From a virus: a DNA stretch of 64,000 nt. Of the stretch, positions 1 through 64,000 are shown one piece after another (the first letter of the stretch is position 1; each line of letters begins with the position of its first letter). The DNA is taken from positions 1 through 64,000 of IMG/VR virus record IMGVR_UViG_3300021425_000023; one strand, written 5' to 3'. The notes below the pieces were generated by a model. That model was not told where the DNA came from. It searched no databases and saw nothing but the letters and a program-made list of their open reading frames with translations. Both the position numbers and the translations under genes were made by a program.

Positions 1-364
1 TTTTGGCTACTGTAAGAATTGTATCATTAGATTTTTGTAAATTTTTTACTGTATCTATATCATTCGCTGATTGTGCATTTGCAATAGTAGCATTTAGAAT
101 GTCTAAAAAAAGCTGTGTAAATCTAATCATAGGGTAGTTAAAATCCTCTGTAGATTTTATATTTTCAGGCCAATATTCTTTAGCAGCATTCATAGCATTT
201 ACTGCTGCATTATGTGTATTTTGCAGTATACGTTTACTATATTTTAAGTCACTTTTTAAAAGTAAACCTTCTGGTTTGCCGCCTGTAATCACAATTGTGT
301 TATCATCAGCTTCGTTAACAATTTGTGTAAGTTTGTTAAGATACTGCCTAATATCTATAGTCAT
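1..364 (-). CDS. Hypothetical protein, 3' end beyond the window
   Basis: The reading frame is open from an ATG at 362-364 leftward to the window edge (121 codons, no stop reached). The visible N-terminal part is soluble, mixed alpha/beta in character, with no signal peptide or membrane segment, and I recognise no family. It starts one base after the stop of the 187-aa gene at 366-929, so it is very probably translated in the same late operon as gp16. Its place next to packaging and tail genes suggests a virion or assembly role, but that is only inference from position. Confidence 0.7.
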   Translation of the reverse strand, partial: MTIDIRQYLNKLTQIVNEADDNTIVITGGKPEGLLLKSDLKYSKRILQNTHNAAVNAMNAAKEYWPENIKSTEDFNYPMIRFTQLFLDILNATIANAQSANDIDTVKNLQKSNDTILTVAK

Positions 365-365
365 T

Positions 366-929
366 TTATCCCCCTACAACAGCTTTTGCATTTTCTGAAG
401 CTGGTATATCTTCTGATTCACCGGTAGGCACGCCAGCTGTTGGTTCATGATCTCTTTCTTGTCTTGCTTTTTCTAATTCTTTTAGAAGTTCCATCACTCT
501 GTTAGAACCTACAGATTCTTGTGCACTTTCGCCGCCTAAATCTTCTTGTGTTAACACTGCTTCATATGGAGCTGCATCTTCGGGCTCGTCAGTTTGTTGT
601 TCTTCAATAGGATCGCCTTCTCCACGCACAATGATGTGACTATGTCCTACACCGCAACAATCTACTAGATATCTTTCTAGCACGTAAGGTGTAGTTGGAT
701 ATTGCACTTCTGCTTCAAAATGATTAACTTCGCAATTTGTAAGTTGCGGAAAATCTAAAGGCTTTGCTTGTATTGGTGTAGTTTTGCCTGCAGAAAGATT
801 TAAAAGTTTAAATTTGTCTAAACTTCTTTCTAAATCGTCTTTGAATCCTTCTGGCATTTCTCCTGCTAGACGGATAATAAATTTATATGTTTTAGTTGAC
901 TCAGTCAAAAAATCAGAAAAAGTTCTCAT
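366..929 (-). CDS. Conserved T4-like phage protein with a capsid-targeting-like N-terminus
   Basis: This is a 187-aa protein. Its first ten residues (MRTFSDFLTE) closely resemble the capsid-targeting sequence of T4 internal proteins (MKTYQEFIAE), ending in an LxE motif of the kind cut by the gp21 prohead protease. Residues about 15-105 form a compact mixed domain with a conserved-looking CGVGHSHIIVRG stretch. The remainder is acidic, low-complexity and probably disordered. A late promoter (GATAAATA, 948-955) lies just upstream. The body resembles hypothetical proteins I associate with marine T4-like phages, whose function I do not know. The N-terminus suggests that it enters the prohead or is processed there, but the similarity is short and could be coincidental. 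Confidence 0.75.
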   Translation of the reverse strand: MRTFSDFLTESTKTYKFIIRLAGEMPEGFKDDLERSLDKFKLLNLSAGKTTPIQAKPLDFPQLTNCEVNHFEAEVQYPTTPYVLERYLVDCCGVGHSHIIVRGEGDPIEEQQTDEPEDAAPYEAVLTQEDLGGESAQESVGSNRVMELLKELEKARQERDHEPTAGVPTGESEDIPASENAKAVVGG

Positions 930-946
930 GATAGACTCCTATAAAA

Positions 947-1453
947 CTATTTATCTATTTTCTTTAATGTATCAAGCAGTGCATTGCGATCAATTACTAA
1001 ATCATCTCCATTCACTGTATCAGCAGGTTCGCTAGAAGATTGATCTAATTTTTGTTTGCGTAATTGCAAATCTATCATTTTCACTTTTTTATCTAATTTT
1101 GCAACTTTGGCATCTAGTCCTGTTTTTAACATTGTGCCCGCGACTTCGAAAATTCTACCACTATATCTAAGTTCTGCGTTCATACCTAAGTCCATAAGCT
1201 GCTCGTAGCTGTCTAATGCACGTTCAGCGATGTCATTAAGTTCTTTGTCTGATTGTGCACCTAACCCAGATACTCTTGGTAAAGCACTTGATATTTTGTC
1301 TACTTGATCTGCAACAGATTCAACTTCTTCTGCTTTAGCAAGCTTCTTCTCATAGCTTTTTATATTTTCTTCTTGTGCTTCTTGTACTTTTTCTTCGTCA
1401 ATAAAATCTTTATTGCCAGGAATATCAAAAAGTTCTTCTAATTTTTTAGTCAT
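947..1453 (-). CDS. 16: Terminase small subunit gp16
   Basis: This is a 168-aa, highly charged, helical protein. Its central region (DIAERALDSYEQLMDLGMN) and the lysine-rich coiled-coil tail (KLDKKVKMIDLQLRKQKLD) match the pattern of marine T4-like gp16. gp16 forms the ring that recognises concatemeric DNA and regulates the gp17 motor at the portal. An exact late promoter lies 23 bases upstream. In T4, gene 16 is followed directly by 17, 18 and 19. Here 16 sits downstream of 18 and 19 and no large terminase is present in the window, so the order is rearranged. Identification is from sequence pattern only. Confidence 0.75.
   Translation of the reverse strand: MTKKLEELFDIPGNKDFIDEEKVQEAQEENIKSYEKKLAKAEEVESVADQVDKISSALPRVSGLGAQSDKELNDIAERALDSYEQLMDLGMNAELRYSGRIFEVAGTMLKTGLDAKVAKLDKKVKMIDLQLRKQKLDQSSSEPADTVNGDDLVIDRNALLDTLKKIDK
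948..955 (-). promoter_or_regulatory. T4-type late promoter (GATAAATA)
   Basis: The octamer GATAAATA on the minus strand ends 19 bases upstream of the ATG at 929. It differs at one position from the T4 late -10 box TATAAATA, the site read by gp55-loaded RNA polymerase. The same motif recurs upstream of many structural genes in this window. Confidence 0.65.
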
Positions 1454-1475
1454 AGTAGTTCCTATTATATACTAC

Positions 1476-1483
1476 TATTTATA
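1476..1483 (-). promoter_or_regulatory. T4-type late promoter (TATAAATA)
   Basis: An exact match to the T4 late promoter octamer on the minus strand, 23 bases upstream of the gp16 start, in the short gap after gp4. Confidence 0.8.
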
Positions 1484-1491
1484 TTAGTGTT

Positions 1492-1932
1492 TTATTTACG
1501 ACGTTTTCCTTGGTGGAAGATGTCGTCTTCGTTAATAATTCTAAACACTATTCCGTTTTGCGAACACCAAACAGAAGCTGCTTGCCATTTTGCTTGATTG
1601 ATTACCCATTGTGTTGCATTACGTTGACTACGTTTGGCACTTTCTTTTAGTGTTTGATTTTTTGGCTTTATCTCAACAAGTTCGACTTTACTTTGACCAG
1701 TACTATCTTTGTAACGTAGTAAAAAATCAGGCACATATGTTGTTTTTTTATTGGTCAAAGGATGTTTGTAAGGAATCCTTAATGGTTCACTAGCCCATTC
1801 AGTGACGTTTGGATTTTCATCACAAAAGCGCATAAATGCAAACTCCCAACTACTTCTGTATAAAGGTAGTTTATTACCCATATACTTTTTGGGATTTTTT
1901 ACATTGTACTTTCCTTGTGCAAACTTTGGCAT
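1492..1932 (-). CDS. 4: Head completion nuclease gp4 (TnsA-like fold)
   Basis: This is a 146-aa protein. The N-terminal KFAQGKY...NPKKYMGN segment, the SSWEFAFMRFCDENP core, and a PD-(D/E)xK-type active site (Asp in VPDFLL, then ELVEIKPK) match the T4 gp4 head-completion family, related to TnsA endonucleases. In T4 and relatives gp4 acts after packaging, together with gp50/gp65, to finish heads before tail joining. Its start overlaps the stop of the upstream 126-aa gene by one base (TAATG), indicating coupled translation. The length is close to that of T4 gp4 (about 150 aa). Confidence 0.88.
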   Translation of the reverse strand: MPKFAQGKYNVKNPKKYMGNKLPLYRSSWEFAFMRFCDENPNVTEWASEPLRIPYKHPLTNKKTTYVPDFLLRYKDSTGQSKVELVEIKPKNQTLKESAKRSQRNATQWVINQAKWQAASVWCSQNGIVFRIINEDDIFHQGKRRK

Positions 1933-2312
1933 TAGAAAATTACATTTCTATTTTCAACTGTGCTTTGCCTATTTACTTTCTTTGTTCCGAGTATGCTTGT
2001 GTTTAATCTATTATGATTTAAAACTTCAGTTACAAGTTCAGAAAGTTGATTTGTCGAATAAGCTTTCATAGTGTCTAATAAACTGAAAACTTTTACATTG
2101 TCTATTTTTGCTTGTTGTAGTAAAACTAAACTTACAGCATCAGCTGCTGGTTTACTAAATCTACGTTTTTCAAAAAATCCTCTTACTGCTACTATTTCGT
2201 TAGTTGAAAATTCTAATTTTTTAGTAAAGTAAGTGTCAAAAAATTGATTCACTTTTTTATCGTTAGATTTGTTTGAAGTTGAATCTATAGGTAAACTACT
2301 GTTGGTACGCAT
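1932..2312 (-). CDS. Conserved hypothetical protein of T4-like phages
   Basis: This is a 126-aa basic protein. Residues about 20-100 form a helical domain (FFDTYF..., NEIVAVRGFFEKRRF, VSLVLLQQAKIDNVKVFSLLDT) followed by a polar tail. It lies between the tail-tube-like gene (which ends at 2313, no gap) and gp4, with overlapping start and stop, so it belongs to the same late transcript. The helical block looks familiar from hypothetical proteins of marine T4-like phages, but I cannot assign a function. A role in head or tail completion is possible from context. Confidence 0.75.
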   Translation of the reverse strand: MRTNSSLPIDSTSNKSNDKKVNQFFDTYFTKKLEFSTNEIVAVRGFFEKRRFSKPAADAVSLVLLQQAKIDNVKVFSLLDTMKAYSTNQLSELVTEVLNHNRLNTSILGTKKVNRQSTVENRNVIF

Positions 2313-3563
2313 TTATATTCCTAATTTACTATCAAGGCTTGCTAAGAAACTTGCATTTGTACTACGTGCTGCATATTCTGCATCTGCTGCTGCTAAATTC
2401 CCTGTGCCGCCTTCTGCTTGATACTGCTGCCTAAATAAAACTCGTCTAGCGCTTTCTAAAGCTGCTGGATTATTTAATAGTTCTGTCTTAGACGTGTTTA
2501 CAATTTGTTTTGTTCTCTGCTGTAAAGATATAGTAGATTCTTGATTGTTATCTACTTTAGGAAAAGAAAACTCCTCTAACCCGCTGGTTAGTGCATTATC
2601 TCTTTCAGTAAAATTATTAGTATTAAAATTATTCCTTCTCAATTTAGAGAAAGTAAGATTACTTTGTTCTTTTCTTTGCTGCTGTTGCAGTGTTCTATTT
2701 TTAAATTCATTTTCAAATTGCTTGTTTTGTAATGCTGCATCTTGTAAATCAAATGTGTTAGCTAGTTCTACATTGTTAAAATCTTTATCTACGTTAGTAA
2801 ATGATAATGTACTAGGTTGATGGTCATAACGTGATTGTGTAAATCCGTCTGGTTCGCCTCCATCTTCTTTAATCTGTCCTGTTTCTGTAAACACTGCTTC
2901 GTACTGTATTGTTATACTATTTGCTAAAGCTTTTGCACCTTCTGAATAGTCCAAGTCATCATGATCAAATTTAGATAATATTGGGTTCACTAGTGTGTAT
3001 CTTGTATAGTTTCCTCTTGATAACTGACTAACGTGTATTTCTCTAAAGAAGTGCTTTTGCGGTATACGTGCGTCTAACCCATACCTAGCTAAACCAGAAG
3101 CATAGACGTTATCAGGGTTATAACCGCTTGGACGAGCACCATAATTTCCGTCCACAAAATAATATTTGTAATATGCTTGTAGTAATGCTGTAGTCAAACT
3201 TTTTTTATCGTCATGCAGTTGAACAGTTACAGGATCATACACTATTTTTGTTTGTATATTTTTCTTTTGATTATACCTATTTAATGTTTCTACCTGGGGT
3301 GTAAACTTTGGCAGTGAAATATTTTTTACAAGTAAGCCGATCTCATTTATACCTAAACCACTAGCTGCCATAAAGCCTGGTAACATTGCCTTAGCAGCAG
3401 GATTTAACACAAAAGCAACATGATAAAGAAATGCTACTTTTGGCGCAAACTCTAGATTATTATCAACAAATAATCTGTTGGCATGCTCGTATGATCCTAA
3501 ATTGCCTTTCGGACCATAATAACTATCATTTGTTTTTAAGTACGGTGAAAACTTATAAGCCAT
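2313..3563 (-). CDS. Tail-tube-like structural protein (candidate tube initiator, gp54-type)
   Basis: This is a 416-aa protein starting MAYKFSPYL. An in-frame upstream ATG at 3596 is rejected because the extension would run through the gp19 terminator and the late promoter at 3569-3576. Residues about 50-150 (FLYHVAFVLNP, VKNISLPKFTPQVETLNRYNQKK, IVYDPVTVQLHDD) have the character of the T4 tube-fold family (gp19/gp54/gp48). The C-terminal third is Q/N-rich, with two or more helical stretches. It probably forms a layer of the tail tube or baseplate tube. gp54 is the best guess, but a second tube protein or tail terminator is equally compatible. Confidence 0.6.
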   Translation of the reverse strand: MAYKFSPYLKTNDSYYGPKGNLGSYEHANRLFVDNNLEFAPKVAFLYHVAFVLNPAAKAMLPGFMAASGLGINEIGLLVKNISLPKFTPQVETLNRYNQKKNIQTKIVYDPVTVQLHDDKKSLTTALLQAYYKYYFVDGNYGARPSGYNPDNVYASGLARYGLDARIPQKHFFREIHVSQLSRGNYTRYTLVNPILSKFDHDDLDYSEGAKALANSITIQYEAVFTETGQIKEDGGEPDGFTQSRYDHQPSTLSFTNVDKDFNNVELANTFDLQDAALQNKQFENEFKNRTLQQQQRKEQSNLTFSKLRRNNFNTNNFTERDNALTSGLEEFSFPKVDNNQESTISLQQRTKQIVNTSKTELLNNPAALESARRVLFRQQYQAEGGTGNLAAADAEYAARSTNASFLASLDSKLGI

Positions 3564-3568
3564 AATAA

Positions 3569-3576
3569 TATTTATC
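3569..3576 (-). promoter_or_regulatory. T4-type late promoter (GATAAATA), very close to the start codon
   Basis: GATAAATA on the minus strand ends only five bases before the ATG at 3561-3563. With T4 spacing, transcription would start at about the A of the ATG, predicting a leaderless or nearly leaderless mRNA. The promoter follows immediately after the gp19 terminator. Confidence 0.6.
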
Positions 3577-3579
3577 CAT

Positions 3580-3603
3580 AAAAAAAGGGGGCACAAAACC
3601 CCC
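3580..3603 (-). terminator. Rho-independent terminator of gp19
   Basis: On the minus strand a perfect GGGGG/CCCCC stem (3587-3591 with 3599-3603, loop of seven) is followed by seven U residues (3580-3586). It lies 27 bases after the gp19 stop and just before the promoter of the next gene. Confidence 0.9.
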
Positions 3604-3629
3604 TCTTTGTATATTAAACTCTAAGTGTA

Positions 3630-4256
3630 TTACACACCAGCGCCTGTGCTTAAAGTGTTTGTAGTACGATCTACTGCTGCACCTATTCCAGCACCTTGTG
3701 GTGTTTGAATTGCGTTGTCATAACGTATGTCTAAACTTATAGTCATTGCGTCTGATGTTGAATAGTTAAGCTGATTATAATTTGCACTTGACAAATAACA
3801 CCCTACTAATTCAAATGTTTCTAGTACCGCAGGTTCATTTATGCCATTACCGCCGTCTAAAATTTCTATATGAGTCTGGAATTTGTAATCTAACCCAGAT
3901 GCTGCACTTGCTTGCTCATAAAAATCAAACTGTTTTTGTAACTGTTCGCCTACTAGTAACTGAACATTATTATTAACATCTTCACGTAAGTTAATACTTA
4001 TATTTTGCCATTCGTGCTTACCAGCCAAATATATTCTACTATTGTACGAATGTAGTTCTATTTGATCAAAGTTTACAGTTGGCCTTGTCACGTCAATAAC
4101 TTGCTTAGTTAATTCAGTAGTAGGTGTACTTACTCCGAAGTTAATAAATGACACTCGGAATCTGTACTGTAACTTTGGCATCAACAGTGCTTGGTTATTT
4201 GCGCTCTGATTATTGGAAAGCGGCACTGTCATTTTGTTAAGCGTACCTACTGCCAT
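3630..4256 (-). CDS. 19: Tail tube protein gp19
   Basis: This is a 208-aa protein that polymerises into the inner tail tube through which DNA passes. Diagnostic stretches are MPKLQYRFRVSF, VTRPTVNFDQIELHSYNSRIYLAGKH, GEQLQKQFDFYEQASAASG and a C-terminal SLDIRYDNAIQTPQG. All match marine T4-like tube proteins, which are longer than T4 gp19 (163 aa). It has its own late promoter (GCTAAATA, 4282-4289) and its own strong terminator (3580-3603), so it is probably a monocistronic, high-copy transcript separated from gp18. Confidence 0.93.
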   Translation of the reverse strand: MAVGTLNKMTVPLSNNQSANNQALLMPKLQYRFRVSFINFGVSTPTTELTKQVIDVTRPTVNFDQIELHSYNSRIYLAGKHEWQNISINLREDVNNNVQLLVGEQLQKQFDFYEQASAASGLDYKFQTHIEILDGGNGINEPAVLETFELVGCYLSSANYNQLNYSTSDAMTISLDIRYDNAIQTPQGAGIGAAVDRTTNTLSTGAGV

Positions 4257-4281
4257 ATTTTTTGCTCCTCTTTGTTACTAG

Positions 4282-4289
4282 TATTTAGC
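4282..4289 (-). promoter_or_regulatory. Late promoter variant (GCTAAATA) of gp19
   Basis: GCTAAATA on the minus strand lies 26 bases upstream of the gp19 ATG, where other genes here carry NATAAATA. The CTAAATA variant also occurs before gp14 and gp48. Confidence 0.6.
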
Positions 4290-4293
4290 CGTT

Positions 4294-7200
4294 TTAGAGA
4301 TTTGCTATCTCACCGGTATTTTTAATACGCAATGGAATGTAAATAAATTCAATTGCTTTAACTGGTTCAATTGCAATATCAATATAAAGTTCGTTACGAT
4401 CGATTCTAGCTGGTGTATTATTTGTTTCATCACATACAACTAAGAAGTCATAAAGTGCTCTGTTACCAACAAGCTCTAGTAATAAACTTTCACAAGCTGC
4501 TTTGATTTCATCTCTAGTGATTTTATCATTTGGCTCAAATAGATACGGCTTTGCAAGTTTCTTTAACTGCTTTCTCATATAAATGATAAGTCTTGCAACA
4601 TTTATACGGTCAAGTGCGCTTGCATTTCTTGCTCTTGTTTTTTGTCCGAATGCTACTAAGCCTGAACCACTTATGAAAGTTATAGGATTTATTGCATTTT
4701 CATAAAGCGTATCTCTTTGACCATTGTTAAGAGATATAGGTGTATATTCACCTTCACTATTTACAAATCCTGTAGAACTAGCGTTTGTAATACCGCCACG
4801 TCTTGTGCCTGCTGGTGCAAACCATGGGAACGAAACTTGGTCACTTAAACTAATAGTTCTAAGCATCATGTGACTTGGCGGAACAACAATATCGTTTCCA
4901 AAGTTATCACTTGAGAAACCACTTGGATAGTAAACGCCCATATATTCATCTCTGCTAACAATTCCGTTTTCGTCATCTTGTGGGCTATTTGCGGAGTTAA
5001 GTGCATAAGCTTGTAACGATGGAGTATCACTTGTTAATCTAAACGGCGTGTCAGCTACAATAAATGCAGTTAAGTTTCTATCAAAGTTCAAACTAATCAT
5101 TTCGTTATGTAGCTCTGGATATCCAGGAGTTGCTAGCAAGTTAAAGTCATAGCTTTCGTCGTCTCTAATTTCTTCGCTGCTGTTCATTGCAGACTGTATA
5201 GCAGTAACAACTACTTTACGCTGTGCAAAACGTCCAAAGTTACCAGCACCGTTTTCTTTATTTGCACTATCGGTTACCCAACGATGTGGATAGTAGTTAG
5301 TCATCGGCACTGCACCTTCTACGCCCATACGTAGATTATCTGCGTTTAAGTCAATGTAATTTCTTTCGAAACGTCTTACATTGTAACCACTTCTACGTAA
5401 GTTCCATAGTAGCATACCTTTTGGATATAGTGCTGGGTCTGGAGCATCTGGATCTAAGAAATCTGACTCTAGGAGTTCTTTTATTGTTCCGCTAGGTGCA
5501 ACTGGTGAGTCACCGCCTGTACCGCCGGATGTTCCAAAGCGAGCATCATCAAATAGCACTCCGTCTTCTGTGCTTTGATCTGTTATGTCTTTTGCCGAGC
5601 CCCATTTAGCCTCTATTGGTCCTGGAATTGTACTATCATATACATAAATCAAAGGATAGTTATCTAGGTCAGCTGTGCTTACCCAAATATCGCCATCTAC
5701 AAGAGCACTACCGTCGCTTTGTGTTTCTGGCATTGTAAATCTAACCTGCGGACCATTTGGATCAGTATCTGCAAATGCATTTTTGTAACCTTTCCAAGTT
5801 GTACCGTTGTGATAAAGAATATCAACTTCGTCAATTACACTGCTATACCAACGCTGTCCTTGATCAGCAAGAGCAAGTGGAGCTGCTGTTGATGCTGTGT
5901 ATGTTAAAGGACGCCAGTTTGTAGCTTGGAACTGTCTAGGACTTGTAGAAGCGCCTGTGCCGTCTACATAGTCTAAGTTTACCATGCTTACTGGATTAGT
6001 AGCTGAGTACGGAAGGAATCCTATTGTGTTTAGTAATCCGTCAGTATCTACAAACTTTATTTCACCGCCTAAAGCGTGTGTAATTCTAATTTGGAATAAG
6101 TCTGTTACTTCTGCACTTACATGGTCAACATTTGCAGCATTAATAGCATTTGCAATAGCGTCTGCGTCTGCACTCTTACTACCTGTTGTAGTAACACTTA
6201 CTGTAGTTGCAGCATCGTAAGTTTCTTGATTCTTTTCTGTAGATGTCATTGTAAAGGTATTTGTACCTGCACCTGGATTTGTATCAGAAATTGCATCGGT
6301 TGTAATCACTGTTGCGCCCGACGCTACTCTTTCATATATTCTAAAGTTAGCTCTCGGAGGTGTAACTGCATCTACATTTACTTTAGCATAAGTTGTGCCT
6401 ATTGCAATATTTACTCCGCCGCCAGTTGGATCTAATGCTTTCAAAGCTGCTGCGTTAGTATCATATGCTGTGACTTCTCTTTCATCCCATAGTAGTGTGG
6501 AACTATTCCAGAAATATAAACCTATGTTTAGCCCTAAGTTAGGTGTAGAAGTTTTAAGCCATACACTGCCTGTCGGACGTGAATATGTATCACCAGTTTT
6601 CCATTCAGGCACAGAAGTATGTCTTGATACTTGTAAAGCAGGTGGATAATATGTGCCAGCAGTAAGACCCATTTGTGTCAACTTACTGCTGTCGCCGCCT
6701 AATATAATAGGGCCGCCTAGTGTACTATCGTCTGCACCCGAACTTGTACCATCGCTGTATATTTCTAAAAAACCGTCTACGTTTGCAGCAGTTATGCCAT
6801 CAATAGCTAGTGTATTAATATTACTTGCTATTGTAGTCACAGTTTCTTGGTCAACAGCAAGCACAGTGCCATTAATTGTAATGTTTGCACTGCCGGCAGT
6901 TAGTGTAGGGTTTGCTGAACTAGCTTTAATTGTAGGCCAACTTTTTGTCCATGCGCTTGAACCTACTTCTACCCAAGTACCACTTATGTTTTTGTACCAA
7001 TACTTTACAACATTAGTCAAAGTTACTACAGCATATTCGCCAATTGCACCTACAGAACCCTTAGGAGTATAATCTGCACCTGCATAATCTACAACCTGAT
7101 TTTGTTTTGTAATGTATATAGGTACTGCGTTAGAAAAAGTTTGCCCATTTGTTACAGTCTTAGCAGCGCCGTTCCAAACTTGAATTCCCCATTTTGTGTC

Positions 7201-7623
7201 ATCTGCGTCTAGCCAAGCTGTACCGTTTGGCGGAAATGCATCCGGCGCTTCGTTGGTTGGTGCTAGCTCTGCAAGATCTACGTCTGCTCTCACTACATAA
7301 GCACGGTTGCTTACGCCTAAGTAAGAATATGCTGCTTGCAATCCATATTCATTCAGTTCACCGCCGTGAATTGCATTATTGTTTTCGTCTGTTTCGAAAA
7401 CAGGATCACCAAAGAAATCTGCAAGTTCACGCTGCGAGCTTATTAAGTAAGGCTTTCCAGCGTTTGCGCTAGTAGTCCCTTGTGCAATACCTGTTGCTGA
7501 AGCATTTGCCTTGTTTTCGCGACTTGCAACAAATATCATTGGAATTGTACCAGGTTCAGCTGGGGTGTAAAAACTTTCGTCTATTACTGTGACCTGAACG
7601 CCTGGTGAAACTAATCCTGCCAT
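4294..7623 (-). CDS. 18: Contractile tail sheath protein gp18, enlarged
   Basis: This is an 1109-aa protein, against 659 aa in T4. The N-terminus (MAGLVSPGVQVTVIDESFY, TIPMIFVASRENK) and C-terminus (NNTPARIDRNELYIDIAIEPVKAIEFIYIPL) are typical of T4-type sheath proteins: the terminal arms that knit the helical sheath together. Residues about 120-720 hold large surface insertions rich in T, S, G and N. Two of these, at about 240-300 and 465-525, look alike: a short beta strand, a helix (AIANAINAAN), then beta strands, reminiscent of the hook-IN motif of flagellin-type proteins. An exact TATAAATA late promoter lies 27 bases upstream. No terminator is seen before gp19, which has its own promoter. 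Confidence 0.93.
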   Translation of the reverse strand: MAGLVSPGVQVTVIDESFYTPAEPGTIPMIFVASRENKANASATGIAQGTTSANAGKPYLISSQRELADFFGDPVFETDENNNAIHGGELNEYGLQAAYSYLGVSNRAYVVRADVDLAELAPTNEAPDAFPPNGTAWLDADDTKWGIQVWNGAAKTVTNGQTFSNAVPIYITKQNQVVDYAGADYTPKGSVGAIGEYAVVTLTNVVKYWYKNISGTWVEVGSSAWTKSWPTIKASSANPTLTAGSANITINGTVLAVDQETVTTIASNINTLAIDGITAANVDGFLEIYSDGTSSGADDSTLGGPIILGGDSSKLTQMGLTAGTYYPPALQVSRHTSVPEWKTGDTYSRPTGSVWLKTSTPNLGLNIGLYFWNSSTLLWDEREVTAYDTNAAALKALDPTGGGVNIAIGTTYAKVNVDAVTPPRANFRIYERVASGATVITTDAISDTNPGAGTNTFTMTSTEKNQETYDAATTVSVTTTGSKSADADAIANAINAANVDHVSAEVTDLFQIRITHALGGEIKFVDTDGLLNTIGFLPYSATNPVSMVNLDYVDGTGASTSPRQFQATNWRPLTYTASTAAPLALADQGQRWYSSVIDEVDILYHNGTTWKGYKNAFADTDPNGPQVRFTMPETQSDGSALVDGDIWVSTADLDNYPLIYVYDSTIPGPIEAKWGSAKDITDQSTEDGVLFDDARFGTSGGTGGDSPVAPSGTIKELLESDFLDPDAPDPALYPKGMLLWNLRRSGYNVRRFERNYIDLNADNLRMGVEGAVPMTNYYPHRWVTDSANKENGAGNFGRFAQRKVVVTAIQSAMNSSEEIRDDESYDFNLLATPGYPELHNEMISLNFDRNLTAFIVADTPFRLTSDTPSLQAYALNSANSPQDDENGIVSRDEYMGVYYPSGFSSDNFGNDIVVPPSHMMLRTISLSDQVSFPWFAPAGTRRGGITNASSTGFVNSEGEYTPISLNNGQRDTLYENAINPITFISGSGLVAFGQKTRARNASALDRINVARLIIYMRKQLKKLAKPYLFEPNDKITRDEIKAACESLLLELVGNRALYDFLVVCDETNNTPARIDRNELYIDIAIEPVKAIEFIYIPLRIKNTGEIANL

Positions 7624-7649
7624 GTTTTTCTCTCCTAATGGGTTTTTAG

Positions 7650-7657
7650 TATTTATA
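7650..7657 (-). promoter_or_regulatory. T4-type late promoter (TATAAATA) of gp18
   Basis: An exact match to the T4 late promoter octamer on the minus strand, 27 bases before the gp18 ATG. Confidence 0.85.
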
Positions 7658-7679
7658 CATTTTGAGAGAAAAAGTTGTA

Positions 7680-8183
7680 CTATTTACGGTGATCTGCTAT
7701 GAATTGAACTACAGAATCTATTTGCTCTCTAAGATAAATTATATCTTTATTATTGTCAATTACAAAGTCGGCCATCGATATATCTAGAGTCATACTATTA
7801 CTTTGTTCTTGTGGTAAAACTTTTGATCTATCAACCCAAAGCGCAAAGTCAAAAACTTTTTGTTCTTTCATAGCATGAAACTCTTTAGCGTTTCTAAGAC
7901 CGCAATAAATGTCATATGCTTTAAAAATTTCAGTGCCTAACTTTGCAGGATTATCTTTATTATATCCACTAATTAAATCATACCATTCGGCCCTGTGATT
8001 ATGCCTATCTACATAGCATTCTTCATAGTTTTTGTAATTATATTTTTTTTTAAGTTGATCATAGATAAACAGTTGTGCACAAAACTCACTACTGCTTATA
8101 AAATTATAACCATAATTTTCTTTTAAAATGTCACAGACTGTATCTTTACCGTGGCGACCATGACCAATAACAAGTAATTTCAT
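7680..8183 (-). CDS. Deoxynucleoside monophosphate kinase-like protein (T4 gp1-type)
   Basis: This is a 167-aa P-loop protein. Residues 7-16 form a GxxxxGKD Walker A motif (GHGRHGKDTV), followed by a kinase-like core (LGTEIFKAYDIYCGLRN). T4 gp1 phosphorylates dNMPs for phage DNA synthesis. The size and the GKD motif fit that family, but the substrate cannot be read from the sequence. It is an early-type gene inside a late structural cluster: a near-consensus sigma70 promoter (TTGACA, 17 bases, TATATT) ends seven bases before the ATG, so the mRNA is predicted to be leaderless. Confidence 0.7.
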   Translation of the reverse strand: MKLLVIGHGRHGKDTVCDILKENYGYNFISSSEFCAQLFIYDQLKKKYNYKNYEECYVDRHNHRAEWYDLISGYNKDNPAKLGTEIFKAYDIYCGLRNAKEFHAMKEQKVFDFALWVDRSKVLPQEQSNSMTLDISMADFVIDNNKDIIYLREQIDSVVQFIADHRK

Positions 8184-8189
8184 TCTTAT

Positions 8190-8218
8190 AATATATATGA
8201 ATTTATTACTTGTGTCAA
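8190..8218 (-). promoter_or_regulatory. Sigma70-type early promoter of the dNMP kinase-like gene
   Basis: TTGACA (8213-8218) and TATATT (8190-8195) on the minus strand are separated by 17 bases. The expected start site coincides with the ATG at 8183. Confidence 0.7.
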
Positions 8219-8224
8219 TATAAA

Positions 8225-8977
8225 TTAGCCTATAGCAAATCCATATCCCACTCCACCAGATACTGCTGTTGAAACTTCTTTTTCTAATTTTTCTAATTCA
8301 ACAGTTGCTTCTGATTTAAGTTGGCTACCGTTTAAACTTGTACCGCCTTGAGGACCTGCAATAGTAGCAAATTTTTCTCTTGCTTCGCCTAGCATAAATT
8401 TTGCAGTTGCTAATGTATAATCTTTAATCCATTGTTTTGCAAGATAATCGTCTAGCAATTGGTCATCTGGTCTGTAATTATAACACATCAAAAGCAAGTT
8501 TTCTTTAGTACGTGGACGTTGTAACAAAGTTAATTTTTTTGTTGTGGTATTCCATTTGAATTCTATAAATGAACCGAACATTCGTCCTACTAATTCTTGA
8601 TATTGTGTGAAAAAGTTATATGTAGCTAGTCCGCCTAAATTAGAACCACTAAGCAAATATGTATTTGTATATGCAAGATTGAAAGGTTCAAATAGTGTGC
8701 CGCCGTCGCCACCACCTGATCTAGAACCGATAGATCTTCTAAATATTTGACGTACTTCTACAATTTCACTAGGAAGTGTATACTCATTTTGGTCTTCCAC
8801 TGTAGGCATGAAAAAATAAGCTTCTTCAACACTATTGTCAGATCTTTGTCTAAACTTTATGAAAGCTTTTTCTAAAGCAGTTTCATAATGGATAGGGTCA
8901 AGTTCTATATCAACCATACCTCCGCCTAGTAAGGTATGCACATAATCATAAATTTCTTGTTTTGTAGTAGTCGCCAT
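8225..8977 (-). CDS. 13: Neck protein gp13
   Basis: This is a 250-aa protein. It has an N-terminal helical part (MATTTKQEIYDYVHTLLGGG, YETALEKAFIKFRQRS), a TLPSEIVEVRQIFRRSIG segment, FNLAYTNTYLLSGSNLGGLATYNFF, and the C-terminal AKFMLGEAREKFATIAGPQGGTSLNG block. This pattern matches gp13 of marine T4-like phages. gp13 forms the collar below the portal and, with gp14, closes the filled head and joins it to the tail. A late promoter lies 16 bases upstream. It is divergent from gp14, whereas in T4 the two genes are adjacent on one strand. Confidence 0.88.
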   Translation of the reverse strand: MATTTKQEIYDYVHTLLGGGMVDIELDPIHYETALEKAFIKFRQRSDNSVEEAYFFMPTVEDQNEYTLPSEIVEVRQIFRRSIGSRSGGGDGGTLFEPFNLAYTNTYLLSGSNLGGLATYNFFTQYQELVGRMFGSFIEFKWNTTTKKLTLLQRPRTKENLLLMCYNYRPDDQLLDDYLAKQWIKDYTLATAKFMLGEAREKFATIAGPQGGTSLNGSQLKSEATVELEKLEKEVSTAVSGGVGYGFAIG

Positions 8978-8992
8978 TGGGTTTCTCCATAC

Positions 8993-9000
8993 TATTTATG
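8993..9000 (-). promoter_or_regulatory. T4-type late promoter (CATAAATA) of gp13
   Basis: CATAAATA on the minus strand lies 16 bases before the gp13 ATG. It sits back to back with the plus-strand late promoter of gp14 at 9003-9010, two bases apart. Confidence 0.7.
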
Positions 9001-9002
9001 TT

Positions 9003-9010
9003 ACTAAATA
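9003..9010 (+). promoter_or_regulatory. Late promoter variant (ACTAAATA) of gp14
   Basis: ACTAAATA ends four bases before the gp14 ATG at 9015, with no room for a ribosome binding site. T4 spacing would put the RNA start at about the ATG, predicting a leaderless message. Confidence 0.6.
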
Positions 9011-9014
9011 CAGT

Positions 9015-10124
9015 ATGCCGAGACTTAGTTTATATAAACCCGAAAAGGGCCCAGATTACGAATTCTTAGATAATCAAATCTTAGAAATGTTTACTGTAGG
9101 TGGAGTAGATATGCATCTACATAAACTTATGGGTCATAGCTTATCTGAAGCACAGATAGAAGACGGGGTAACAAATTTAGATGCATTGTCTGTTCAAGAC
9201 ATGTTGTTTCTAGAAAATAGAGACCGAAGTTACGAAAAAGATGTCTACACAATTCGATGTGTTTACAATGTAGCTGATTTAGATTTTGATTTAAGTCAGT
9301 TTGGAATGTTTTTAGCTAATGACACATTGTTTCTAACAGTCCATATAAGAAGCACAGTAAAAACTTTAGAAAGAAAAATTATCGCAGGAGATGTAATTGA
9401 ACTTCCAGCATTGCGAGACGAGTATGCTTTAAACGATTCAAACTATGCATTAAAAAGATATTTTGTAGTTGAGGATGTAAGTCGTGCTTCACAGGGTTAT
9501 ACACAAACTTGGTATCCACACTTATATAGACTTAAACTTAAAAGATTGACAGATAGTCAAGAATTTAAAGACATACTTGATATCGAAAACGAAGATGGAA
9601 CTTCAGTTCGTGATGATAACAGCGTTTTTGATGCAGAAGTTTTTATCAACAATAAAATTGTAGAAGAAGCAGAATTAAATGCCTTACTAAGTGGTTACGA
9701 TACTGCACATTTCTTTACTATTCAAACTGACGAAAATGGCGACATAGAACTGTTAGAAACAAATAATGATGATATTTTAGATGATATGCGAAAGCCAGTA
9801 AAGTCTGGATATAAAGGTTACTTGTTAGGTGACGGATTACCACCAAATGGAACCCCGTTTGGCACTGGAATTTATTTTCCAACAAATGCAGAAGACGGTG
9901 ATTATTTTCTACGAACAGATTATTTGCCTAATAGATTATTTAGATACACAACTGATAGATGGAATGTTATGGAAGACAACGTAAGACTTACACTAACAAA
10001 TACAAATACACGTAATACTCAAAAGACATCCTTTATCAATAATACAAAAACTGATGTTATTGCCGGCGATACTGTTGAAGAGAGACAAAGTCTAAGCAAA
10101 GCTCTACGTCCAACAGAAGATTGA
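9015..10124 (+). CDS. 14: Neck protein gp14
   Basis: This is a 369-aa protein (T4 gp14 is 256 aa). The start MPRLSLYKPEKGPDY, the FTVGGVDMHLHK segment, and the block KTLERKIIAGDVIELPALRDEY followed by YFVVEDVSRASQGYTQTWYPHLYRLKLKRLTDSQEFKDIL are highly characteristic of gp14 in cyanophage-like T4 relatives. It forms the lower collar and serves as the head-tail adaptor with gp13. The C-terminal 170 residues form an extra, less conserved, polar domain. The start is set by the conserved N-terminus even though no Shine-Dalgarno is present. Confidence 0.88.
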   Translation: MPRLSLYKPEKGPDYEFLDNQILEMFTVGGVDMHLHKLMGHSLSEAQIEDGVTNLDALSVQDMLFLENRDRSYEKDVYTIRCVYNVADLDFDLSQFGMFLANDTLFLTVHIRSTVKTLERKIIAGDVIELPALRDEYALNDSNYALKRYFVVEDVSRASQGYTQTWYPHLYRLKLKRLTDSQEFKDILDIENEDGTSVRDDNSVFDAEVFINNKIVEEAELNALLSGYDTAHFFTIQTDENGDIELLETNNDDILDDMRKPVKSGYKGYLLGDGLPPNGTPFGTGIYFPTNAEDGDYFLRTDYLPNRLFRYTTDRWNVMEDNVRLTLTNTNTRNTQKTSFINNTKTDVIAGDTVEERQSLSKALRPTED

Positions 10125-10134
10125 GAGATAAACA

Positions 10135-11652
10135 ATGCAGCACTTTTACGATAATCAAATAAGAAGATATTTACTTCAAATGGTTAGGATGATGAGTAAC
10201 TTTTATTGGACTGACGGTAGCAGTAATGAAAGACAGATACCCGTAGCATACGGAGACATGTCACGGCAGGTTGCTAATTTAATATCGCAAAATAGTGAAG
10301 CATCAATGCCAAGTATTCCTAGAATGGCTGTATATGTTACAGGACTAGCTATAGACGATAGTCGACGTGGTGATAGCTCCTATGTGAATAAACTCCATAT
10401 ACGAGAGAGACGTTATGATTCTGCAGGTAATGAGTACCTTGAGCAAGAAGGTAAAAACTACACTGTTGAAAGACTTATGCCTACTCCGTACACTTTAACT
10501 ATGAATGTTGATATATGGAGTAGTAACACAGATCAAAAATTACAAATTTTAGAACAGATACTTGTTTTGTTTAATCCTAGTTTAGAATTACAAACTACAG
10601 ACAACTATGTTGATTGGACTAGTTTAACAACGGTAAGACTAACAAATGTAAATTGGAGTAGTAGATCTATTCCGTCAGGTACAGATGATGCAATTGATAT
10701 TTCTACTCTAACTTTTGAAACTCCTATTTTTATTAACCCTCCTGCAAAAGTAAAGAGACTAGGGGTTATTACAAATATTATTGCAAGTGTTTTCACAGAA
10801 GATACAGGAAATGTAGTAAATGGTTTAACAAAACCAGAAATAAATCAATACAAAGATAGCGACACATTAAACACAAATACAAATACAGTGATTAAATCCG
10901 ATGGTAATAGCGGTATAGTAGAAGAAAGAACAAACGAAGGAATTTCTATTGGTGAAGCTGATGCTGTAATAGGTATAAATTATCAAGCTGCTAGTATCGT
11001 TGTTTTGAATAATACAGCAACTCTACAACGTGGCGAAGGATTACCTGACGTAACATGGGAAGGTTACATAAACGCATTACCTTTCCACTTCACAGACTAT
11101 GTTACTACTATAAAATTACGTAGAGCAGATACAGGATATGAAATAAGCGGCACTGTGTCATTAAGTTCGAATGATCCCAGAGAGCTTGATATTAATTTTG
11201 ATACTGATAGCACTCCGAGCGATACACTTTTAGAAGGTGAAAATGGCACTAGAGGCACAGTAGATTATATTGTAAATCCTAGGAATTTTGATCCAAGAAA
11301 CGTGAGTAGTGAAAGCCCCCGTATTTTACTACTAGAAGCTATCAATACAAGTGTTAATGTAGGCCAGGATGTAGGTTCTACTCCGAACAATTACGTGTAC
11401 GACGGACCAGACGCATGGAAGAATGCAGACGGGAGTGATTTCATTGCAGGTGCTAATGATATAGTAGAATGGACGGGCACGAAATGGAATGTAGTATTCG
11501 ATGCAAGTGTTGCAAGTTTAGATAGTACAATAATATATACAACAAATATAAACACCAATATACAATATAAATTTGACCCCGACGAAGGCGAATGGTACAA
11601 GGCATTTGACGGAATTTACCATCCGGGAACATGGCGTCTAGACTACAATTGA
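10135..11652 (+). CDS. 15: Tail sheath stabiliser / tail completion protein gp15
   Basis: This is a 505-aa protein. Its N-terminal 200 residues (FYDNQIRRYLLQMVRMMSNF, GDMSRQVANLI, PTPYTLTMNVDIWSSNTDQKLQILEQILVLFNPSLELQ) align in pattern with T4 gp15, which also begins with an F-Y-x-RRY motif and carries an EQILPYF segment. gp15 forms the hexameric ring that caps the sheath and docks it to the neck. T4 gp15 is 272 aa. The additional roughly 230 residues are beta-rich and acidic, and probably decorate the neck. It is co-transcribed with gp14, ten bases downstream. Confidence 0.87.
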   Translation: MQHFYDNQIRRYLLQMVRMMSNFYWTDGSSNERQIPVAYGDMSRQVANLISQNSEASMPSIPRMAVYVTGLAIDDSRRGDSSYVNKLHIRERRYDSAGNEYLEQEGKNYTVERLMPTPYTLTMNVDIWSSNTDQKLQILEQILVLFNPSLELQTTDNYVDWTSLTTVRLTNVNWSSRSIPSGTDDAIDISTLTFETPIFINPPAKVKRLGVITNIIASVFTEDTGNVVNGLTKPEINQYKDSDTLNTNTNTVIKSDGNSGIVEERTNEGISIGEADAVIGINYQAASIVVLNNTATLQRGEGLPDVTWEGYINALPFHFTDYVTTIKLRRADTGYEISGTVSLSSNDPRELDINFDTDSTPSDTLLEGENGTRGTVDYIVNPRNFDPRNVSSESPRILLLEAINTSVNVGQDVGSTPNNYVYDGPDAWKNADGSDFIAGANDIVEWTGTKWNVVFDASVASLDSTIIYTTNINTNIQYKFDPDEGEWYKAFDGIYHPGTWRLDYN

Positions 11653-11665
11653 TAATATATATTAT

Positions 11666-12088
11666 ATGAGCAATATTAGGTGTAGCGGAGCAATGATTTA
11701 TTCTCTTGCTACTAGACGATTTTTATTTTTATATAGAAAACAAAGTAAAAACAGCAATGTGTGGGGATTAGTTGGCGGCACTAACGAATATGAAGAGTCT
11801 CCGGGCGAAGCATTATATAGAGAAATTGACGAAGAAATAGGTAAAGTAAACATACTTAAAACAATACCTATCGAAACTTTCACAAGTAGAGACAAACGTT
11901 TTAAATATTATACTTACGTTTGCACAGTTGAAAACGAGTTTATACCTAAACTAAATGACGAACACTCTGGTTATGCATGGGCAAGTTATAACGACTGGCC
12001 TCAGCCTTTGCATCAAGGTATAGTAAAAACATTGAAAAGTAAAGTAATTAAAAATAAGTTTGAGACAATTTTTTCAGTGCTTCATTAA
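11666..12088 (+). CDS. NUDIX hydrolase
   Basis: This is a 140-aa protein with a complete Nudix box at residues 38-60 (G-x5-E-x7-REIDEEIGK), the Mg-binding signature of enzymes that cleave nucleoside diphosphates linked to another moiety. The preceding VWGLVGGT strand is typical. T4 carries NudE, an ADP-ribose/Ap3A hydrolase, but the substrate here cannot be deduced. The gene follows gp15 by 13 bases. Its stop overlaps the convergent stop of the 80-aa gene by four bases. No promoter of its own is evident. Confidence 0.88.
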   Translation: MSNIRCSGAMIYSLATRRFLFLYRKQSKNSNVWGLVGGTNEYEESPGEALYREIDEEIGKVNILKTIPIETFTSRDKRFKYYTYVCTVENEFIPKLNDEHSGYAWASYNDWPQPLHQGIVKTLKSKVIKNKFETIFSVLH

Positions 12089-12327
12089 ATGTCAATGTAA
12101 TTATACAACTTAGGTTTAATAATTTCGTTTTGTTCTAGCCACTCAACAGCAAGTTTTTTTACATTATTATCACTGCTTTCGCTAAATTTACTGCTATCAC
12201 TCAAGTGATCTAAATGATCATATAACATTTTTATAGCATCTCTATCCTGTTTTCCACTTAGCTTGATACGATTAAGTAAATCAAAAACCACTTGATTACC
12301 ATGAGTAGTATTCATTCCAAATGTCAT
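12085..12327 (-). CDS. Small conserved-type hypothetical protein
   Basis: This is an 80-aa acidic, mostly helical protein (NQVVFDLLNRIKLSGKQDRDAI..., KKLAVEWLEQNEI). There is no signal peptide or membrane segment. It lies seven bases after the 264-aa virion-type gene and is the last gene of the minus-strand unit that begins at 14864. I recognise no family with confidence. Confidence 0.65.
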   Translation of the reverse strand: MTFGMNTTHGNQVVFDLLNRIKLSGKQDRDAIKMLYDHLDHLSDSSKFSESSDNNVKKLAVEWLEQNEIIKPKLYNYIDI

Positions 12328-12334
12328 AAAGTTC

Positions 12335-13129
12335 TCACTTGTCGAAGTTATGAAGCACAGTAATAGGTTTTCCTAAATCTGGTGCAGAGGTAAATTGCAA
12401 ATAATAACCATCTAAATAAGGACCGGTGCTAGATCCTGCTTTTAAAATAAATCCAGTGCCTGCTACATAGTTTGCAATGTTTGCGCCTGATGTATCAACT
12501 CCTAGTTCGAGTCTATTTGCTGCAGGAACGCTTTCAATATTATGACTTCCCGGGGACGACGAATCGTCAGTGTTTAACAGTTCTAGGTTATCGTCAGTGC
12601 TACTTTCAACCTGACTTACATACACTAGATCGCCTTGCGATAATCCATGAGTAGTAGCTGTTTGTATTACAGTTGTAGTGCCAACACTAATAATAGAGTC
12701 AATTTCGATTCTATTACCTGGATTTTGAACTATTGTGTAGTTAGTAGTTGCTAATTGAAAAACATTTTCAACAAGCACTATAATATTTTGCGCCGCTGCT
12801 GGATTTGGGTAATCACTGTCACCACTTGCTAATGGACCAAAAATAGTTTCAACAGCATCACCGTATCCTACTGTTTGCTGTGTGATAGTGGTAGGCTCTT
12901 TAAAGCGCATTTTACGTAAAGCGCCATTTTGATAACATTCAAACTCATTACTTGTTGTGTTGTAACGTATATGACCTTCAGTATAGCTTGTAGTAGCATC
13001 TGCTGTTGTACCTTTAGGCACTAACATCATATCTGTACTATCTAATACAACTTGACCGTTGATATCGTAGATTACACCCTTGCCTTCAACAGCAGCCCTG
13101 TTTGTAGTTTGACGTTTTAAGTATCTCAT
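12335..13129 (-). CDS. Probable virion structural protein
   Basis: This is a 264-aa beta-rich protein, low in cysteine and rich in T, S, G and N. The segment SYTEGHIRYNTTSNEFECYQNGALRKM is the short hairpin repeat often found in fibrous tail or decoration proteins of marine T4-like phages. Its start overlaps the stop of the 103-aa gene (TAATG). It belongs to the late unit downstream of the capsid gene, so a head-decoration or fibre role is plausible but unproven. Confidence 0.65.
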   Translation of the reverse strand: MRYLKRQTTNRAAVEGKGVIYDINGQVVLDSTDMMLVPKGTTADATTSYTEGHIRYNTTSNEFECYQNGALRKMRFKEPTTITQQTVGYGDAVETIFGPLASGDSDYPNPAAAQNIIVLVENVFQLATTNYTIVQNPGNRIEIDSIISVGTTTVIQTATTHGLSQGDLVYVSQVESSTDDNLELLNTDDSSSPGSHNIESVPAANRLELGVDTSGANIANYVAGTGFILKAGSSTGPYLDGYYLQFTSAPDLGKPITVLHNFDK

Positions 13130-13440
13130 TATGCCACCATATAACTAATTGTAGCAGACAAACTTGTGCTTGCATTGTTAAACGTAACTACATCGGTTTC
13201 TTCTATTATAATTCTAGAAAAATCCCATACAAAAGTATCGCCTGCATCTACAGTAACAGAATTTGCAACTCTGTTTTCGTTATCAACTGATTCGCCATCT
13301 GGCCTAAAATGCAGATCAAATGATTGCGAAGAACCTGAGTTGTTACAAACAATTATATTCAAAATTGCATACTTTGTACTTGCTGGCACAGTCAATATGT
13401 CAGTGTTACCTGCTGCTAATGTTGCGTTTGCTATTGCCAT
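13129..13440 (-). CDS. Small beta-sandwich virion-type protein
   Basis: This is a 103-aa protein made of predicted beta strands (ILTVPASTKYAILNIIVCN, SFDLHFRP, TVDAGDTFVWDFS, LSATISYMV). The composition resembles head-fibre or decoration proteins. It is tightly packed between two other putative structural genes, with an 11-base gap upstream and a one-base overlap downstream. No family assignment is possible by eye. Confidence 0.65.
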   Translation of the reverse strand: MAIANATLAAGNTDILTVPASTKYAILNIIVCNNSGSSQSFDLHFRPDGESVDNENRVANSVTVDAGDTFVWDFSRIIIEETDVVTFNNASTSLSATISYMVA

Positions 13441-13451
13441 TTTTTAAATCC

Positions 13452-14489
13452 TTAAAATAACATTGCAAAAAGCAATGCTTTATCTTTACTTATAAGTTCA
13501 CTTGATGTGCTAGCACTGTTAATGAAGTGTAAACCGGTGTTGCCTGCTCCGACTGTATCACCATAAATTTTTACACCTTCGCTAGGCGCAGTTGGAGCTG
13601 ATGCATCTTCTGCTTGGAATGTGGTGTTTGTGATAATAATTGCATCATCTGCTCTAATACTTCCTGTACCGCCGGCACTAAGAATAAGATCTGCACTTGT
13701 ACTGTCCGCATTAAGCGTTGAAATTTGATTATCTTGTATTCTTATATTATGAAGCTCTGTACGATTAGAATAAAAATTAAATGGATTTAATCCATCTACT
13801 TCTACTGCTACTCTACTTTCTTGCAAAGTTACATCTTCGTCTAGCGCTCTTACTTTCGTATCAGCACTGACAATTTGATTAGCCCCTGTGACTGTAAGTC
13901 TATATGTAACTAGATCATTTACTGCTTTAGCGTTTGGTATAGCATCATCATCTATGATATAGCCGCCGCCAAGATCTACAATTATTCCGCTTGCATAACG
14001 ATAAACGTTTTCTTCATAATTTGCTTCGCCAGCTACAGAAATATGACTACCAGGTGTAGTTAAATATAACGTGCCTTGTGCATGAATACTGTTTGTGCTT
14101 AATGGCAAGTGTGCACCTGTAGAGTCTTCTAGTTTAAAACTACCAGTGCCTGACGAGCCAGCAGTGTAAAATGCTGTTTGTTCATCAAAAACAATACGTG
14201 CATTATTAAGACTACCTCGGTCTAATTCAACTCCTGACTTATAATTAACAGATGCGTTTATACCAGCACCAGTTTCGCCATCGTTTAAAACAATTATATT
14301 ATCGTCTATTGTAACAGTTTCTGATTCAACAGTAGTAGTTGTACCAAGAACTTGTAGGTTTCCTTTAATGACAGTGGTTCCTTGTATAGAACCACTGTCA
14401 CCTGTGGTGTCAAGGGTAATGGTTCCTGAAGAACCGTTATCTACAACTATACTATAATCGTCGTTATGTACTCTAACAATCCTTGACAT
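13452..14489 (-). CDS. Fibrous virion structural protein (fibre-like)
   Basis: This is a 345-aa protein. Residues about 30-75 (TTVIKGNLQVLGTTTTVESETVTIDDNIIVLNDG) form the beta-helix entry motif common in phage tail and head fibres, and the rest is repetitive beta structure (LILSAGGTGSIRADDAIIITNT). It sits in the same operon as the 121-, 103- and 264-aa proteins, all apparently virion components. It could be a head or neck fibre, given its place after gp23. Confidence 0.7.
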   Translation of the reverse strand: MSRIVRVHNDDYSIVVDNGSSGTITLDTTGDSGSIQGTTVIKGNLQVLGTTTTVESETVTIDDNIIVLNDGETGAGINASVNYKSGVELDRGSLNNARIVFDEQTAFYTAGSSGTGSFKLEDSTGAHLPLSTNSIHAQGTLYLTTPGSHISVAGEANYEENVYRYASGIIVDLGGGYIIDDDAIPNAKAVNDLVTYRLTVTGANQIVSADTKVRALDEDVTLQESRVAVEVDGLNPFNFYSNRTELHNIRIQDNQISTLNADSTSADLILSAGGTGSIRADDAIIITNTTFQAEDASAPTAPSEGVKIYGDTVGAGNTGLHFINSASTSSELISKDKALLFAMLF

Positions 14490-14498
14490 GTTTTACCC

Positions 14499-14864
14499 TT
14501 AAATTGCAGTAAGTCTTAGAATAGACTCTGTTGAGTCATCTTCAGTAGCCCATGTATAACGATTGCCATCATAGTCTATAGCAGTTCTGTTAAAAAGCTT
14601 TGCAATTGCAATTGCTCCGCCACCAGCGCCAATGCCAATAAGTTGACATTCAAAGTTAGCATTAGGTGCAGAACCGTCTGATGTTAGTCTACAAATTCTT
14701 GTGATTGTATCACCGTCGTTTGAACAGTTAAATTTGTTTGTGCCTCTTTGTGAAAGTATTTTACCTTCAATTAAACTAGAGCCATCGTGGAATCTAATTG
14801 GAATAGTTGGTGTAGCGTCAACACCTGTTGCGCCAAAATTTCTTTTATTTACTGGACGTCCCAT
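14499..14864 (-). CDS. Conserved small virion-type protein
   Basis: This is a 121-aa protein starting MGRPVNKRNFG, rich in glycine and beta strands. Similar N-termini occur, from memory, in structural proteins of cyanophage-like T4 relatives. A good Shine-Dalgarno (AAAGGAG) precedes the ATG. It is the first gene of a late unit with a promoter at 14947-14954 and an unusual leader of about 80 bases containing two hairpins. Confidence 0.68.
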   Translation of the reverse strand: MGRPVNKRNFGATGVDATPTIPIRFHDGSSLIEGKILSQRGTNKFNCSNDGDTITRICRLTSDGSAPNANFECQLIGIGAGGGAIAIAKLFNRTAIDYDGNRYTWATEDDSTESILRLTAI

Positions 14865-14942
14865 TTTTTTCTCCTTTGTGACGTTCTAGGTCTACGCTGT
14901 GGGTACAGCATAAGTCCTCATCATTGAGGTTCTCTCTATGAC
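14865..14942 (-). promoter_or_regulatory. Structured 5' leader of the 121-aa gene
   Basis: Between the late promoter and the ATG the minus strand can fold CCTC/GAGG (loop AATGAT) and GCTGT/ACAGC (loop ACCC), followed by the Shine-Dalgarno. Most leaders in this window are under 25 bases, so this one stands out. Function unknown. Confidence 0.4.
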
Positions 14943-14946
14943 ATTG

Positions 14947-14954
14947 TATTTATC
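14947..14954 (-). promoter_or_regulatory. T4-type late promoter (GATAAATA)
   Basis: GATAAATA on the minus strand, directly downstream of a bidirectional terminator (14961-14997). It starts the late unit 14864 to 12085. Confidence 0.6.
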
Positions 14955-14960
14955 AACATA

Positions 14961-14997
14961 AGAGAAAAGGCATGCTGCAAAACAACATGCCTTTTTC
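14961..14997. terminator. Bidirectional rho-independent terminator
   Basis: The stem AAAAGGCATG (14965-14974) pairs with CATGCCTTTT (14986-14995) around an 11-base loop. It is flanked by T runs on both strands, so it can stop transcription from either direction. It isolates the ncRNA locus from the unit beginning at 14864. Confidence 0.85.
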
Positions 14998-15000
14998 TAT

Positions 15001-15177
15001 AAAAAAATAGGTGAAGGATTAAGGATTACCTTCAATGGGTCTTTGGCAGACTCCTGTCTACTCGACCCAAACTTACCTGCATCTGCTAAGACGGGAAGCT
15101 ATCCCCTTCGGTATTACTTTATCCGCATCTGCCACGGATTATTCAGTCAACCTATATTGTAACAACGTCTTGTTACA
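15001..15177 (-). ncRNA. Candidate stand-alone structured ncRNA, about 175 nt
   Basis: No ORF fits here. On the minus strand a sigma70-type promoter (15184-15211) predicts a start near 15177. The RNA would open with a perfect eight-base-pair hairpin (15158-15165 with 15170-15177, loop of four). The rest is enclosed by a six-base-pair stem (ATAGGT 15150-15155 with ACCTAT 15007-15012). Inside are ATCCG/CGGAT, GGGGA/TTCCC, CTTA/TAAG, TGGGTC/GACCCA with an inner AGAC/GTCT, and TGAAGG/CCTTCA, ending in seven U residues at 15001-15007. The octamer GCAGATGC occurs twice. It is not a tRNA, and I cannot match it to a known RNA family. Confidence 0.6.
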
Positions 15178-15183
15178 GTGTTT

Positions 15184-15211
15184 AATATACAGTCTTTGTT
15201 TATAAAGTCAA
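15184..15211 (-). promoter_or_regulatory. Sigma70-type promoter of the candidate ncRNA
   Basis: TTGACT (15206-15211) and TATATT (15184-15189) on the minus strand are 16 bases apart, just downstream of the gp23 terminator. The predicted start falls on the first hairpin of the ncRNA. Confidence 0.55.
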
Positions 15212-15223
15212 CCAAAAAAAGTC

Positions 15224-15250
15224 AAAAAAATAGGGCCCGTAGGCCCTATT
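15224..15250 (-). terminator. Rho-independent terminator of gp23
   Basis: A GC-rich stem, TAGGGCC (15231-15237) with GGCCCTA (15242-15248) and a four-base loop, is followed on the minus strand by seven U residues (15224-15230). It lies just after the gp23 stop at 15269. Confidence 0.92.
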
Positions 15251-15268
15251 TTATAAAATAAACTTAAC

Positions 15269-16441
15269 TTAGCTAAAGGATACGTTACCGTTAGTAATAG
15301 CAACCTCAGCTAGGTAGTCACCAGCGTTACCTAGCGACGAAGCAGTGTTAGAAAGCTCAACATAGCCGTAGCGTGTTAAGAAGCTAACTACTGGTTCGAA
15401 TGTGCTAGGATCTAGTACCACACCACTTGACATTAGCGGGATGTATGGGCAATAGAACGCTGCTGCATCAGACTCGGAAGAACCTTTGTAACCAACAAGT
15501 ACAGCTTGGCCGTCACCTGCATAGGTGTTTACGTAGATCTTCATAGCGTTGTTTAGAGTACCAACCATCTTTGTGTTAGTTGGTGCTTCGAAAGTACCTT
15601 CAGTTGTACGAGCGAACGCAGAAGTAGTTGCAGACTGAAGAATTGTAAGAGCGAATGGACTTACAACTGCCCAGTTACCTGCGCCACGACGTGTACGCTG
15701 TGCAATTAGGTTAGCTGCACGGTTAATTTGAACTGCAAGTGCTGCGTGCTCATCACCAACGAATGTAGCTGTACCAGACACTGCTGCCTGATCGTATGTT
15801 TCAACTGTACCAGCAAGTGTACCTAGGCTAGCTAGGATCTCTTGGTCGATTTCAGCTGTTATTTCTTGTGCTAGAGCAGCCATGATCTCAGCTTCAACAT
15901 CAATACCATGCTGTGACTGTGCATCCTGTGCAGCTTCAAAAGTCCAGCGAGCGGATAGCTTACGTGACTTAGCTTCAACAGTTTGCTTTAGGATCTGAAT
16001 GCTTAGACGGTTACCAGCGGAACCTTCTAGGTTAGCTGTGTTAGCACCTTTACCTGTAGAAGTGTTACCGGAGTAAGCTTCTGCAATCTTGAATGGTGAA
16101 AGTGCTTCTTCACCTGCAACTGCACCACTTGCACCAGAACCAGCTGTGTCGCTGTAGCGAACACGTAGAGTGTGGATCTGACCAACTGGACCTGTCATTG
16201 GCTGTACACCAACAATTTCGTTTGCAATTACAGTCGGCATTACACGTCTGATCACTGGTAGGATCACACGGTTAAGGGTAGCAACGTTACCTGCACCAGT
16301 TGCACCAGCAGTCGCGGTTTCCATCAAGTGCTTACGAGTGTTTTCGAGAGTTGCTTCCATTACGGATTTTTTGTTACCGTTTAGGCCTTCAAGCAAAGCA
16401 CTTTTAGTGTCGTGCCAGCGACCTTCTAGTAGTTCTGACAT
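15269..16441 (-). CDS. 23: Major capsid protein gp23
   Basis: This is a 390-aa HK97-fold capsid protein, shorter than T4 gp23 (521 aa). Characteristic stretches are NRVILPVIRRVMPTVIANEIVGVQPMTGPVGQIHTLRVRY, KSRKLSARWTFEAAQDAQSQHG and NWAVVSPFALTIL. An LME motif ending at residue 41, followed by TATAG, fits the cut site of the gp21 protease and would remove a roughly 41-aa propeptide. It follows gp22 by 13 bases with a strong Shine-Dalgarno (AAGGAG) and ends at a strong terminator. Codon usage is visibly less AT-extreme than in its neighbours, as expected for the most abundant protein. Confidence 0.96.
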   Translation of the reverse strand: MSELLEGRWHDTKSALLEGLNGNKKSVMEATLENTRKHLMETATAGATGAGNVATLNRVILPVIRRVMPTVIANEIVGVQPMTGPVGQIHTLRVRYSDTAGSGASGAVAGEEALSPFKIAEAYSGNTSTGKGANTANLEGSAGNRLSIQILKQTVEAKSRKLSARWTFEAAQDAQSQHGIDVEAEIMAALAQEITAEIDQEILASLGTLAGTVETYDQAAVSGTATFVGDEHAALAVQINRAANLIAQRTRRGAGNWAVVSPFALTILQSATTSAFARTTEGTFEAPTNTKMVGTLNNAMKIYVNTYAGDGQAVLVGYKGSSESDAAAFYCPYIPLMSSGVVLDPSTFEPVVSFLTRYGYVELSNTASSLGNAGDYLAEVAITNGNVSFS

Positions 16442-16454
16442 AATTAATCTCTCC

Positions 16455-17561
16455 TTATTTTAAGCCTGCAAGACGCTTGATGTCAACGACATTATTATCG
16501 TCTGCTGTAGAACTAATGTTATTATTTGTTTCTTTGTTGCCTGTTACTTCTTTGCCTTCTGTTAATTTTGCCTTATTACTAGCTGCTGCTTTAGGAGCAT
16601 CTCCATCAATAACCGCAGGTAAGTACTTGTTAAACGCTGTTTCTAACTTAGCAGTTTGGACACTTTCTAGTAGATCAGTCATTATTTCTTTTTGCTTTCT
16701 GCTCAAAGGTGATAGCAACTCATTTACTTTTTCTGTGCGCACTGCACTCTCTTTCAGAAGCTTGATTTCAGTATTCTTGCTTTCTGACAATTTGTTAGCT
16801 TCAGCTATTTTCTCTTCAGCTTCTTTCAGTTGTGTCTCTTTTTCAGCCACAACATTAAGAAGTCTTGCAGTTTCGGACTTTTTATTTAAATGACTACCAA
16901 CATATTCTTGCTGGAATGATTCAAACAATCTGCGTCCAAAATCATTTTGACGTGCTACTGTGATATCTTCTTTCAACTGAGAAAGTTCAGTCTTTAATGA
17001 TTCACTTACAGTTTTGTTAACTAGTTTAGCACTTGTCTTGATAAAGTCTTTCTTTACTTCATCAAATGCGTTTCTTGATTCACGCATCAACTTAACTTTT
17101 GTTTCAGCTAAGTCTTTCTTATCTGTATAGAATTCTGAAATCTCTTTAGTAAGAGCTTCAATTACAAATTCTTCTAATTTTTCAAACTTTGCTGCAACTT
17201 GTTTTTGATCTTCATGTAGTTCAGAAACTTCTGCACTTAGCTGTTCCATGATAAAGCCTTCAAGCTTTTCAGAGTGGTCACGCATTGCTACAGCATACTT
17301 TGCCTTTGCTTCTGCTAATTGCTTACGATCTTCTTGGAATTCTGCAATTTCACCAGCTAGTGATTCTTCAAGCATCTTGTCAATAGATTCAACCATTGTC
17401 TGCTTATCGTGCTCATATTTACGTGCAAATTCTTCACGAAGCTCAGCAGTTACCTGCTTTTTGTTTTCGTCAATTTTATTATTCCACGCATCTTCTATGT
17501 CGGCACGAATTTCTTCCGATACTACATTATTTTCAAATAATGTTTTTAGTGCATCCAACAT
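16455..17561 (-). CDS. 22: Prohead scaffold (core) protein gp22
   Basis: This is a 368-aa, E/K-rich protein, almost wholly predicted coiled coil (repeats such as AEFQEDRKQLAEAKAKYAVAM, SELHEDQKQVAAKFEKLEE and SEFYTDKKDLAETKVKLM). The regular repeats of roughly 50 residues look like internal duplication. Scaffold proteins of T4-like phages are helical rods degraded by gp21 during maturation. The order gp21-gp22-gp23 is that of T4. A Shine-Dalgarno AGGAGAA precedes the start. The C-terminal 60 residues are low complexity. Confidence 0.9.
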   Translation of the reverse strand: MLDALKTLFENNVVSEEIRADIEDAWNNKIDENKKQVTAELREEFARKYEHDKQTMVESIDKMLEESLAGEIAEFQEDRKQLAEAKAKYAVAMRDHSEKLEGFIMEQLSAEVSELHEDQKQVAAKFEKLEEFVIEALTKEISEFYTDKKDLAETKVKLMRESRNAFDEVKKDFIKTSAKLVNKTVSESLKTELSQLKEDITVARQNDFGRRLFESFQQEYVGSHLNKKSETARLLNVVAEKETQLKEAEEKIAEANKLSESKNTEIKLLKESAVRTEKVNELLSPLSRKQKEIMTDLLESVQTAKLETAFNKYLPAVIDGDAPKAAASNKAKLTEGKEVTGNKETNNNISSTADDNNVVDIKRLAGLK

Positions 17562-17573
17562 ATTATTCTCCTG

Positions 17574-18197
17574 TTATTGGAGACCACTGATTATATTAAC
17601 CAGCGATTCTTTTAGATATTTTTGTGCCTTTGCATCGTCTTGAACTTCTCTGCCTAATTGTAATGCCTTGTATCCGCCTTTAGTATTCAGTAAATGTTCA
17701 TAAATTGGACTTGGATAAGCACTAGGAGCACTTGGTTGTGCAACAATATCAACTGTTACAATTTCAAAATCGCTTACTTGCCCTGATCCGTCTTCTTTTA
17801 CGTTACCTGAACCTCTGCTGGAAACGCCTAGCTTTACACCGCCTTCGAGCAATGTTTTTACTAGTTGTCCCATTGGTGTTTCTAAAATCTTTAGTTTACC
17901 GAAACCTTTTGAGTCTTCACACCACATACCTTCGATCATGTGTGAAACACGATCAAGGTTAATGTTAAGACCGTCGGGATGATCAACTTCACCGAGAACC
18001 GAATAGCCGCCTTTAATTTGTTCATTAACAGTTTCGACAGCTTTCTGAATTTCATTCACAGGATAAACTCGTTGGTTAGCGTTTTTGACGCCACCTTCGA
18101 TGAAAATTCCTTTCATGAACAAATTCTTGCCTTCATTAGCAGACTCGACAACTATTTTGGCCTCGTCATATGTAAGGTTTTCTACTAAGTTGATCAT
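17574..18197 (-). CDS. 21: Prohead maturation protease gp21
   Basis: This is a 207-aa serine protease of the herpesvirus-assemblin-like fold. The putative catalytic His73 lies in GEVDHPDG, and the nucleophile is Ser126 or Ser127 in GVSSRGSG. MKGIFIEGGVKNANQRVYP at the N-terminal side is typical. The enzyme cuts capsid and core proteins after (L/I)xE motifs inside the prohead. It lies between the acidic core protein and gp22, as in T4. Confidence 0.95.
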   Translation of the reverse strand: MINLVENLTYDEAKIVVESANEGKNLFMKGIFIEGGVKNANQRVYPVNEIQKAVETVNEQIKGGYSVLGEVDHPDGLNINLDRVSHMIEGMWCEDSKGFGKLKILETPMGQLVKTLLEGGVKLGVSSRGSGNVKEDGSGQVSDFEIVTVDIVAQPSAPSAYPSPIYEHLLNTKGGYKALQLGREVQDDAKAQKYLKESLVNIISGLQ

Positions 18198-18211
18198 CCC
18201 GATTCCTTTGT

Positions 18212-19105
18212 TTAGCTACCGATTGGTGAGCTAGCTTTGTTGTCTTCGTGTTTAGCTTTCGGAGCTGCACTCATTTTTTTGCCGTTGTTGCCAGGAGCAT
18301 TTTCAGCATCTACGCCCATGTCTTTAGCAGTTGGTGCTGCACGACCTTTTTCGTCGCCGCCATAGCTTTCGTTAGCTTCGCCGCCCATGTCATTTTTGCT
18401 TGCAACAGCTGATTTAGAATTGTCAGCAGTTGGGTTTTCCGGCTTTGGAGCAGGTGTGCTATATTCGTCTAGCTTTTTCATGTAGCGCTTCATCATGTCT
18501 GACTCACTAACAGGATCTTCGTCTTCTTCAGCAGACTCTTCCATGTCGTCGTCTTCAACATCGTCTGCTAAATCGTCTGCTGGATCACCGCCCATGTCTT
18601 CGTCTTCCATGTCCATGTCTTCGTCATCCATGTCCATATCTTCGTCGTCCATGCCCATATCTTCGTCGTCATCCATTGCGTCAATTGCAGCTTCAAGTTC
18701 AGATTTGAGATCGTCTAGCTGTGCTTCTAAGCTATCTATTTGATCTTGCATGTCGCCGCCTTCCATGTCGTCGTCCATGTCGTCCATGCCCATTTCCATG
18801 TCAGGACCTTCCATGTCGTCGTCGGCTTCTTCGATATCAAAATCTTCTTCTACGTCGAAATCTTCTTCGATATCAAAATCTTCTTCGATATCAAAATCTT
18901 CTTCAAGATCTTCGTCAGCATCTTCTTCTAGTTCTGCATCAACATCTTCTTCGATTTCTTCATCGTACATGTCATTTTCGAGTAAAGACTCGTAAATGTT
19001 TCTCGACTTTTCCACAACAATTTCATGAAAAAGATCTTTTGCGCCCTGCACGTCTTCGTTAACAAGACGCTCAAGCATTTCTTCAAACTTATTAGTTTTA
19101 GCCAT
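18212..19105 (-). CDS. Extremely acidic prohead-core-type protein (gp68 position)
   Basis: This is a 297-aa protein. Residues about 1-45 form a normal helical segment (NKFEEMLERLVNEDVQGAKDLFHEIV). Residues 46-205 are dominated by D, E and M, including four tandem six-residue EEDFDI-type repeats and a seven-residue DEDMDMD-type series. A short coiled coil (QIDSLEAQLDDLKSELEAAID) interrupts the acid tract. The C-terminal 90 residues are P/A/N-rich and disordered. Its place immediately before gp21 corresponds to T4 gp68, a prohead core component. Such acidic internal proteins may compact or be expelled as DNA enters. The assignment is by position, not homology. Confidence 0.7.
   Translation of the reverse strand: MAKTNKFEEMLERLVNEDVQGAKDLFHEIVVEKSRNIYESLLENDMYDEEIEEDVDAELEEDADEDLEEDFDIEEDFDIEEDFDVEEDFDIEEADDDMEGPDMEMGMDDMDDDMEGGDMQDQIDSLEAQLDDLKSELEAAIDAMDDDEDMGMDDEDMDMDDEDMDMEDEDMGGDPADDLADDVEDDDMEESAEEDEDPVSESDMMKRYMKKLDEYSTPAPKPENPTADNSKSAVASKNDMGGEANESYGGDEKGRAAPTAKDMGVDAENAPGNNGKKMSAAPKAKHEDNKASSPIGS
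18594..18670. repeat. 21-bp tandem coding repeat
   Basis: About four imperfect copies of a 21-base unit encode a DEDMDMD-like heptapeptide within the acidic core protein. Copies differ mainly at third positions, so the array is not freshly duplicated. Confidence 0.75.
18835..18910. repeat. 18-bp tandem coding repeat
   Basis: Four copies of an 18-base unit (ATATCAAAATCTTCTTCG-like on the plus strand) encode EEDFDI in the acidic core protein. Two copies are identical, indicating recent slippage or duplication. Confidence 0.8.
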
Positions 19106-19299
19106 TGCTATATCCTTTCTAATGCATAAAATGCCTACTATTATACACAGGAAAAAATACTTTTATAAAAAAAATTTTACAAAAGGAATTTCGAGTGAAT
19201 GATTGTAAACTGTCATGTTATTTACGTATTTTATTAAAAAAGTAGTGTTTATACGTACTTTTTTGGTATATTTTTTTATTACTCTGGTATGTTAAAACG
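19106..19299. other. AT-rich intergenic spacer
   Basis: This 194-base gap separates the acidic core gene from the glycosyltransferase-like gene and is over 75% A+T. It contains the AT-rich hairpin at 19236-19264. I see no convincing late promoter in front of the 19105 start; the nearest match (CGTAAATA, 19219-19226 minus) is weak. Confidence 0.5.
19236..19264. terminator. AT-rich, possibly bidirectional terminator
   Basis: AAAAAAGTA (19236-19244) pairs with TACTTTTTT (19256-19264) across an 11-base loop, giving U tracts on either strand. It lies 3' of the sialyltransferase-like gene and could end its transcript. The stem is weak because it is A/T-only apart from one G-C pair. Confidence 0.5.
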
Positions 19300-20031
19300 T
19301 TAATTAAATAAATTTATAAATGTTTCTTTGTGTAGTGTTTGTAAATTGCTAAATTTTAAATCTTCTGGCACGAATGTATCAGGCTCTACTACTCTAACAA
19401 ATTGAACTTTTGTATGTTGCTGTATTACAGTTTTAGTTTGTTTAAGCCAATTTCCGTGATAAGTTGCACCGTCAGTTGACTTTTTATAATTGTTTGTATC
19501 TGCATACATGTTATTAAATTTTGAGCCATTGTTCAAACCTTTGTAGTCAAAACCTAAGATATAGATGGTTTTAGCGCCGTTTTCTATTGCTAAATTCAAG
19601 GCCGTAGGCCCACTACTCCAACCTTTACTAGGCTTAAAATAGTTTAAATTTTTAAATTTTTCGTAAGCTTTGTTATAATTTGTCCATACAGAGTTGTGTA
19701 CATTGTACCCTTCTCTGTTTATTTCCATTACCATTTTAACGTCAACAGCTATTAAATGATGGGGCCTGTGATTGCGATAAAGAGCATTACACCCATACAC
19801 AATCCCGTGATTCATTAATGCGTCTATATCAATACCACGCCTGCTTGTTCCGTTGCCTATTACAAATGCTGTTACTCCGGAAGTTTTAGGAAGTTCAACA
19901 GGTTTTTCTATTATATTAGGCTGGGGTATTGGATTATTTTTGCGTTCTCTTTTGAGTTTTTTCTGTTGTATTTTACGCTTAAGAGATCTATACTCTTCTT
20001 TGGTATACTTGCTTTTATCAATTTTGCCCAT
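19300..20031 (-). CDS. Sialyltransferase-like (GT42 / DUF115-like) protein inserted in the prohead cassette
   Basis: This is a 243-aa protein. Residues 1-45 are a lysine/arginine-rich basic tail. The remainder resembles the Campylobacter Cst-II sialyltransferase pattern: a GNGTS loop (residues 59-63) after a hydrophobic strand, then YGCNALYR (79-86), SSGPTALNLAIENGAKTIYILGFDY (139-163) and a late YHGNW with His192 where Cst-II has its catalytic His. This suggests a Rossmann-type nucleotide-sugar transferase, or the related motility-accessory/MptE-like fold. It lies between the gp67-like and gp68-position genes, where T4 has nothing, so it looks like an accessory insertion. The substrate is unknown. 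Confidence 0.6.
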   Translation of the reverse strand: MGKIDKSKYTKEEYRSLKRKIQQKKLKRERKNNPIPQPNIIEKPVELPKTSGVTAFVIGNGTSRRGIDIDALMNHGIVYGCNALYRNHRPHHLIAVDVKMVMEINREGYNVHNSVWTNYNKAYEKFKNLNYFKPSKGWSSGPTALNLAIENGAKTIYILGFDYKGLNNGSKFNNMYADTNNYKKSTDGATYHGNWLKQTKTVIQQHTKVQFVRVVEPDTFVPEDLKFSNLQTLHKETFINLFN

Positions 20032-20036
20032 GGTAT

Positions 20037-20273
20037 TTAGATAGATGCTTGATCAGGCACCTTATACATATCACGTATTCTAGAAAGTTCTTCTTGCTTT
20101 TCAGAATTATGGAAATCGCTAGCAAGACGTGCACGATTTATGTCTTTAAGACATAGCCTAGTTACTCGTGTATCCGACGGATCAACAACAGACTGATCGT
20201 AGCTGTTGTCATAGCTAGGATCTTCTACATTCTCTAGGTTATCATCAAAATAGAAAAATTCTCTTAAAAACAT
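20037..20273 (-). CDS. Small prohead-core-type protein (gp67 position)
   Basis: This is a 78-aa acidic protein starting MFLREFFYFDD, with a central DTRVTRLCLKDINRARLASDFH helix and an ELSRIRDMY end. The size and its place directly after gp20 match T4 gp67 (80 aa), a prohead core component, and similar small proteins sit here in marine T4-like phages. Sequence similarity to T4 gp67 itself is not obvious by eye. Confidence 0.65.
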   Translation of the reverse strand: MFLREFFYFDDNLENVEDPSYDNSYDQSVVDPSDTRVTRLCLKDINRARLASDFHNSEKQEELSRIRDMYKVPDQASI

Positions 20274-20287
20274 AACTTTATTTATTC

Positions 20288-22015
20288 CTAAATTCCGCCT
20301 GCGCCGCCTGCTGGAGGAGTTTCCCCTGCTTCTGGCGGAGATGTTGCTGTTTCTGGTGCAGTGCCTTCTTGTGGTACTGCATCTCCTAGATCATCTCCCG
20401 GTGCTTCAGTATCTAGTGCTCCTAAATCAGCACCGATGCCAGCGCCACTGATGCCAGCTGATCTCATTTCTGCACTAGGGTCCATAGCAGCAGCATTAGC
20501 GTCTTCACCGTTTTCTTCTTGCCACAATATTTCGTTTTCTTTGATTTCTTCTTCAGTAAGGCCTAAGAAACGACTCATTGCAAATCTATTTGAAATATAT
20601 GGTAGAGCAGCCATTTGTCCGAATGTTGGAACTCTTGCATTATCTAGTTCTGCTTGTCTATAACTTGCAAAGTTTTGTGGCTTTACAAATGTCAAGTCAA
20701 ACATTTCAGTGTCAATGTTGACACCTTTTTCTAATAGATATCTTTTGAACTCTCTGTTGAATGTTTCTACAAGTAAGCCTTGTAGTCTTTCACAGTAAGT
20801 GTTGAAACGCAGTTCTTGAATGTATGCTGTTCCAACTCTACCGTCTTGGAAATTATTTGCACCGTCATCTGCGCCGGTTGGCAAATAGCTCGAAGGAATA
20901 CGTAGTCCACGCACAAGTTTGTTAGTAAAATAGCGTAAGTCGTCGATCTCACCAAGGTTAGTACCGCCGGGTAGTGTTTCTACTTTAGAACCTCTACCTT
21001 CTGCTGTTTGCGGGAAGAAGTAGTCTTCGTTTATGCTAAGTGGGTTGTAGCTTGAATCAATAACATTAGTGCCGCCACCTGTAGCACTTGGTATTCTACG
21101 TTGATGAATTTCTGTTTTTACTCTTTCTACAAACTGCATAGCCAAGTGTGCAGGCATGTTACCAACGTCAACGTAAAATACTCTACGTTCTGGCGCACGC
21201 TGTACTCTATAGATAATAATTGCGTCTTCTAGCAATTCTTTCTGCTTGTAAACTTTGAATACAGTTTCTAACAAACTATTACCAAACGGGAAGTTGTTGT
21301 CTAGTCCTTCGCTCAAACTTAGATGTAAAACATGTTCAGCACCTACGCCAAGTTCTTGTTGTTCTCTGTAAAATCTAGAACCAGCTTGTTGAGCAGCATT
21401 GCCTACCATACCTCGTGCTCCGCCAGTAGCGTATGCAGGATTACCGCCCTGTATGTTTCCGCTGGTTTGATGAGGTGTAGTTGCAATACCTTCTACAAAA
21501 TTAAAGTTAATATCTCTAATAACATATTGTTCAGGTGTTTTGCCCTGACTCTCGTTTACAATAATTCTCGAAACTTTAGCTGGATCTATATGATACAGTT
21601 TTTTAGTTTCTGGATCTCTTAAGAATATTTCGTCACCGTACTTAAACACGTTTCTAAAAATTCTAAACATTCTAGTGTCGAAGTCATTTAGTTTGCACCA
21701 CTGCCTCATGTACTGCGTAAGTATTTGTACTTCTGAACTAGTAGCAGGTTTGTTAAATTCAAAATCAAAATGATTACCTTGATGATTTTTTTGTGTACAA
21801 AATTCTGCTAGGATGTCTAGTGCAGCATTTACCTCACTGTCCATGTCCATGGTATTGTACTGACCATAACGTTCAACACGGTTAGGTGAACCGACGTACA
21901 CGTCTGGCAAATAGCTACTGTAGTTTGCACTAGCCGGTCCGCTTGCATTTGTAGATGCGCCGCTTATAGGACTAGCAGAACCGTCATAGGGTGTAAAATA
22001 TTTTTTCCAACTCAT
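20288..22015 (-). CDS. 20: Portal vertex protein gp20
   Basis: This is a 575-aa protein. The pattern SEVNAALDILAEFCTQ, RNVFKYGDEIFLRDPETKKLYHIDP, PFGNSLLETVFKVYKQKELLEDAIIIYRVQRAPERRVFYVDVGNMP and LRIPSSYLPTGADDGANNFQDGRVGTAY is that of T4-like portals. The dodecameric ring initiates the prohead and is the docking site of the terminase and, later, the neck. The C-terminal 60 residues are a flexible G/P/A-rich tail. A CATAAATA late promoter lies 25 bases upstream. Confidence 0.96.
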   Translation of the reverse strand: MSWKKYFTPYDGSASPISGASTNASGPASANYSSYLPDVYVGSPNRVERYGQYNTMDMDSEVNAALDILAEFCTQKNHQGNHFDFEFNKPATSSEVQILTQYMRQWCKLNDFDTRMFRIFRNVFKYGDEIFLRDPETKKLYHIDPAKVSRIIVNESQGKTPEQYVIRDINFNFVEGIATTPHQTSGNIQGGNPAYATGGARGMVGNAAQQAGSRFYREQQELGVGAEHVLHLSLSEGLDNNFPFGNSLLETVFKVYKQKELLEDAIIIYRVQRAPERRVFYVDVGNMPAHLAMQFVERVKTEIHQRRIPSATGGGTNVIDSSYNPLSINEDYFFPQTAEGRGSKVETLPGGTNLGEIDDLRYFTNKLVRGLRIPSSYLPTGADDGANNFQDGRVGTAYIQELRFNTYCERLQGLLVETFNREFKRYLLEKGVNIDTEMFDLTFVKPQNFASYRQAELDNARVPTFGQMAALPYISNRFAMSRFLGLTEEEIKENEILWQEENGEDANAAAMDPSAEMRSAGISGAGIGADLGALDTEAPGDDLGDAVPQEGTAPETATSPPEAGETPPAGGAGGI

Positions 22016-22039
22016 TGCATTTCACTTGGTTTGATGTTA

Positions 22040-22047
22040 TATTTATG
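22040..22047 (-). promoter_or_regulatory. T4-type late promoter (CATAAATA) of gp20
   Basis: CATAAATA on the minus strand, 25 bases before the gp20 ATG. It probably serves the whole prohead cassette down to gp23. Confidence 0.7.
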
Positions 22048-22072
22048 TTAATATTAAACGTATTTAAAAAAG

Positions 22073-22080
22073 TATAAGTA
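22073..22080 (+). promoter_or_regulatory. Possible late promoter (TATAAGTA)
   Basis: TATAAGTA differs at one base from the T4 late box and ends six bases before the ATG at 22087. If used, the message would be leaderless. Confidence 0.4.
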
Positions 22081-22086
22081 AGTTTG

Positions 22087-22227
22087 ATGGCTGACAAAAA
22101 GACAAAAAAACCAAGACCTGTGCATGTTGACCAAAGTACTCCTGGTCCTATGCTGACTACAGAACAGTACGAAAAGTACTACGGAAACAAACAAAAAGGT
22201 AAAAAAGATGACAATCACGACTCTTAA
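22087..22227 (+). CDS. Small 46-aa hypothetical protein
   Basis: This is a 46-aa, lysine-rich open frame (MADKKTKKPRP, HVDQSTPGP, LTTEQYEKYYG). Its stop overlaps the start of the next gene by 20 bases, and that gene's Shine-Dalgarno-like AAAAGG lies inside it. The ordered composition (a basic head, then a helical TTEQYEKYY segment) and the operon position suggest a real coding gene rather than a chance frame. Confidence 0.55.
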   Translation: MADKKTKKPRPVHVDQSTPGPMLTTEQYEKYYGNKQKGKKDDNHDS

Positions 22228-22549
22228 ACTGATCACAGGCGAAGAGATAATCGGCGATGTTACACAAGAAAGCGATTCTGAGATAGTTGTAATGCGTCCA
22301 GTTACAATGGTAGAATCTGAAGAACCAGGCAGTATTAGTCTTGTACCATGGATCTACAGTATAGACATTGCAAAACCTATTACCATAGATAAAGACAAAG
22401 TGTTTTTGACAGCAGTTACTGACATACGTTTTGCAGATAGTTATTCTAAGTATGATAGCAGTCTCACTACTGCACTTGAAGAATTAGAAGCTGAAGAACA
22501 GTATGCACAAGAAGAACTAGACGAAGACGATACTGTTACTATTCACTAA
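22208..22549 (+). CDS. LSm/Hfq-like small barrel protein (putative)
   Basis: This is a 113-aa protein. Residues 1-75 (TTLKLITGEEIIGDVTQESDSEIVVMRPVTMV, then VPWIYSIDIAKPITIDKDKVFLTAV) show the bent-sheet strand order of a small LSm-like barrel, a type frequent in T4-like marine phages as unannotated proteins. The last 35 residues are highly acidic. Its stop overlaps the convergent gene at 22546 by four bases. Nucleic-acid binding is possible but not shown. Confidence 0.7.
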   Translation: MTITTLKLITGEEIIGDVTQESDSEIVVMRPVTMVESEEPGSISLVPWIYSIDIAKPITIDKDKVFLTAVTDIRFADSYSKYDSSLTTALEELEAEEQYAQEELDEDDTVTIH

Positions 22550-24459
22550 CGAGCTCCCGGGTTGAATGCTACTATCCCGCCTGTTTGTTGCGCAGTTGTG
22601 TTTACCCTATCATTAGCAGCAGCATTTTGCACTAATGAAGTATTTAATTTTTCTGCCATTAATGCTTGATTTTCATTACTTTTGCGAAGTATCGGGATTA
22701 ACTCAATAAGGCTGTCTATCAGTGGCTGTAAAGCTTCTTGAATTATACCTGGACTAACTTGCTGTCCTTGTCCAGCGTCGGGTTGTGCTTGAAGTATTCT
22801 TTGCCGTTCAGCCTTAATAAGGTCACGTTGTTCATTTCTTAAAGTATTAAAATCTAAGAAATCTGCAGTACTAGCTGTGCCTCCTGCGGCTAAGGCATCA
22901 ATTGTGTCTTCTAAAGCAGATAAATCCTCTAATAATAACCTTTCGTCGGGCCTTAAATCTGTGGCTTGTTTAGCTTGTAAATTATCTAATATATTAGACA
23001 TTGCTTGTGCATCGGCCTCAACAACGTCTTGTTGATTTATCCTATTTGTCATCAAACCCGCAACATCTTCCACTGTTCCTAAAAATCTGTCAGCTAATGG
23101 TACTAAGGTATTAAGTCCTCTTACTAAAATACCATCACTGGGATCTAACAAGTCTGCTATGCCTATATTAATTTTTTTTGATGCTTCTGCTAGTAAAATC
23201 TGATTGTCTATAAGAGCATCCATTGTCGCATCAACACCTTCTATTCGACGGTCAATATTTTCTTGAGCTCTAGTTCTTTGCTCAGTAACAAAAGGATCTC
23301 GACCAGTGGCACTTGCCAGGCTTGTGCCTAATATAGTTGCTCTTTGTCGTTCTACATCTCTACGTAAGAAACCAAATTCGCTGCCTAAGTATGGAGCAAA
23401 TCTACCGAACTGCTGCATATTAGCAGCAGACTCTTGAGCGAACACTTGTGCAATTCTATCTTCCATTGCCCTTATTTCTTCAGCACTTGCACCGCTTGCT
23501 ATCATTGCGTTCATTTGTCCTAGTAGAGCAGTGGTCATAGGCTTTAATGCAGCTTCGATTTCATTTCCAGGTGTAGGCAAGCCGACGCCACTTAAGAATC
23601 CTTCAGCAAGATCGCTTGCGCCTATAGCAGATAGAGTATTACTAAATCTAATAAGATTTTGTGTGGCTCTTGGATTTATTATTAAATCTAACTGTCTTGC
23701 GAGAAGTGCAGGAGTGTTCATCATAGATTCAACTGCTCGTTGTTGGGCTTCAACACTCATACCTGTGGTTTGTGCAAGTAGTTTTTGATTTATAATGTTT
23801 TCTTCGATAATGTCATTTAGACTATCTCGGGCTGTTTCATCCTTATTAAATACAGGACCTAACAAAGCGGATTGAGCTGCTAAAGTAAAGGTTAGCGTGT
23901 CTAACTCTATGCCTAAAGCTTTGAAATTTTCCAAAGTCTCTCGATTAAATGCATCTTTGATAGCTATAAAATTGTCTAGAACCTCGTCTGGTAATCCTCC
24001 AGACGCTCTTAATAATTCTACCTGACTGCCTAATTGTACAAGTTGATCTTTATTAATTTGTAGATTAGCAGCAAGCTGGTCAAATTTTGAAATAGTGTCA
24101 AGAATTGTTCCTTGATTAGCAATATTTTGCGACCTATAAAAACTGTCTTCTGCAATGTTTGCAAGTTGTGATGCTTGTTCTGATATTTTACCTCCAAACA
24201 AATTTCCTGCTTGTCTTACACTACCTTGCGTATTATCTCTAGTTTGTTTTATTGCGTTTCCTATAACGCCTGTCAGTTTTCCAACAGTTCCTGCAACAGC
24301 TCCGAAGGCTGCTGTTGTTGAATTTGCAGCACGTCCGAGACCCTGTACACCATCTGCTGCATCATTAGCACTCGTAGCTAGTTGGTTTGAAAAGCCGCGA
24401 GATTCCATTGCTTGAAATAAAGAATTAGCAAAGCGATCATAATCAAACTCTTGATCCAT
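22546..24459 (-). CDS. Large helical structural protein (candidate tape measure, gp29-like)
   Basis: This is a 637-aa protein, almost entirely predicted helix, with a glycine/alanine-rich stretch at about 40-70 (a possible membrane-active or flexible segment) and long A/Q/L/N-rich helices thereafter. Its size is near T4 gp29 (590 aa), the tape measure in the central hub. It lies beside gp26 and gp51, two other hub genes, although on the opposite strand. No diagnostic motif identifies gp29, and an internal virion protein is the alternative. Its stop overlaps that of the convergent 113-aa gene. Confidence 0.55.
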   Translation of the reverse strand: MDQEFDYDRFANSLFQAMESRGFSNQLATSANDAADGVQGLGRAANSTTAAFGAVAGTVGKLTGVIGNAIKQTRDNTQGSVRQAGNLFGGKISEQASQLANIAEDSFYRSQNIANQGTILDTISKFDQLAANLQINKDQLVQLGSQVELLRASGGLPDEVLDNFIAIKDAFNRETLENFKALGIELDTLTFTLAAQSALLGPVFNKDETARDSLNDIIEENIINQKLLAQTTGMSVEAQQRAVESMMNTPALLARQLDLIINPRATQNLIRFSNTLSAIGASDLAEGFLSGVGLPTPGNEIEAALKPMTTALLGQMNAMIASGASAEEIRAMEDRIAQVFAQESAANMQQFGRFAPYLGSEFGFLRRDVERQRATILGTSLASATGRDPFVTEQRTRAQENIDRRIEGVDATMDALIDNQILLAEASKKINIGIADLLDPSDGILVRGLNTLVPLADRFLGTVEDVAGLMTNRINQQDVVEADAQAMSNILDNLQAKQATDLRPDERLLLEDLSALEDTIDALAAGGTASTADFLDFNTLRNEQRDLIKAERQRILQAQPDAGQGQQVSPGIIQEALQPLIDSLIELIPILRKSNENQALMAEKLNTSLVQNAAANDRVNTTAQQTGGIVAFNPGAR

Positions 24460-24483
24460 TATTTTTCCTGCCTATTTTAATAT

Positions 24484-24491
24484 GTTAAATA
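24484..24491 (+). promoter_or_regulatory. Late promoter variant (GTTAAATA) of gp26
   Basis: GTTAAATA on the plus strand lies 26 bases before the chosen gp26 ATG at 24518, the spacing typical in this window. It overlaps a more upstream in-frame ATG (24482), which is therefore unlikely to be the start. Confidence 0.5.
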
Positions 24492-24517
24492 CATATAGCT
24501 TATTTAGTGAGAATATA

Positions 24518-25360
24518 ATGTCCTCTTTTTTAGAAAAATACAAAAGACAAGCAAAGTTATATATAGACTTACCTAGCAGTGGTATTTACTATGATGATTC
24601 TGTAGTGCAAGATCAGCAGTATGTTCACTTACCGGTTCATGCTCTAACCGCTGCTGATGAAATTACTATAAAAACACCAGATATTTTGTTTTCAGGTCAA
24701 GCCACTGCTGATATAATAAAAAGTTGTGTACCTTCTATTTTAGATCCCTGGAAATTAGTTAAACCAGATGTTGATTATATTTTGTCGGCTATAAAATTAG
24801 CAACATATGGCGAAACTTCATCTATGACTGTAACTTGTCCTAAATGTGGCACAGAAAGCGAAGCTGAAATAAAGCTACAAGATGTTTTAGATTTTTACGA
24901 AAATGTTCCGCAAGAACATGTTTTTTCTTATCAAGATCTAGAAATACAGCTTACTCCTGTAACATACACTATTATCACTAAGCTTGGCTTAGAAATGTAT
25001 AATTTACAAAGAACATTAGTGCAAGTACAAGCTAGCGATATGACCGATGAGGAAAAAACAGATCATTATGCAAAAGCTGCTAACGAGATGAAAAAAGCAG
25101 CAGTAAGGGCATTAGTTTATTATGTGACATCGATATCGTCTAAAACTTCTGATGATGTAGAAGATAATAATGAAGTAATAAATGATTTTCTTTATAATAA
25201 CGATAATTCTGTTGCTACACTTTTCACAAAAGAAGTAGACATATTTTTACAAAAATTATCGTTTCCAGAACAGTTTTTACCCTGTTCTAATGAAGAATGC
25301 GATCATACGTTAAATGTAAAATACAGCAGCGATTACTCGACTTTTTTCGATCGATCCTAG
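24518..25360 (+). CDS. 26: Baseplate hub subunit gp26
   Basis: This is a 280-aa protein from the ATG at 24518 (MSSFLEKYKRQAKLYIDLPSSG). An ATG 36 bases upstream is in frame but lies in the promoter. The series LPVHALTAADEITIKTPDILFSGQATADIIKSCVPSI, a CPKC pair at about residue 107, and a C-terminal CxxxxC pair are typical of marine T4-like gp26. The two Cys pairs may bind zinc. gp26 is part of the central baseplate hub. gp51 overlaps its 3' end. Confidence 0.85.
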   Translation: MSSFLEKYKRQAKLYIDLPSSGIYYDDSVVQDQQYVHLPVHALTAADEITIKTPDILFSGQATADIIKSCVPSILDPWKLVKPDVDYILSAIKLATYGETSSMTVTCPKCGTESEAEIKLQDVLDFYENVPQEHVFSYQDLEIQLTPVTYTIITKLGLEMYNLQRTLVQVQASDMTDEEKTDHYAKAANEMKKAAVRALVYYVTSISSKTSDDVEDNNEVINDFLYNNDNSVATLFTKEVDIFLQKLSFPEQFLPCSNEECDHTLNVKYSSDYSTFFDRS

Positions 25361-25581
25361 TTGCAAAGTCGAATTCTGAGATTGAAGAACTTATCAAAAA
25401 ATACGAAAATCAGATAAAAGAAATAAAATATAATCTCTATAAATTAGGATGGTTCATGCGTGGTTTTATGGACTATAACACAATTATGCATGTAATATCT
25501 CCAGAAGATATACGAATATTAAATGATATTGTTAAAGAAAACTTAGAAACTACAAAAGAAAGCGGAATGCCGTTTTTCTAA
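25297..25581 (+). CDS. 51: Baseplate hub assembly protein gp51-like
   Basis: This is a 94-aa helical protein. The C-terminal part (LGWFMRGFMDYNTIMHVISPEDIRILNDIVKENLETTKESGMPFF) matches the MRG...ERKII...KENIE pattern of gp51 in cyanophage-like phages. gp51 is a catalyst of hub assembly in T4. The only ATG in frame gives a 64-base overlap with gp26, and a later non-ATG start is possible. It ends exactly where the convergent gene at 25582 ends. Confidence 0.7.
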   Translation: MRSYVKCKIQQRLLDFFRSILVAKSNSEIEELIKKYENQIKEIKYNLYKLGWFMRGFMDYNTIMHVISPEDIRILNDIVKENLETTKESGMPFF

Positions 25582-26583
25582 TTAAGATTTTTCAATTTTG
25601 TCAAAAATGTACATAAGATCAGGTCTGTTAGTCTGCACATCTTTTTTGATATCATAATAGATTTCTTTACATAAATTGTTTAAATCATTAAAGTCGATTT
25701 TAGGAGAGTTATCAGTTTGCATTACACTATCTGCATTAGGATCAGCTGCTTCGAAAGTGCCAGGACCACTTAGAGGTACATACAAGTCTACAAGATCCAT
25801 AAAGCCCGGATCTTTTAGCTCACACCACGAAGCAATCTCTTCTTTTGTAATAAATTTCATCATAAATATTGCAACAGGTTTTGCTATAAAATTAGCAAAT
25901 TTATCTACACGTTTTAAAATATGTGCTATTGCAAATTCTGCAGCAGTTGTAACTAGTAAAGCAGCTATCCAGCCTACAAAGCCGCCGGCTGGAAACACAA
26001 GAAATATATTTTTTAATAACTTAGAAAGTCTTACTAAGCCCATAGCAGTTGCGCCGGCACCTGCAATTAGAGCCACAGACCACCCTTGTATCATATAATA
26101 CAATCTCACACCGAAGCTATCTTTATTACCCATATTATCTAAAAGTGGATCTATGTTTTTATCTTTTACTGGATTATAATTTGGCATACGTTCGCACGGT
26201 GATAACGGTATATTTTCAAACCTATATGATCCTCGTACATAGTTTACTAAATTTGTTTTCCATCTGCTGAAATCTATCATTGGCGCTAAGCCAGTTAAGA
26301 TTATGCCGGCCACCGGGCGACCTCCCACCAAGTTTCCAAATCTTTTCCATATACTTTTATTATTGCGTTTATATTTGTTATCATTGTCAACGTTGTCGTC
26401 TACTTCGGGCGATTTGTTAGCCTGACTAGATAATTCTGTAGTTGCTCGTTGTGCAGCTTGTTGAGCAAGTGCTCTATTTTTAAAAGTTTGATCACCTATT
26501 TTACCGTCAGGGCCTTTTAACCTAAACTCATTATCAACTTTTACAACTTTAAATTCTTCTGTTAAAAATTCAGTAGCTCTCAT
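25582..26583 (-). CDS. Putative internal head protein with membrane segments
   Basis: This is a 333-aa protein. The N-terminus MRATEFLTE is capsid-targeting-like (T4 internal proteins: MKTYQEFIAE) and contains an LxE site for gp21. Two hydrophobic segments lie at about 168-184 and 193-222, followed by a basic amphipathic region (ILKRVDKFANFIAKPVAIFMMKF) and an acidic C-terminus. It overlaps the upstream 463-aa gene by four bases (ATGA), and the two share the same layout, so they may be distant paralogues. A membrane protein packaged in the head and delivered with DNA would fit. No known family recognised. Confidence 0.65.
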   Translation of the reverse strand: MRATEFLTEEFKVVKVDNEFRLKGPDGKIGDQTFKNRALAQQAAQRATTELSSQANKSPEVDDNVDNDNKYKRNNKSIWKRFGNLVGGRPVAGIILTGLAPMIDFSRWKTNLVNYVRGSYRFENIPLSPCERMPNYNPVKDKNIDPLLDNMGNKDSFGVRLYYMIQGWSVALIAGAGATAMGLVRLSKLLKNIFLVFPAGGFVGWIAALLVTTAAEFAIAHILKRVDKFANFIAKPVAIFMMKFITKEEIASWCELKDPGFMDLVDLYVPLSGPGTFEAADPNADSVMQTDNSPKIDFNDLNNLCKEIYYDIKKDVQTNRPDLMYIFDKIEKS

Positions 26584-27971
26584 GCCGGATCTCCGATCAT
26601 ACGCTGTGCTTTTCTTTCTGCCTTTGACATAGCGTCTTCAAGTTGCTGTGACTTTTCAGGATCGCTAGCTACAGCTTTGCGCATGTCGTCTAGTACTGCT
26701 TCACAAACTTGATTAAACAACTCTGCATATTCATCATCAATAATTTCTGCTAGTTGCTGCATCTGATTTGGTCTTTGCTGACTGTCAGGATCAGCAGCTT
26801 CGGGTACTAGATTTAACAATTCTAAACTAGGGTCATTGTCGTCAACTTCTATACCTTGCGATACACCGCCTAGTTCTAGATACATGTTTCTGCGTTGACA
26901 TGCTTGATTTACATAAGCTTTTGTAGAAATTGTAGAAGCTAAGAAGCCGCCAACTTTGTTACTTAATGGTCTTAACCATTGTTCCTTGCGTTTCATAAAA
27001 CGGTCAATTGCTAAACTTATAATCCAACTAGCGCCTCCGCCTACTAGCACAGTTATAATTGCAGCTGGCATACCTACACCGCTGCCTGCAAGTGCAACAG
27101 CAGCCATCCGAGACAGTCTCATAATAAGTTTAGAAGCTATAATTGTACCTGTGAGTGCATTTACAATTAAATTAAAAGCCCAACTTGCTAATCTTCGACT
27201 TATAGTATATCTCGTAGTAGGATCACTTGGTTTTTGGCCTGCTCTTGTTACCCATCCTTGTTGTGTAACATACCATAAAGGATTGTACTTTAAATAATCA
27301 AAATAATTTCTTGGATCAAAACTATTTAAATTACCGCCGAAGTTGGTTAAAGTGCCATCTTCAGGATGAAGTACTCCAGCTTGTGCTACTGTAAATGTCT
27401 GATCTGCATTTTCGTAGTCAACGTCTAAATAAGGATCATCAAATGGATCCCAAGAGCTGTTATCACACGGAGCAAGCGTTTTTCCAAATTCTTCAACTTT
27501 TTCATAACCAGTAAGATATTGATCCCATTGCCAAAGAATTTTTGTAATAGAGCCAACACTGATTGCAGTACCTATCCAATTGAACATAGGATGATTTGCT
27601 AGCTTAGTAAGATAAGGAGCTCTAAGTTTTTGCATTGCAGCTCGATATCTTTTATTAGTAGCTAATCTTTCTTTTGCTTTTTCTTCTGGAGACATTTTGT
27701 CCCATTGTTGCATGCGTTGTTCAATATCTGATAATTTGTCTTTAACGCCGCCAGTGCCAGGCGCACCTACTCTTGGTGGTTGACTATTACCGCCTGGAGC
27801 TCCTACTGTGGGTTCTCCGGGTCTTGGTGCTCCTACATTACTGCCGGGTGATCCAATTCGCGGAGTGGTGTTTCTTGTTAACGAATTAGGTGTAGGTGTT
27901 TTTTTCGGAGTATCTAAACCTCCTACTATAGCCGGTAAATCGTCATCTTCAAACAATTGAGAAAATCTCAT
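26580..27971 (-). CDS. Putative internal head protein with membrane segments
   Basis: This is a 463-aa protein. The N-terminus MRFSQLFED carries an LxE motif in a capsid-targeting-like context. Residues 15-85 are P/G/N-rich linker repeats (RIGSPGSNVGAPRPGEPTVGAP). Hydrophobic segments lie at about 262-285 and 290-325 (AIITVLVGGGASWIISLAI) before a basic region. The arrangement parallels the 333-aa gene translated next (ATGA overlap). A late promoter (27999-28006) precedes it. Delivery into the host with the DNA, perhaps to the inner membrane, is an inference. Confidence 0.65.
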   Translation of the reverse strand: MRFSQLFEDDDLPAIVGGLDTPKKTPTPNSLTRNTTPRIGSPGSNVGAPRPGEPTVGAPGGNSQPPRVGAPGTGGVKDKLSDIEQRMQQWDKMSPEEKAKERLATNKRYRAAMQKLRAPYLTKLANHPMFNWIGTAISVGSITKILWQWDQYLTGYEKVEEFGKTLAPCDNSSWDPFDDPYLDVDYENADQTFTVAQAGVLHPEDGTLTNFGGNLNSFDPRNYFDYLKYNPLWYVTQQGWVTRAGQKPSDPTTRYTISRRLASWAFNLIVNALTGTIIASKLIMRLSRMAAVALAGSGVGMPAAIITVLVGGGASWIISLAIDRFMKRKEQWLRPLSNKVGGFLASTISTKAYVNQACQRRNMYLELGGVSQGIEVDDNDPSLELLNLVPEAADPDSQQRPNQMQQLAEIIDDEYAELFNQVCEAVLDDMRKAVASDPEKSQQLEDAMSKAERKAQRMIGDPA

Positions 27972-27998
27972 TATGATTCCTTAAAGTACATTTGTAAC

Positions 27999-28006
27999 TA
28001 TTTATG
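27999..28006 (-). promoter_or_regulatory. T4-type late promoter (CATAAATA)
   Basis: CATAAATA on the minus strand, 28 bases before the 463-aa gene. It sits at the end of the hairpin-rich non-coding region. Confidence 0.7.
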
Positions 28007-28470
28007 TCTCAACTTCGTTGATCCAAGTCTTCGCTAACGCTCGACTATTTTACTTCGTAAAACAATTAACAAGCATAGTATTACTCTTAAAACTGTACTA
28101 TGAGAGATATTCCTGTAGATTAAGCTGCTCAGACGGAACCTGTTAAGGGTTCCGTCATAAAGAAAAAATTGTTTTCCTGTGAGTATCACCACCCGTGACA
28201 TGGAAGTAGGTATTTGATTTTATACACACGTTCAACGGGCTCCGACCTTTCCCAACCTACATCGACATCACGCAATATGCGATACCTGTGCTCTCGTTCC
28301 TACTTGCACAGTTTTTATGAACTTGTGTGTTTTCGATTGACAGCAATCAATCTATGTTAACTTACCGCCTCTGGGCGTTGGCTTAACATGTTACGTGTTC
28401 AGGTCTTCTCCCTGACTTTTCCACAGCGGTATTGTAACTGGCCCGCTAACCTTTTGTGCTGTATGCTTGC
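28007..28470. other. Non-coding, hairpin-rich region beside a GIY-YIG gene
   Basis: No credible ORF exists for about 465 bases. Visible perfect stems include GACGGAACC/GGTTCCGTC (28132-28140 with 28148-28156), ATGTTAA/TTAACAT enclosing CGCC/GGCG (about 28353-28388), GTAGGT/ACCTAC (about 28205-28260), CTGTGC/GCACAG (about 28286-28311), GATTG/CAATC, TCAGG/CCTGA, CATAGTA/TACTATG, and two GAA- or TTC-loop hairpins near 28012-28065. GC content is higher than in the flanks. It may be one large RNA or a decayed intron-like element. The strand is not determined; read-through from the gp46 operon would favour minus. Confidence 0.5.
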
Positions 28471-28911
28471 CTACAGTTTTGTTTTACCTGTTTCATTGCC
28501 TAGATACTCTTTTAATATTTTAGAACCACCAATACGAACGTTTATAATACCGTTATAGTATTCGTCAGATTCTAAAACTCGCCTTTCAAATTGTTCTCGT
28601 GCTTCTAAATAACTTGCTATGCCTCTACTTGGACAGATATAAAGTATTTCTCTTGTAAATTTTTCTTTGCCTAGTTCTTCAATGTCTCTTAACAAATGAT
28701 CTGATGAACCCCAATAGTCACGCCAATCACTTTCTACCTTAGTGCGTCTTTTTCTTTTTTTACCTTTTAGTGGTGGTTTTGTTCTTGTTGCCTTAGCGTA
28801 CTTCTTGCCTACGTATTTTTTATTGTTGACTGTGTTAGTGATTAGATATACAAAGCCTTCGCAGTCTTGGGGTAATGAGTCTATAGTTTTGCCTTGGTAG
28901 GTCCATTCCAT
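28471..28911 (-). CDS. GIY-YIG family endonuclease (homing/Seg-like)
   Basis: This is a 146-aa protein. The GIY-YIG core is seen as FVYLITN (20-26) and KYVGKK (32-37). A catalytic-type arginine lies in SDWRDYWGSS, and the metal-binding glutamate is probably in YLEAREQFE. A basic KGKKRKRRTK insert follows the core. T4 encodes similar free-standing Seg nucleases that promote their own spread. It lacks an evident separate DNA-binding domain. It is the last ORF of the gp55-gp47-gp46 minus-strand series and abuts the structured non-coding region. Confidence 0.82.
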   Translation of the reverse strand: MEWTYQGKTIDSLPQDCEGFVYLITNTVNNKKYVGKKYAKATRTKPPLKGKKRKRRTKVESDWRDYWGSSDHLLRDIEELGKEKFTREILYICPSRGIASYLEAREQFERRVLESDEYYNGIINVRIGGSKILKEYLGNETGKTKL

Positions 28912-28931
28912 ATAATGTTTATGGTCATTGC

Positions 28932-29177
28932 CTATTTGTCGCCTTCGGTCTTGGTTCTAGTGGTTCTTTTTTCATAAAATTCAGTTTGTATTTCTTTTTG
29001 CCTAATTCGTGCTAGCTTGATAATATTTCTTAAATGTCTTCTGCCTGCAAGGTGTGTTCTTACACTGTGCCTTTTATTAAAATCTGTATGAGCCTGATAA
29101 TATTTTAAATATTCTTTTACTAATTGTTCATGAGTTGTTTCTGCTTCAAAGTCATTGTCGTTTTTATCTTTGGTCAT
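28932..29177 (-). CDS. Small basic conserved protein downstream of gp46
   Basis: This is an 81-aa protein, rich in K, R, H and E. It is helical in prediction (EQLVKEYLKYYQAHTDFNKR, HLAGRRHLRNIIKLARIRQKEIQ). It overlaps the gp46 stop by four bases (ATGA). Comparable small basic proteins accompany gp46 in marine T4-like phages, as I recall. Nucleic-acid binding is plausible from charge alone. Confidence 0.7.
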   Translation of the reverse strand: MTKDKNDNDFEAETTHEQLVKEYLKYYQAHTDFNKRHSVRTHLAGRRHLRNIIKLARIRQKEIQTEFYEKRTTRTKTEGDK

Positions 29178-30949
29178 ATCACTACATCCAAGTCTGTTGA
29201 GTAGGAAGTAAAGCCAGATTCTTTGATTACTTTTAGAACATGGTTCACTCTGCCAATTAATTCATCTTTGTGAGAAATAAGAAATACATTTTTATGACGT
29301 TCTCTACCCATTTGTTTAATAACCCCTAAAGCATTTTCAACTCCTGCAGAATCCATGCCGCTGTCGATGAGCTCATCGATAAACAACAGGTTTACATTTT
29401 GATATAGGTTTTCCCAAACGTCTCTAAATGCAAAACTCATTCCGAGTATAAGTCTGTTTCTTTCGCCTCGACTTAGATTATCAAAATCTAAATCTTGGCC
29501 CAGCTGAGTAATTTCTACTGCAAGATCATTTTGGAATAGTACCTGATGTGGCAAGCCTAGTTTGTTTAAGTAATTTGTAAGCCTATTGTTTAGATAACTT
29601 AAATTTTGATCAATAATTTTCTTTCTAATAAAGCTGTCTTTATTAGTAAGAAGTTTTAACAAAAATTCTTGATGTTCTTGAAAGTTGGTAAGATTATTTA
29701 CCGTGTCCCAGTTGATCTCTTGCAACGCAGTTAATGATAACTCGTCAATCTGTGCCTGGTAAGGATCAGTTTCTTGCTGTTTTGCTTCTAAGCTGCTGCG
29801 TAAACTATCAATATTTTGCCTGTGATCGTATGCTTCCTTCATCGATTCATAAAATACCGTAGGCTTTGCATCTATATCACCAATATTTTCGATTGCTACC
29901 TTGGTATTGTTGAGATTATCTGTAATTTCTTGCAAGTATTTCTTAGAATCAGCTAGTTCTTGAGACTTTTTATCTAGTATTTCTTGTTTTTTGTCTTCAT
30001 GTAATGGTTGATTACATGCGTAACACACCGCATCTTCGAGATCACTAATGTCTTTTTGTATTTTTTCTACACTTTTCTTAGATCTTTCTTGTGCAATCTC
30101 AAAATTGCCAAGTTCTTTGGTTAAATTTGCTAGTTCGTCAGTAATTTTTTGCCAGTTTTGTAGTTTTTCATGTGACTCGATCTCTTTTTCGATGTCTAAT
30201 TTATCTAATTCAGCAATAGCAGCTTCTAAATGGTCACAATCTTGCTTCTTTTTTGCCTGCCATGCCTTTTGAGTGCGACCTAAACTACCAATTGTCTCCT
30301 CAATCTTCTCATTTGCTGACTGAATTGCTTGAATTTTTGTTGTTTCTTGGTTAATTTTGTCTTTTGATTCACGTATTTTCTCTTTTAGGGCTTCTGCCTT
30401 CTCAGAAAGTATGGTTATGCCGAGCAATTGTTCAATAATTGCACGTTGATCATTGGTTCTCATAGCCAAAAACGGTTCAGAGTATGTATTAAGAGCTACA
30501 ACATGCTTAAACATGTCGTGACTCATGCCCAAAAGGTTGTTTATGTACTCTTGAGTCTTACGACTATCGCCTTGTGACTCGTCAGTAAGCTCTTGTTCTT
30601 CGTTATTCACATAGAACTTAGTAAAAGTAGGCGATCTACCACGTTCGATTCTATATTGTACATTGTTTTTTTCAAAATTCAATGTCACTAACATGTGTTT
30701 TGAGTTTGTTTTGTTAATGAGATTGTTTCTTTTGATATTAGTAAGTGCTTGGCCGTAGAGAGCATAAGACAATGCATTAATAATTGTAGTTTTGCCCGTC
30801 CCGTTTCGTGAGCCTGAGTCATCACCTCCTTGATCTAAGTTTTCACCAAGCACTAGAGTGAGCTGTTCTTGATCAAATCTCACACCTTGAGTTTGATTAC
30901 CAACGCTCATAAAGTTTTTTACTGTTAAGTCTTTAATTAAAATTGTCAT
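29174..30949 (-). CDS. 46: Recombination/repair nuclease subunit gp46 (Rad50/SbcC-like ATPase)
   Basis: This is a 591-aa SMC-type ATPase. The Walker A GSRNGTGKTT is at 46-55, a zinc-hook CYAC at about 310-313 sits between two coiled-coil arms, the ABC signature LSRGERNR is at about 490, and Walker B LLFIDE is at about 520. With gp47 it resects DNA ends and drives recombination-dependent replication and host DNA degradation. The gene is three bases downstream of the SDR-like gene in the gp55-gp47 early operon. Confidence 0.96.
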   Translation of the reverse strand: MTILIKDLTVKNFMSVGNQTQGVRFDQEQLTLVLGENLDQGGDDSGSRNGTGKTTIINALSYALYGQALTNIKRNNLINKTNSKHMLVTLNFEKNNVQYRIERGRSPTFTKFYVNNEEQELTDESQGDSRKTQEYINNLLGMSHDMFKHVVALNTYSEPFLAMRTNDQRAIIEQLLGITILSEKAEALKEKIRESKDKINQETTKIQAIQSANEKIEETIGSLGRTQKAWQAKKKQDCDHLEAAIAELDKLDIEKEIESHEKLQNWQKITDELANLTKELGNFEIAQERSKKSVEKIQKDISDLEDAVCYACNQPLHEDKKQEILDKKSQELADSKKYLQEITDNLNNTKVAIENIGDIDAKPTVFYESMKEAYDHRQNIDSLRSSLEAKQQETDPYQAQIDELSLTALQEINWDTVNNLTNFQEHQEFLLKLLTNKDSFIRKKIIDQNLSYLNNRLTNYLNKLGLPHQVLFQNDLAVEITQLGQDLDFDNLSRGERNRLILGMSFAFRDVWENLYQNVNLLFIDELIDSGMDSAGVENALGVIKQMGRERHKNVFLISHKDELIGRVNHVLKVIKESGFTSYSTDLDVVI

Positions 30950-30952
30950 AAT

Positions 30953-31492
30953 TTAGTTTTGTTTAGGATCGATACTGATTTCGTTTATACAAATGTCTTC
31001 AGGCTGCTCGAATATCCATTTAATATAACTTGCTGCTTTGTCAATGTCAAGACATTTACGATCAGGATGCTTTTCTTGATTATTTGACATGGTACCAAAA
31101 CTGATATATGACACTTTAGGACCATTTGACCATACTCCGCCAATAGACATACTGTTAGAATAGTCTCTCAACGCTTTCTTTTCGGCATTATAGCGCCAAA
31201 CTTTACCGCTTTTTACTCTATCCGTTGTGCTTCCGACAGTGATGATGTGTGGAGTATGTTTGTTTTTAACACACATTCTATAAACTTCGTCTAATAAGTT
31301 TGTTTGATGAAACTTATATAGTGCAGCACATATGATTATTCGATCATGATCAAGAGATTCTGTTGCAAATCGAAAAGCTCCATCGTAAGAACACAAGTCA
31401 TAACCAGTTGCACGACTACAATAAACCGCATCAGGATATATTTTATATAATGCTTGTGCAACTCCAAAGTCTTTGTTACCTGAAATAATCAT
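30953..31492 (-). CDS. SDR-like protein (short-chain dehydrogenase fold) between gp46 and gp47
   Basis: This is a 179-aa protein. A Ser88 ... Tyr101-x3-Lys105 arrangement (ITVGST, then YNAEKKAL) follows the SDR catalytic spacing. The N-terminus ISGNKDFGVAQAL resembles a reduced dinucleotide-binding loop, with only two of the usual three glycines. The middle IIICAALYKFHQT corresponds to the NAG-type strand. It is shorter than typical SDRs (about 250 aa). It overlaps the gp47 stop by one base and precedes gp46 by three, so it is made with the nuclease. A redox substrate is not evident, and it may be a degenerate, structural version. Confidence 0.6.
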   Translation of the reverse strand: MIISGNKDFGVAQALYKIYPDAVYCSRATGYDLCSYDGAFRFATESLDHDRIIICAALYKFHQTNLLDEVYRMCVKNKHTPHIITVGSTTDRVKSGKVWRYNAEKKALRDYSNSMSIGGVWSNGPKVSYISFGTMSNNQEKHPDRKCLDIDKAASYIKWIFEQPEDICINEISIDPKQN

Positions 31493-32502
31493 TATAAATC
31501 CCTATAAATGTCTAATAGCATCTTTTTGTCAAAAGATTCGGAATCAATTTCTACAATTTCACGTGACACAATTTCATCTACACTTTCAAACTTGCTAATA
31601 TCTAGTTCTGTTGTAATTTCGTCAATTTGTTTTTGAGGAATAAGTGTAATTTCTCTACAGTTGTATTGTTTTACATATGTTTCTTTAATAAAACTAGCTT
31701 CTTCATATGAAATTGGAATATCAATTGACACTCGCAAATACATTTTATCTTTAATAATATCATTTTCGGGATCAAGAAGCTGTGACAACGTTACTGTTCG
31801 ATACTTAGGACACGCATCCCAGTTGATATATTGAGGTTCTAGATCATTTTCCCTGTCAACAATTACCATTCCTCGTTCGTCATCCCATGCATCAGCATAG
31901 TTGTGCGGAAACGCATTACCAATATAATGAATGTTTCCTTTTATCTGACGTTTATGAAAGTGTCCTGAAAACACATATTTTTGATTTTGGAAGTGAGTAG
32001 CTCTTAGATCGCCATGTTCAGGCATTTGCACATGAGCATTCATTAAAAATGTAGGGAGTTCGAAATGTCCAAACATGTATTTTGTTTGTGAACGCTCAAT
32101 TTTTTGCCATTCATTGTCAACTAACCAAGGTACTAGTGCAACATCTTCTATTTCTGTAAATTCATCTAGCACAGTTACACCTGGAATGTGTCGAGCAAAA
32201 TTAGTACTACTAATGTCTCGGCGGTCTTTATAGTACAAGTCATGATTGCCTACAAACATGTAGAAGTTATCAAAACTTTTTCCTAGTTTTTCTAAACATC
32301 TGACAGTGTAGTCTAGCGTAGAAATATTCACGCTACTGCGATTGTGATGCCAATCGCCACAAAAGATTCCTGTTTCGCAGTTGTTTTCTTTAGCTTGTTC
32401 TATATACCAATCCACAAACTCTTCACAGTCTGTGTTATGTGTTTTGCTATTGCTTTTTAAACCAAGATGGATGTCTGTAAATACAGCAGCTCTTTTAAAC
32501 AA
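31492..32502 (-). CDS. 47: Recombination nuclease subunit gp47 (Mre11/SbcD-like)
   Basis: This is a 336-aa calcineurin-type phosphoesterase. Metal-binding motifs are DIHLG (Asp10, His12), GDWHHN (Asp50), GNHD (Asn86, His87) and the later FGHF and SGHFHKRQ histidines. It forms the exonuclease of the gp46/47 complex. The start codon is TTG (32500-32502), preceded by a clear Shine-Dalgarno (GAGGTAA); no ATG fits. It has its own sigma70-type promoter in the 64-base gap after gp55. Confidence 0.96.
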   Translation of the reverse strand: MFKRAAVFTDIHLGLKSNSKTHNTDCEEFVDWYIEQAKENNCETGIFCGDWHHNRSSVNISTLDYTVRCLEKLGKSFDNFYMFVGNHDLYYKDRRDISSTNFARHIPGVTVLDEFTEIEDVALVPWLVDNEWQKIERSQTKYMFGHFELPTFLMNAHVQMPEHGDLRATHFQNQKYVFSGHFHKRQIKGNIHYIGNAFPHNYADAWDDERGMVIVDRENDLEPQYINWDACPKYRTVTLSQLLDPENDIIKDKMYLRVSIDIPISYEEASFIKETYVKQYNCREITLIPQKQIDEITTELDISKFESVDEIVSREIVEIDSESFDKKMLLDIYRDL

Positions 32503-32532
32503 AGTTACCTCAATATAAAACTAATTTATAAT

Positions 32533-32561
32533 ACTATAACGTAAAATACTATACAAGTCAA
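32533..32561 (-). promoter_or_regulatory. Sigma70-type early promoter of gp47
   Basis: TTGACT (32556-32561) and TATAGT (32533-32538) on the minus strand are separated by 17 bases. The predicted start lies about 24 bases before the TTG codon. Confidence 0.75.
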
Positions 32562-32566
32562 TAAAA

Positions 32567-33412
32567 TTATTTGCTAGTAGCTGGATTATTTGCTTCCCAT
32601 TCACGTGCCGCTTGTCTTGTATAGCTAGGAGACATGTCGTTCATTTCTAAAATATCGTCTCTTATATTTTGATTGCGTTTTTCCAAATTAATTACACGCA
32701 CAAAAGAATTTGTCACTGCGGCAGTATAATAAGCAAATGGATTTTGCGATTTAGATTCATCAAACTGTAAGCCTATTTGTGTTAACTGAAGTATAGCTTG
32801 ACCACGCATTTCGTCGTTATAGGTATAACCTCTTACATTGCCTCTAGTTGCATAACGTTCGCATAGTTTCATCCACATGTGAGCAAGTTTGTTTGTTACC
32901 TTGCCGTGTTGTTTATCAAAATAACCATTATCCATTCCTCCTACCCAATGTGATTTGCCTACACAGAATAAATTTCCGTCAGCGTCAAATTTAAAGTGTT
33001 GGAACGGAGGAAAATTAAGTTTAGTTTTTGTATCTGCTACAGTTTTTGGAGTTTTCTTTCTGCCTACTTCTTCAGGTACATGATCATAAGACATAACTCT
33101 AAACACTAGGTCTTCTTTTTTGATCTTTTTCCAGTTTACTTCAAATTCGGCTAGTTTTACTTTTTGACCTTCGGCTTTAGCAGCATCAAAAGCTTGAGTT
33201 TGCAAACGTTTTGCTTGATTTCTTTTTGCTTCTGCTATAGTTCTAATGTTTATTTTAGCTAGTCCTTCTTCTAACGTACCGTAAGGACCTTGTAGTGGTA
33301 TAATTAAATCATATTGATTGTATTCGTTCTCAGTGTAACTACAAAAACTGCTTTTAGATTTATGAATTTCGGATAAAATGTCTTTGTTGTTTAGGTAATT
33401 GTGTTTTCTCAT
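32567..33412 (-). CDS. 55: Late-gene sigma factor gp55
   Basis: This is a 281-aa protein from the ATG at 33410-33412; longer in-frame starts would overlap gp48 and its own promoter. The C-terminal third (LAHMWMKLCERYATRGNVRGYTYNDEMRGQAILQLTQIGLQFDESKSQNPFAYYTAAVTNSFVRVINLEKRNQ) is the conserved sigma region-2-like core of T4 gp55, which binds host core polymerase and reads the TATAAATA box. The first 170 residues are an extension absent from T4 gp55 (185 aa). A consensus sigma70 promoter lies directly upstream, as needed for a gene that must be made before late transcription. Confidence 0.88.
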   Translation of the reverse strand: MRKHNYLNNKDILSEIHKSKSSFCSYTENEYNQYDLIIPLQGPYGTLEEGLAKINIRTIAEAKRNQAKRLQTQAFDAAKAEGQKVKLAEFEVNWKKIKKEDLVFRVMSYDHVPEEVGRKKTPKTVADTKTKLNFPPFQHFKFDADGNLFCVGKSHWVGGMDNGYFDKQHGKVTNKLAHMWMKLCERYATRGNVRGYTYNDEMRGQAILQLTQIGLQFDESKSQNPFAYYTAAVTNSFVRVINLEKRNQNIRDDILEMNDMSPSYTRQAAREWEANNPATSK

Positions 33413-33439
33413 TAATTGTTGATTCCTAATAATATATTT

Positions 33440-33468
33440 ATTATAAAATATGTATATAATTTTGTCAA
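33440..33468 (-). promoter_or_regulatory. Consensus sigma70 promoter of gp55
   Basis: TTGACA (33463-33468) and TATAAT (33440-33445) on the minus strand are separated by exactly 17 bases: a perfect consensus. Its -35 box shares its first base with the divergent late promoter of gp48. Confidence 0.88.
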
Positions 33469-33475
33469 CTAAATA
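33468..33475 (+). promoter_or_regulatory. Late promoter variant (ACTAAATA) of the baseplate operon
   Basis: ACTAAATA on the plus strand ends 20 bases before the gp48 ATG. It lies back to back with the gp55 promoter. Confidence 0.65.
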
Positions 33476-33495
33476 CAACAAAGAGGACATGAAAA

Positions 33496-34317
33496 ATGGC
33501 AGTTGACTTTGTAGAAAATCCATCAGCTGAAGCACAACGACGTAGCAGTCAAAATCCACAAGCGACTGTTGACAATTTAACTGGTAGTTCTGTAACATAT
33601 GGAGACAATACCAGTAACTACGCCGAAACTGCTGCAACTGAAACATATGATTCTAAAGATTATGTGAGTAATTTACGTAAAAGGAATATACCTGCAGGCG
33701 CAGATCCTACCCCGCTGCCGTTTAACACTGCGGCTTGGAAAGCTACAGGAGCAGCTGACTGGAGAGTAAGGCTAAGTATTCCGTCTGGAGTTAACTTTGG
33801 ACCTTTGCACGGAAGTTTAGCAAGAACAAATGGTTGTATGTGGCCATATACACCTAGTATTACATTTGGCACAGGTGCAACATATTCTGAAATGACGCCT
33901 ACTCATGCGCTATACCCGTATGTGGTTTATCAAAACAGTCAAGTAGAGCAAATATCTATTAGTGGTACTTTTACTGCACAAAATCAACAAGAAGCTACAT
34001 ATGTTATTGCGGCACAACATTATTTAAAAACAATGACAAAAAGTGCATATGCTAACAGTGCGTATCAAGGTTCGCCACCGCCGGTTGTATTTTTAAATGG
34101 ATATGGCCAATTTATGTTCCAAAGTGTGCCAGTAGTTGTCTCAGGCTGGAATATTTCTCTTCCATCTGATGTTGATTATATACAATCAAATACAGGCACA
34201 TATGCACCTACTAAATGTGAAATAACATGTAGTCTTAAGGTTGCATACAGCAGAAGCAAAACACAATCGTTTAGCTTACAGAGCTTTGCTGCTAGTGGTG
34301 GAGGAGGTTTTGTATGA
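33496..34317 (+). CDS. 48: Baseplate tail-tube cap protein gp48-like
   Basis: This is a 273-aa protein. The stretch MWPYTPSITFGTGATYSEM, THALYPYVVYQNSQVEQISISGTFTAQNQQEATYVIAA and a VSGWNISLPSDVDYI segment near the end match the tube-cap family of marine T4-like phages (gp48). It joins the tube to the baseplate. It is the first gene of the long plus-strand late operon. gp54, a related fold, is the main alternative. The Shine-Dalgarno AGAGGA precedes the chosen ATG. Confidence 0.75.
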   Translation: MAVDFVENPSAEAQRRSSQNPQATVDNLTGSSVTYGDNTSNYAETAATETYDSKDYVSNLRKRNIPAGADPTPLPFNTAAWKATGAADWRVRLSIPSGVNFGPLHGSLARTNGCMWPYTPSITFGTGATYSEMTPTHALYPYVVYQNSQVEQISISGTFTAQNQQEATYVIAAQHYLKTMTKSAYANSAYQGSPPPVVFLNGYGQFMFQSVPVVVSGWNISLPSDVDYIQSNTGTYAPTKCEITCSLKVAYSRSKTQSFSLQSFAASGGGGFV

Positions 34318-34634
34318 CAACTGAATATCAAAAAGTTTTTTATAACAATGCAAGTCCCTATTTTGCAACAGAAGTAAAGAATGATCAATTTTTAAGTTAT
34401 CTTACAATTAGGGCTGTTCCTGCAAGAGCGAATGATGTTCTTTACACAATAGAACCCCAATATACACATAGACCAGATTTGCTAGCTTATGATCTTTACG
34501 GAAGTTCTGATCTATGGTGGGTTTTTGCACAGCGCAACATGAATGTTATAAGAGATCCAATTTATGACTTTGAAGCTGGAACAGAAATTTATTTGCCGCA
34601 AAGTAAATTTTTACGAGATACCTTAGGAGTATAA
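34314..34634 (+). CDS. 53: Baseplate wedge protein gp53-like
   Basis: This is a 106-aa protein. The motif YTHRPDLLAYDLYGSSDLWWVFAQRNMNVIRDPIYDFEAGTEIYLPQ is the LysM-like core of gp53, which links wedges around the hub. T4 gp53 is 196 aa; here only the core remains. Its start overlaps the gp48 stop by four bases (ATGA). Confidence 0.9.
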   Translation: MTTEYQKVFYNNASPYFATEVKNDQFLSYLTIRAVPARANDVLYTIEPQYTHRPDLLAYDLYGSSDLWWVFAQRNMNVIRDPIYDFEAGTEIYLPQSKFLRDTLGV

Positions 34635-34635
34635 A

Positions 34636-36879
34636 ATGGCAATTATAAGAACAGATGCTTCTTTATCAGACGGCGGTGAAAGTGTACAAGACATAGGTAG
34701 ACCGTCTGCTGATGATAGCTGGCGCACATGGCGAGGAGAAAGTCCTGATGAATTTTTCTATTTACGAGAAAATAGACAGTTTTCAGGCAAAGGTCTTACT
34801 AATTCTAGCGGCGGCGGAGGAGGCGGAAGTCCTAGTGTAAATCCTCTACATAAGTTTGCAACTTATAGTTGGATGTGGAGTTTAAATGTACTTAATCATG
34901 CACAAACAAATAATCCAGAAAGCTTAATCAAAGGCCGTAAATTTAGAGCAGGTATCACTGTGGCAGAAGATATGGGCAGTTCAGACTATCATTTTGACAA
35001 TATGAGAATAAAAAGTGTTATATCTGCAAACCAAGGTACAAGAGGTGCAAACGCTTTAACATTTGCATTTGACATTGTAGAACCTTATAGTATGGGCGGC
35101 TTTTTAGAAGACCTAGACGACGCTGCACGCAGGCAAGGGTTTAACAACTATGCTGATTGTGGTATAATGCTTGCCTGTAAGTTTGACGGATTTACTGACT
35201 CAGGATCACACGATACTGTAGGTCCTTACAACTTTATCGTAAAACTTATACAAGCAAAATTTACAGTCACAGAAGCAGGCACAGTATATAAATGCCTAGC
35301 TGTAGCATGGAACGATCAAGCATTTAATGAGGAAGTAGCTACCACAAAAACCAACGGTACAATTTCAGGCAGAACTGTACAGGAAATACTTTCAACAGGT
35401 CAAAACAGTTTACAAGCATTGTTAAACAAAATTGAAAATGCACAAGTTGAAAATGGTGTACAAAAAGAAGCTGATCAGTATTATATTGTATTTCCGGAAA
35501 CACAAACATCTGCAGAAGAGCAACCTGTTTTAGGAGCCGCGTCGGCTGGGCTTGTAGACAATCCGATAGACCTTACAGAAATATGGGAGAGCGCAAAAGG
35601 CTCAAGCTCCTCCGGCGACGAAGGACAATATAGTTTTGATCAATGGCCTGATCAATTTAAAAAATATAAGCTAGGATCTGCAAAATCTGCACACGATATT
35701 GGTGCAAAAATTTATGGTTTTTATAAAGATAATTGTAGTGTCATAGGTAAGTCCCCTATAATGAAACAGCCTGAAGATAATCAAACTTATACACAAACTG
35801 GTTTTGACAATGCATTGTCCGATCAAGATCGCATGGTACTGGATAATAAAAACTGTAGACTTCCGGGAGATTCTCAAACTATGCAGGTAAACGCAGGTAC
35901 ACGAGTGATTAATATAATTGAAGAAGTTATTATAGCAAGCGAGTACGGTAGAGAATATGGAGCAAACAAAGATGCAGACGGTGATAACAAAATTGATTGG
36001 TTTAGATTTTCTTCCTATGTTCTTGCAACCAAAGGTCCAAAAGAGTCTGAAGCAGGGCGTACAGGTAAGATTTATATCATAAGGGTTATTCCTTACAAAG
36101 CGGCTTTAAATAGATTTAGCGCTCCTGGCACTACAGGAAAAGGTGGCGGGTCACCTGCAAGAATATACGATTACATTTATACAGGTAAGAATCATGATAT
36201 ATTAGACTTGGACTTAGACTTCAACTACTCCTTTTATGTGCCAATAGGACAAGATGTAGGACAAAATGAAAGGACACGATTAGAAGGTGTTCCCGGAGCA
36301 CAATCAGATGCTGCTCCTGATTTAGTACCAAAAATTGCATCTGGCTCAGCGGGTGCTAATGCAGATCAGGTAGCAAATGCGCATAAAAAAGGTTCTACAC
36401 AAAGCAGAGGCACTGGTGCACAACTGCCCCAGCATCCTGAATCGCAAATTAATAGGTATTGGCACGAAACACTTATGAATTCACCTGTAGACTTGCTTAA
36501 TATCAAAATGAAGATTCACGGAGATCCGTATTTTTTAACAAGCAACGGTTGTGGAAACTTTATTGATGGTGGTAAAAATGAAACATCTACTGGGCAAATC
36601 GAGTATATTAGAAGCGAAGCTGACATAAGAATTAATTTTGAAACACCAATTGATTTAGGAGTACCGTGGTATAAAATGTCCAAGTATCAATTTACAGGAA
36701 TGTATCAAGTGTTGACTGTAGATACTGTATTTTCTCGTGAAGGATTTACACAAACACTAAACTGTTTGCGACATAGACAACAAGGTGGCGGCACAAGTAA
36801 ACCTATGGTAGAGATTGGTGATAATTCTAATTCATTAGTAGAGATGGAAACAGGAACAGATCTAAGGAATGCAGGTTAA
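34636..36879 (+). CDS. Large baseplate protein, candidate hub (gp27-like)
   Basis: This is a 747-aa protein. A glycine-rich linker (about 55-65) separates a polar N-terminus from several beta-rich domains. Segments such as FDIVEPYSMGGFLEDLDDAARRQGF and the C-terminal SKYQFTGMYQVLTVDTVFSREGFTQTLNCLRHRQQ have the character of hub and tube-interacting tail proteins. It lies between gp53 and gp5, the place where a gp27-like hub ring is expected. Homology to T4 gp27 (391 aa) cannot be confirmed by eye. Confidence 0.6.
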   Translation: MAIIRTDASLSDGGESVQDIGRPSADDSWRTWRGESPDEFFYLRENRQFSGKGLTNSSGGGGGGSPSVNPLHKFATYSWMWSLNVLNHAQTNNPESLIKGRKFRAGITVAEDMGSSDYHFDNMRIKSVISANQGTRGANALTFAFDIVEPYSMGGFLEDLDDAARRQGFNNYADCGIMLACKFDGFTDSGSHDTVGPYNFIVKLIQAKFTVTEAGTVYKCLAVAWNDQAFNEEVATTKTNGTISGRTVQEILSTGQNSLQALLNKIENAQVENGVQKEADQYYIVFPETQTSAEEQPVLGAASAGLVDNPIDLTEIWESAKGSSSSGDEGQYSFDQWPDQFKKYKLGSAKSAHDIGAKIYGFYKDNCSVIGKSPIMKQPEDNQTYTQTGFDNALSDQDRMVLDNKNCRLPGDSQTMQVNAGTRVINIIEEVIIASEYGREYGANKDADGDNKIDWFRFSSYVLATKGPKESEAGRTGKIYIIRVIPYKAALNRFSAPGTTGKGGGSPARIYDYIYTGKNHDILDLDLDFNYSFYVPIGQDVGQNERTRLEGVPGAQSDAAPDLVPKIASGSAGANADQVANAHKKGSTQSRGTGAQLPQHPESQINRYWHETLMNSPVDLLNIKMKIHGDPYFLTSNGCGNFIDGGKNETSTGQIEYIRSEADIRINFETPIDLGVPWYKMSKYQFTGMYQVLTVDTVFSREGFTQTLNCLRHRQQGGGTSKPMVEIGDNSNSLVEMETGTDLRNAG

Positions 36880-38660
36880 TGGGATACGGTAAACCACAAG
36901 TACAAACAGACTTTCAAAATGAATCAAAACAGACCTCGGCAGCAAGTGGTGTACGTGTCAATCCTGGAATATATTTTGCAAGGGTTACAAACAATATTGA
37001 TCCAGGAAGAATGGGTCAAGTTGCAGTATCTATTTTAAGTTCGGGAAAGTCAGGGTCGACTCCGGGCGATCAAGAGCAAACAGTTAATGTAAGACCAGCG
37101 GTTATGTATTCTGGACAACTGCCCTACTCTGGATTGACAAAAAATGATCAATATGACTACAATCAACAAAGTTACGGTTTTGTAGCAAGGCCACCAGATA
37201 TAGGAACAATGTGCCTTGTTGCTTTTACTGAAGGCGGCGACGGCCGTGGCTACATTATCGGCTATGTGCCTGACGAGTTTATGAATGCTAACACATTTAA
37301 TAATTTTGAAGCAGAGTACAATAAAAAAACGCCGCCTGGATATAAAAACGATCCCGACACTAATGAAAGACAGCTTAATGAAAAAGGACCGTTTAAAGGA
37401 AATAGTTCACCTAGTGCTGGGTTGTATGACAACAGAATTAAGCTAGAAAAAGTAAACGGGTACTGGGCAGATCCTGATCGTGGACCGCAAACTTATGGGC
37501 CAAGACGAGATCCTGTGAGTATGGTACAAGGTTGGAGCTCTCCGGGACCTTACAAGTACGATGGACCAAAACTTGCTAAAACACCAGAACCAGTAGGCGA
37601 AGTTCGCAACGAACTCCCATTCTCTCGTTTAGGCGGTACTAATTTAATAATGGACGACGGTAATCCAGGTTTGTATCGAACTACCTTAGCTAAGGATGGT
37701 AAACGTGAATATGTGCCTGCTCCTAGTGGCGAAAGAACAATTCCTCACAGTGAACAGTTTAGAATAGAAACTAGGACTGGTCATAAAATTATAATGCACA
37801 ATAGTGAAGACTTTATAACAATAATACATTCAAACGGCGATAGCTGGATGGAGTTTACAGCAAACGGAAAAATTGATGTTTATTCACGGGGAGGCATCAG
37901 TATGGCCACCGAAAAAGATGAAAAAGCGGGTATTAATTTCCACGCACATCAATTGAATATAGATGTAGATGAACTGAATATATCAGCCAAAACAGCAATA
38001 AACATTGAACAAAGAAGCAACCCCGAAGCTGAGCCTAACTTTGCACTTAAAGTAAAAGAGGGAAAACTGGATATTCTGTCTACCACAGGTTTAGATATTG
38101 AAAATAGAATACATGATGGTACAAGTGTCACCGACGATGCTACCTTCAAATTAAAACATAATTATGATATTAAGTCTCTAGAGTTATTAGCAGGCGACAT
38201 TCCTGCAGAAGTTTCATCTGACAATAAGTTTGTGGCATTTGCATACGATCACGCTGAAGAAAAATTTGAAATAAATGCTCCTAAGGCACGTTTAGAAAGC
38301 AAAATTACAGATGCTACAACAGCACTGGTAAACGGAAGTGCTCAATCTTCGCCACACGGAACATTTCAGTTTGAAGAAATGCCTACAATGATGCATGATA
38401 TGCCTGCAAGCTTTACTAAAATTGATGAAGAAAAAACCAAATACAGCGATCATGATACACTTAAAACTCCGTTAGGTCGTGTACCACGTAAGCAGCCTTG
38501 GCGACATACAGAAAACTTAGATCCTACAAAATATATGCCTGAGAAGATATTGTATGGTATTGAAAAGGTTGAAGATTCCGAACCAGTATATGCAAAATCC
38601 ACAATAAGTGACACAGGTATAGCAGCTAAGAAAATACATGAAGAAAGAGGAGGTTACTAA
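36879..38660 (+). CDS. 5: Baseplate hub spike gp5 without a lysozyme domain
   Basis: This is a 593-aa protein. Residues about 25-125 form an OB-fold (NPGIYFARVTNNIDPGRMGQVAVSI, RPPDIGTMCLVAFTEGGDGRGYIIGYVPD) as in gp5/VgrG. About 290-480 contain VgrG-like beta-prism repeats (FRIETRTGHKIIMHNSEDFITI, HAHQLNIDVDELNISAKTAINI). T4 gp5 has a lysozyme domain between these parts; here the intervening segment (about 130-260) is P/G/N-rich and shows no lysozyme motif. Start and preceding stop overlap (TAATG). It forms the membrane-puncturing needle. Confidence 0.87.
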   Translation: MGYGKPQVQTDFQNESKQTSAASGVRVNPGIYFARVTNNIDPGRMGQVAVSILSSGKSGSTPGDQEQTVNVRPAVMYSGQLPYSGLTKNDQYDYNQQSYGFVARPPDIGTMCLVAFTEGGDGRGYIIGYVPDEFMNANTFNNFEAEYNKKTPPGYKNDPDTNERQLNEKGPFKGNSSPSAGLYDNRIKLEKVNGYWADPDRGPQTYGPRRDPVSMVQGWSSPGPYKYDGPKLAKTPEPVGEVRNELPFSRLGGTNLIMDDGNPGLYRTTLAKDGKREYVPAPSGERTIPHSEQFRIETRTGHKIIMHNSEDFITIIHSNGDSWMEFTANGKIDVYSRGGISMATEKDEKAGINFHAHQLNIDVDELNISAKTAINIEQRSNPEAEPNFALKVKEGKLDILSTTGLDIENRIHDGTSVTDDATFKLKHNYDIKSLELLAGDIPAEVSSDNKFVAFAYDHAEEKFEINAPKARLESKITDATTALVNGSAQSSPHGTFQFEEMPTMMHDMPASFTKIDEEKTKYSDHDTLKTPLGRVPRKQPWRHTENLDPTKYMPEKILYGIEKVEDSEPVYAKSTISDTGIAAKKIHEERGGY

Positions 38661-39160
38661 TGCCAAAACTGGAAAAAAAGTTATACAAAGAAGTAGTAGT
38701 TCCTTCTACTAGATCTACAAATTATGGACTACCAGGAAGAACATATGTAGGATTCTCTACCACAGATCCTACACGAAAAACAGTAGCAATTTATGATTTT
38801 GAATGTATAAAACAAGATATAATAAATCATTTTCATATTAGGCAAGGAGAGAAATTATCAGATCCTTCGTTTGGTACTATTATATGGGATATCTTATTTG
38901 AACCGTTAACAGATGTCTTAAAAGAAGCAATCACAAAAGACGTTTCGGATATTATTAATTTCGATCCAAGAGTATCAGCTGATAAAATCATTGTTGATCA
39001 ATATGAACACGGAATACAAATAGAAGCAAATATTCTTTATAAGCCTTATAACTTGACTGAATTTATGCAGTTAAGATTTGATAACAGAGCTGGTTTCTTA
39101 ATACCTACAACACAAAATATCCAACGAGATTCTATTCCAAACGGTAGTGACTTAGTTTAA
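38660..39160 (+). CDS. 25: Baseplate wedge protein gp25
   Basis: This is a 166-aa protein. The core IKQDIINHFHIRQGEKLSDPSFGTIIWDILFEPL is the gp25 family signature, with the FEP motif in place of the EPR turn. gp25 binds the sheath end and the gp6 dimer and triggers contraction. An N-terminal extension of about 45 residues precedes the core. It starts on the overlapping TAATG of gp5. Confidence 0.94.
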   Translation: MPKLEKKLYKEVVVPSTRSTNYGLPGRTYVGFSTTDPTRKTVAIYDFECIKQDIINHFHIRQGEKLSDPSFGTIIWDILFEPLTDVLKEAITKDVSDIINFDPRVSADKIIVDQYEHGIQIEANILYKPYNLTEFMQLRFDNRAGFLIPTTQNIQRDSIPNGSDLV

Positions 39161-39179
39161 AACCAGTAGTTTTATACAG

Positions 39180-39187
39180 GATAAATA
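39180..39187 (+). promoter_or_regulatory. T4-type late promoter (GATAAATA) of gp6
   Basis: GATAAATA lies 21 bases before the gp6 ATG in the 48-base gap after gp25. Confidence 0.7.
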
Positions 39188-39208
39188 TTATATTATGAGG
39201 ACCTAGTG

Positions 39209-42200
39209 ATGTCAACAACTGATAGACAGAATAGATTACTAGTTGCAGAAGACTGGAAACGTATCTATCAAAGCTTTAGAAATGCAGACTTTTTGTCTTA
39301 TGACTTCGACAACTTACGTCGAACAATGATAACTTATCTAAGAACAAATTATCCAGAAGACTTTAACGATTATATTGAATCTAGTGAATATATTGCACTG
39401 GTAGATTTAATTGCGTATCTTGGGCAAGCATTCTCTTTCAGAACAGATCTTAATGCTAGAGAAAACTTTCTTGAAACAGCAGAAAGAAGAGAAAGTGTAC
39501 TTAGGTTAGCAAGATTGCTAAGTTATCACGCAAAGCGTAATCAAGCATTAAACGGTTTACTTAAATTACAAAGCGTTGCAACAACTGAAAATATATTAGA
39601 TTCTAGTGGGTTAAATTTGTCAGGTGTTAATGTAACATGGAACGACCTTACAAACACTAATTCAGACGAGCAAATAACAAAAATTTTAAATGCTGCACTT
39701 CCTGTAAATGTAGGCATAGGCAACCCTATTGCAAAAGATACAATTGGCGGTGTATATACAGAACAATATAGGTTTAATTCAAACAATGACGGATTAGCAT
39801 TATTTCCTTTTACAAGAAATGTAAATGGTGTAAACACTAAATTTGAAGTTGTAAGCACAAAAATAGAAAATAGTGCAGTAACAGAAGAAGATCCATACCC
39901 AGGAAACAAGTTTAGTATCATTTATAAAGATGATGGTAAAGGAAAAGCTAGTGATAACTCAGGTTATTTTGTGCATTTTAGACAAGGCCAGCTTGTAGAT
40001 GGTACATTTAATCTTACAAATCCTACAACCAATCAAGTAGTCGCAATTGATGAAATAAACATTAACGAAACAGACGTATGGCTATATTCCCTTGATGAAA
40101 ATAACATAGAAAATGAACTTTGGACCAAAGTGAGTGCTACTGAGGGCAATAATGTAATTTACAATAGTTTAGAAAAAGGCGAAAAAAATATCTACAGTAT
40201 TTTAACACGTATTGAAGATAGGATTAGTCTAGTGTTTGGGGATGGCGTATTCGGAAATCTACCACAAGGTAGTTTTAAAATTTACTATAGAATAAGTGAA
40301 TCAGCTACAACTTTAGTTCAGCCTAATGCTTTAGGGACTGTGGTTGTTTCGTTGCCATACCTTAGTCATACAAATACAGCTGAAACATTAACACTTACTT
40401 TTAAACTCCAAAATACAATTGAAAATGGTGCTGTATCTGAGACAAATGAAAACATAAAAAATAATGCTCCGAGTAACTATTACACTCAAAACAGAATGAT
40501 AACAGCAGAAGATTATCAGATTGCGCCTTTAGTTCGCAATCAAGAAGTAGTAAAAGTAAAAAGTGTAAATCGAGTAAGCAGCGGAATCAGTAGATATTTT
40601 GATTTAATAGATAGCACAGGAAAATACAGCAAAACAAACTTATTTGGTGCTGATGGAATAATTTACAAGCAAGACTATACAAAGAAAACTAACTTTACTT
40701 TTGCAACAAAAACTGATATAGAAGGCGCTGTACAAAATACAATTATTCCTATATTAAGAGATTACAATTTACGCAATTTTTATTACAATGAGTATCCTGT
40801 GACAACAGTAGCAGGAAACAATTACATGTGGTCTAGTGTTACTAATGTTACTAATCAAAATACAGGTTATGTACAAGACACAAGTGGAGAAAACGTTACT
40901 TTAGGATCCTATAGTGATTCTTCTTTAAGTTTACTTGTGCCTAATTCATTAGTAAAATTTGTAGCTCCTGCTGGATATCACTTTATGCCAGATAACACAC
41001 TCATGGCAGGTGCAGCTGATCATTCAGGTTCAAAAAGTTATATTTGGTCAAAAATTATCAGTGTAGCTAATGACGGTACTGATGCTACAGCAACAGGCGA
41101 AGGTGCAGTAAAACTTACTGATAAAATTCCTTCTACTGCAAAATTAGATAGAGTTATTACAAAGTTAGCTACTAATATTTCAACGGATTTAGAAACACAA
41201 ATAATAGATCAGTGTTTTGCTAAGAATACTTTTGGATTAAGATATGATCAAACAAGCCAATCTTGGAAATTAATTACACTTGATAATCTTAACACTGTGT
41301 CTAATTTCTCTTTATCTCGTGCAGGTAACACTTCAAGCGAGCAAGCAGATTCTAGTTGGTTGTTACTGTTCGAAGCTGACGGCAACAAATATACTATTAC
41401 GTATAGAGCAAGCAAATTTGTTTTTGAAAGTCCCAACGAGATAAGATTTTTCTTTGATTCAACTGATAAGGTTTTCGAAAACGTATCTGGCAAAGTAGTG
41501 AAAGATAAGATATCAGTTTTAAGCATTAACACCCAACCTGATAGTTTATCACCTTTCACTGTTGATTATGACTGGGAAATAATTGCTAATGTGAGAGATT
41601 CTGATGGCTATGTAGACAGTAGTAAGATTGAAATAACATTTTTCGATAAAGATGAAGATGCTGTAGTTGATGATCCTGAATTATTTGACATAATTGTTGC
41701 TGAGGACACAAATGCGTCAGACAAATTAGTGTTTAGAAAAAAACAAGTTAACATAGACGGCACTGAAACTTATGTTTATTATGATAACACTGACAACACA
41801 ATTAGAGTTTTTGATAAAAAAGCAGATTTACAAGTGACTAGTGTGTATGATGACGGCCAGGTGTTTTACTTTATACAAGAAAATCTTTTCCAAGTGTTAA
41901 ACAAAGCAAGCGGTAATTTAATTACAACTGCTGATTATGCTGGAAACAAAGGAAGGGATAACCTAAAATTCCACTATGTGCACGCAGCTGATAAAGATAG
42001 AAGATTAGATCCTAGTGTAAGTAACATTATTGATGTGTATATGCTTACAGCAAATTATGATACGCAATTTAGATTGTATTTGCAAGATCAAGTGACTTTT
42101 CCTAAGCCGCCGAGTAGCGATCAATTATACATTAACTATAGTTCAGAACTTAATAAAATCAAATCAATTAGTGATGAAATAATATACCATCCTGTTAAGT

Positions 42201-42724
42201 ATAAAATATTATTTGGAAGTAAAGCTGACAGTAACTTGCAAGCAACATTTAAAATTGTTAAAAATCCAGAAGCTGTAATTAATGACAATGATTTAAAAAC
42301 TGAAGTGTTATCTGCTATAAACAGATTTTTTGCTTTAGAAAATTGGGATTTTGGAGATACATTCTATTTCTCAGAATTATCTGCATATATTTTACAAGAA
42401 CTTAGTCCTAACTTAGTTACATTTGTAGTGGTACCAAATAATGAAACAGATGTGTTTGGAAGCTTATTTGAAGTAAAAGCAGAATCAGACGAAATCTTTA
42501 TAAGCGGTGCAAGAGTAAACGACATAGCTATTATAGATGCTGTAACAGCATCTAAACTCAAAGCAAGCGGTTCGATTACTACTAGTACCACAAGTGTAAA
42601 TGCAGGAGTACAAAGCTCTGCATTAAGTACAACCGGCACCACATATACTAGTTCAACTAATACAACTTCAAGTAGCACTAGTTCTAGTAGTTCAAGCTCA
42701 AGCGGCGGAGGAAGCAGTTACTAA
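39209..42724 (+). CDS. 6: Baseplate wedge protein gp6
   Basis: This is an 1171-aa protein (T4 gp6 is 660 aa). It begins MSTTDRQNRLLVAEDWKRIYQSF; the ATG at 39209 is preferred to the GTG just before it because of the GAGG Shine-Dalgarno. The N-terminal SSEYIALVDLIAYLGQAFSFRTDLNARENFLETAERRESVLRLARLLSYHAKRN block and the YYTQNRMITAEDYQIAPL segment are typical of gp6/baseplate J proteins. The dimer forms the iris ring of the baseplate. The middle 400 residues are an insertion, and the C-terminus is a Ser/Thr/Gly-rich tail. Confidence 0.92.
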   Translation: MSTTDRQNRLLVAEDWKRIYQSFRNADFLSYDFDNLRRTMITYLRTNYPEDFNDYIESSEYIALVDLIAYLGQAFSFRTDLNARENFLETAERRESVLRLARLLSYHAKRNQALNGLLKLQSVATTENILDSSGLNLSGVNVTWNDLTNTNSDEQITKILNAALPVNVGIGNPIAKDTIGGVYTEQYRFNSNNDGLALFPFTRNVNGVNTKFEVVSTKIENSAVTEEDPYPGNKFSIIYKDDGKGKASDNSGYFVHFRQGQLVDGTFNLTNPTTNQVVAIDEININETDVWLYSLDENNIENELWTKVSATEGNNVIYNSLEKGEKNIYSILTRIEDRISLVFGDGVFGNLPQGSFKIYYRISESATTLVQPNALGTVVVSLPYLSHTNTAETLTLTFKLQNTIENGAVSETNENIKNNAPSNYYTQNRMITAEDYQIAPLVRNQEVVKVKSVNRVSSGISRYFDLIDSTGKYSKTNLFGADGIIYKQDYTKKTNFTFATKTDIEGAVQNTIIPILRDYNLRNFYYNEYPVTTVAGNNYMWSSVTNVTNQNTGYVQDTSGENVTLGSYSDSSLSLLVPNSLVKFVAPAGYHFMPDNTLMAGAADHSGSKSYIWSKIISVANDGTDATATGEGAVKLTDKIPSTAKLDRVITKLATNISTDLETQIIDQCFAKNTFGLRYDQTSQSWKLITLDNLNTVSNFSLSRAGNTSSEQADSSWLLLFEADGNKYTITYRASKFVFESPNEIRFFFDSTDKVFENVSGKVVKDKISVLSINTQPDSLSPFTVDYDWEIIANVRDSDGYVDSSKIEITFFDKDEDAVVDDPELFDIIVAEDTNASDKLVFRKKQVNIDGTETYVYYDNTDNTIRVFDKKADLQVTSVYDDGQVFYFIQENLFQVLNKASGNLITTADYAGNKGRDNLKFHYVHAADKDRRLDPSVSNIIDVYMLTANYDTQFRLYLQDQVTFPKPPSSDQLYINYSSELNKIKSISDEIIYHPVKYKILFGSKADSNLQATFKIVKNPEAVINDNDLKTEVLSAINRFFALENWDFGDTFYFSELSAYILQELSPNLVTFVVVPNNETDVFGSLFEVKAESDEIFISGARVNDIAIIDAVTASKLKASGSITTSTTSVNAGVQSSALSTTGTTYTSSTNTTSSSTSSSSSSSSGGGSSY

Positions 42725-45700
42725 TGGCTTACGATAATTTTCAAAATGAACCTAATCTTCCTAACAGAGGCAAGTCTAAACGCAAAAGCGAAAACCACTT
42801 ACCGAGAATTTTTAGAACACCATCTAATTCTAAATTTTTAGGTTCTACTCTTGACCAGCTAATACAGCCAGGAGTAGTTGGAAAACTAAACGGTTATGTT
42901 GGACGTAAAACATCGAAAGCGTATCAAAGCTCTGATATCTATATAGGTGATGTAAGTCAAGATAGAGAAAATTATCAACTTGAGCCTGCAAGTGTCATTA
43001 CAGACGATTTAGGTAATGTTTCTTTTTATAAAGATTACAATGACTATATGAATAGTTTGAGTAATTACAATAGATCAATACAAGATCATAGTACAGTTAA
43101 TGAACAGGAATTTTATGCATGGAATCCGTTTATTGATTGGGATAAATTTACTAATTTTAGAGAGTACTATTGGCTACCTTCCGGGCCTAGCACAGTTAGT
43201 ATTACTGGAAATAGTTTTGATGTAGAAAGCACATATACCGTTGAATTATCAGATAATTTAGATTCGTATAGTTATATTTTCACACCCGATGGACAAACTG
43301 CTAATCCTACCCTTACTTTATACAGAGGCGTAAAGTATAAGTTTGATGTAAATGTACCTAATTTTCCTATTACTTTTAGAACAAAATTAAGCGATTCGTC
43401 AGAATTTGACCTAGACAGTTCTACTATACTATTGTACGACGGGGTAGATATTCAAGGTTTAGAGACTGGAACAGTAACTCTTGAACTAAGCACAGCAGCA
43501 CCAGATAGTCTATGGTATGTTGCTGCTAATGACATCAATATGCATGGCAGAATAGAAGTAAAAGATATTTCAGACGCAACTGAAATTGACGTAGATGCAG
43601 AAATTGTAGGAAAAAAGACTTATACATCAGGAAACGGTATTGCTTTAAGCAACGGAATAAAGATTTCCTTTGCAGGAAACGTATTGCCTGCTTCTTATAG
43701 TAATAAAGAATACTATGTTGAAGGAGTAGGCACTGCTATCAAACTAATAGATGCAAACAGTTTAGATGTAGCAAGTGCTTTTACAAGTGAAGTTATTGAT
43801 GAATTTGATAGTGAAGAATTTGATAGCTTGCCGTTTAGTAAAGCTTTGGGATATGCAAAAGACAAAGACTATATTGTTATTAATAGAAGTGCAACTGACG
43901 GGAATCTGTGGGCTAGATATAACAAATGGTTTCATAAAAGTGTAATAGAAGCCAGTGCGCTGGCAAACAACTTGACTGCATCGTTAGATGCAACACAACA
44001 AGCAACTAGACCGATACTTGAATTTGAAGCGGGTGTTAGATTATACAATTACGGTACTGAAGCTAAAACACCAATTGATCTAGTAGATACTATAACAAAA
44101 GATGTTTTTAGTACTATCGAAGGAAGTTTAGGTTATAACATAGATGGCGTAGACTTAAGAGATGGCCATAGAATTTTGTTTACTAATGACAGTGACTCTT
44201 TAGTAAAAAATAGAATATTCAAAGTAAAATTTATCACTTATGATGGCACAGTAATAGATGATGCTAATGTAAGCGGCCAAAGGCAAATAACTCTTATTGA
44301 AGAATCTGACAGTATATCACTAGCTGACGAAACAGTTTTAGTTAAGCAAGGCACTACATATGGCGGAAAAACACTTCATTATAAAACAAACAAGTGGATT
44401 TTAGGACAGGAAAAAACCAAAGTCAATCAAAGTCCTTTGTTTGATTTGTTTGACACTAACGGTTATAGTTTTTCTGACACTGCAATTTATCCGTCAACAA
44501 CATTTGTGGGAAATAGTATATTTGCTTATAAACAAGGCACAGGTTTAAACGATACTGAATTAGGTTTTCCTTTAGCATATAGAAATATTACAAATGTAGG
44601 CGACATTGTATTTGAATCAAAACTTACAACAGATACATTCACATATGTTTCTAATGAAAACGTAATTACAGAAAAAGCTGTATCTGGCTTTTTACATCAT
44701 CACACCGACAGATCTACATTTAGTAACAAAACAGGATGGATTAAAGTTACAAGTAGTGATCAATATGTTATAAGACAATTTGTATTTGATAACACTTTTA
44801 AAAATATACTAATTGATCAATATGATAACAGTTGGGATTATGTAAACGATATGCAACTTATTGTTTACCGTAACAACAGCTTTCAAATTCGTGATGTAGA
44901 TTATACTGTAGAACAAGACGCTACAAATTTTGCAAAAATAGTTTTTGTAAAAAAACTGGTCAAAGACGATGTAGTTGTGTTAAAAACAAAAAGTTCTCAA
45001 GTTAAAAATCAAAATGGTTACTACGAGATTCCTTACTCTTTAGAAAGAAATCCAAGTAACAATCAGTTAGACGAATTTACCCTAGGCGAAGTAAATGATC
45101 ATGTTGCTACAATTATAGAAAACACTACAGGTTTTACCGGTATAAATCCTGGCACAAACAATCTGCGTGACCTTGGCAATGTGAGTATAAACGGTCGACG
45201 TTTTTTACAACATAGTGCACCTTTAAATCTTCCATTATATCATATCACTAATGACGAATCAAATATAATCAAAAGTATTAAATTTGCAAAAAATAGTTAC
45301 AGTAAATTTAAAAGGGAATTTATCAGTGTTGCTGAAACATTAGGTTTTCAAAGCGATACAAAAACCCACGTAGATAGAATATTACAAGAAATTTCAAAAT
45401 CACAAGCTGATACTGATTTATTTTATTTTAGTGATATGGTGCCGTACGGAGGCTTTATAAAAACTGATCATCCGATTGAAGATAGCGACGAGATATATTT
45501 TCCTTTAGGTGAAACCTTTGACAAATCAGTGCCTAGTTATCGTGCAGTAACAGTATACTTAAATGATACCCAGTTAGTTCATGGAAAAGATTATACATTT
45601 AACAGTGAAGGTTATGCTGTTGTTACTGCAACAAAGGCTCCTGATGATACAATTACAATATACGAATATGATAGTACAAAAGGAAATAGCATTGCACCTA

Positions 45701-48700
45701 CGCCTACAAAACTAGGACTGTATCCTGCCTATGAACCTAAAATATTTGTAGATACAACATATCAAACTGATACAAAAGTAATACAAGGACACGACGGCTC
45801 TATTATAGTAGCATATGATGATTATCGAGATGATTTATTACTTGAATTAGAAAAAAGAATCTATAATAATTTAAAAGTATCATACAACGAATCTGAATTT
45901 AATATTTTAGAAGTAAAGCCAAGCTATTACAGATCTACAAGCTTATCACGTGAAAGTATTGACAAATCTTTATTAGGAGATTTTTTCCAATGGACAAAGT
46001 TTGTAACAATAGACTATACATCGCAGACATTTTCAAGAGAAAATAGATTTAGTTACAATTATTCAGAAAGTTTTGACAGTAAGAATAATTCATTACCTGG
46101 TTTTTGGCGTGAAATATACAAGTATTATTACGATACTGATAGACCGCACACACATCCTTGGGAAATGCTAGGCGAAACAATTGAACCAACTTGGTGGCAG
46201 GATACGTATGGGGCAGCACCTTATACAAGTGATAACTTGTTGATGTGGGAAGATATCGAAGCAGGTATTGTGAAAACACCAGGACAAAGAATAGAATACA
46301 GATCAAATTACAAAAGATCAGGTCTTTCAAATATTATTCCTGTGGACGAACATGGTGACTTAGTGTCGCCTCTAGAAATAGGTCTTGTGTCTAACTATAA
46401 TTTTAATTTAATAGAAAGGCCTTGGGTGTTCGGTGACGGTGCACCTGTTGAAGCAGCATGGCGAAGATCAAGTGAATATCCATTTGCTGCGCTAGTTGCA
46501 TTTGCGTTAAACAAACCGTGTAAACTTTTCGGCACTGGGTTTGATAAGATAAATCAAGTTAGAAACTTAGCAGGAAATTTAATATACAAGCCTACTGGAC
46601 AACGTATAAGACTAGAAGATATTGTATTTCCTATGAGTAAATCAGATACAACTGATGTATTTACAAGTGGTGTAATAAATTATATTGCTGAATATGTAAA
46701 AAGCAACGTTGAATCTACATATACAGATTATAAAAATAATGTACAGTCTTTAACAAATCAACTTGGTTTCAAGTTAGCTGGATTTACTGATAAGACCAAG
46801 TTAAAATTAATTTTAGATAGCAGAACGCCACTTAACAAAGGCAATGTCTTTGTGCCTGAAGAAAATTACAAAATTATAATAAACGAAAGTTCGCCAGTAG
46901 AACTTTTAAATTACAGCGGCGTTATTATAGAAAAAATTGCAGAAGGCTTTCTAATAAAAGGTTATAGCTCTAATAGAAGCTACTTTTTAACTTATCCTAT
47001 ACTTTCAAGAAAAAGTGACTTTGCAATAAATGTAGGCGGAGTAAGCGAACCTTTTGTAGAATGGGTAAGTGGAAACTTTTACACTGCTGGCACAATAGTA
47101 AGAAACAACAGTGCATTTTATAGGTGTTCAAAAGATAATAAAGAAACAGAATTTTCTGAAGTAAACTTTTCACCACTTGCAGAGCTTCCTATAGAAGGAG
47201 GGCGTGATGCAATAATTTCAACTCAGTTTAACAAAAGCAAAGTAGTTGAAGTTCCTTACGGTACACTGTTTACAGAAATACAAGATGTAGTAGATTTCTT
47301 ACTAGGTTATGAAGCATATTTGTTGTCTAAAGGATTTGTTTTTGACTTTTTTGATAATACAATTAACAAAGTTTTAGATTGGAAACATTCTATACAAGAA
47401 TTTTTGTTTTGGACATTATACAATCTAGATTCGGGTGCAGCTATTTCGTTAAGCCCTAGTGCATCTTATCTACAGCTAGCAAGTAATAGCACTATTGTAA
47501 GTAACATATTAACAGGTCCTAACGATTATACATTATTGCAAGCAGACGGATCATATTTAGACATAGAAAACACTACATTGAGTAGACTTGATAACGACTT
47601 TGTAATGTTTATAAATCCAGACGTTACAGGTCAGGGTGTGTTTTATGTTGAGCTGCCTATGACTCAAACTGAACATGTTGTGTTATTAGATAATGAAACA
47701 GTGTTTAATGATATTATCTATGATAAAACACCAGGTTATAGACAAGAAAGAATAAAATTATTAGGTTATAGAACAGAAGAATGGACAGGTAGTACAAACA
47801 TTCCTGGCTTTATTTACAGTGATGCTACTGCTGCTGAATGGAAACAAAATGTGCCTTATGATATTGGCACTCTTGTAAAGCATAAACAGTTTTATTATGT
47901 AGCAGATGTAAAAGTTGCACCGTCAACTGTGTTTAACGATGCAGAATGGATTAAATTATCAGAACAACCTAGACAGGGACTTTTCCCTAACTTTGAATAT
48001 AAAACAAATCAGTTTACTGATTTTTATGATTTAGATAGTGACAATCTTGATACTGAACAACAAAGATTTGCACAGCATTTAATCGGATATCAAAAAAGAG
48101 ACTATTTAGAAAATATTATTAATAATAGTGTTAGTCAGTACAAATTTTATCAAGGTATGATTTTAGAAAAAGGCACGTCTAACGCTCTTTCTAAATTGTT
48201 TGATGTTCTTGCAAGCAGCGACAAAGATAGTTTAGAATTTTATGAAGAATGGGCCATACGAGACGGACAATATGGTGGAGTAGACATTTTCGACGAATTT
48301 GAAGCTCCTATTGACGAATCAAAAATACTTGCAAATCCGCAGCCTATTTTATTAACAAATCAAAGTTCTGAATTTACAAGTGATGTTGTATATAGACTCA
48401 AGCCGTTTGAAGTTAGTGTTCCTACAAAAAATTACGATAACAATCCTTTCCCTACAAAGGTAGTTGTAGATACATTTACAAATTCACCAGGTTATGTTCA
48501 CAAAGAAGATGTGGTTAAAATTGTAGATACTATGGACGATCTTGTAGGAACAAAAATCAAAACTGTACGCCGCAATGAATTTGTATGGGCAGGAAAAGAA
48601 GGTTTATCATGGAGTGTAAATCGCCATATAAGAGCAGACGTTGATATTGCTAGTATAAATGTCGGAAGTACAATAAAAATTACTACAAATAACTTAATAA

Positions 48701-51700
48701 AAGATATTGAAAAAGATGATATTGTAGGTATTCACTCAGTATATGGTATAAGTTCACAAGCAGAATTATTAGAAGACAGCAGCAAACTTCAAACTACTAT
48801 TAAAAAGTTTTCTGAGTTTGATTTTTTTGCAAAAGTTGTATCTGTTGAAAACGCTATATTAGAATTAGAAATACCCGAAGCATCAAGAGATGCAGTGGGT
48901 TCTCTTACTGGAGCTATATCTAACGCAGAGTTAACAAGATTTGAACCTGCTAGATTTGCAAATACAGCCGATGCTAACACAGCAATGCAAAATTATTTTC
49001 AACCTAATACTAAATTATGGATTGATAAAATTGGTACAAATTCAGAATGGAAAGTGTTAACAAACGATAATTTATACACCGAAGCTGAGATTTTTGATGG
49101 TCCTAGTACGGCAGACGATAGTTCATTTACAAAGTCTTCAACATTTGCTACAGCAATAACCGCTAATAATTCTGGAAATGTTTTATGTGTTGGAGATCCT
49201 AACAGTCTAAACGGTATAGTTTATGTTTATAGAAGAGCAGGCAAAAATAAAAAATGGGTTTTCAACCAGTATCTTACTCCTGCTGATTATGCTGCCGACG
49301 GCCAAGCTTTTGGTTCTTCTATAGAACTATCTGAAGATGGGCAATGGTTAATTGTAGGTTCTCCAAAAGCATCTAATGTAAAATCTAAATTTAAAAATGC
49401 TTTCTCTAACACCACAACCTATGCAAAAAATGAAATTGTATCCTATAAAAATAGGCTATGGAGAGCAAAGTTTGATCTGTTGTACAGTTCAGCTGGAGTA
49501 AATTTTAATACTTTCTCGAGCACTGTACAAAATATATACGCTCTAGAAAACCAAACCAATTCCAATGCCGATGTGCCTGTAATATATGTAGGTAATTATT
49601 CTATTCCATCCGGCACTGCTACAGCACCGTTTACAGACACTGTAAATCATATACTGGTTAGGGCACCTAAAACACTTTACGATAACACAATTACAGAAGA
49701 TAGCACCGGCAATTGGGAAATTAAACTAGACTGGAATACTCTATCTTACGGCTACCAAGATGTTTTACTTCCAACGGCTACTCAGCCATTTAATGGCAAC
49801 TATAGTGTTTTAAATGAATCATTTTTTGATGGTACTCATGCAATACGTAGAAGCATAGATACAGTAATTTACTTTGACTCATTAACAGTAGTACCAGAAT
49901 TAGGCGAAACTGTACAAACTGATACAGGCACAGCTGAGATTGATTATGTACATAGTAACACTGACGGAAAATATGTAGTATATCTGCGTAGTAAAACTGG
50001 ATCATTTAACTCAACTGATTCACTATACAGAGTATCAGGAGAGTATATTGGTGACTTTGAAAAACAAGCTGATGCTGACGGCACTGTGTACGGTGGGTTT
50101 TGGTGGATAGATACACCCGATTATACACCAGCATATTCTAGTACATTATCCGACCAAGGCCGAGGTCTTGTATATGTTGACATGGCAAATGATAGTACTT
50201 TTGGTAATACATATCACAACATTCTAGATAATAATACTACTGTTATAGATAGCGAAAACAACAAAAATAGCTACATCAGGGTTTTAACAAGTGAGGGCTT
50301 CCCTAACGCAAATAATGCTAACGGCACAATATTAGACAGTAGGTATGTAGTGCGTGCTCCAAAAGCACTTACAGATACGTTAAGTGTTTCTGATACAGTT
50401 AATTTATATGTAAATCAATTACCAAATTACTCTGCAGGTTTGCAAAAAGACATTACTGATATAGGGTTAACTACAGCTGATACTAACAAAGAAGTATCTG
50501 TTGCAGGACTTTGGGACGGTTATATTGGACTAAGATTTACTAAATTCCAAACTAACGGACAGCCATATATACCACAAGTTGGCCAGACTGTAAGGGATAA
50601 AAGAACTGGCGCTACTGCAAAAGTTCAATTCATTCAAAGAAATTATCTAGATGCTACACTTTTTGTTAGTGATGTGACTGGTGCGTGGAGTAAAGGCGAA
50701 AGTTATAGTGATTTATCTGAAATTGAATTTTTAGCAATATCCGGAGGCTCTGGTATCTATCAAGTGGATAGAGAAATAGGCGATATACAGCATGTATCTG
50801 TAGGCAGTGCTACTATAGGTAAATTAATAGTTGTAGATACTGGAACTGACATAAGTCTTCCTACTCAGCAAATTTTAGAAGGTGCTGAATATTGGTTCTA
50901 CACCAACAGACAAGTTCTAGGTGATCCTAGAGCACAAGAAGCACCTAGCATTAGTAATAGCGATTGGGAAGTAGTGTATAATATACCTGTTGACACTGCC
51001 GGAACTGCAAGTTCATTCACTAATCAAGGTGTGTATTCTGTTTATAAAAATGACGGAACTGCATTTAGTGAATATGGATCTTATATAGTGCAAGATGCAC
51101 AGACAGATTCAAATTTAGGCGCCAATGTAAAAATACGTAAAAAAGGTGACACTTATAAAGCTTTTGTTCAAGCTGCTGGAAATGGCACAGCCGCACTGCC
51201 TGGTAAAATTTACTTCTTTAACAAAGGCATATATGAGACTGTTAGTTATGATTGGGAATCATCTAAGTTTAAATCTTATAAAGGACCATTCGATGAATCA
51301 TTAGCATACAGACAGGGAGATATTGTATTTGTAAGTGAAGATAGAGATGCGTTATACGAAGCAAGACTAAACATAGTTGCTGGTACTGCATTTAGTTTAG
51401 ACAACTGGACTAAAAAATCTGATTACGTGGATTATGTAGGATTTATTCCTAACAACACAAATATTGTTGTTATAAATGACAGTACAGATTTTTCAAGCGT
51501 GTTAGATAATGATAATGTAGAAACTTTTGGAGATGAGTTTGATGTTTCAAAAGATGGCGCAGTAGTTGTTTCTAAAGTTACTTATGAAAACAAGCCGTCT
51601 ACTGTTGTGGTGTATAGAAATGTTGATGAAAATTATCAACACAGCCAGATTGTGATTGCAGGTGACGAGTCTAGTGCGATTAATGAGTGGAAAACTGCAA

Positions 51701-54700
51701 TAAGTAGCGATGGTATGTTTATAGCTATCAGTAAGCCGCTTGAAGACATATATCAGTCCAACGAAGGCCAAGTGTTTATATATAAGCAAGTAAATGGAGA
51801 GTTTACTTTAGATCATACTTTAGAAAATTCTAATTATAAAAATGGTGAGCAGTTTGGGTATAACATCGACTTTGATGGCAATAGATTATTAGTCAGTGCA
51901 AAAAACAGCGACGCAGTTACTCCAACAATTTTCGATAATAGTCAAACATATTTTGATTCTGGGTTTACTAATTTTTCATACACAAATGAATTCCAAGGAA
52001 TTGTGTATGTGTATGAAAATGTTGATAATGAATATTTGCTAGCTCAAAAGCTTAATGCAAAAGATCAAAATTTGCGTGATTTTGGCAAGCATGTTTTGCT
52101 TAAAAACAATGATATTTTTATAGGCATACCAATAAAACCACAAACTTATACTGGTACAAATATTGGCGAAGTGTATAACTTTAAAATTACAGATTCTAGC
52201 AAAAACATGTGGCGTACACTTCGTGAAATACAATCTACTGTAGATCTAGAAAAAATCAAAGAAGTTTATCTATATAACACAAAAACAAATACACGAATAG
52301 CAAATCTTGATTATATTGATATTAATCAAGGAAAAATATCAGGACTTGCTGATCAAGAAATTAATTATAAAACTAATGATGATCCGGCTGTGTATTCTGT
52401 AGGATTAGATACGGACAACGTAGACGTAAACAATACTTGGGGTTCTGAACAAGTAGGACAGGTCTGGTGGGATCTGACAAATGCAAAGTTTTATAATCCT
52501 TATCAATCAGAAATTATTTACAGTGCACAAACATGGAACACAGCGTTTGGTTCTAGTAGTGTAGATGTTTATGAATGGATTGAAAGTCCATATCTTCCAT
52601 CTAAATACAACGAATTATCAAAAGCTGGGAATGCAGAAGCTATTAGAAATGGAATTACAGGAACAGCTAAAACAGAATCTACTTACGTATCGAGAAAAGT
52701 TTATGATACAATAGCAAAAACATTTTCTAACAAGTACTATTACTGGGTAAAAGATAAGACAACAATTCCAGTTCAGTCTGATAGAAACTTCAGTGTAAAA
52801 GCTATTAGTAGTTACATTGCTGATCCAAACAACAATGGTGTAGAATCTATATCATTTTTATCAGCTGACAGATTTGTTCTTAATAACGTTAACAAATATC
52901 TCAGCGCAAAAGACGTATCTCTGAATGTACAATTTTATAACCAAGAGAATACTGATGTAAATGTACATACTCAATATAAAATTATATCAGAAAATTTAGA
53001 AACAAGTCAACCAACTGATGATGTAATTACTAAATGGTTTGACAGTTTAATAGGTTATGATAGTAACTTACTACCTGTGCCTGATACTTCTATACCAACA
53101 AAATATAGATATGGTAACTTGTCAAAGCCACGTCAGTCTTGGTTTGTTAACAGACTCGAAGCTTTGAAGCAAGTTGTAGAAAGAATAAACCTTGTACTCA
53201 AAGATACACTAATTGTTGATAGTAAAACTTTAACTCCGTTGTTTGATACTGATCCAGCGCCAGCTGCATCATCTAATTTGTATGACGAGTCTGTAGATGA
53301 TTTAGAAGATTTAGCTGATATACAAACAGAAAAACTTATCCCTGCAATTTTAACACCGGTAGTAGAAAACGGTAAAATTACAAAAGTAGAAATCACCAAT
53401 CCAGGGCGTGGATACAAAAATGCACCGCCGGTTATTGTGTATGGTAAAGGCAGCGATGCAGAAGTAAATGTTACAGTTGATTCGCTAGGACGTGTTAGAA
53501 CTGCAACAGTGGTAAAACAAGGAACAAATTATCTAAGTGATACAATACTAACAATTAGAAAATACGCAGTTCTTGTAAAAAATGATTCCACTATTAGTAA
53601 TAAATGGGCAATTTATGAAAGAGATGGCGAATCTTGGATAAGAAAAAGCAAACAAAAATATGATACAACTCTTTACTGGAATTATATCGATTGGTATGCT
53701 GCAGGATTTAATGCGAACACTAGGATAGATCATATTGTAAGTAATAGTCATGGTCTTATAAATGCCAACATAAACAGAAATGAAATAGTTAAAATACAAA
53801 ATGTAGGCTCAGGCGGCTGGCTTTTATTGAAGAGAAAAGATGTTACCAACAGCTTAGATTACACTATTGATTATGATACAATCGGACGTGAAAAAGGAAC
53901 AATTGAATTTGGTTCTAATCTTTATGAACCACCTTCGTTTGGTTTCGATAGTAATAGTTTTGATATTAAGTTTTATGACTTTTTACCAGTATACGAATTA
54001 AGAACAATTCTAAGTGCAATTAAAGATAATATATTTGTTAATGATTTATTACTGGAGTTTAACAGATTATTCTTTGCTAGCCTTAGATATGTGTTAAGTG
54101 AACAAACAAATACCGACTGGCTTTTCAAAACAAGTTTTGTTAAAGCAAAACACAATGTAGGACAGCTACGACAAGACATCACATTTAACAACGATAATCT
54201 TGCAGACTATGAAGAATACATAAAAGAAGTTAAGCCGTTCAAAAGTAAAATAAGGGAATATTTAAGTTCATATGAAAGATTAGAACCTACAAATAGCTTT
54301 GTGACAGATTTTGACTTGACACCTGTGTACGACGCCCAAGATGGAAAATTAATTCATGCAGATACTAAAATTGTTGATAATGAAATAACAGTTTTAGATG
54401 AAATAATTGAAAATTATCCAAATAAGCATTGGGCTAATAACAATGGTTATGAAGTAACCGCTGTACATATTAATAATGCAGGATCTAAGTACAGAACTGC
54501 ACCTGTTGTTAAGTTGTCCGGAGGCGGAGGCACAGGCGCAGAAATCAAAACATATGTCGGAACAAGCGGAAAGATAACCAAGGTAGAAATTGTTAACCCT
54601 GGTAGTGGATATACCAGTGCACCTAGCATAGAATTACTTCACAATATCGAAGAAGGTGGTACAAATGGAGAAATAAGTTTAGAAATCGGCAATGGATTAG

Positions 54701-57681
54701 TTCGTTCGACAAAAACTGCTATGAAGTTTGATAGAACAGCAGGATCATTTACAATTACAGATATAAATGTAGAGGAAACATTTACTAGTAGCGGTAGTAA
54801 GTTTGAGTACGATTTAAAGTGGCCAATTGTACTAACTAGAGATAAAATTAGTGTTAAAGCAAATGGTATTGAACTAGGCAAAAGTGAATATAGTTTTTCA
54901 AATGTTGTTGACACTTCTAAATCTTATAAAAGATCTAAGGGTAGAATTACAACTACAAGTGCATTATCTAACGGTACAATAGTTACCATAGCATACGAAA
55001 AGTCTTTGGATATTTTAAATGCAGCAGATCGAATTAATGCATACTATACTCCTGCTACTGGTCAATTAGGCAAAGACTTAACACAACTTATGGTTGGTGT
55101 AGACTACGGCGGAGTAGAAGTAAAAGGAGTAGGCTTTGAAACAATACAAGGATGGGACAACGATGCTTGGTATACTTCAGAATGGGATGCATATACAGAT
55201 ACTAACGAAGACGAAGTTTTCCAGTTTGATGAATCAACGGTAGAAATTAATCTGTCAAAGCCATTAGAGTTAGGCACCAGCTATAATGTATACTTAAATC
55301 AAGTTAGAATTGATGATCCTAATTACGATGGAAGTACTGCAATTGACAATCCTAATGCTATCATGCGCACACTAGTCGGCGACGGTGTAACAACCACAAT
55401 GTACCTAGATGATTTTAAGCTTCAGACAATACAAAGTGATGGAAACAATACTGGTGCAGTAATAAATTATGATACAAGTGATAAACTAATCATAAGAAAG
55501 AGTTCTAGTGATGGCACTTATGCATTAAATCCAAACACAATTGATACACAATTGTCAGGCGGTAATCTTGCTTATGGAAATGCTAGAGGTATTTCGTCTG
55601 AAGATATAACTATAGATGGTGATAATTTTGTATCACACATAACAAGCGGAAGTGTAGAAGAACACGTTCCGGGACAAGTACTAGACACACTTAACATCAA
55701 AGTGTATGAAAGACCATCGGGTAGTAACAGCAATATTACTAGCAATATTTTTTACGGCAACGGTACAACAACAGATTTTACAATTGATGCTAATTTGTAT
55801 GAAATTACTCAAGTTATAGTGAGTGTTGACGGTAATTTACAGCGTTTAACATCTGATTACACTGTTGATGTAGATACAAAGACTGTACAATTTGTAACTG
55901 CGCCCGCGGCTAGAAGTGTAATTAGAATTAACGACTTTGGACTTGCAGGATCTAACATAATAGAAAGTGATACATTTACAAGCGACGGAAGTACGCTCAA
56001 TATATTAACTGGAGTAAGTCATGAGGACGATCTTCAGAGTGTTGCTAGAGTAGACGGCGCAGACATAGATCATGAGATTGTTAACCAAGACGGTCGTGCA
56101 GTAATTAGTTTAGCAGAAGCTGCTGTGTTCAATGACGTAGTACAGTATGCTATCTTTAAGCCTGCAGATACAAGCAATTACAGTAAGATAATCATAGAGA
56201 ACATTACAGCAGATGGTAGTTCTGTAAGCTATGATCTATCAAATAAACCTGCTGTAAAAAATCCTTTAGAATGGAATACAGTAGTCATAGCAGGCAACAC
56301 TTTACTTGACCCAGGCTATGCACAAAAGTTTACAATGGACGATTCAACAAGATCATTTGTGTTAAACAACTCACAAATAGATTTAAACAATATTCCTGGA
56401 TATAGTCTTTATGTAGTAGCTGATGATTCTGTATTGGAATTTAATAAAGATTATACATGGACACCAGAAACTGGTACTATACATTTAAGTGCTGTGTTTG
56501 ATCTAACAGGTAAGCAGACACTAGAAGTATATACAAGACATAATGCAGATTATACATTTGGAACTTTTGACACTGGAAACGATTTTGGTATTGATTCAGA
56601 TACAATTACATTTACGTCTACGTATAGTGAAAGCACATTGTTAAAAGTTATTACATTTGCGAATCACGATCATAGAAACATCAATAGACAGCGTATTACA
56701 GTCAAGGATAGAAGCGGTGTTGATACTACTTCGAATGACTATAATGTTTTAACAAATATACAACGTGGCCGTATACTGCTAGATACCGCAGTTGTAGATG
56801 CACAGTATGTTTGGGTTAGCAAAAACGGGCAGCTACTTACTCCTAATGGTGACTACAGCATCAATGCTACCGGAAGTAGTATCGAACTTGCAAGTCAGCC
56901 TAGTTTAAATGATGAGTTTTTAGTGGTGCATTTTGCAGCAGACCCTTTGCGTGATACTTTTGGCTGGCAGCAATTTAAAGATATTTTGAATAGAACTCAT
57001 TATCAAAGTTTAGATTCTAGCAAAGCTTTTAAATTAAGTAATGATTTAAAGTGGTACGACAAAAAGATTGTGCTAGATGATGCAAGTGCTTTGTCTGAGC
57101 CAGACGCAGATGGTACACCGGGCGTTATTTGGATAGACGGCGAACGAATTGAGTATTTTGTTAAAGCAGATAACGAATTATCGCAGTTGAGACGTGGCAC
57201 TTTGGGTACTGGAGTTAAAGGTATATACAGTGCAGGCACATCTGGTATTGAAGTTTCGGGAGCAAATAATGTTCCTTATAAAGACGAGTTGTATACTACT
57301 GTATATACTGGCGACGGAACAGCTGACGAGTTTGTGCTTGACTTTACTCCAAGTAGTAGTAACGAATTTGAAGTATTTGTTGGTGGTAAAAGACTCCGCA
57401 AAAATAGTATATCCTCTTATAGATTTGAATACACTGACGGTAATGGAACTGTAGTAGATAGTATTGCAATGGATTCTCCAGAAGGTGATGTAACATTGCC
57501 TGCAGAGTTTTCTTACAGTGGTACAACATTAACATTAGCAAGCGTGCCTGCTGACAGTGTAAAAGTAGTAGTAATTAGAAAGAAAGGTTTGACCTGGAGT
57601 GACGCAGGTAAAACATTGTCAGAAAGCCAAACTGATATTGCTAAGTTCCTTCGATCGACAACAGTTGATTTACCCAGATAA
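42724..57681 (+). CDS. Giant 4985-aa baseplate/tail protein in the gp7 position
   Basis: This is a single uninterrupted frame of 14,958 bases. The N-terminal 160 residues (LPRIFRTPSNSKFLGSTLDQLIQPG, YAWNPFIDWDKFTNFREYYWLPSGP) appear conserved in marine T4-like giant tail proteins. I see CBM5/12-like W-Y-G-D-V-Y modules near residues 1445, 1705, 2225 and 2855. FG-GAP-like propeller blades lie near 2142, 2193, 2936, 2989, 3041 and 3118. Two GYxxAPxV repeat domains lie near 3560 and 3920, and a series of GDGT...DYTV domains runs from about 4250 to the end. It starts on the gp6 TAATG. Its position suggests the gp7 wedge fused to receptor-contact modules, but homology to T4 gp7 is not evident. Confidence 0.85.
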   Translation: MAYDNFQNEPNLPNRGKSKRKSENHLPRIFRTPSNSKFLGSTLDQLIQPGVVGKLNGYVGRKTSKAYQSSDIYIGDVSQDRENYQLEPASVITDDLGNVSFYKDYNDYMNSLSNYNRSIQDHSTVNEQEFYAWNPFIDWDKFTNFREYYWLPSGPSTVSITGNSFDVESTYTVELSDNLDSYSYIFTPDGQTANPTLTLYRGVKYKFDVNVPNFPITFRTKLSDSSEFDLDSSTILLYDGVDIQGLETGTVTLELSTAAPDSLWYVAANDINMHGRIEVKDISDATEIDVDAEIVGKKTYTSGNGIALSNGIKISFAGNVLPASYSNKEYYVEGVGTAIKLIDANSLDVASAFTSEVIDEFDSEEFDSLPFSKALGYAKDKDYIVINRSATDGNLWARYNKWFHKSVIEASALANNLTASLDATQQATRPILEFEAGVRLYNYGTEAKTPIDLVDTITKDVFSTIEGSLGYNIDGVDLRDGHRILFTNDSDSLVKNRIFKVKFITYDGTVIDDANVSGQRQITLIEESDSISLADETVLVKQGTTYGGKTLHYKTNKWILGQEKTKVNQSPLFDLFDTNGYSFSDTAIYPSTTFVGNSIFAYKQGTGLNDTELGFPLAYRNITNVGDIVFESKLTTDTFTYVSNENVITEKAVSGFLHHHTDRSTFSNKTGWIKVTSSDQYVIRQFVFDNTFKNILIDQYDNSWDYVNDMQLIVYRNNSFQIRDVDYTVEQDATNFAKIVFVKKLVKDDVVVLKTKSSQVKNQNGYYEIPYSLERNPSNNQLDEFTLGEVNDHVATIIENTTGFTGINPGTNNLRDLGNVSINGRRFLQHSAPLNLPLYHITNDESNIIKSIKFAKNSYSKFKREFISVAETLGFQSDTKTHVDRILQEISKSQADTDLFYFSDMVPYGGFIKTDHPIEDSDEIYFPLGETFDKSVPSYRAVTVYLNDTQLVHGKDYTFNSEGYAVVTATKAPDDTITIYEYDSTKGNSIAPTPTKLGLYPAYEPKIFVDTTYQTDTKVIQGHDGSIIVAYDDYRDDLLLELEKRIYNNLKVSYNESEFNILEVKPSYYRSTSLSRESIDKSLLGDFFQWTKFVTIDYTSQTFSRENRFSYNYSESFDSKNNSLPGFWREIYKYYYDTDRPHTHPWEMLGETIEPTWWQDTYGAAPYTSDNLLMWEDIEAGIVKTPGQRIEYRSNYKRSGLSNIIPVDEHGDLVSPLEIGLVSNYNFNLIERPWVFGDGAPVEAAWRRSSEYPFAALVAFALNKPCKLFGTGFDKINQVRNLAGNLIYKPTGQRIRLEDIVFPMSKSDTTDVFTSGVINYIAEYVKSNVESTYTDYKNNVQSLTNQLGFKLAGFTDKTKLKLILDSRTPLNKGNVFVPEENYKIIINESSPVELLNYSGVIIEKIAEGFLIKGYSSNRSYFLTYPILSRKSDFAINVGGVSEPFVEWVSGNFYTAGTIVRNNSAFYRCSKDNKETEFSEVNFSPLAELPIEGGRDAIISTQFNKSKVVEVPYGTLFTEIQDVVDFLLGYEAYLLSKGFVFDFFDNTINKVLDWKHSIQEFLFWTLYNLDSGAAISLSPSASYLQLASNSTIVSNILTGPNDYTLLQADGSYLDIENTTLSRLDNDFVMFINPDVTGQGVFYVELPMTQTEHVVLLDNETVFNDIIYDKTPGYRQERIKLLGYRTEEWTGSTNIPGFIYSDATAAEWKQNVPYDIGTLVKHKQFYYVADVKVAPSTVFNDAEWIKLSEQPRQGLFPNFEYKTNQFTDFYDLDSDNLDTEQQRFAQHLIGYQKRDYLENIINNSVSQYKFYQGMILEKGTSNALSKLFDVLASSDKDSLEFYEEWAIRDGQYGGVDIFDEFEAPIDESKILANPQPILLTNQSSEFTSDVVYRLKPFEVSVPTKNYDNNPFPTKVVVDTFTNSPGYVHKEDVVKIVDTMDDLVGTKIKTVRRNEFVWAGKEGLSWSVNRHIRADVDIASINVGSTIKITTNNLIKDIEKDDIVGIHSVYGISSQAELLEDSSKLQTTIKKFSEFDFFAKVVSVENAILELEIPEASRDAVGSLTGAISNAELTRFEPARFANTADANTAMQNYFQPNTKLWIDKIGTNSEWKVLTNDNLYTEAEIFDGPSTADDSSFTKSSTFATAITANNSGNVLCVGDPNSLNGIVYVYRRAGKNKKWVFNQYLTPADYAADGQAFGSSIELSEDGQWLIVGSPKASNVKSKFKNAFSNTTTYAKNEIVSYKNRLWRAKFDLLYSSAGVNFNTFSSTVQNIYALENQTNSNADVPVIYVGNYSIPSGTATAPFTDTVNHILVRAPKTLYDNTITEDSTGNWEIKLDWNTLSYGYQDVLLPTATQPFNGNYSVLNESFFDGTHAIRRSIDTVIYFDSLTVVPELGETVQTDTGTAEIDYVHSNTDGKYVVYLRSKTGSFNSTDSLYRVSGEYIGDFEKQADADGTVYGGFWWIDTPDYTPAYSSTLSDQGRGLVYVDMANDSTFGNTYHNILDNNTTVIDSENNKNSYIRVLTSEGFPNANNANGTILDSRYVVRAPKALTDTLSVSDTVNLYVNQLPNYSAGLQKDITDIGLTTADTNKEVSVAGLWDGYIGLRFTKFQTNGQPYIPQVGQTVRDKRTGATAKVQFIQRNYLDATLFVSDVTGAWSKGESYSDLSEIEFLAISGGSGIYQVDREIGDIQHVSVGSATIGKLIVVDTGTDISLPTQQILEGAEYWFYTNRQVLGDPRAQEAPSISNSDWEVVYNIPVDTAGTASSFTNQGVYSVYKNDGTAFSEYGSYIVQDAQTDSNLGANVKIRKKGDTYKAFVQAAGNGTAALPGKIYFFNKGIYETVSYDWESSKFKSYKGPFDESLAYRQGDIVFVSEDRDALYEARLNIVAGTAFSLDNWTKKSDYVDYVGFIPNNTNIVVINDSTDFSSVLDNDNVETFGDEFDVSKDGAVVVSKVTYENKPSTVVVYRNVDENYQHSQIVIAGDESSAINEWKTAISSDGMFIAISKPLEDIYQSNEGQVFIYKQVNGEFTLDHTLENSNYKNGEQFGYNIDFDGNRLLVSAKNSDAVTPTIFDNSQTYFDSGFTNFSYTNEFQGIVYVYENVDNEYLLAQKLNAKDQNLRDFGKHVLLKNNDIFIGIPIKPQTYTGTNIGEVYNFKITDSSKNMWRTLREIQSTVDLEKIKEVYLYNTKTNTRIANLDYIDINQGKISGLADQEINYKTNDDPAVYSVGLDTDNVDVNNTWGSEQVGQVWWDLTNAKFYNPYQSEIIYSAQTWNTAFGSSSVDVYEWIESPYLPSKYNELSKAGNAEAIRNGITGTAKTESTYVSRKVYDTIAKTFSNKYYYWVKDKTTIPVQSDRNFSVKAISSYIADPNNNGVESISFLSADRFVLNNVNKYLSAKDVSLNVQFYNQENTDVNVHTQYKIISENLETSQPTDDVITKWFDSLIGYDSNLLPVPDTSIPTKYRYGNLSKPRQSWFVNRLEALKQVVERINLVLKDTLIVDSKTLTPLFDTDPAPAASSNLYDESVDDLEDLADIQTEKLIPAILTPVVENGKITKVEITNPGRGYKNAPPVIVYGKGSDAEVNVTVDSLGRVRTATVVKQGTNYLSDTILTIRKYAVLVKNDSTISNKWAIYERDGESWIRKSKQKYDTTLYWNYIDWYAAGFNANTRIDHIVSNSHGLINANINRNEIVKIQNVGSGGWLLLKRKDVTNSLDYTIDYDTIGREKGTIEFGSNLYEPPSFGFDSNSFDIKFYDFLPVYELRTILSAIKDNIFVNDLLLEFNRLFFASLRYVLSEQTNTDWLFKTSFVKAKHNVGQLRQDITFNNDNLADYEEYIKEVKPFKSKIREYLSSYERLEPTNSFVTDFDLTPVYDAQDGKLIHADTKIVDNEITVLDEIIENYPNKHWANNNGYEVTAVHINNAGSKYRTAPVVKLSGGGGTGAEIKTYVGTSGKITKVEIVNPGSGYTSAPSIELLHNIEEGGTNGEISLEIGNGLVRSTKTAMKFDRTAGSFTITDINVEETFTSSGSKFEYDLKWPIVLTRDKISVKANGIELGKSEYSFSNVVDTSKSYKRSKGRITTTSALSNGTIVTIAYEKSLDILNAADRINAYYTPATGQLGKDLTQLMVGVDYGGVEVKGVGFETIQGWDNDAWYTSEWDAYTDTNEDEVFQFDESTVEINLSKPLELGTSYNVYLNQVRIDDPNYDGSTAIDNPNAIMRTLVGDGVTTTMYLDDFKLQTIQSDGNNTGAVINYDTSDKLIIRKSSSDGTYALNPNTIDTQLSGGNLAYGNARGISSEDITIDGDNFVSHITSGSVEEHVPGQVLDTLNIKVYERPSGSNSNITSNIFYGNGTTTDFTIDANLYEITQVIVSVDGNLQRLTSDYTVDVDTKTVQFVTAPAARSVIRINDFGLAGSNIIESDTFTSDGSTLNILTGVSHEDDLQSVARVDGADIDHEIVNQDGRAVISLAEAAVFNDVVQYAIFKPADTSNYSKIIIENITADGSSVSYDLSNKPAVKNPLEWNTVVIAGNTLLDPGYAQKFTMDDSTRSFVLNNSQIDLNNIPGYSLYVVADDSVLEFNKDYTWTPETGTIHLSAVFDLTGKQTLEVYTRHNADYTFGTFDTGNDFGIDSDTITFTSTYSESTLLKVITFANHDHRNINRQRITVKDRSGVDTTSNDYNVLTNIQRGRILLDTAVVDAQYVWVSKNGQLLTPNGDYSINATGSSIELASQPSLNDEFLVVHFAADPLRDTFGWQQFKDILNRTHYQSLDSSKAFKLSNDLKWYDKKIVLDDASALSEPDADGTPGVIWIDGERIEYFVKADNELSQLRRGTLGTGVKGIYSAGTSGIEVSGANNVPYKDELYTTVYTGDGTADEFVLDFTPSSSNEFEVFVGGKRLRKNSISSYRFEYTDGNGTVVDSIAMDSPEGDVTLPAEFSYSGTTLTLASVPADSVKVVVIRKKGLTWSDAGKTLSESQTDIAKFLRSTTVDLPR

Positions 57682-57684
57682 ATA
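57677..57684 (+). promoter_or_regulatory. T4-type late promoter (GATAAATA) overlapping a stop codon
   Basis: GATAAATA contains the TAA stop of the giant gene (57679-57681) and lies 21 bases before the 203-aa gene, giving the fibre genes a fresh promoter after a 15-kb gene. Confidence 0.7.
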
Positions 57685-57705
57685 TAGTTAACAGGAATAT
57701 AAAAA

Positions 57706-58317
57706 ATGAACACATTTAACGATCTAAACGGAGTGCTTATTGAAGGTCATATCAAAATAAGTGACCCTGATACAGGCGACGTTATAATCAATAAAAGAAA
57801 TGCAATTCACTATGAAAACATGAGTATTTCTTTAGCTGAGAGTTTGGGTAATAATGGCAGTGGGTTTATATATCAAATGGCATTTGGTAACGGCGGCACT
57901 AGTGTCGATCCAACTGGTATTATTACATATCTTACTCCTAATAGTACAGGAACAAACGCAAGTTTATATAATCAAACGTATGCAAAAATTGTTGATGATC
58001 GCAGTGCGAATAACACAGATCCATTTAGAAACAAAATAGAAACACGTCATGTAAGTGGAACAAATTATACCGACGTACTAGTATCATGTTTATTAGACTA
58101 CGGCGAACCGTCTGGGCAAGACGCATTTGATAATTCTGCAAATACAGAAGGCACGTTTATTTTTGATGAGCTAGGACTTAGATCATACGACCCTGATGGT
58201 AATGGTAGATTGCTAACACATGTTATTTTTCATCCAGTACAAAAAAGCTTAAACAGACTTATTCAAGTTGATTATACTGTGCGTGTGCAAAGCTTAACAG
58301 GATTTAACGAGGAATAG
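57706..58317 (+). CDS. Tail/baseplate structural protein, 203 aa
   Basis: This is a beta-rich, acidic protein (ISDPDTGDVIINKRNAIHYENMS, YQMAFGNGGTSVDPTGIITY, FIFDELGLRSYDPDGNGRLLTHVIFHPV). Similar proteins occur near baseplate and fibre genes of several large phages, but I know no function. It does not resemble T4 gp8, gp9 or gp10. It ends two bases before the first fibre gene. Confidence 0.7.
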   Translation: MNTFNDLNGVLIEGHIKISDPDTGDVIINKRNAIHYENMSISLAESLGNNGSGFIYQMAFGNGGTSVDPTGIITYLTPNSTGTNASLYNQTYAKIVDDRSANNTDPFRNKIETRHVSGTNYTDVLVSCLLDYGEPSGQDAFDNSANTEGTFIFDELGLRSYDPDGNGRLLTHVIFHPVQKSLNRLIQVDYTVRVQSLTGFNEE

Positions 58318-58319
58318 AA

Positions 58320-60377
58320 ATGGCATATACTATTAACTTTTCAGATAGCGGAAAAAATGCATTAACTGTTGAAGATAATACAATTAATAACGAAACTAGC
58401 CTTAAAATTCCTGGAAAAAATTCCCTAGGATACGGACAGGTTATTGCTGAAGATTTAATCAAATTATTAGAAAATTTTGCAAATGTATTAGAACCAGACA
58501 ATCCTGTCGAAGGGCAATTATGGTATGATAATGTAAATGAACAGTTACAAGTTTACGATGGTACTAAATTTACAAGTGCAGGCGGCTTACAAAAGTCAGA
58601 TACTATACCAGCTGTTGCAAATAGTGTAACAGGGGACCTGTGGGTAGATAAAGCAAAACAACAGCTTTATTTGTTTTCAGGATCTGAGTGGCTGTTAGTT
58701 GGACCTGAATACAGTAGTGGATTGACCACAGGTGTAAAAGTTACACAAATTACAGGTACAGATGATGCAAGCTATAATGTAATTCAGATGGAAGTAAATG
58801 CAAAAGTAGTTGCAATAATTGCGTTTGACACGTTTGTACCAAAAACTTTTATAAATGGGTTTGCTGGACAAACTCTAAAGCCGGGATATAATTTAGCTGA
58901 TACAGTAAAATATTATGGAATCGCAGAAAAAGCAGAATCACTTATTGTGTCAAATAAGTCTGTTACTGCAAATAATTTTTTAAGAGGAGATACAGAATCT
59001 ACTTCTTTTAGTCCACTCAATATTCAGAATAATGACGGTATCACACTAGGCGGAAATAGAGAAGTATCACTTTCGTTAGCAAGCGGTAACGGTGTACTTA
59101 GGCATACTACTGACGGAAGTAACATATACTTGCAAACAAAGTCTAGCGGTGATACAAATACAGTGTTATCAGTAGGTAGTAACAAAAGAGTAGGTGTTAA
59201 CACAGTAGCGCCTGATAGTGCATTAGAAGTAGTAGGCACTGTGAAAGCATCTGGTGCATTAACTATTACAGATACCACATCTAGCACAAGTATTTCTACA
59301 GGGGCTATAGTCACATCAGGCGGTGTTGGGATAAATCAAAATATTAATGTTGGTGGAAAAGCAACTATTGAAGAATCTGCAACATTTGGTAATCAATATC
59401 TAGCAGCATTACCTGCTACTCATGCAAGAGCCAGTGGTGATTCAGAAAGTGATATTATTTTACCTGACAGCGATAATACACGTAACATAGGGAATAGCGT
59501 AAAAAGATTTGCAAATGTTTATGCAAGTAAATTTATAGGTAACTTAGAAGGTAATGTGTCGGGCTCTGTATCAGGCACAGCAACTTCTGCTAGTAAACTT
59601 GTAAATTCTACAACATTTTCATATACAGGTGACGTAGAGACAGTATCGGATACATTTGATGGCCAAGGCGGCACAAAAACTTTTGATCTAACGATTTCTC
59701 CTACAGTAATTTCTACAAAAACACTAGCGTCAGACAGTCTAGATAGTGATACGTTTATAATAGATAGAAACAGCGGCACAGACACTGGTTTAAGAAAAAT
59801 TTCTAGATCAACCCTGTTTAACGCAATACCCGGATTAAGCCCGGTAGGCGGAATGATGATTTGGCCAGGCGCAACTGAACCAACTGGCTGGAAGTTTTGT
59901 AACGGGCAAGAACTAGAAACATCTGTATATAGTGCACTATTTGCAATTTTAGGTTATACATATAATCCAACACCGTCAAGTGGTAAATTTGCACTACCGG
60001 ATTTGCGTGGTAGGTTGCCACTAGGTTTATATAACATGGGAAGTACTACTCCGTCATCTACAGATAATAGAGTTACAGGTGCTACAACTTTAGCACAAGT
60101 CGCAGGAGAAAAAGAAGTAACAATCGATGTTACTAATCTTCCAGAACACGAACATGATATGAGATCAGAAACAGGACAACAGTTTTTTGCTCATAGAGAA
60201 ACAAAAGAAGCGTCATTACCGTCTGGGGTATTGTCAGCAGACTTTACAATAGGATCTGCTACAAGTGAAAAAATACCTACGAGTGGTGGTGTAAACAGCA
60301 CAACATTAGGTGCAGCTCTTGATGTTACTAATCCATATCTTGCAATGAATTATATCATCTACACAGGAGTTAATTAA
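58320..60377 (+). CDS. Tail fibre with C-terminal phage tail-collar domain
   Basis: This is a 685-aa protein. Residues 1-135 are an attachment domain shared with the next two genes (TINFSDSG, LKIPGKNSLGYGQ, LLENFANVLEP, GQLWYD). The middle is repetitive beta-helix with GNLEGNVSGSVSGTATSA repeats. The C-terminal 170 residues are a collar domain (GGMMIWPGATEPTGWKFCNGQ, GKFALPDLRGRLPLG) ending NPYLAMNYIIYTG, as in T4 gp12-type short fibres. Its stop overlaps the start of the following fibre gene (TAATG). It is a likely receptor-binding or short-fibre protein. Confidence 0.88.
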   Translation: MAYTINFSDSGKNALTVEDNTINNETSLKIPGKNSLGYGQVIAEDLIKLLENFANVLEPDNPVEGQLWYDNVNEQLQVYDGTKFTSAGGLQKSDTIPAVANSVTGDLWVDKAKQQLYLFSGSEWLLVGPEYSSGLTTGVKVTQITGTDDASYNVIQMEVNAKVVAIIAFDTFVPKTFINGFAGQTLKPGYNLADTVKYYGIAEKAESLIVSNKSVTANNFLRGDTESTSFSPLNIQNNDGITLGGNREVSLSLASGNGVLRHTTDGSNIYLQTKSSGDTNTVLSVGSNKRVGVNTVAPDSALEVVGTVKASGALTITDTTSSTSISTGAIVTSGGVGINQNINVGGKATIEESATFGNQYLAALPATHARASGDSESDIILPDSDNTRNIGNSVKRFANVYASKFIGNLEGNVSGSVSGTATSASKLVNSTTFSYTGDVETVSDTFDGQGGTKTFDLTISPTVISTKTLASDSLDSDTFIIDRNSGTDTGLRKISRSTLFNAIPGLSPVGGMMIWPGATEPTGWKFCNGQELETSVYSALFAILGYTYNPTPSSGKFALPDLRGRLPLGLYNMGSTTPSSTDNRVTGATTLAQVAGEKEVTIDVTNLPEHEHDMRSETGQQFFAHRETKEASLPSGVLSADFTIGSATSEKIPTSGGVNSTTLGAALDVTNPYLAMNYIIYTGVN

Positions 60378-61708
60378 TGGCCTATAGAATTAACAAAACA
60401 GACGGTAGTATACTTACTGACTTAAATGACGGAGTAGTGGATACAACTACAACTGATATCACACTTATAGGAAAAAACTACTCCGGGTTCGGCGAGGCAT
60501 TAAACGAAAATCTAGTAAAAATGCTAGAAAACTTTTCGTCAACATCAGCGCCTGAAAATGCTCTAAAAGGTCAACTCTGGTATGATGCTGCTCAAAATAG
60601 GCTAAAAGTTTATGATGGCGAAACATTTGTAAGCGCCAACGGTACTATAGTTGGAACTGTAGCAACCAACGTAGATACTGGTGATATCTTTATTGATACA
60701 GGCACTGATCAGCTAAAATTTTATAATGGCACAAGTTATGTTGTAGTTGGGCCTACATATACTAAGACACAAGGAAAAACAGGCACCGAAGGTATTGATA
60801 TAGTAGATACTGTAGGAGTTCAAAGGACAGTATTAGGCCAATATATAGCAGGAGTTTTGAAAGGTATTTGGAGTAGTGTTGAATTCACACCAAATACAGC
60901 TACAACACCCACAGGATGGACTGCCGGCACTGTAATTAAAATAGGTTTTAATCCAGTTGATACTGTAAATTACAACTACAGAGGTACATCAAATGGCACT
61001 AATAGTTTAACAGACAGTTTAGGAAATAGCTTTACTCCTAGTTCTTTTGTAAAAGTAGAAGAACGTAATTCATTAAATGCCTTAGTAGATCAACGTATCG
61101 AGTCTGGCTTATTTGTAAAAGGAACATCAGGACTTAGCGTAGGATATCAAGACGCTACGTATGCAACTTTACGTGTTGACTCATCTGGTACAGAAATATC
61201 TGTGATAGATATAGAACGTCAAAATAGTGATTTTGCTATAAGAACTACAGAAGGTAGTTCTAAAATAAATGCAATAAAAATCGACTCTAGTGAAAGACGA
61301 ATAGGTATATTCACAGATACTCCTAGTACAGCTTTAGATGTAACCGGCGATGTTACAGTTAGTGGAACAGTATATGCAAATCAAATTGATACTACTGACA
61401 GTACAGAAGTAGTTATAAATCCTTTTGTAAGAATGTACTCTAGTGCAGCAGTAGCTGGTACACTAAGCGTGACTAACATAGATTCAGAAGATAGTTCTGA
61501 AATTACTATTGACCCACCTGTAAAACTACTATCCGATTTAACTGTAGAAAATGGATCTGTAGCTGGAAGTATTCGAATTACCAATACTTCAACGCCAGGA
61601 AGTGCTACTGATCCCGGGCAGACAGGTGAGATTAGATGGGATAGCAATTACATTTATGTTTGCATAGCTACAGACACGTGGAAAAGAGTTGCTATTAGCA
61701 CCTGGTAA
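60377..61708 (+). CDS. Tail fibre protein, paralogue 2
   Basis: This is a 443-aa protein. The N-terminal 135 residues are homologous to those of the flanking fibre genes (LIGKNYSGFGEALNENLVKMLENFSS, GQLWYDAAQNRLKVYDG). The body is beta-helical, with VTVSGTVYANQIDTTDSTEV-type repeats. The C-terminus (STPGSATDPGQTGEIRWDSNYIYVCIATDTWKRVAISTW) is a known fibre-tip ending that differs from the collar ending of its neighbour. So the attachment domain is conserved while the tips vary. Confidence 0.82.
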   Translation: MAYRINKTDGSILTDLNDGVVDTTTTDITLIGKNYSGFGEALNENLVKMLENFSSTSAPENALKGQLWYDAAQNRLKVYDGETFVSANGTIVGTVATNVDTGDIFIDTGTDQLKFYNGTSYVVVGPTYTKTQGKTGTEGIDIVDTVGVQRTVLGQYIAGVLKGIWSSVEFTPNTATTPTGWTAGTVIKIGFNPVDTVNYNYRGTSNGTNSLTDSLGNSFTPSSFVKVEERNSLNALVDQRIESGLFVKGTSGLSVGYQDATYATLRVDSSGTEISVIDIERQNSDFAIRTTEGSSKINAIKIDSSERRIGIFTDTPSTALDVTGDVTVSGTVYANQIDTTDSTEVVINPFVRMYSSAAVAGTLSVTNIDSEDSSEITIDPPVKLLSDLTVENGSVAGSIRITNTSTPGSATDPGQTGEIRWDSNYIYVCIATDTWKRVAISTW

Positions 61709-61726
61709 AGATAATTAAGCCATACG

Positions 61727-61734
61727 GATAAATA
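61727..61734 (+). promoter_or_regulatory. T4-type late promoter (GATAAATA)
   Basis: GATAAATA lies 25 bases before the third fibre gene, in the 51-base gap after paralogue 2. Confidence 0.7.
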
Positions 61735-61759
61735 CTAGTACTTGAGAGGTTAAGCAATA

Positions 61760-63253
61760 ATGGCATATACAATTAACAATTATAACACCAATGTATTAAC
61801 CGTAGTTGAAGACGGTACTATTGATCAGTCAACTGATTTGAAACTAGTAGGTAGAAACTATGCAGGCTATGGTGAGATACAAAATGAAAACTTTGTATTT
61901 TTATTAGAAAATTTTGCAGGTAGTAATCAGCCACCTAGAGCGCTTACTGGACAAATTTGGTATGATTCTAGTAACGGTAAAATTAAGTATTGGAACGGTA
62001 CACGTTGGCGCAATACAGGCGGCACTGAAGTAGCAACCACTGCGCCAGCTGGTCTTAGCGAAGGTGATTTATGGTGGGATAGCGACGATCTGCAATTACA
62101 TGTATATACTGGTAGTGAATTTATACTTGTAGGTCCGCAGGATGCAGGTAGTGGTGTAACACAAATGCAAAGTCGTTTGATTAAAGATACAGGTGGTACA
62201 CTACATAAAGCTATTGTTGCAATCATTAATGATGTTATTGTTTATATATTCAGCGATGATGCAGAATATACAATTGATCAAACAGCAGAAAACAATGCAA
62301 TTCCAAACTTTGATGTTGTAAAACCAGGAGTTACACAAAGAAACACGCAATCAAGTACAAATGGTGTAACTACAAGCGATCATAGATTCTTTGGTACTGC
62401 TAGAAATTCAGAAATGCTAGGTGGATTTTTAGCATCAGCATTTATTCGCGAAGTAGAAGGGCAAACTACAGCACTTACCCAACCTGTGTCTATAGGCAAT
62501 GATACAGGTTTATTTGTAGGTGCAGGACAAGATTTAAAGTTACTTGTAGAAAACGGTAACGAAGCTGTAATATCTAACGATCAAGGTGATAAAACTGTAC
62601 ATAGAATTGGTAGTACAGATGTATTAGAAGTAAAAGCAGGAGAAATTTTACCTGGCTCGGGTGAAAGTGTTGATATCGGATCTGCATCAAGAGCATTTGT
62701 AAATATGCATGCAGCAAACTTTTACGGATTGTCAGAAGTTGCAAGTGCAATGAGAGTAGGCGGCAACGACAGAGTTGCTAGTGTTGATAGTTCTGGAGCA
62801 GGCACTGCAAATACTGTTGCAGTAAGAGATTCAAGTGGTAACTTAAATGCTACACTTTTCCAAGGCACAGCTACTAAAGCTAGGTATGCAGATTTAGCTG
62901 AAATGTATACTACTGATTTAGACGGCGATTACAGAGTAGGCACAATAATGACTATCGCAACGCATGGCGATGCAGAGACAACAGCATATCAACCAGGTGC
63001 TCCTGTGGCAATGGGTGTGATATCAGAAAGTCCAGCATATTTAATGAACAGTGATTTAGAAAATGGTCAAGCTATTGCCCTTAAAGGAAGAGTTCCTGTG
63101 CTAGTTGATGGTCCTGTTAGAAAAGGCGAAAAGATTTATGCGCATGAAGACGGAACTGGATCTACAGACGAAGCAGATCATTTAGTAGGCATAGCATTAG
63201 AAACGGAACTAAATACTGGCGAGAAGTACGTTGAATGCTTCTTAATGGTGTAA
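61760..63253 (+). CDS. Tail fibre protein, paralogue 3, with YADLAE-type C-terminus
   Basis: This is a 497-aa protein. The N-terminal attachment domain is shared with the two preceding genes (LVGRNYAGYGEIQNENFVFLLENFAG, GQIWYDSSNGKIKYWNG). The middle part is beta-rich, and the last 130 residues begin SGNLNATLFQGTATKARYADLAEMY, followed by a compact domain (APVAMGVISESPAYLM, GQAIALKGRVPVLV). YADLAE domains recur at the ends of cyanophage-type fibres, some likely acting as intramolecular trimerisation or peptidase G2-like domains. A self-cleavage residue cannot be assigned here. Confidence 0.83.
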   Translation: MAYTINNYNTNVLTVVEDGTIDQSTDLKLVGRNYAGYGEIQNENFVFLLENFAGSNQPPRALTGQIWYDSSNGKIKYWNGTRWRNTGGTEVATTAPAGLSEGDLWWDSDDLQLHVYTGSEFILVGPQDAGSGVTQMQSRLIKDTGGTLHKAIVAIINDVIVYIFSDDAEYTIDQTAENNAIPNFDVVKPGVTQRNTQSSTNGVTTSDHRFFGTARNSEMLGGFLASAFIREVEGQTTALTQPVSIGNDTGLFVGAGQDLKLLVENGNEAVISNDQGDKTVHRIGSTDVLEVKAGEILPGSGESVDIGSASRAFVNMHAANFYGLSEVASAMRVGGNDRVASVDSSGAGTANTVAVRDSSGNLNATLFQGTATKARYADLAEMYTTDLDGDYRVGTIMTIATHGDAETTAYQPGAPVAMGVISESPAYLMNSDLENGQAIALKGRVPVLVDGPVRKGEKIYAHEDGTGSTDEADHLVGIALETELNTGEKYVECFLMV

Positions 63254-63259
63254 TAAAAC

Positions 63260-64000
63260 ATGGCAGTTACAGCAGGATCAAATATTACCGCAGCTGACTA
63301 CGAAGCGTTGCGAGCAAAAGCCGATAGGGTTTTTGGTGAACCGTCTGGATCATGGACAACAGGATCAATTGGCACTACAGCAGGTTATAACCAATCATCA
63401 GAGGCACCTGTTAGACTACCTAATGAAAATATTACCGCAGCAGATTGGAATAAACTTCGCAGTGACATAGTAAAGTCGTATTTCCATATTTTTGGAAGTG
63501 CACCGTCTTTAGATGAAATAGCAGTAGGCGAAACTATTGATGCAGCAACTTACAATGCTTTTGAAAATATTGCAGACATCAATATTAATAACAGAAATAC
63601 TGTAGCTGCTACACAAAGAAGTTTGTCTAACGCAACTACTGGTTCATTAACAACAGCCTGGAATGGTGGACAAGTTCATGCATTTACCATGACATGGGAT
63701 AACGAAAATCATAAAAAAGGCTGGATCAATGCCGGAGGTACTTTGCGGTTTAGCGCTTCGGCTTCTTACACAGGATCAGATAGAAAAAGCAACGACTGGA
63801 AAACTATCATAAACAATGTTGGTGTAATAGAAATAAACAACTTGAGTATGACAGAAACCGGTAGTGGTTCTTTATCTATATCGCAAAGCGGTCCGTCATA
63901 TAACGGCTGGTGGTATATAGATGGACTTAGTTTGAACACAGCACAAACTGTATATACAACTAGCGGTGCAGATCATTACGATTACAGTGGTTATGACGAA
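63260..64000 (+). CDS. Probable tail fibre/structural protein, cut by the window end
   Basis: The ATG at 63260 opens a frame of 247 codons that reaches the window edge without a stop. It starts MAVTAGSNITAADYEALRAKAD. The N-terminus holds a twice-repeated NITAADY/W...LR motif (about 8-18 and 56-66), then a beta-rich body (GGTLRFSASASYTG, WWYIDGLSLNT). It follows the third fibre by six bases in the same late operon. It is not part of the triplicated attachment-domain family. It resembles structural proteins of marine T4-like phages. Confidence 0.75.
   Translation, partial: MAVTAGSNITAADYEALRAKADRVFGEPSGSWTTGSIGTTAGYNQSSEAPVRLPNENITAADWNKLRSDIVKSYFHIFGSAPSLDEIAVGETIDAATYNAFENIADININNRNTVAATQRSLSNATTGSLTTAWNGGQVHAFTMTWDNENHKKGWINAGGTLRFSASASYTGSDRKSNDWKTIINNVGVIEINNLSMTETGSGSLSISQSGPSYNGWWYIDGLSLNTAQTVYTTSGADHYDYSGYDE

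Follow-up and report, generated by a model that had tools for sequence, protein, structure and literature searches.

A seven-bladed integrin-alpha-type propeller, split by an insertion, in a giant phage protein encoded beside baseplate wedge genes

The stretch of DNA analyzed here (the window, 64,000 nucleotides) is part of a 72,467-base virus record and contains one giant open reading frame (ORF) next to baseplate wedge genes. A first-pass annotation had proposed that this ORF encodes a baseplate protein in which one beta-propeller is interrupted by about 720 residues of other modules. The locus therefore raises the question of whether the two groups of FG-GAP blades belong to a single propeller, and what such a protein would do in the virion. 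The gene order was gp25-like, gp6-like and then, as the third gene, the giant ORF.

38660–39160, forward strand: gp25-like baseplate wedge gene (PF04965, E = 2e-8; phrog_261, E = 1.7e-17)
39206–42724, forward strand: gp6-like baseplate wedge gene, 1172 aa (phrog_10646, E = 5e-293; phrog_219, E = 3e-23)
42724–57681, forward strand: giant virion-structural ORF, 4985 aa, 558 kDa (phrog_10938 'virion structural protein', E = 0)
55753–55998, forward strand: stretch of the giant ORF resembling the T7 tail-fibre N-terminal domain, residues 4344–4425 (PF03906, E = 1.1e-5)

The giant ORF starts with ATG and is a single intact frame with zero internal stops. Its initial base is the final base of the gp6-like ORF, giving a 1-base overlap. 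Genes for tail-fibre/collar-like proteins are located 3' of it at 58320–63253, and a Collar-domain protein is encoded two genes 3' of the giant ORF. On the opposite strand, 5' of the structural block, positions 29174–33646 carry SbcC-like, SbcD-like and late sigma factor genes.

A very long ORF in a metagenome-derived record could point to misassembly or an annotation artefact. The same region was present in two further IMG/VR contigs (L001 and L002) with 100% identity across the matched part and in a third (L013) with 60% identity, and this recurrence shows that it is not an assembly artefact. The arrangement was repeated in about 30 more divergent contigs, and isolate orthologues have 3323–4555 aa. 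The artefact explanation is thus refuted and has practically no probability left, and the 4985-aa frame of the first-pass annotation stands as described. A scan of IMG/VR with the single whole protein returned near-identical contigs only, and a nucleotide search of a phage collection with the middle 4 kb of the ORF gave no match.

The window protein is a member of PHROG 10938, the RaK2-type giant virion proteins, with which it shares a homologous core and the gene position. Two conserved parts flank the propeller region.

42724–48393, forward strand: conserved N-terminal part, residues 1–1890, common to RaK2, 121Q, PA5oct, SCTP-2, Atu_ph07, Phosso and Vibrio 2.275.O
52204–53223, forward strand: conserved part resuming 3' of the propeller, residues ~3161–3500 (alignment with isolates)

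In the isolate alignment, conservation extended to about residue 1890 and resumed at about 3160–3195, and the N-terminal part included a PWEM(L/F)G signature near residue 1145. The orthologues have 3326 aa in RaK2, 3323 in 121Q, 3771 in Vibrio 2.275.O, 3807 in SCTP-2, 3857 in PA5oct (gp355), 4449 in Atu_ph07 (gp180) and 4555 in Phosso. The giant gene lies immediately 3' of the gp6-like gene in RaK2, 121Q, PA5oct, Atu_ph07 and Phosso, as in the window. What separates the two conserved parts is entirely different from phage to phage: RaK2 and 121Q have about 230 aa there and PA5oct about 320, Atu_ph07 and Phosso have about 1530 aa of a different sequence, and the window protein has about 1270 aa including the propeller. 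Because the five isolates compared for gene position lack the propeller at this site, it is dispensable for the core function.

The record of PA5oct gp355 bears an ESI-MS/MS note, and phAPEC6 gp245 (381.88 kDa), located beside the wedge protein gp244, was detected in the virion by mass spectrometry (PMC7247149). The calculated mass of 121Q gp582 is 381.87 kDa, matching gp245. Published mass spectrometry places these two orthologues in the virion, which gives good reason to call the family virion-structural; the window protein is known here from its sequence.

Three candidates were rejected during the family comparison. A forced global alignment hinted at a propeller in the wedge proteins of Atu_ph07 and Phosso, which was ruled out by reading the sequences and by zero propeller-HMM matches. 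A LamG-like domain was suspected by eye at the propeller site of SCTP-2, and Pfam gave no support for it. The cyanophage contig L099 (3230–21574; Synechococcus phage S-MS29 18229–36573) encodes a 6114-aa protein immediately 3' of a baseplate wedge gene. Its strong matches to the family were only short and recurrent, and a convincing core match was absent.

The first-pass annotation had also compared the protein with the T4 wedge protein gp7. The position beside wedge genes agrees with this, and the profile comparison does not: when eight segments were aligned by hhalign to six gp7 sequences, the probabilities were at most 0.3%, while a control (V09 gp7 versus the others) gave 100%. No segment showed a profile match to T4 gp7, and the likeness is one of gene position and size. 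Profile searches recognised no gp8 directly 3' of the giant ORF. By analogy of position, the giant protein may take the place that gp7 has in T4 while being a different protein.

The propeller and its insertions were resolved into the following parts.

49012–52227, forward strand: split seven-bladed FG-GAP (integrin-alpha-type) propeller with its insertions, residues ~2097–3168 (AF2 strands, relatives, Foldseek)
49141–49299, forward strand: blade 1, residues 2140–2192 (blade HMM, AF2)
49300–49380, forward strand: blade 2 strands 1–2, residues 2193–2219, FGSSIELSEDGQWLIVGSP (Pfam, blade HMM, AF2)
51013–51111, forward strand: blade 2 strands 3–4, residues 2764–2796 (relatives' alignment, AF2)
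51112–51264, forward strand: blade 3, residues 2797–2847 (relatives' alignment, AF2)
51517–51672, forward strand: blade 4, residues 2932–2983 (relatives' alignment, AF2)
51673–51837, forward strand: blade 5, residues 2984–3038 (blade HMM, AF2)
51838–52068, forward strand: blade 6, residues 3039–3115 (blade HMM, AF2)
52069–52233, forward strand: blade 7, residues 3116–3170 (blade HMM, weak at 2.2 bits; AF2)

Pfam FG-GAP_2 matched residues 2178–2218 above the cut-off (E = 4.5e-7), and 34 of 36 alignment members matched the same family at E ≤ 0.1. A blade HMM, built solely from relatives with the window protein excluded, matched residues 2141–2186, 2195–2237, 2992–3035, 3042–3110 and 3120–3172 (iE 5e-13 to 0.011). 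In 200 shuffles of the region the top domain reached 5.5 bits, which surpasses only the 3120–3172 match. The blade HMM left blade 4 undetected and detected blades 3 and 7 weakly. When the window sequence was read directly, the FG pair was found in blades 2, 4, 6 and 7, GxP in blades 1, 2 and 7, and the glycine preceding strand 3 in six of the seven blades. The D.[DN].DG pattern was absent from the window propeller and from the corresponding regions of all relatives except L067.

The blades noted at first near residues 2142 and 2193 and at 2936–3118 were recovered by AF2 and, apart from blade 4, by the blade HMM. The original count of six segments has to be raised to seven blades, since the second half of blade 2 (2764–2796) and blade 3 (2797–2847) had been missed. 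The interruption is correspondingly shorter than the proposed 720 residues, a figure that reflected the spacing of the blades then visible: blade 2 is interrupted between strands 2 and 3 by 555 residues (2214–2768), about 480 of which are removable.

In the window alone, about 720 residues do separate the recognisable blades, and the region could be taken as two structures, a short FG-GAP pair near 2142–2218 and an unrelated or second propeller at 2936–3118. Relatives with seven contiguous blades align over both halves, and a 530-state HMM built from them covered both halves, in order, in the relatives spanning the region. Together with the AF2 strand pattern, this makes two structures very improbable.

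AF2 alignments had 36–40 rows, with 36 for the window. The model of window residues 2090–3200 (mean pLDDT 84.2, pTM 0.62) showed four-stranded blades flanking the insertion on both sides, that is, one propeller and not two folds. Its four-stranded units were 2144–2184, 2199–2213 joined with 2769–2788, 2798–2846, 2932–2977, 2990–3033, 3044–3110 and 3123–3168. Foldseek matches of this model in the PDB were mostly propeller proteins (integrins, DDB1, SF3b), with a target TM of only 0.30–0.39 against integrin propellers; the 555 residues are probably too long a gap for a local alignment to span. In light of this low TM, the uninterrupted relative L056 was also modelled (pLDDT 85.1, pTM 0.83). The best 50 PDB matches listed for L056 were all integrin alpha subunits, and against the propeller-only alpha5 entries 9dia and 9ef2 it reached a target TM of 0.63 (rmsd 5.6–5.8, E ~1e-10). 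By sequence profile, integrins alpha-4, alpha-L and alpha-6 were matched weakly (E 5e-4 to 2e-3). The integrin-alpha propeller has seven blades of four antiparallel strands each (PMC3192720), and the AF2 strand lists of both the window region and L056 contain seven four-stranded blades. From the uninterrupted relative and from homology, we infer that the ring of the split propeller would close. Uninterrupted relatives, AF2 models and PDB comparison thus agree with the initial proposal of one propeller split by an insertion.

The material inserted into the propeller comprised two modules and one larger segment.

49390–49506, forward strand: CBM5/12-like module a, N-terminal part, residues 2223–2261, in the blade 2 strand 2–3 loop (iE 4e-9)
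49507–50946, forward strand: ~480-aa insertion, residues 2262–2741, absent from L028, L029, L033, L044, L045 and L057
50947–50994, forward strand: CBM5/12-like module a, C-terminal end, residues 2742–2757, SDWEVV (aligns with the contiguous module end in L029 and L057)
51277–51417, forward strand: CBM5/12-like module b, residues 2852–2898, in the loop between blades 3 and 4 (iE 1e-9)

The CBM5/12-like units anticipated within the interruption were confirmed by module a in the blade 2 loop, for which the Pfam CBM_5_12 match on residues 2226–2247 (22.1 bits) was under the 26.2 cut-off. Matches were stronger in relatives, down to E 9.5e-14, and 28 of 36 alignment members matched at E ≤ 0.1. The C-terminal end of module a is too short for an HMM match of its own. 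Sugar binding by CBM5/12 domains uses exposed aromatics, such as the WW pair of chitin-binding members; neither of the two window modules, nor the consensus of the group, has two adjacent aromatics after its W/Y-x-A motif. With one of the modules itself interrupted, sugar binding is no more than a tentative suggestion.

The boundaries of the removable insertion were given by six relatives (L028, L029, L033, L044, L045 and L057), which align up to residue 2258–2265 and resume at 2742–2745, either directly or after a few extra residues. The removable part is therefore about 480 aa (2262–2741). AF2 modelled it confidently as beta-rich, and no relatives of it were found in Pfam, PHROGs or PDB sequences. 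Nine further relatives (L066, L068, L070, L088, L074, L056, L084, L090 and L092, of which L070 and L088 are near-copies of L068) have a minimal propeller with no module in the blade 2 loop.

Relatives were collected from IMG/VR with the conserved segment 760–1250 (alignment A1); at least 592 were found, and 80 were kept and examined. All kept relatives with an ORF spanning the region carried the propeller. Among 65 relatives spanning the region, the blade 2 loop insert was absent in 11 (including L063 and L089, with spurious or multi-piece spans), 41–57 aa long with the CBM5/12-like module only in 17, intermediate in three and about 500–800 aa long in 34. Spurious or multi-piece HMM matches distort some of the lengths measured for L063, L069 and L089. 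On the core-region tree, the large insertion needed 3 changes compared to a shuffled mean of 21, and it was absent from the outer propeller-bearing branches. This distribution is compatible with one gain and two losses inside the starred 41-row clade; given several weakly resolved forks and the long branches of the isolate outgroups, the tree supports this order of events rather than proving it. The relatives would fit nested additions, in which a propeller entered the wedge protein, a CBM5/12-like module entered the propeller and about 480 aa entered the module, with a second module added after blade 3. Natural intermediates exist for nearly all steps, from proteins that have no propeller, through a bare propeller and one with a module, to a module that carries the insertion, and this makes domain insertion directly readable in this family.

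The positions of the inserts were compared across the same 65 relatives. Inserts of at least 20 aa occurred at HMM states 88, 128, 248/266 and 408, exclusively in strand 4-1 or strand 2-3 loops. Counting inserts down to 15 aa, 12 relatives had one between blades 1 and 2, 54 in the strand 2-3 loop of blade 2, 13 and 40 at two neighbouring states between blades 3 and 4, and eight in the strand 2-3 loop of blade 6. The sole insert of at least 15 aa in a strand 1-2 loop had 17 aa. These counts are phylogenetically non-independent, so it is safer to rely on how many separate sites there are, namely about five, which all belong to the same face. The strand 4-1 and 2-3 loops share one face of a propeller, which in integrins is the ligand-binding face. 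The insertion-bearing face thus corresponds to the one from which the I domain of integrins emerges, and it is a likely site of host or fibre contact.

Two other insertions were observed. In L089 (residues ~2585–3622 of its giant ORF) the corresponding propeller has a further split, of about 1040 aa, between blades 4 and 5. L028, L045 and L057 have an insertion of about 85 aa between blades 1 and 2, which probably explains the Pfam E1_FCCH match in three members (E 1.4e-4).

The adjacency to gp6 and gp25, the presence of orthologues in virions and the combination of a conserved core with a variable head together point to a wedge protein whose contact surface would be exposed and quick to change. 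Most likely the propeller protein is attached to the wedge and serves, in an exposed position, as an adhesin or a docking platform. We favour, with a probability of roughly 0.6, a wedge-associated protein of the RaK2/PA5oct/Atu_ph07 kind with a closed seven-bladed integrin-alpha-type propeller, whose projecting head contacts host surface polymers. The conserved parts would anchor the chain in the wedge, and the propeller and its outgrowths would project from the baseplate, with one face as a hot spot for added modules. The projecting propeller would most likely make the first or a secondary contact with host surface polymers, possibly sugars, and the extra ~480 residues probably enlarge the surface touching the host bacterium.

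The main rival to host-polymer contact is fibre docking, in which the propeller and its outgrowths hold fibres or the Collar-domain protein instead of binding a receptor, and the insertions would co-evolve with the fibres. T4 gp7 has domains for binding gp8, gp10 and the long-tail-fibre socket gp9 (PMC3004832), tail-fibre/collar-like genes follow the giant ORF, and RaK2, which has very different fibres, lacks the propeller. However, CBM5/12-like modules and widely variable insert lengths on one face would suit a changing contact surface better than a conserved socket, and we regard docking as less likely.

A sub-case compatible with host-polymer contact is that the ~480-aa segment, like the integrin I domain, is the functional receptor-binding module and the propeller a passive holder. 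The segment lies near the I-domain position between blades 2 and 3 (PMC12422189), is predicted to be ordered, and occurs in 34 of 65 relatives, with losses elsewhere. However, searches of Pfam, PHROGs and PDB sequences found no functionally characterised homologue, some relatives have the propeller but dispense with the segment, and by interrupting a CBM5/12-like module it could just as well have put that module out of action. This version is possible, though less likely than not.

In contact with host polymers, the head may tentatively be seen as an integrin-like adhesion head that a phage lineage evolved independently, with ligand-side loops repeatedly gaining whole domains and so recognising or switching host surfaces; the idea is speculative. 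If true, the gains of the CBM5/12-like modules, the ~480 aa and the ~1040 aa in L089 would parallel the I-domain insertion of animals. Giant structural proteins of jumbo phages are usually labelled 'hypothetical' or 'virion structural'; in the present one, a variable head can be told apart from a conserved core associated with the wedge.

Compared to known systems, the window protein resembles T4 gp7 (1032 aa) as a single very large protein encoded directly 3' of gp6. It differs in having no detectable profile similarity and in being 4.8 times longer (4985/1032), in line with the 'almost five times' stated initially. The giant proteins of RaK2, 121Q, PA5oct, Atu_ph07 and Phosso have the same gene position, a homologous N-terminus of about 1890 aa and the part from about residue 3160 onward, but unlike the window protein they have no FG-GAP propeller between these parts.

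FG-GAP propellers of giant algal viruses, uncultured Caudovirales, Atu_ph07 (A0A2L0UZX4) and Phosso (gene 108) have the same fold by Foldseek or Pfam, so the fold is not itself new in phage. None of these is known to form part of a wedge protein encoded beside gp6, and our literature search found no description of a propeller in this giant-protein family. In BFVD, the Atu_ph07 'hemagglutinin' A0A2L0UZX4 contains a propeller resembling this one (target TM 0.67); Atu_ph07 thus has a wedge protein without a propeller and a separate propeller protein, as if the module had moved between genes. Phosso gene 108 (L011, 57900–68978) is a separate hypothetical protein of about 3690 aa with at least 24 FG-GAP_2 repeats (E 4.8e-175), likely several propellers in a row.

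Unlike integrin alpha, the window propeller is without DxDxDG calcium-binding loops, and the FG, GAP and Cage residues occur in only part of its blades. Nine human alpha subunits carry the I domain between blades 2 and 3, after blade 2, whereas the window insertion separates strand 2 from strand 3 within blade 2 and is not a recognised vWFA domain. Like integrin alpha, the window protein has seven FG-GAP blades and a large domain inserted beside blade 2 on the same face.
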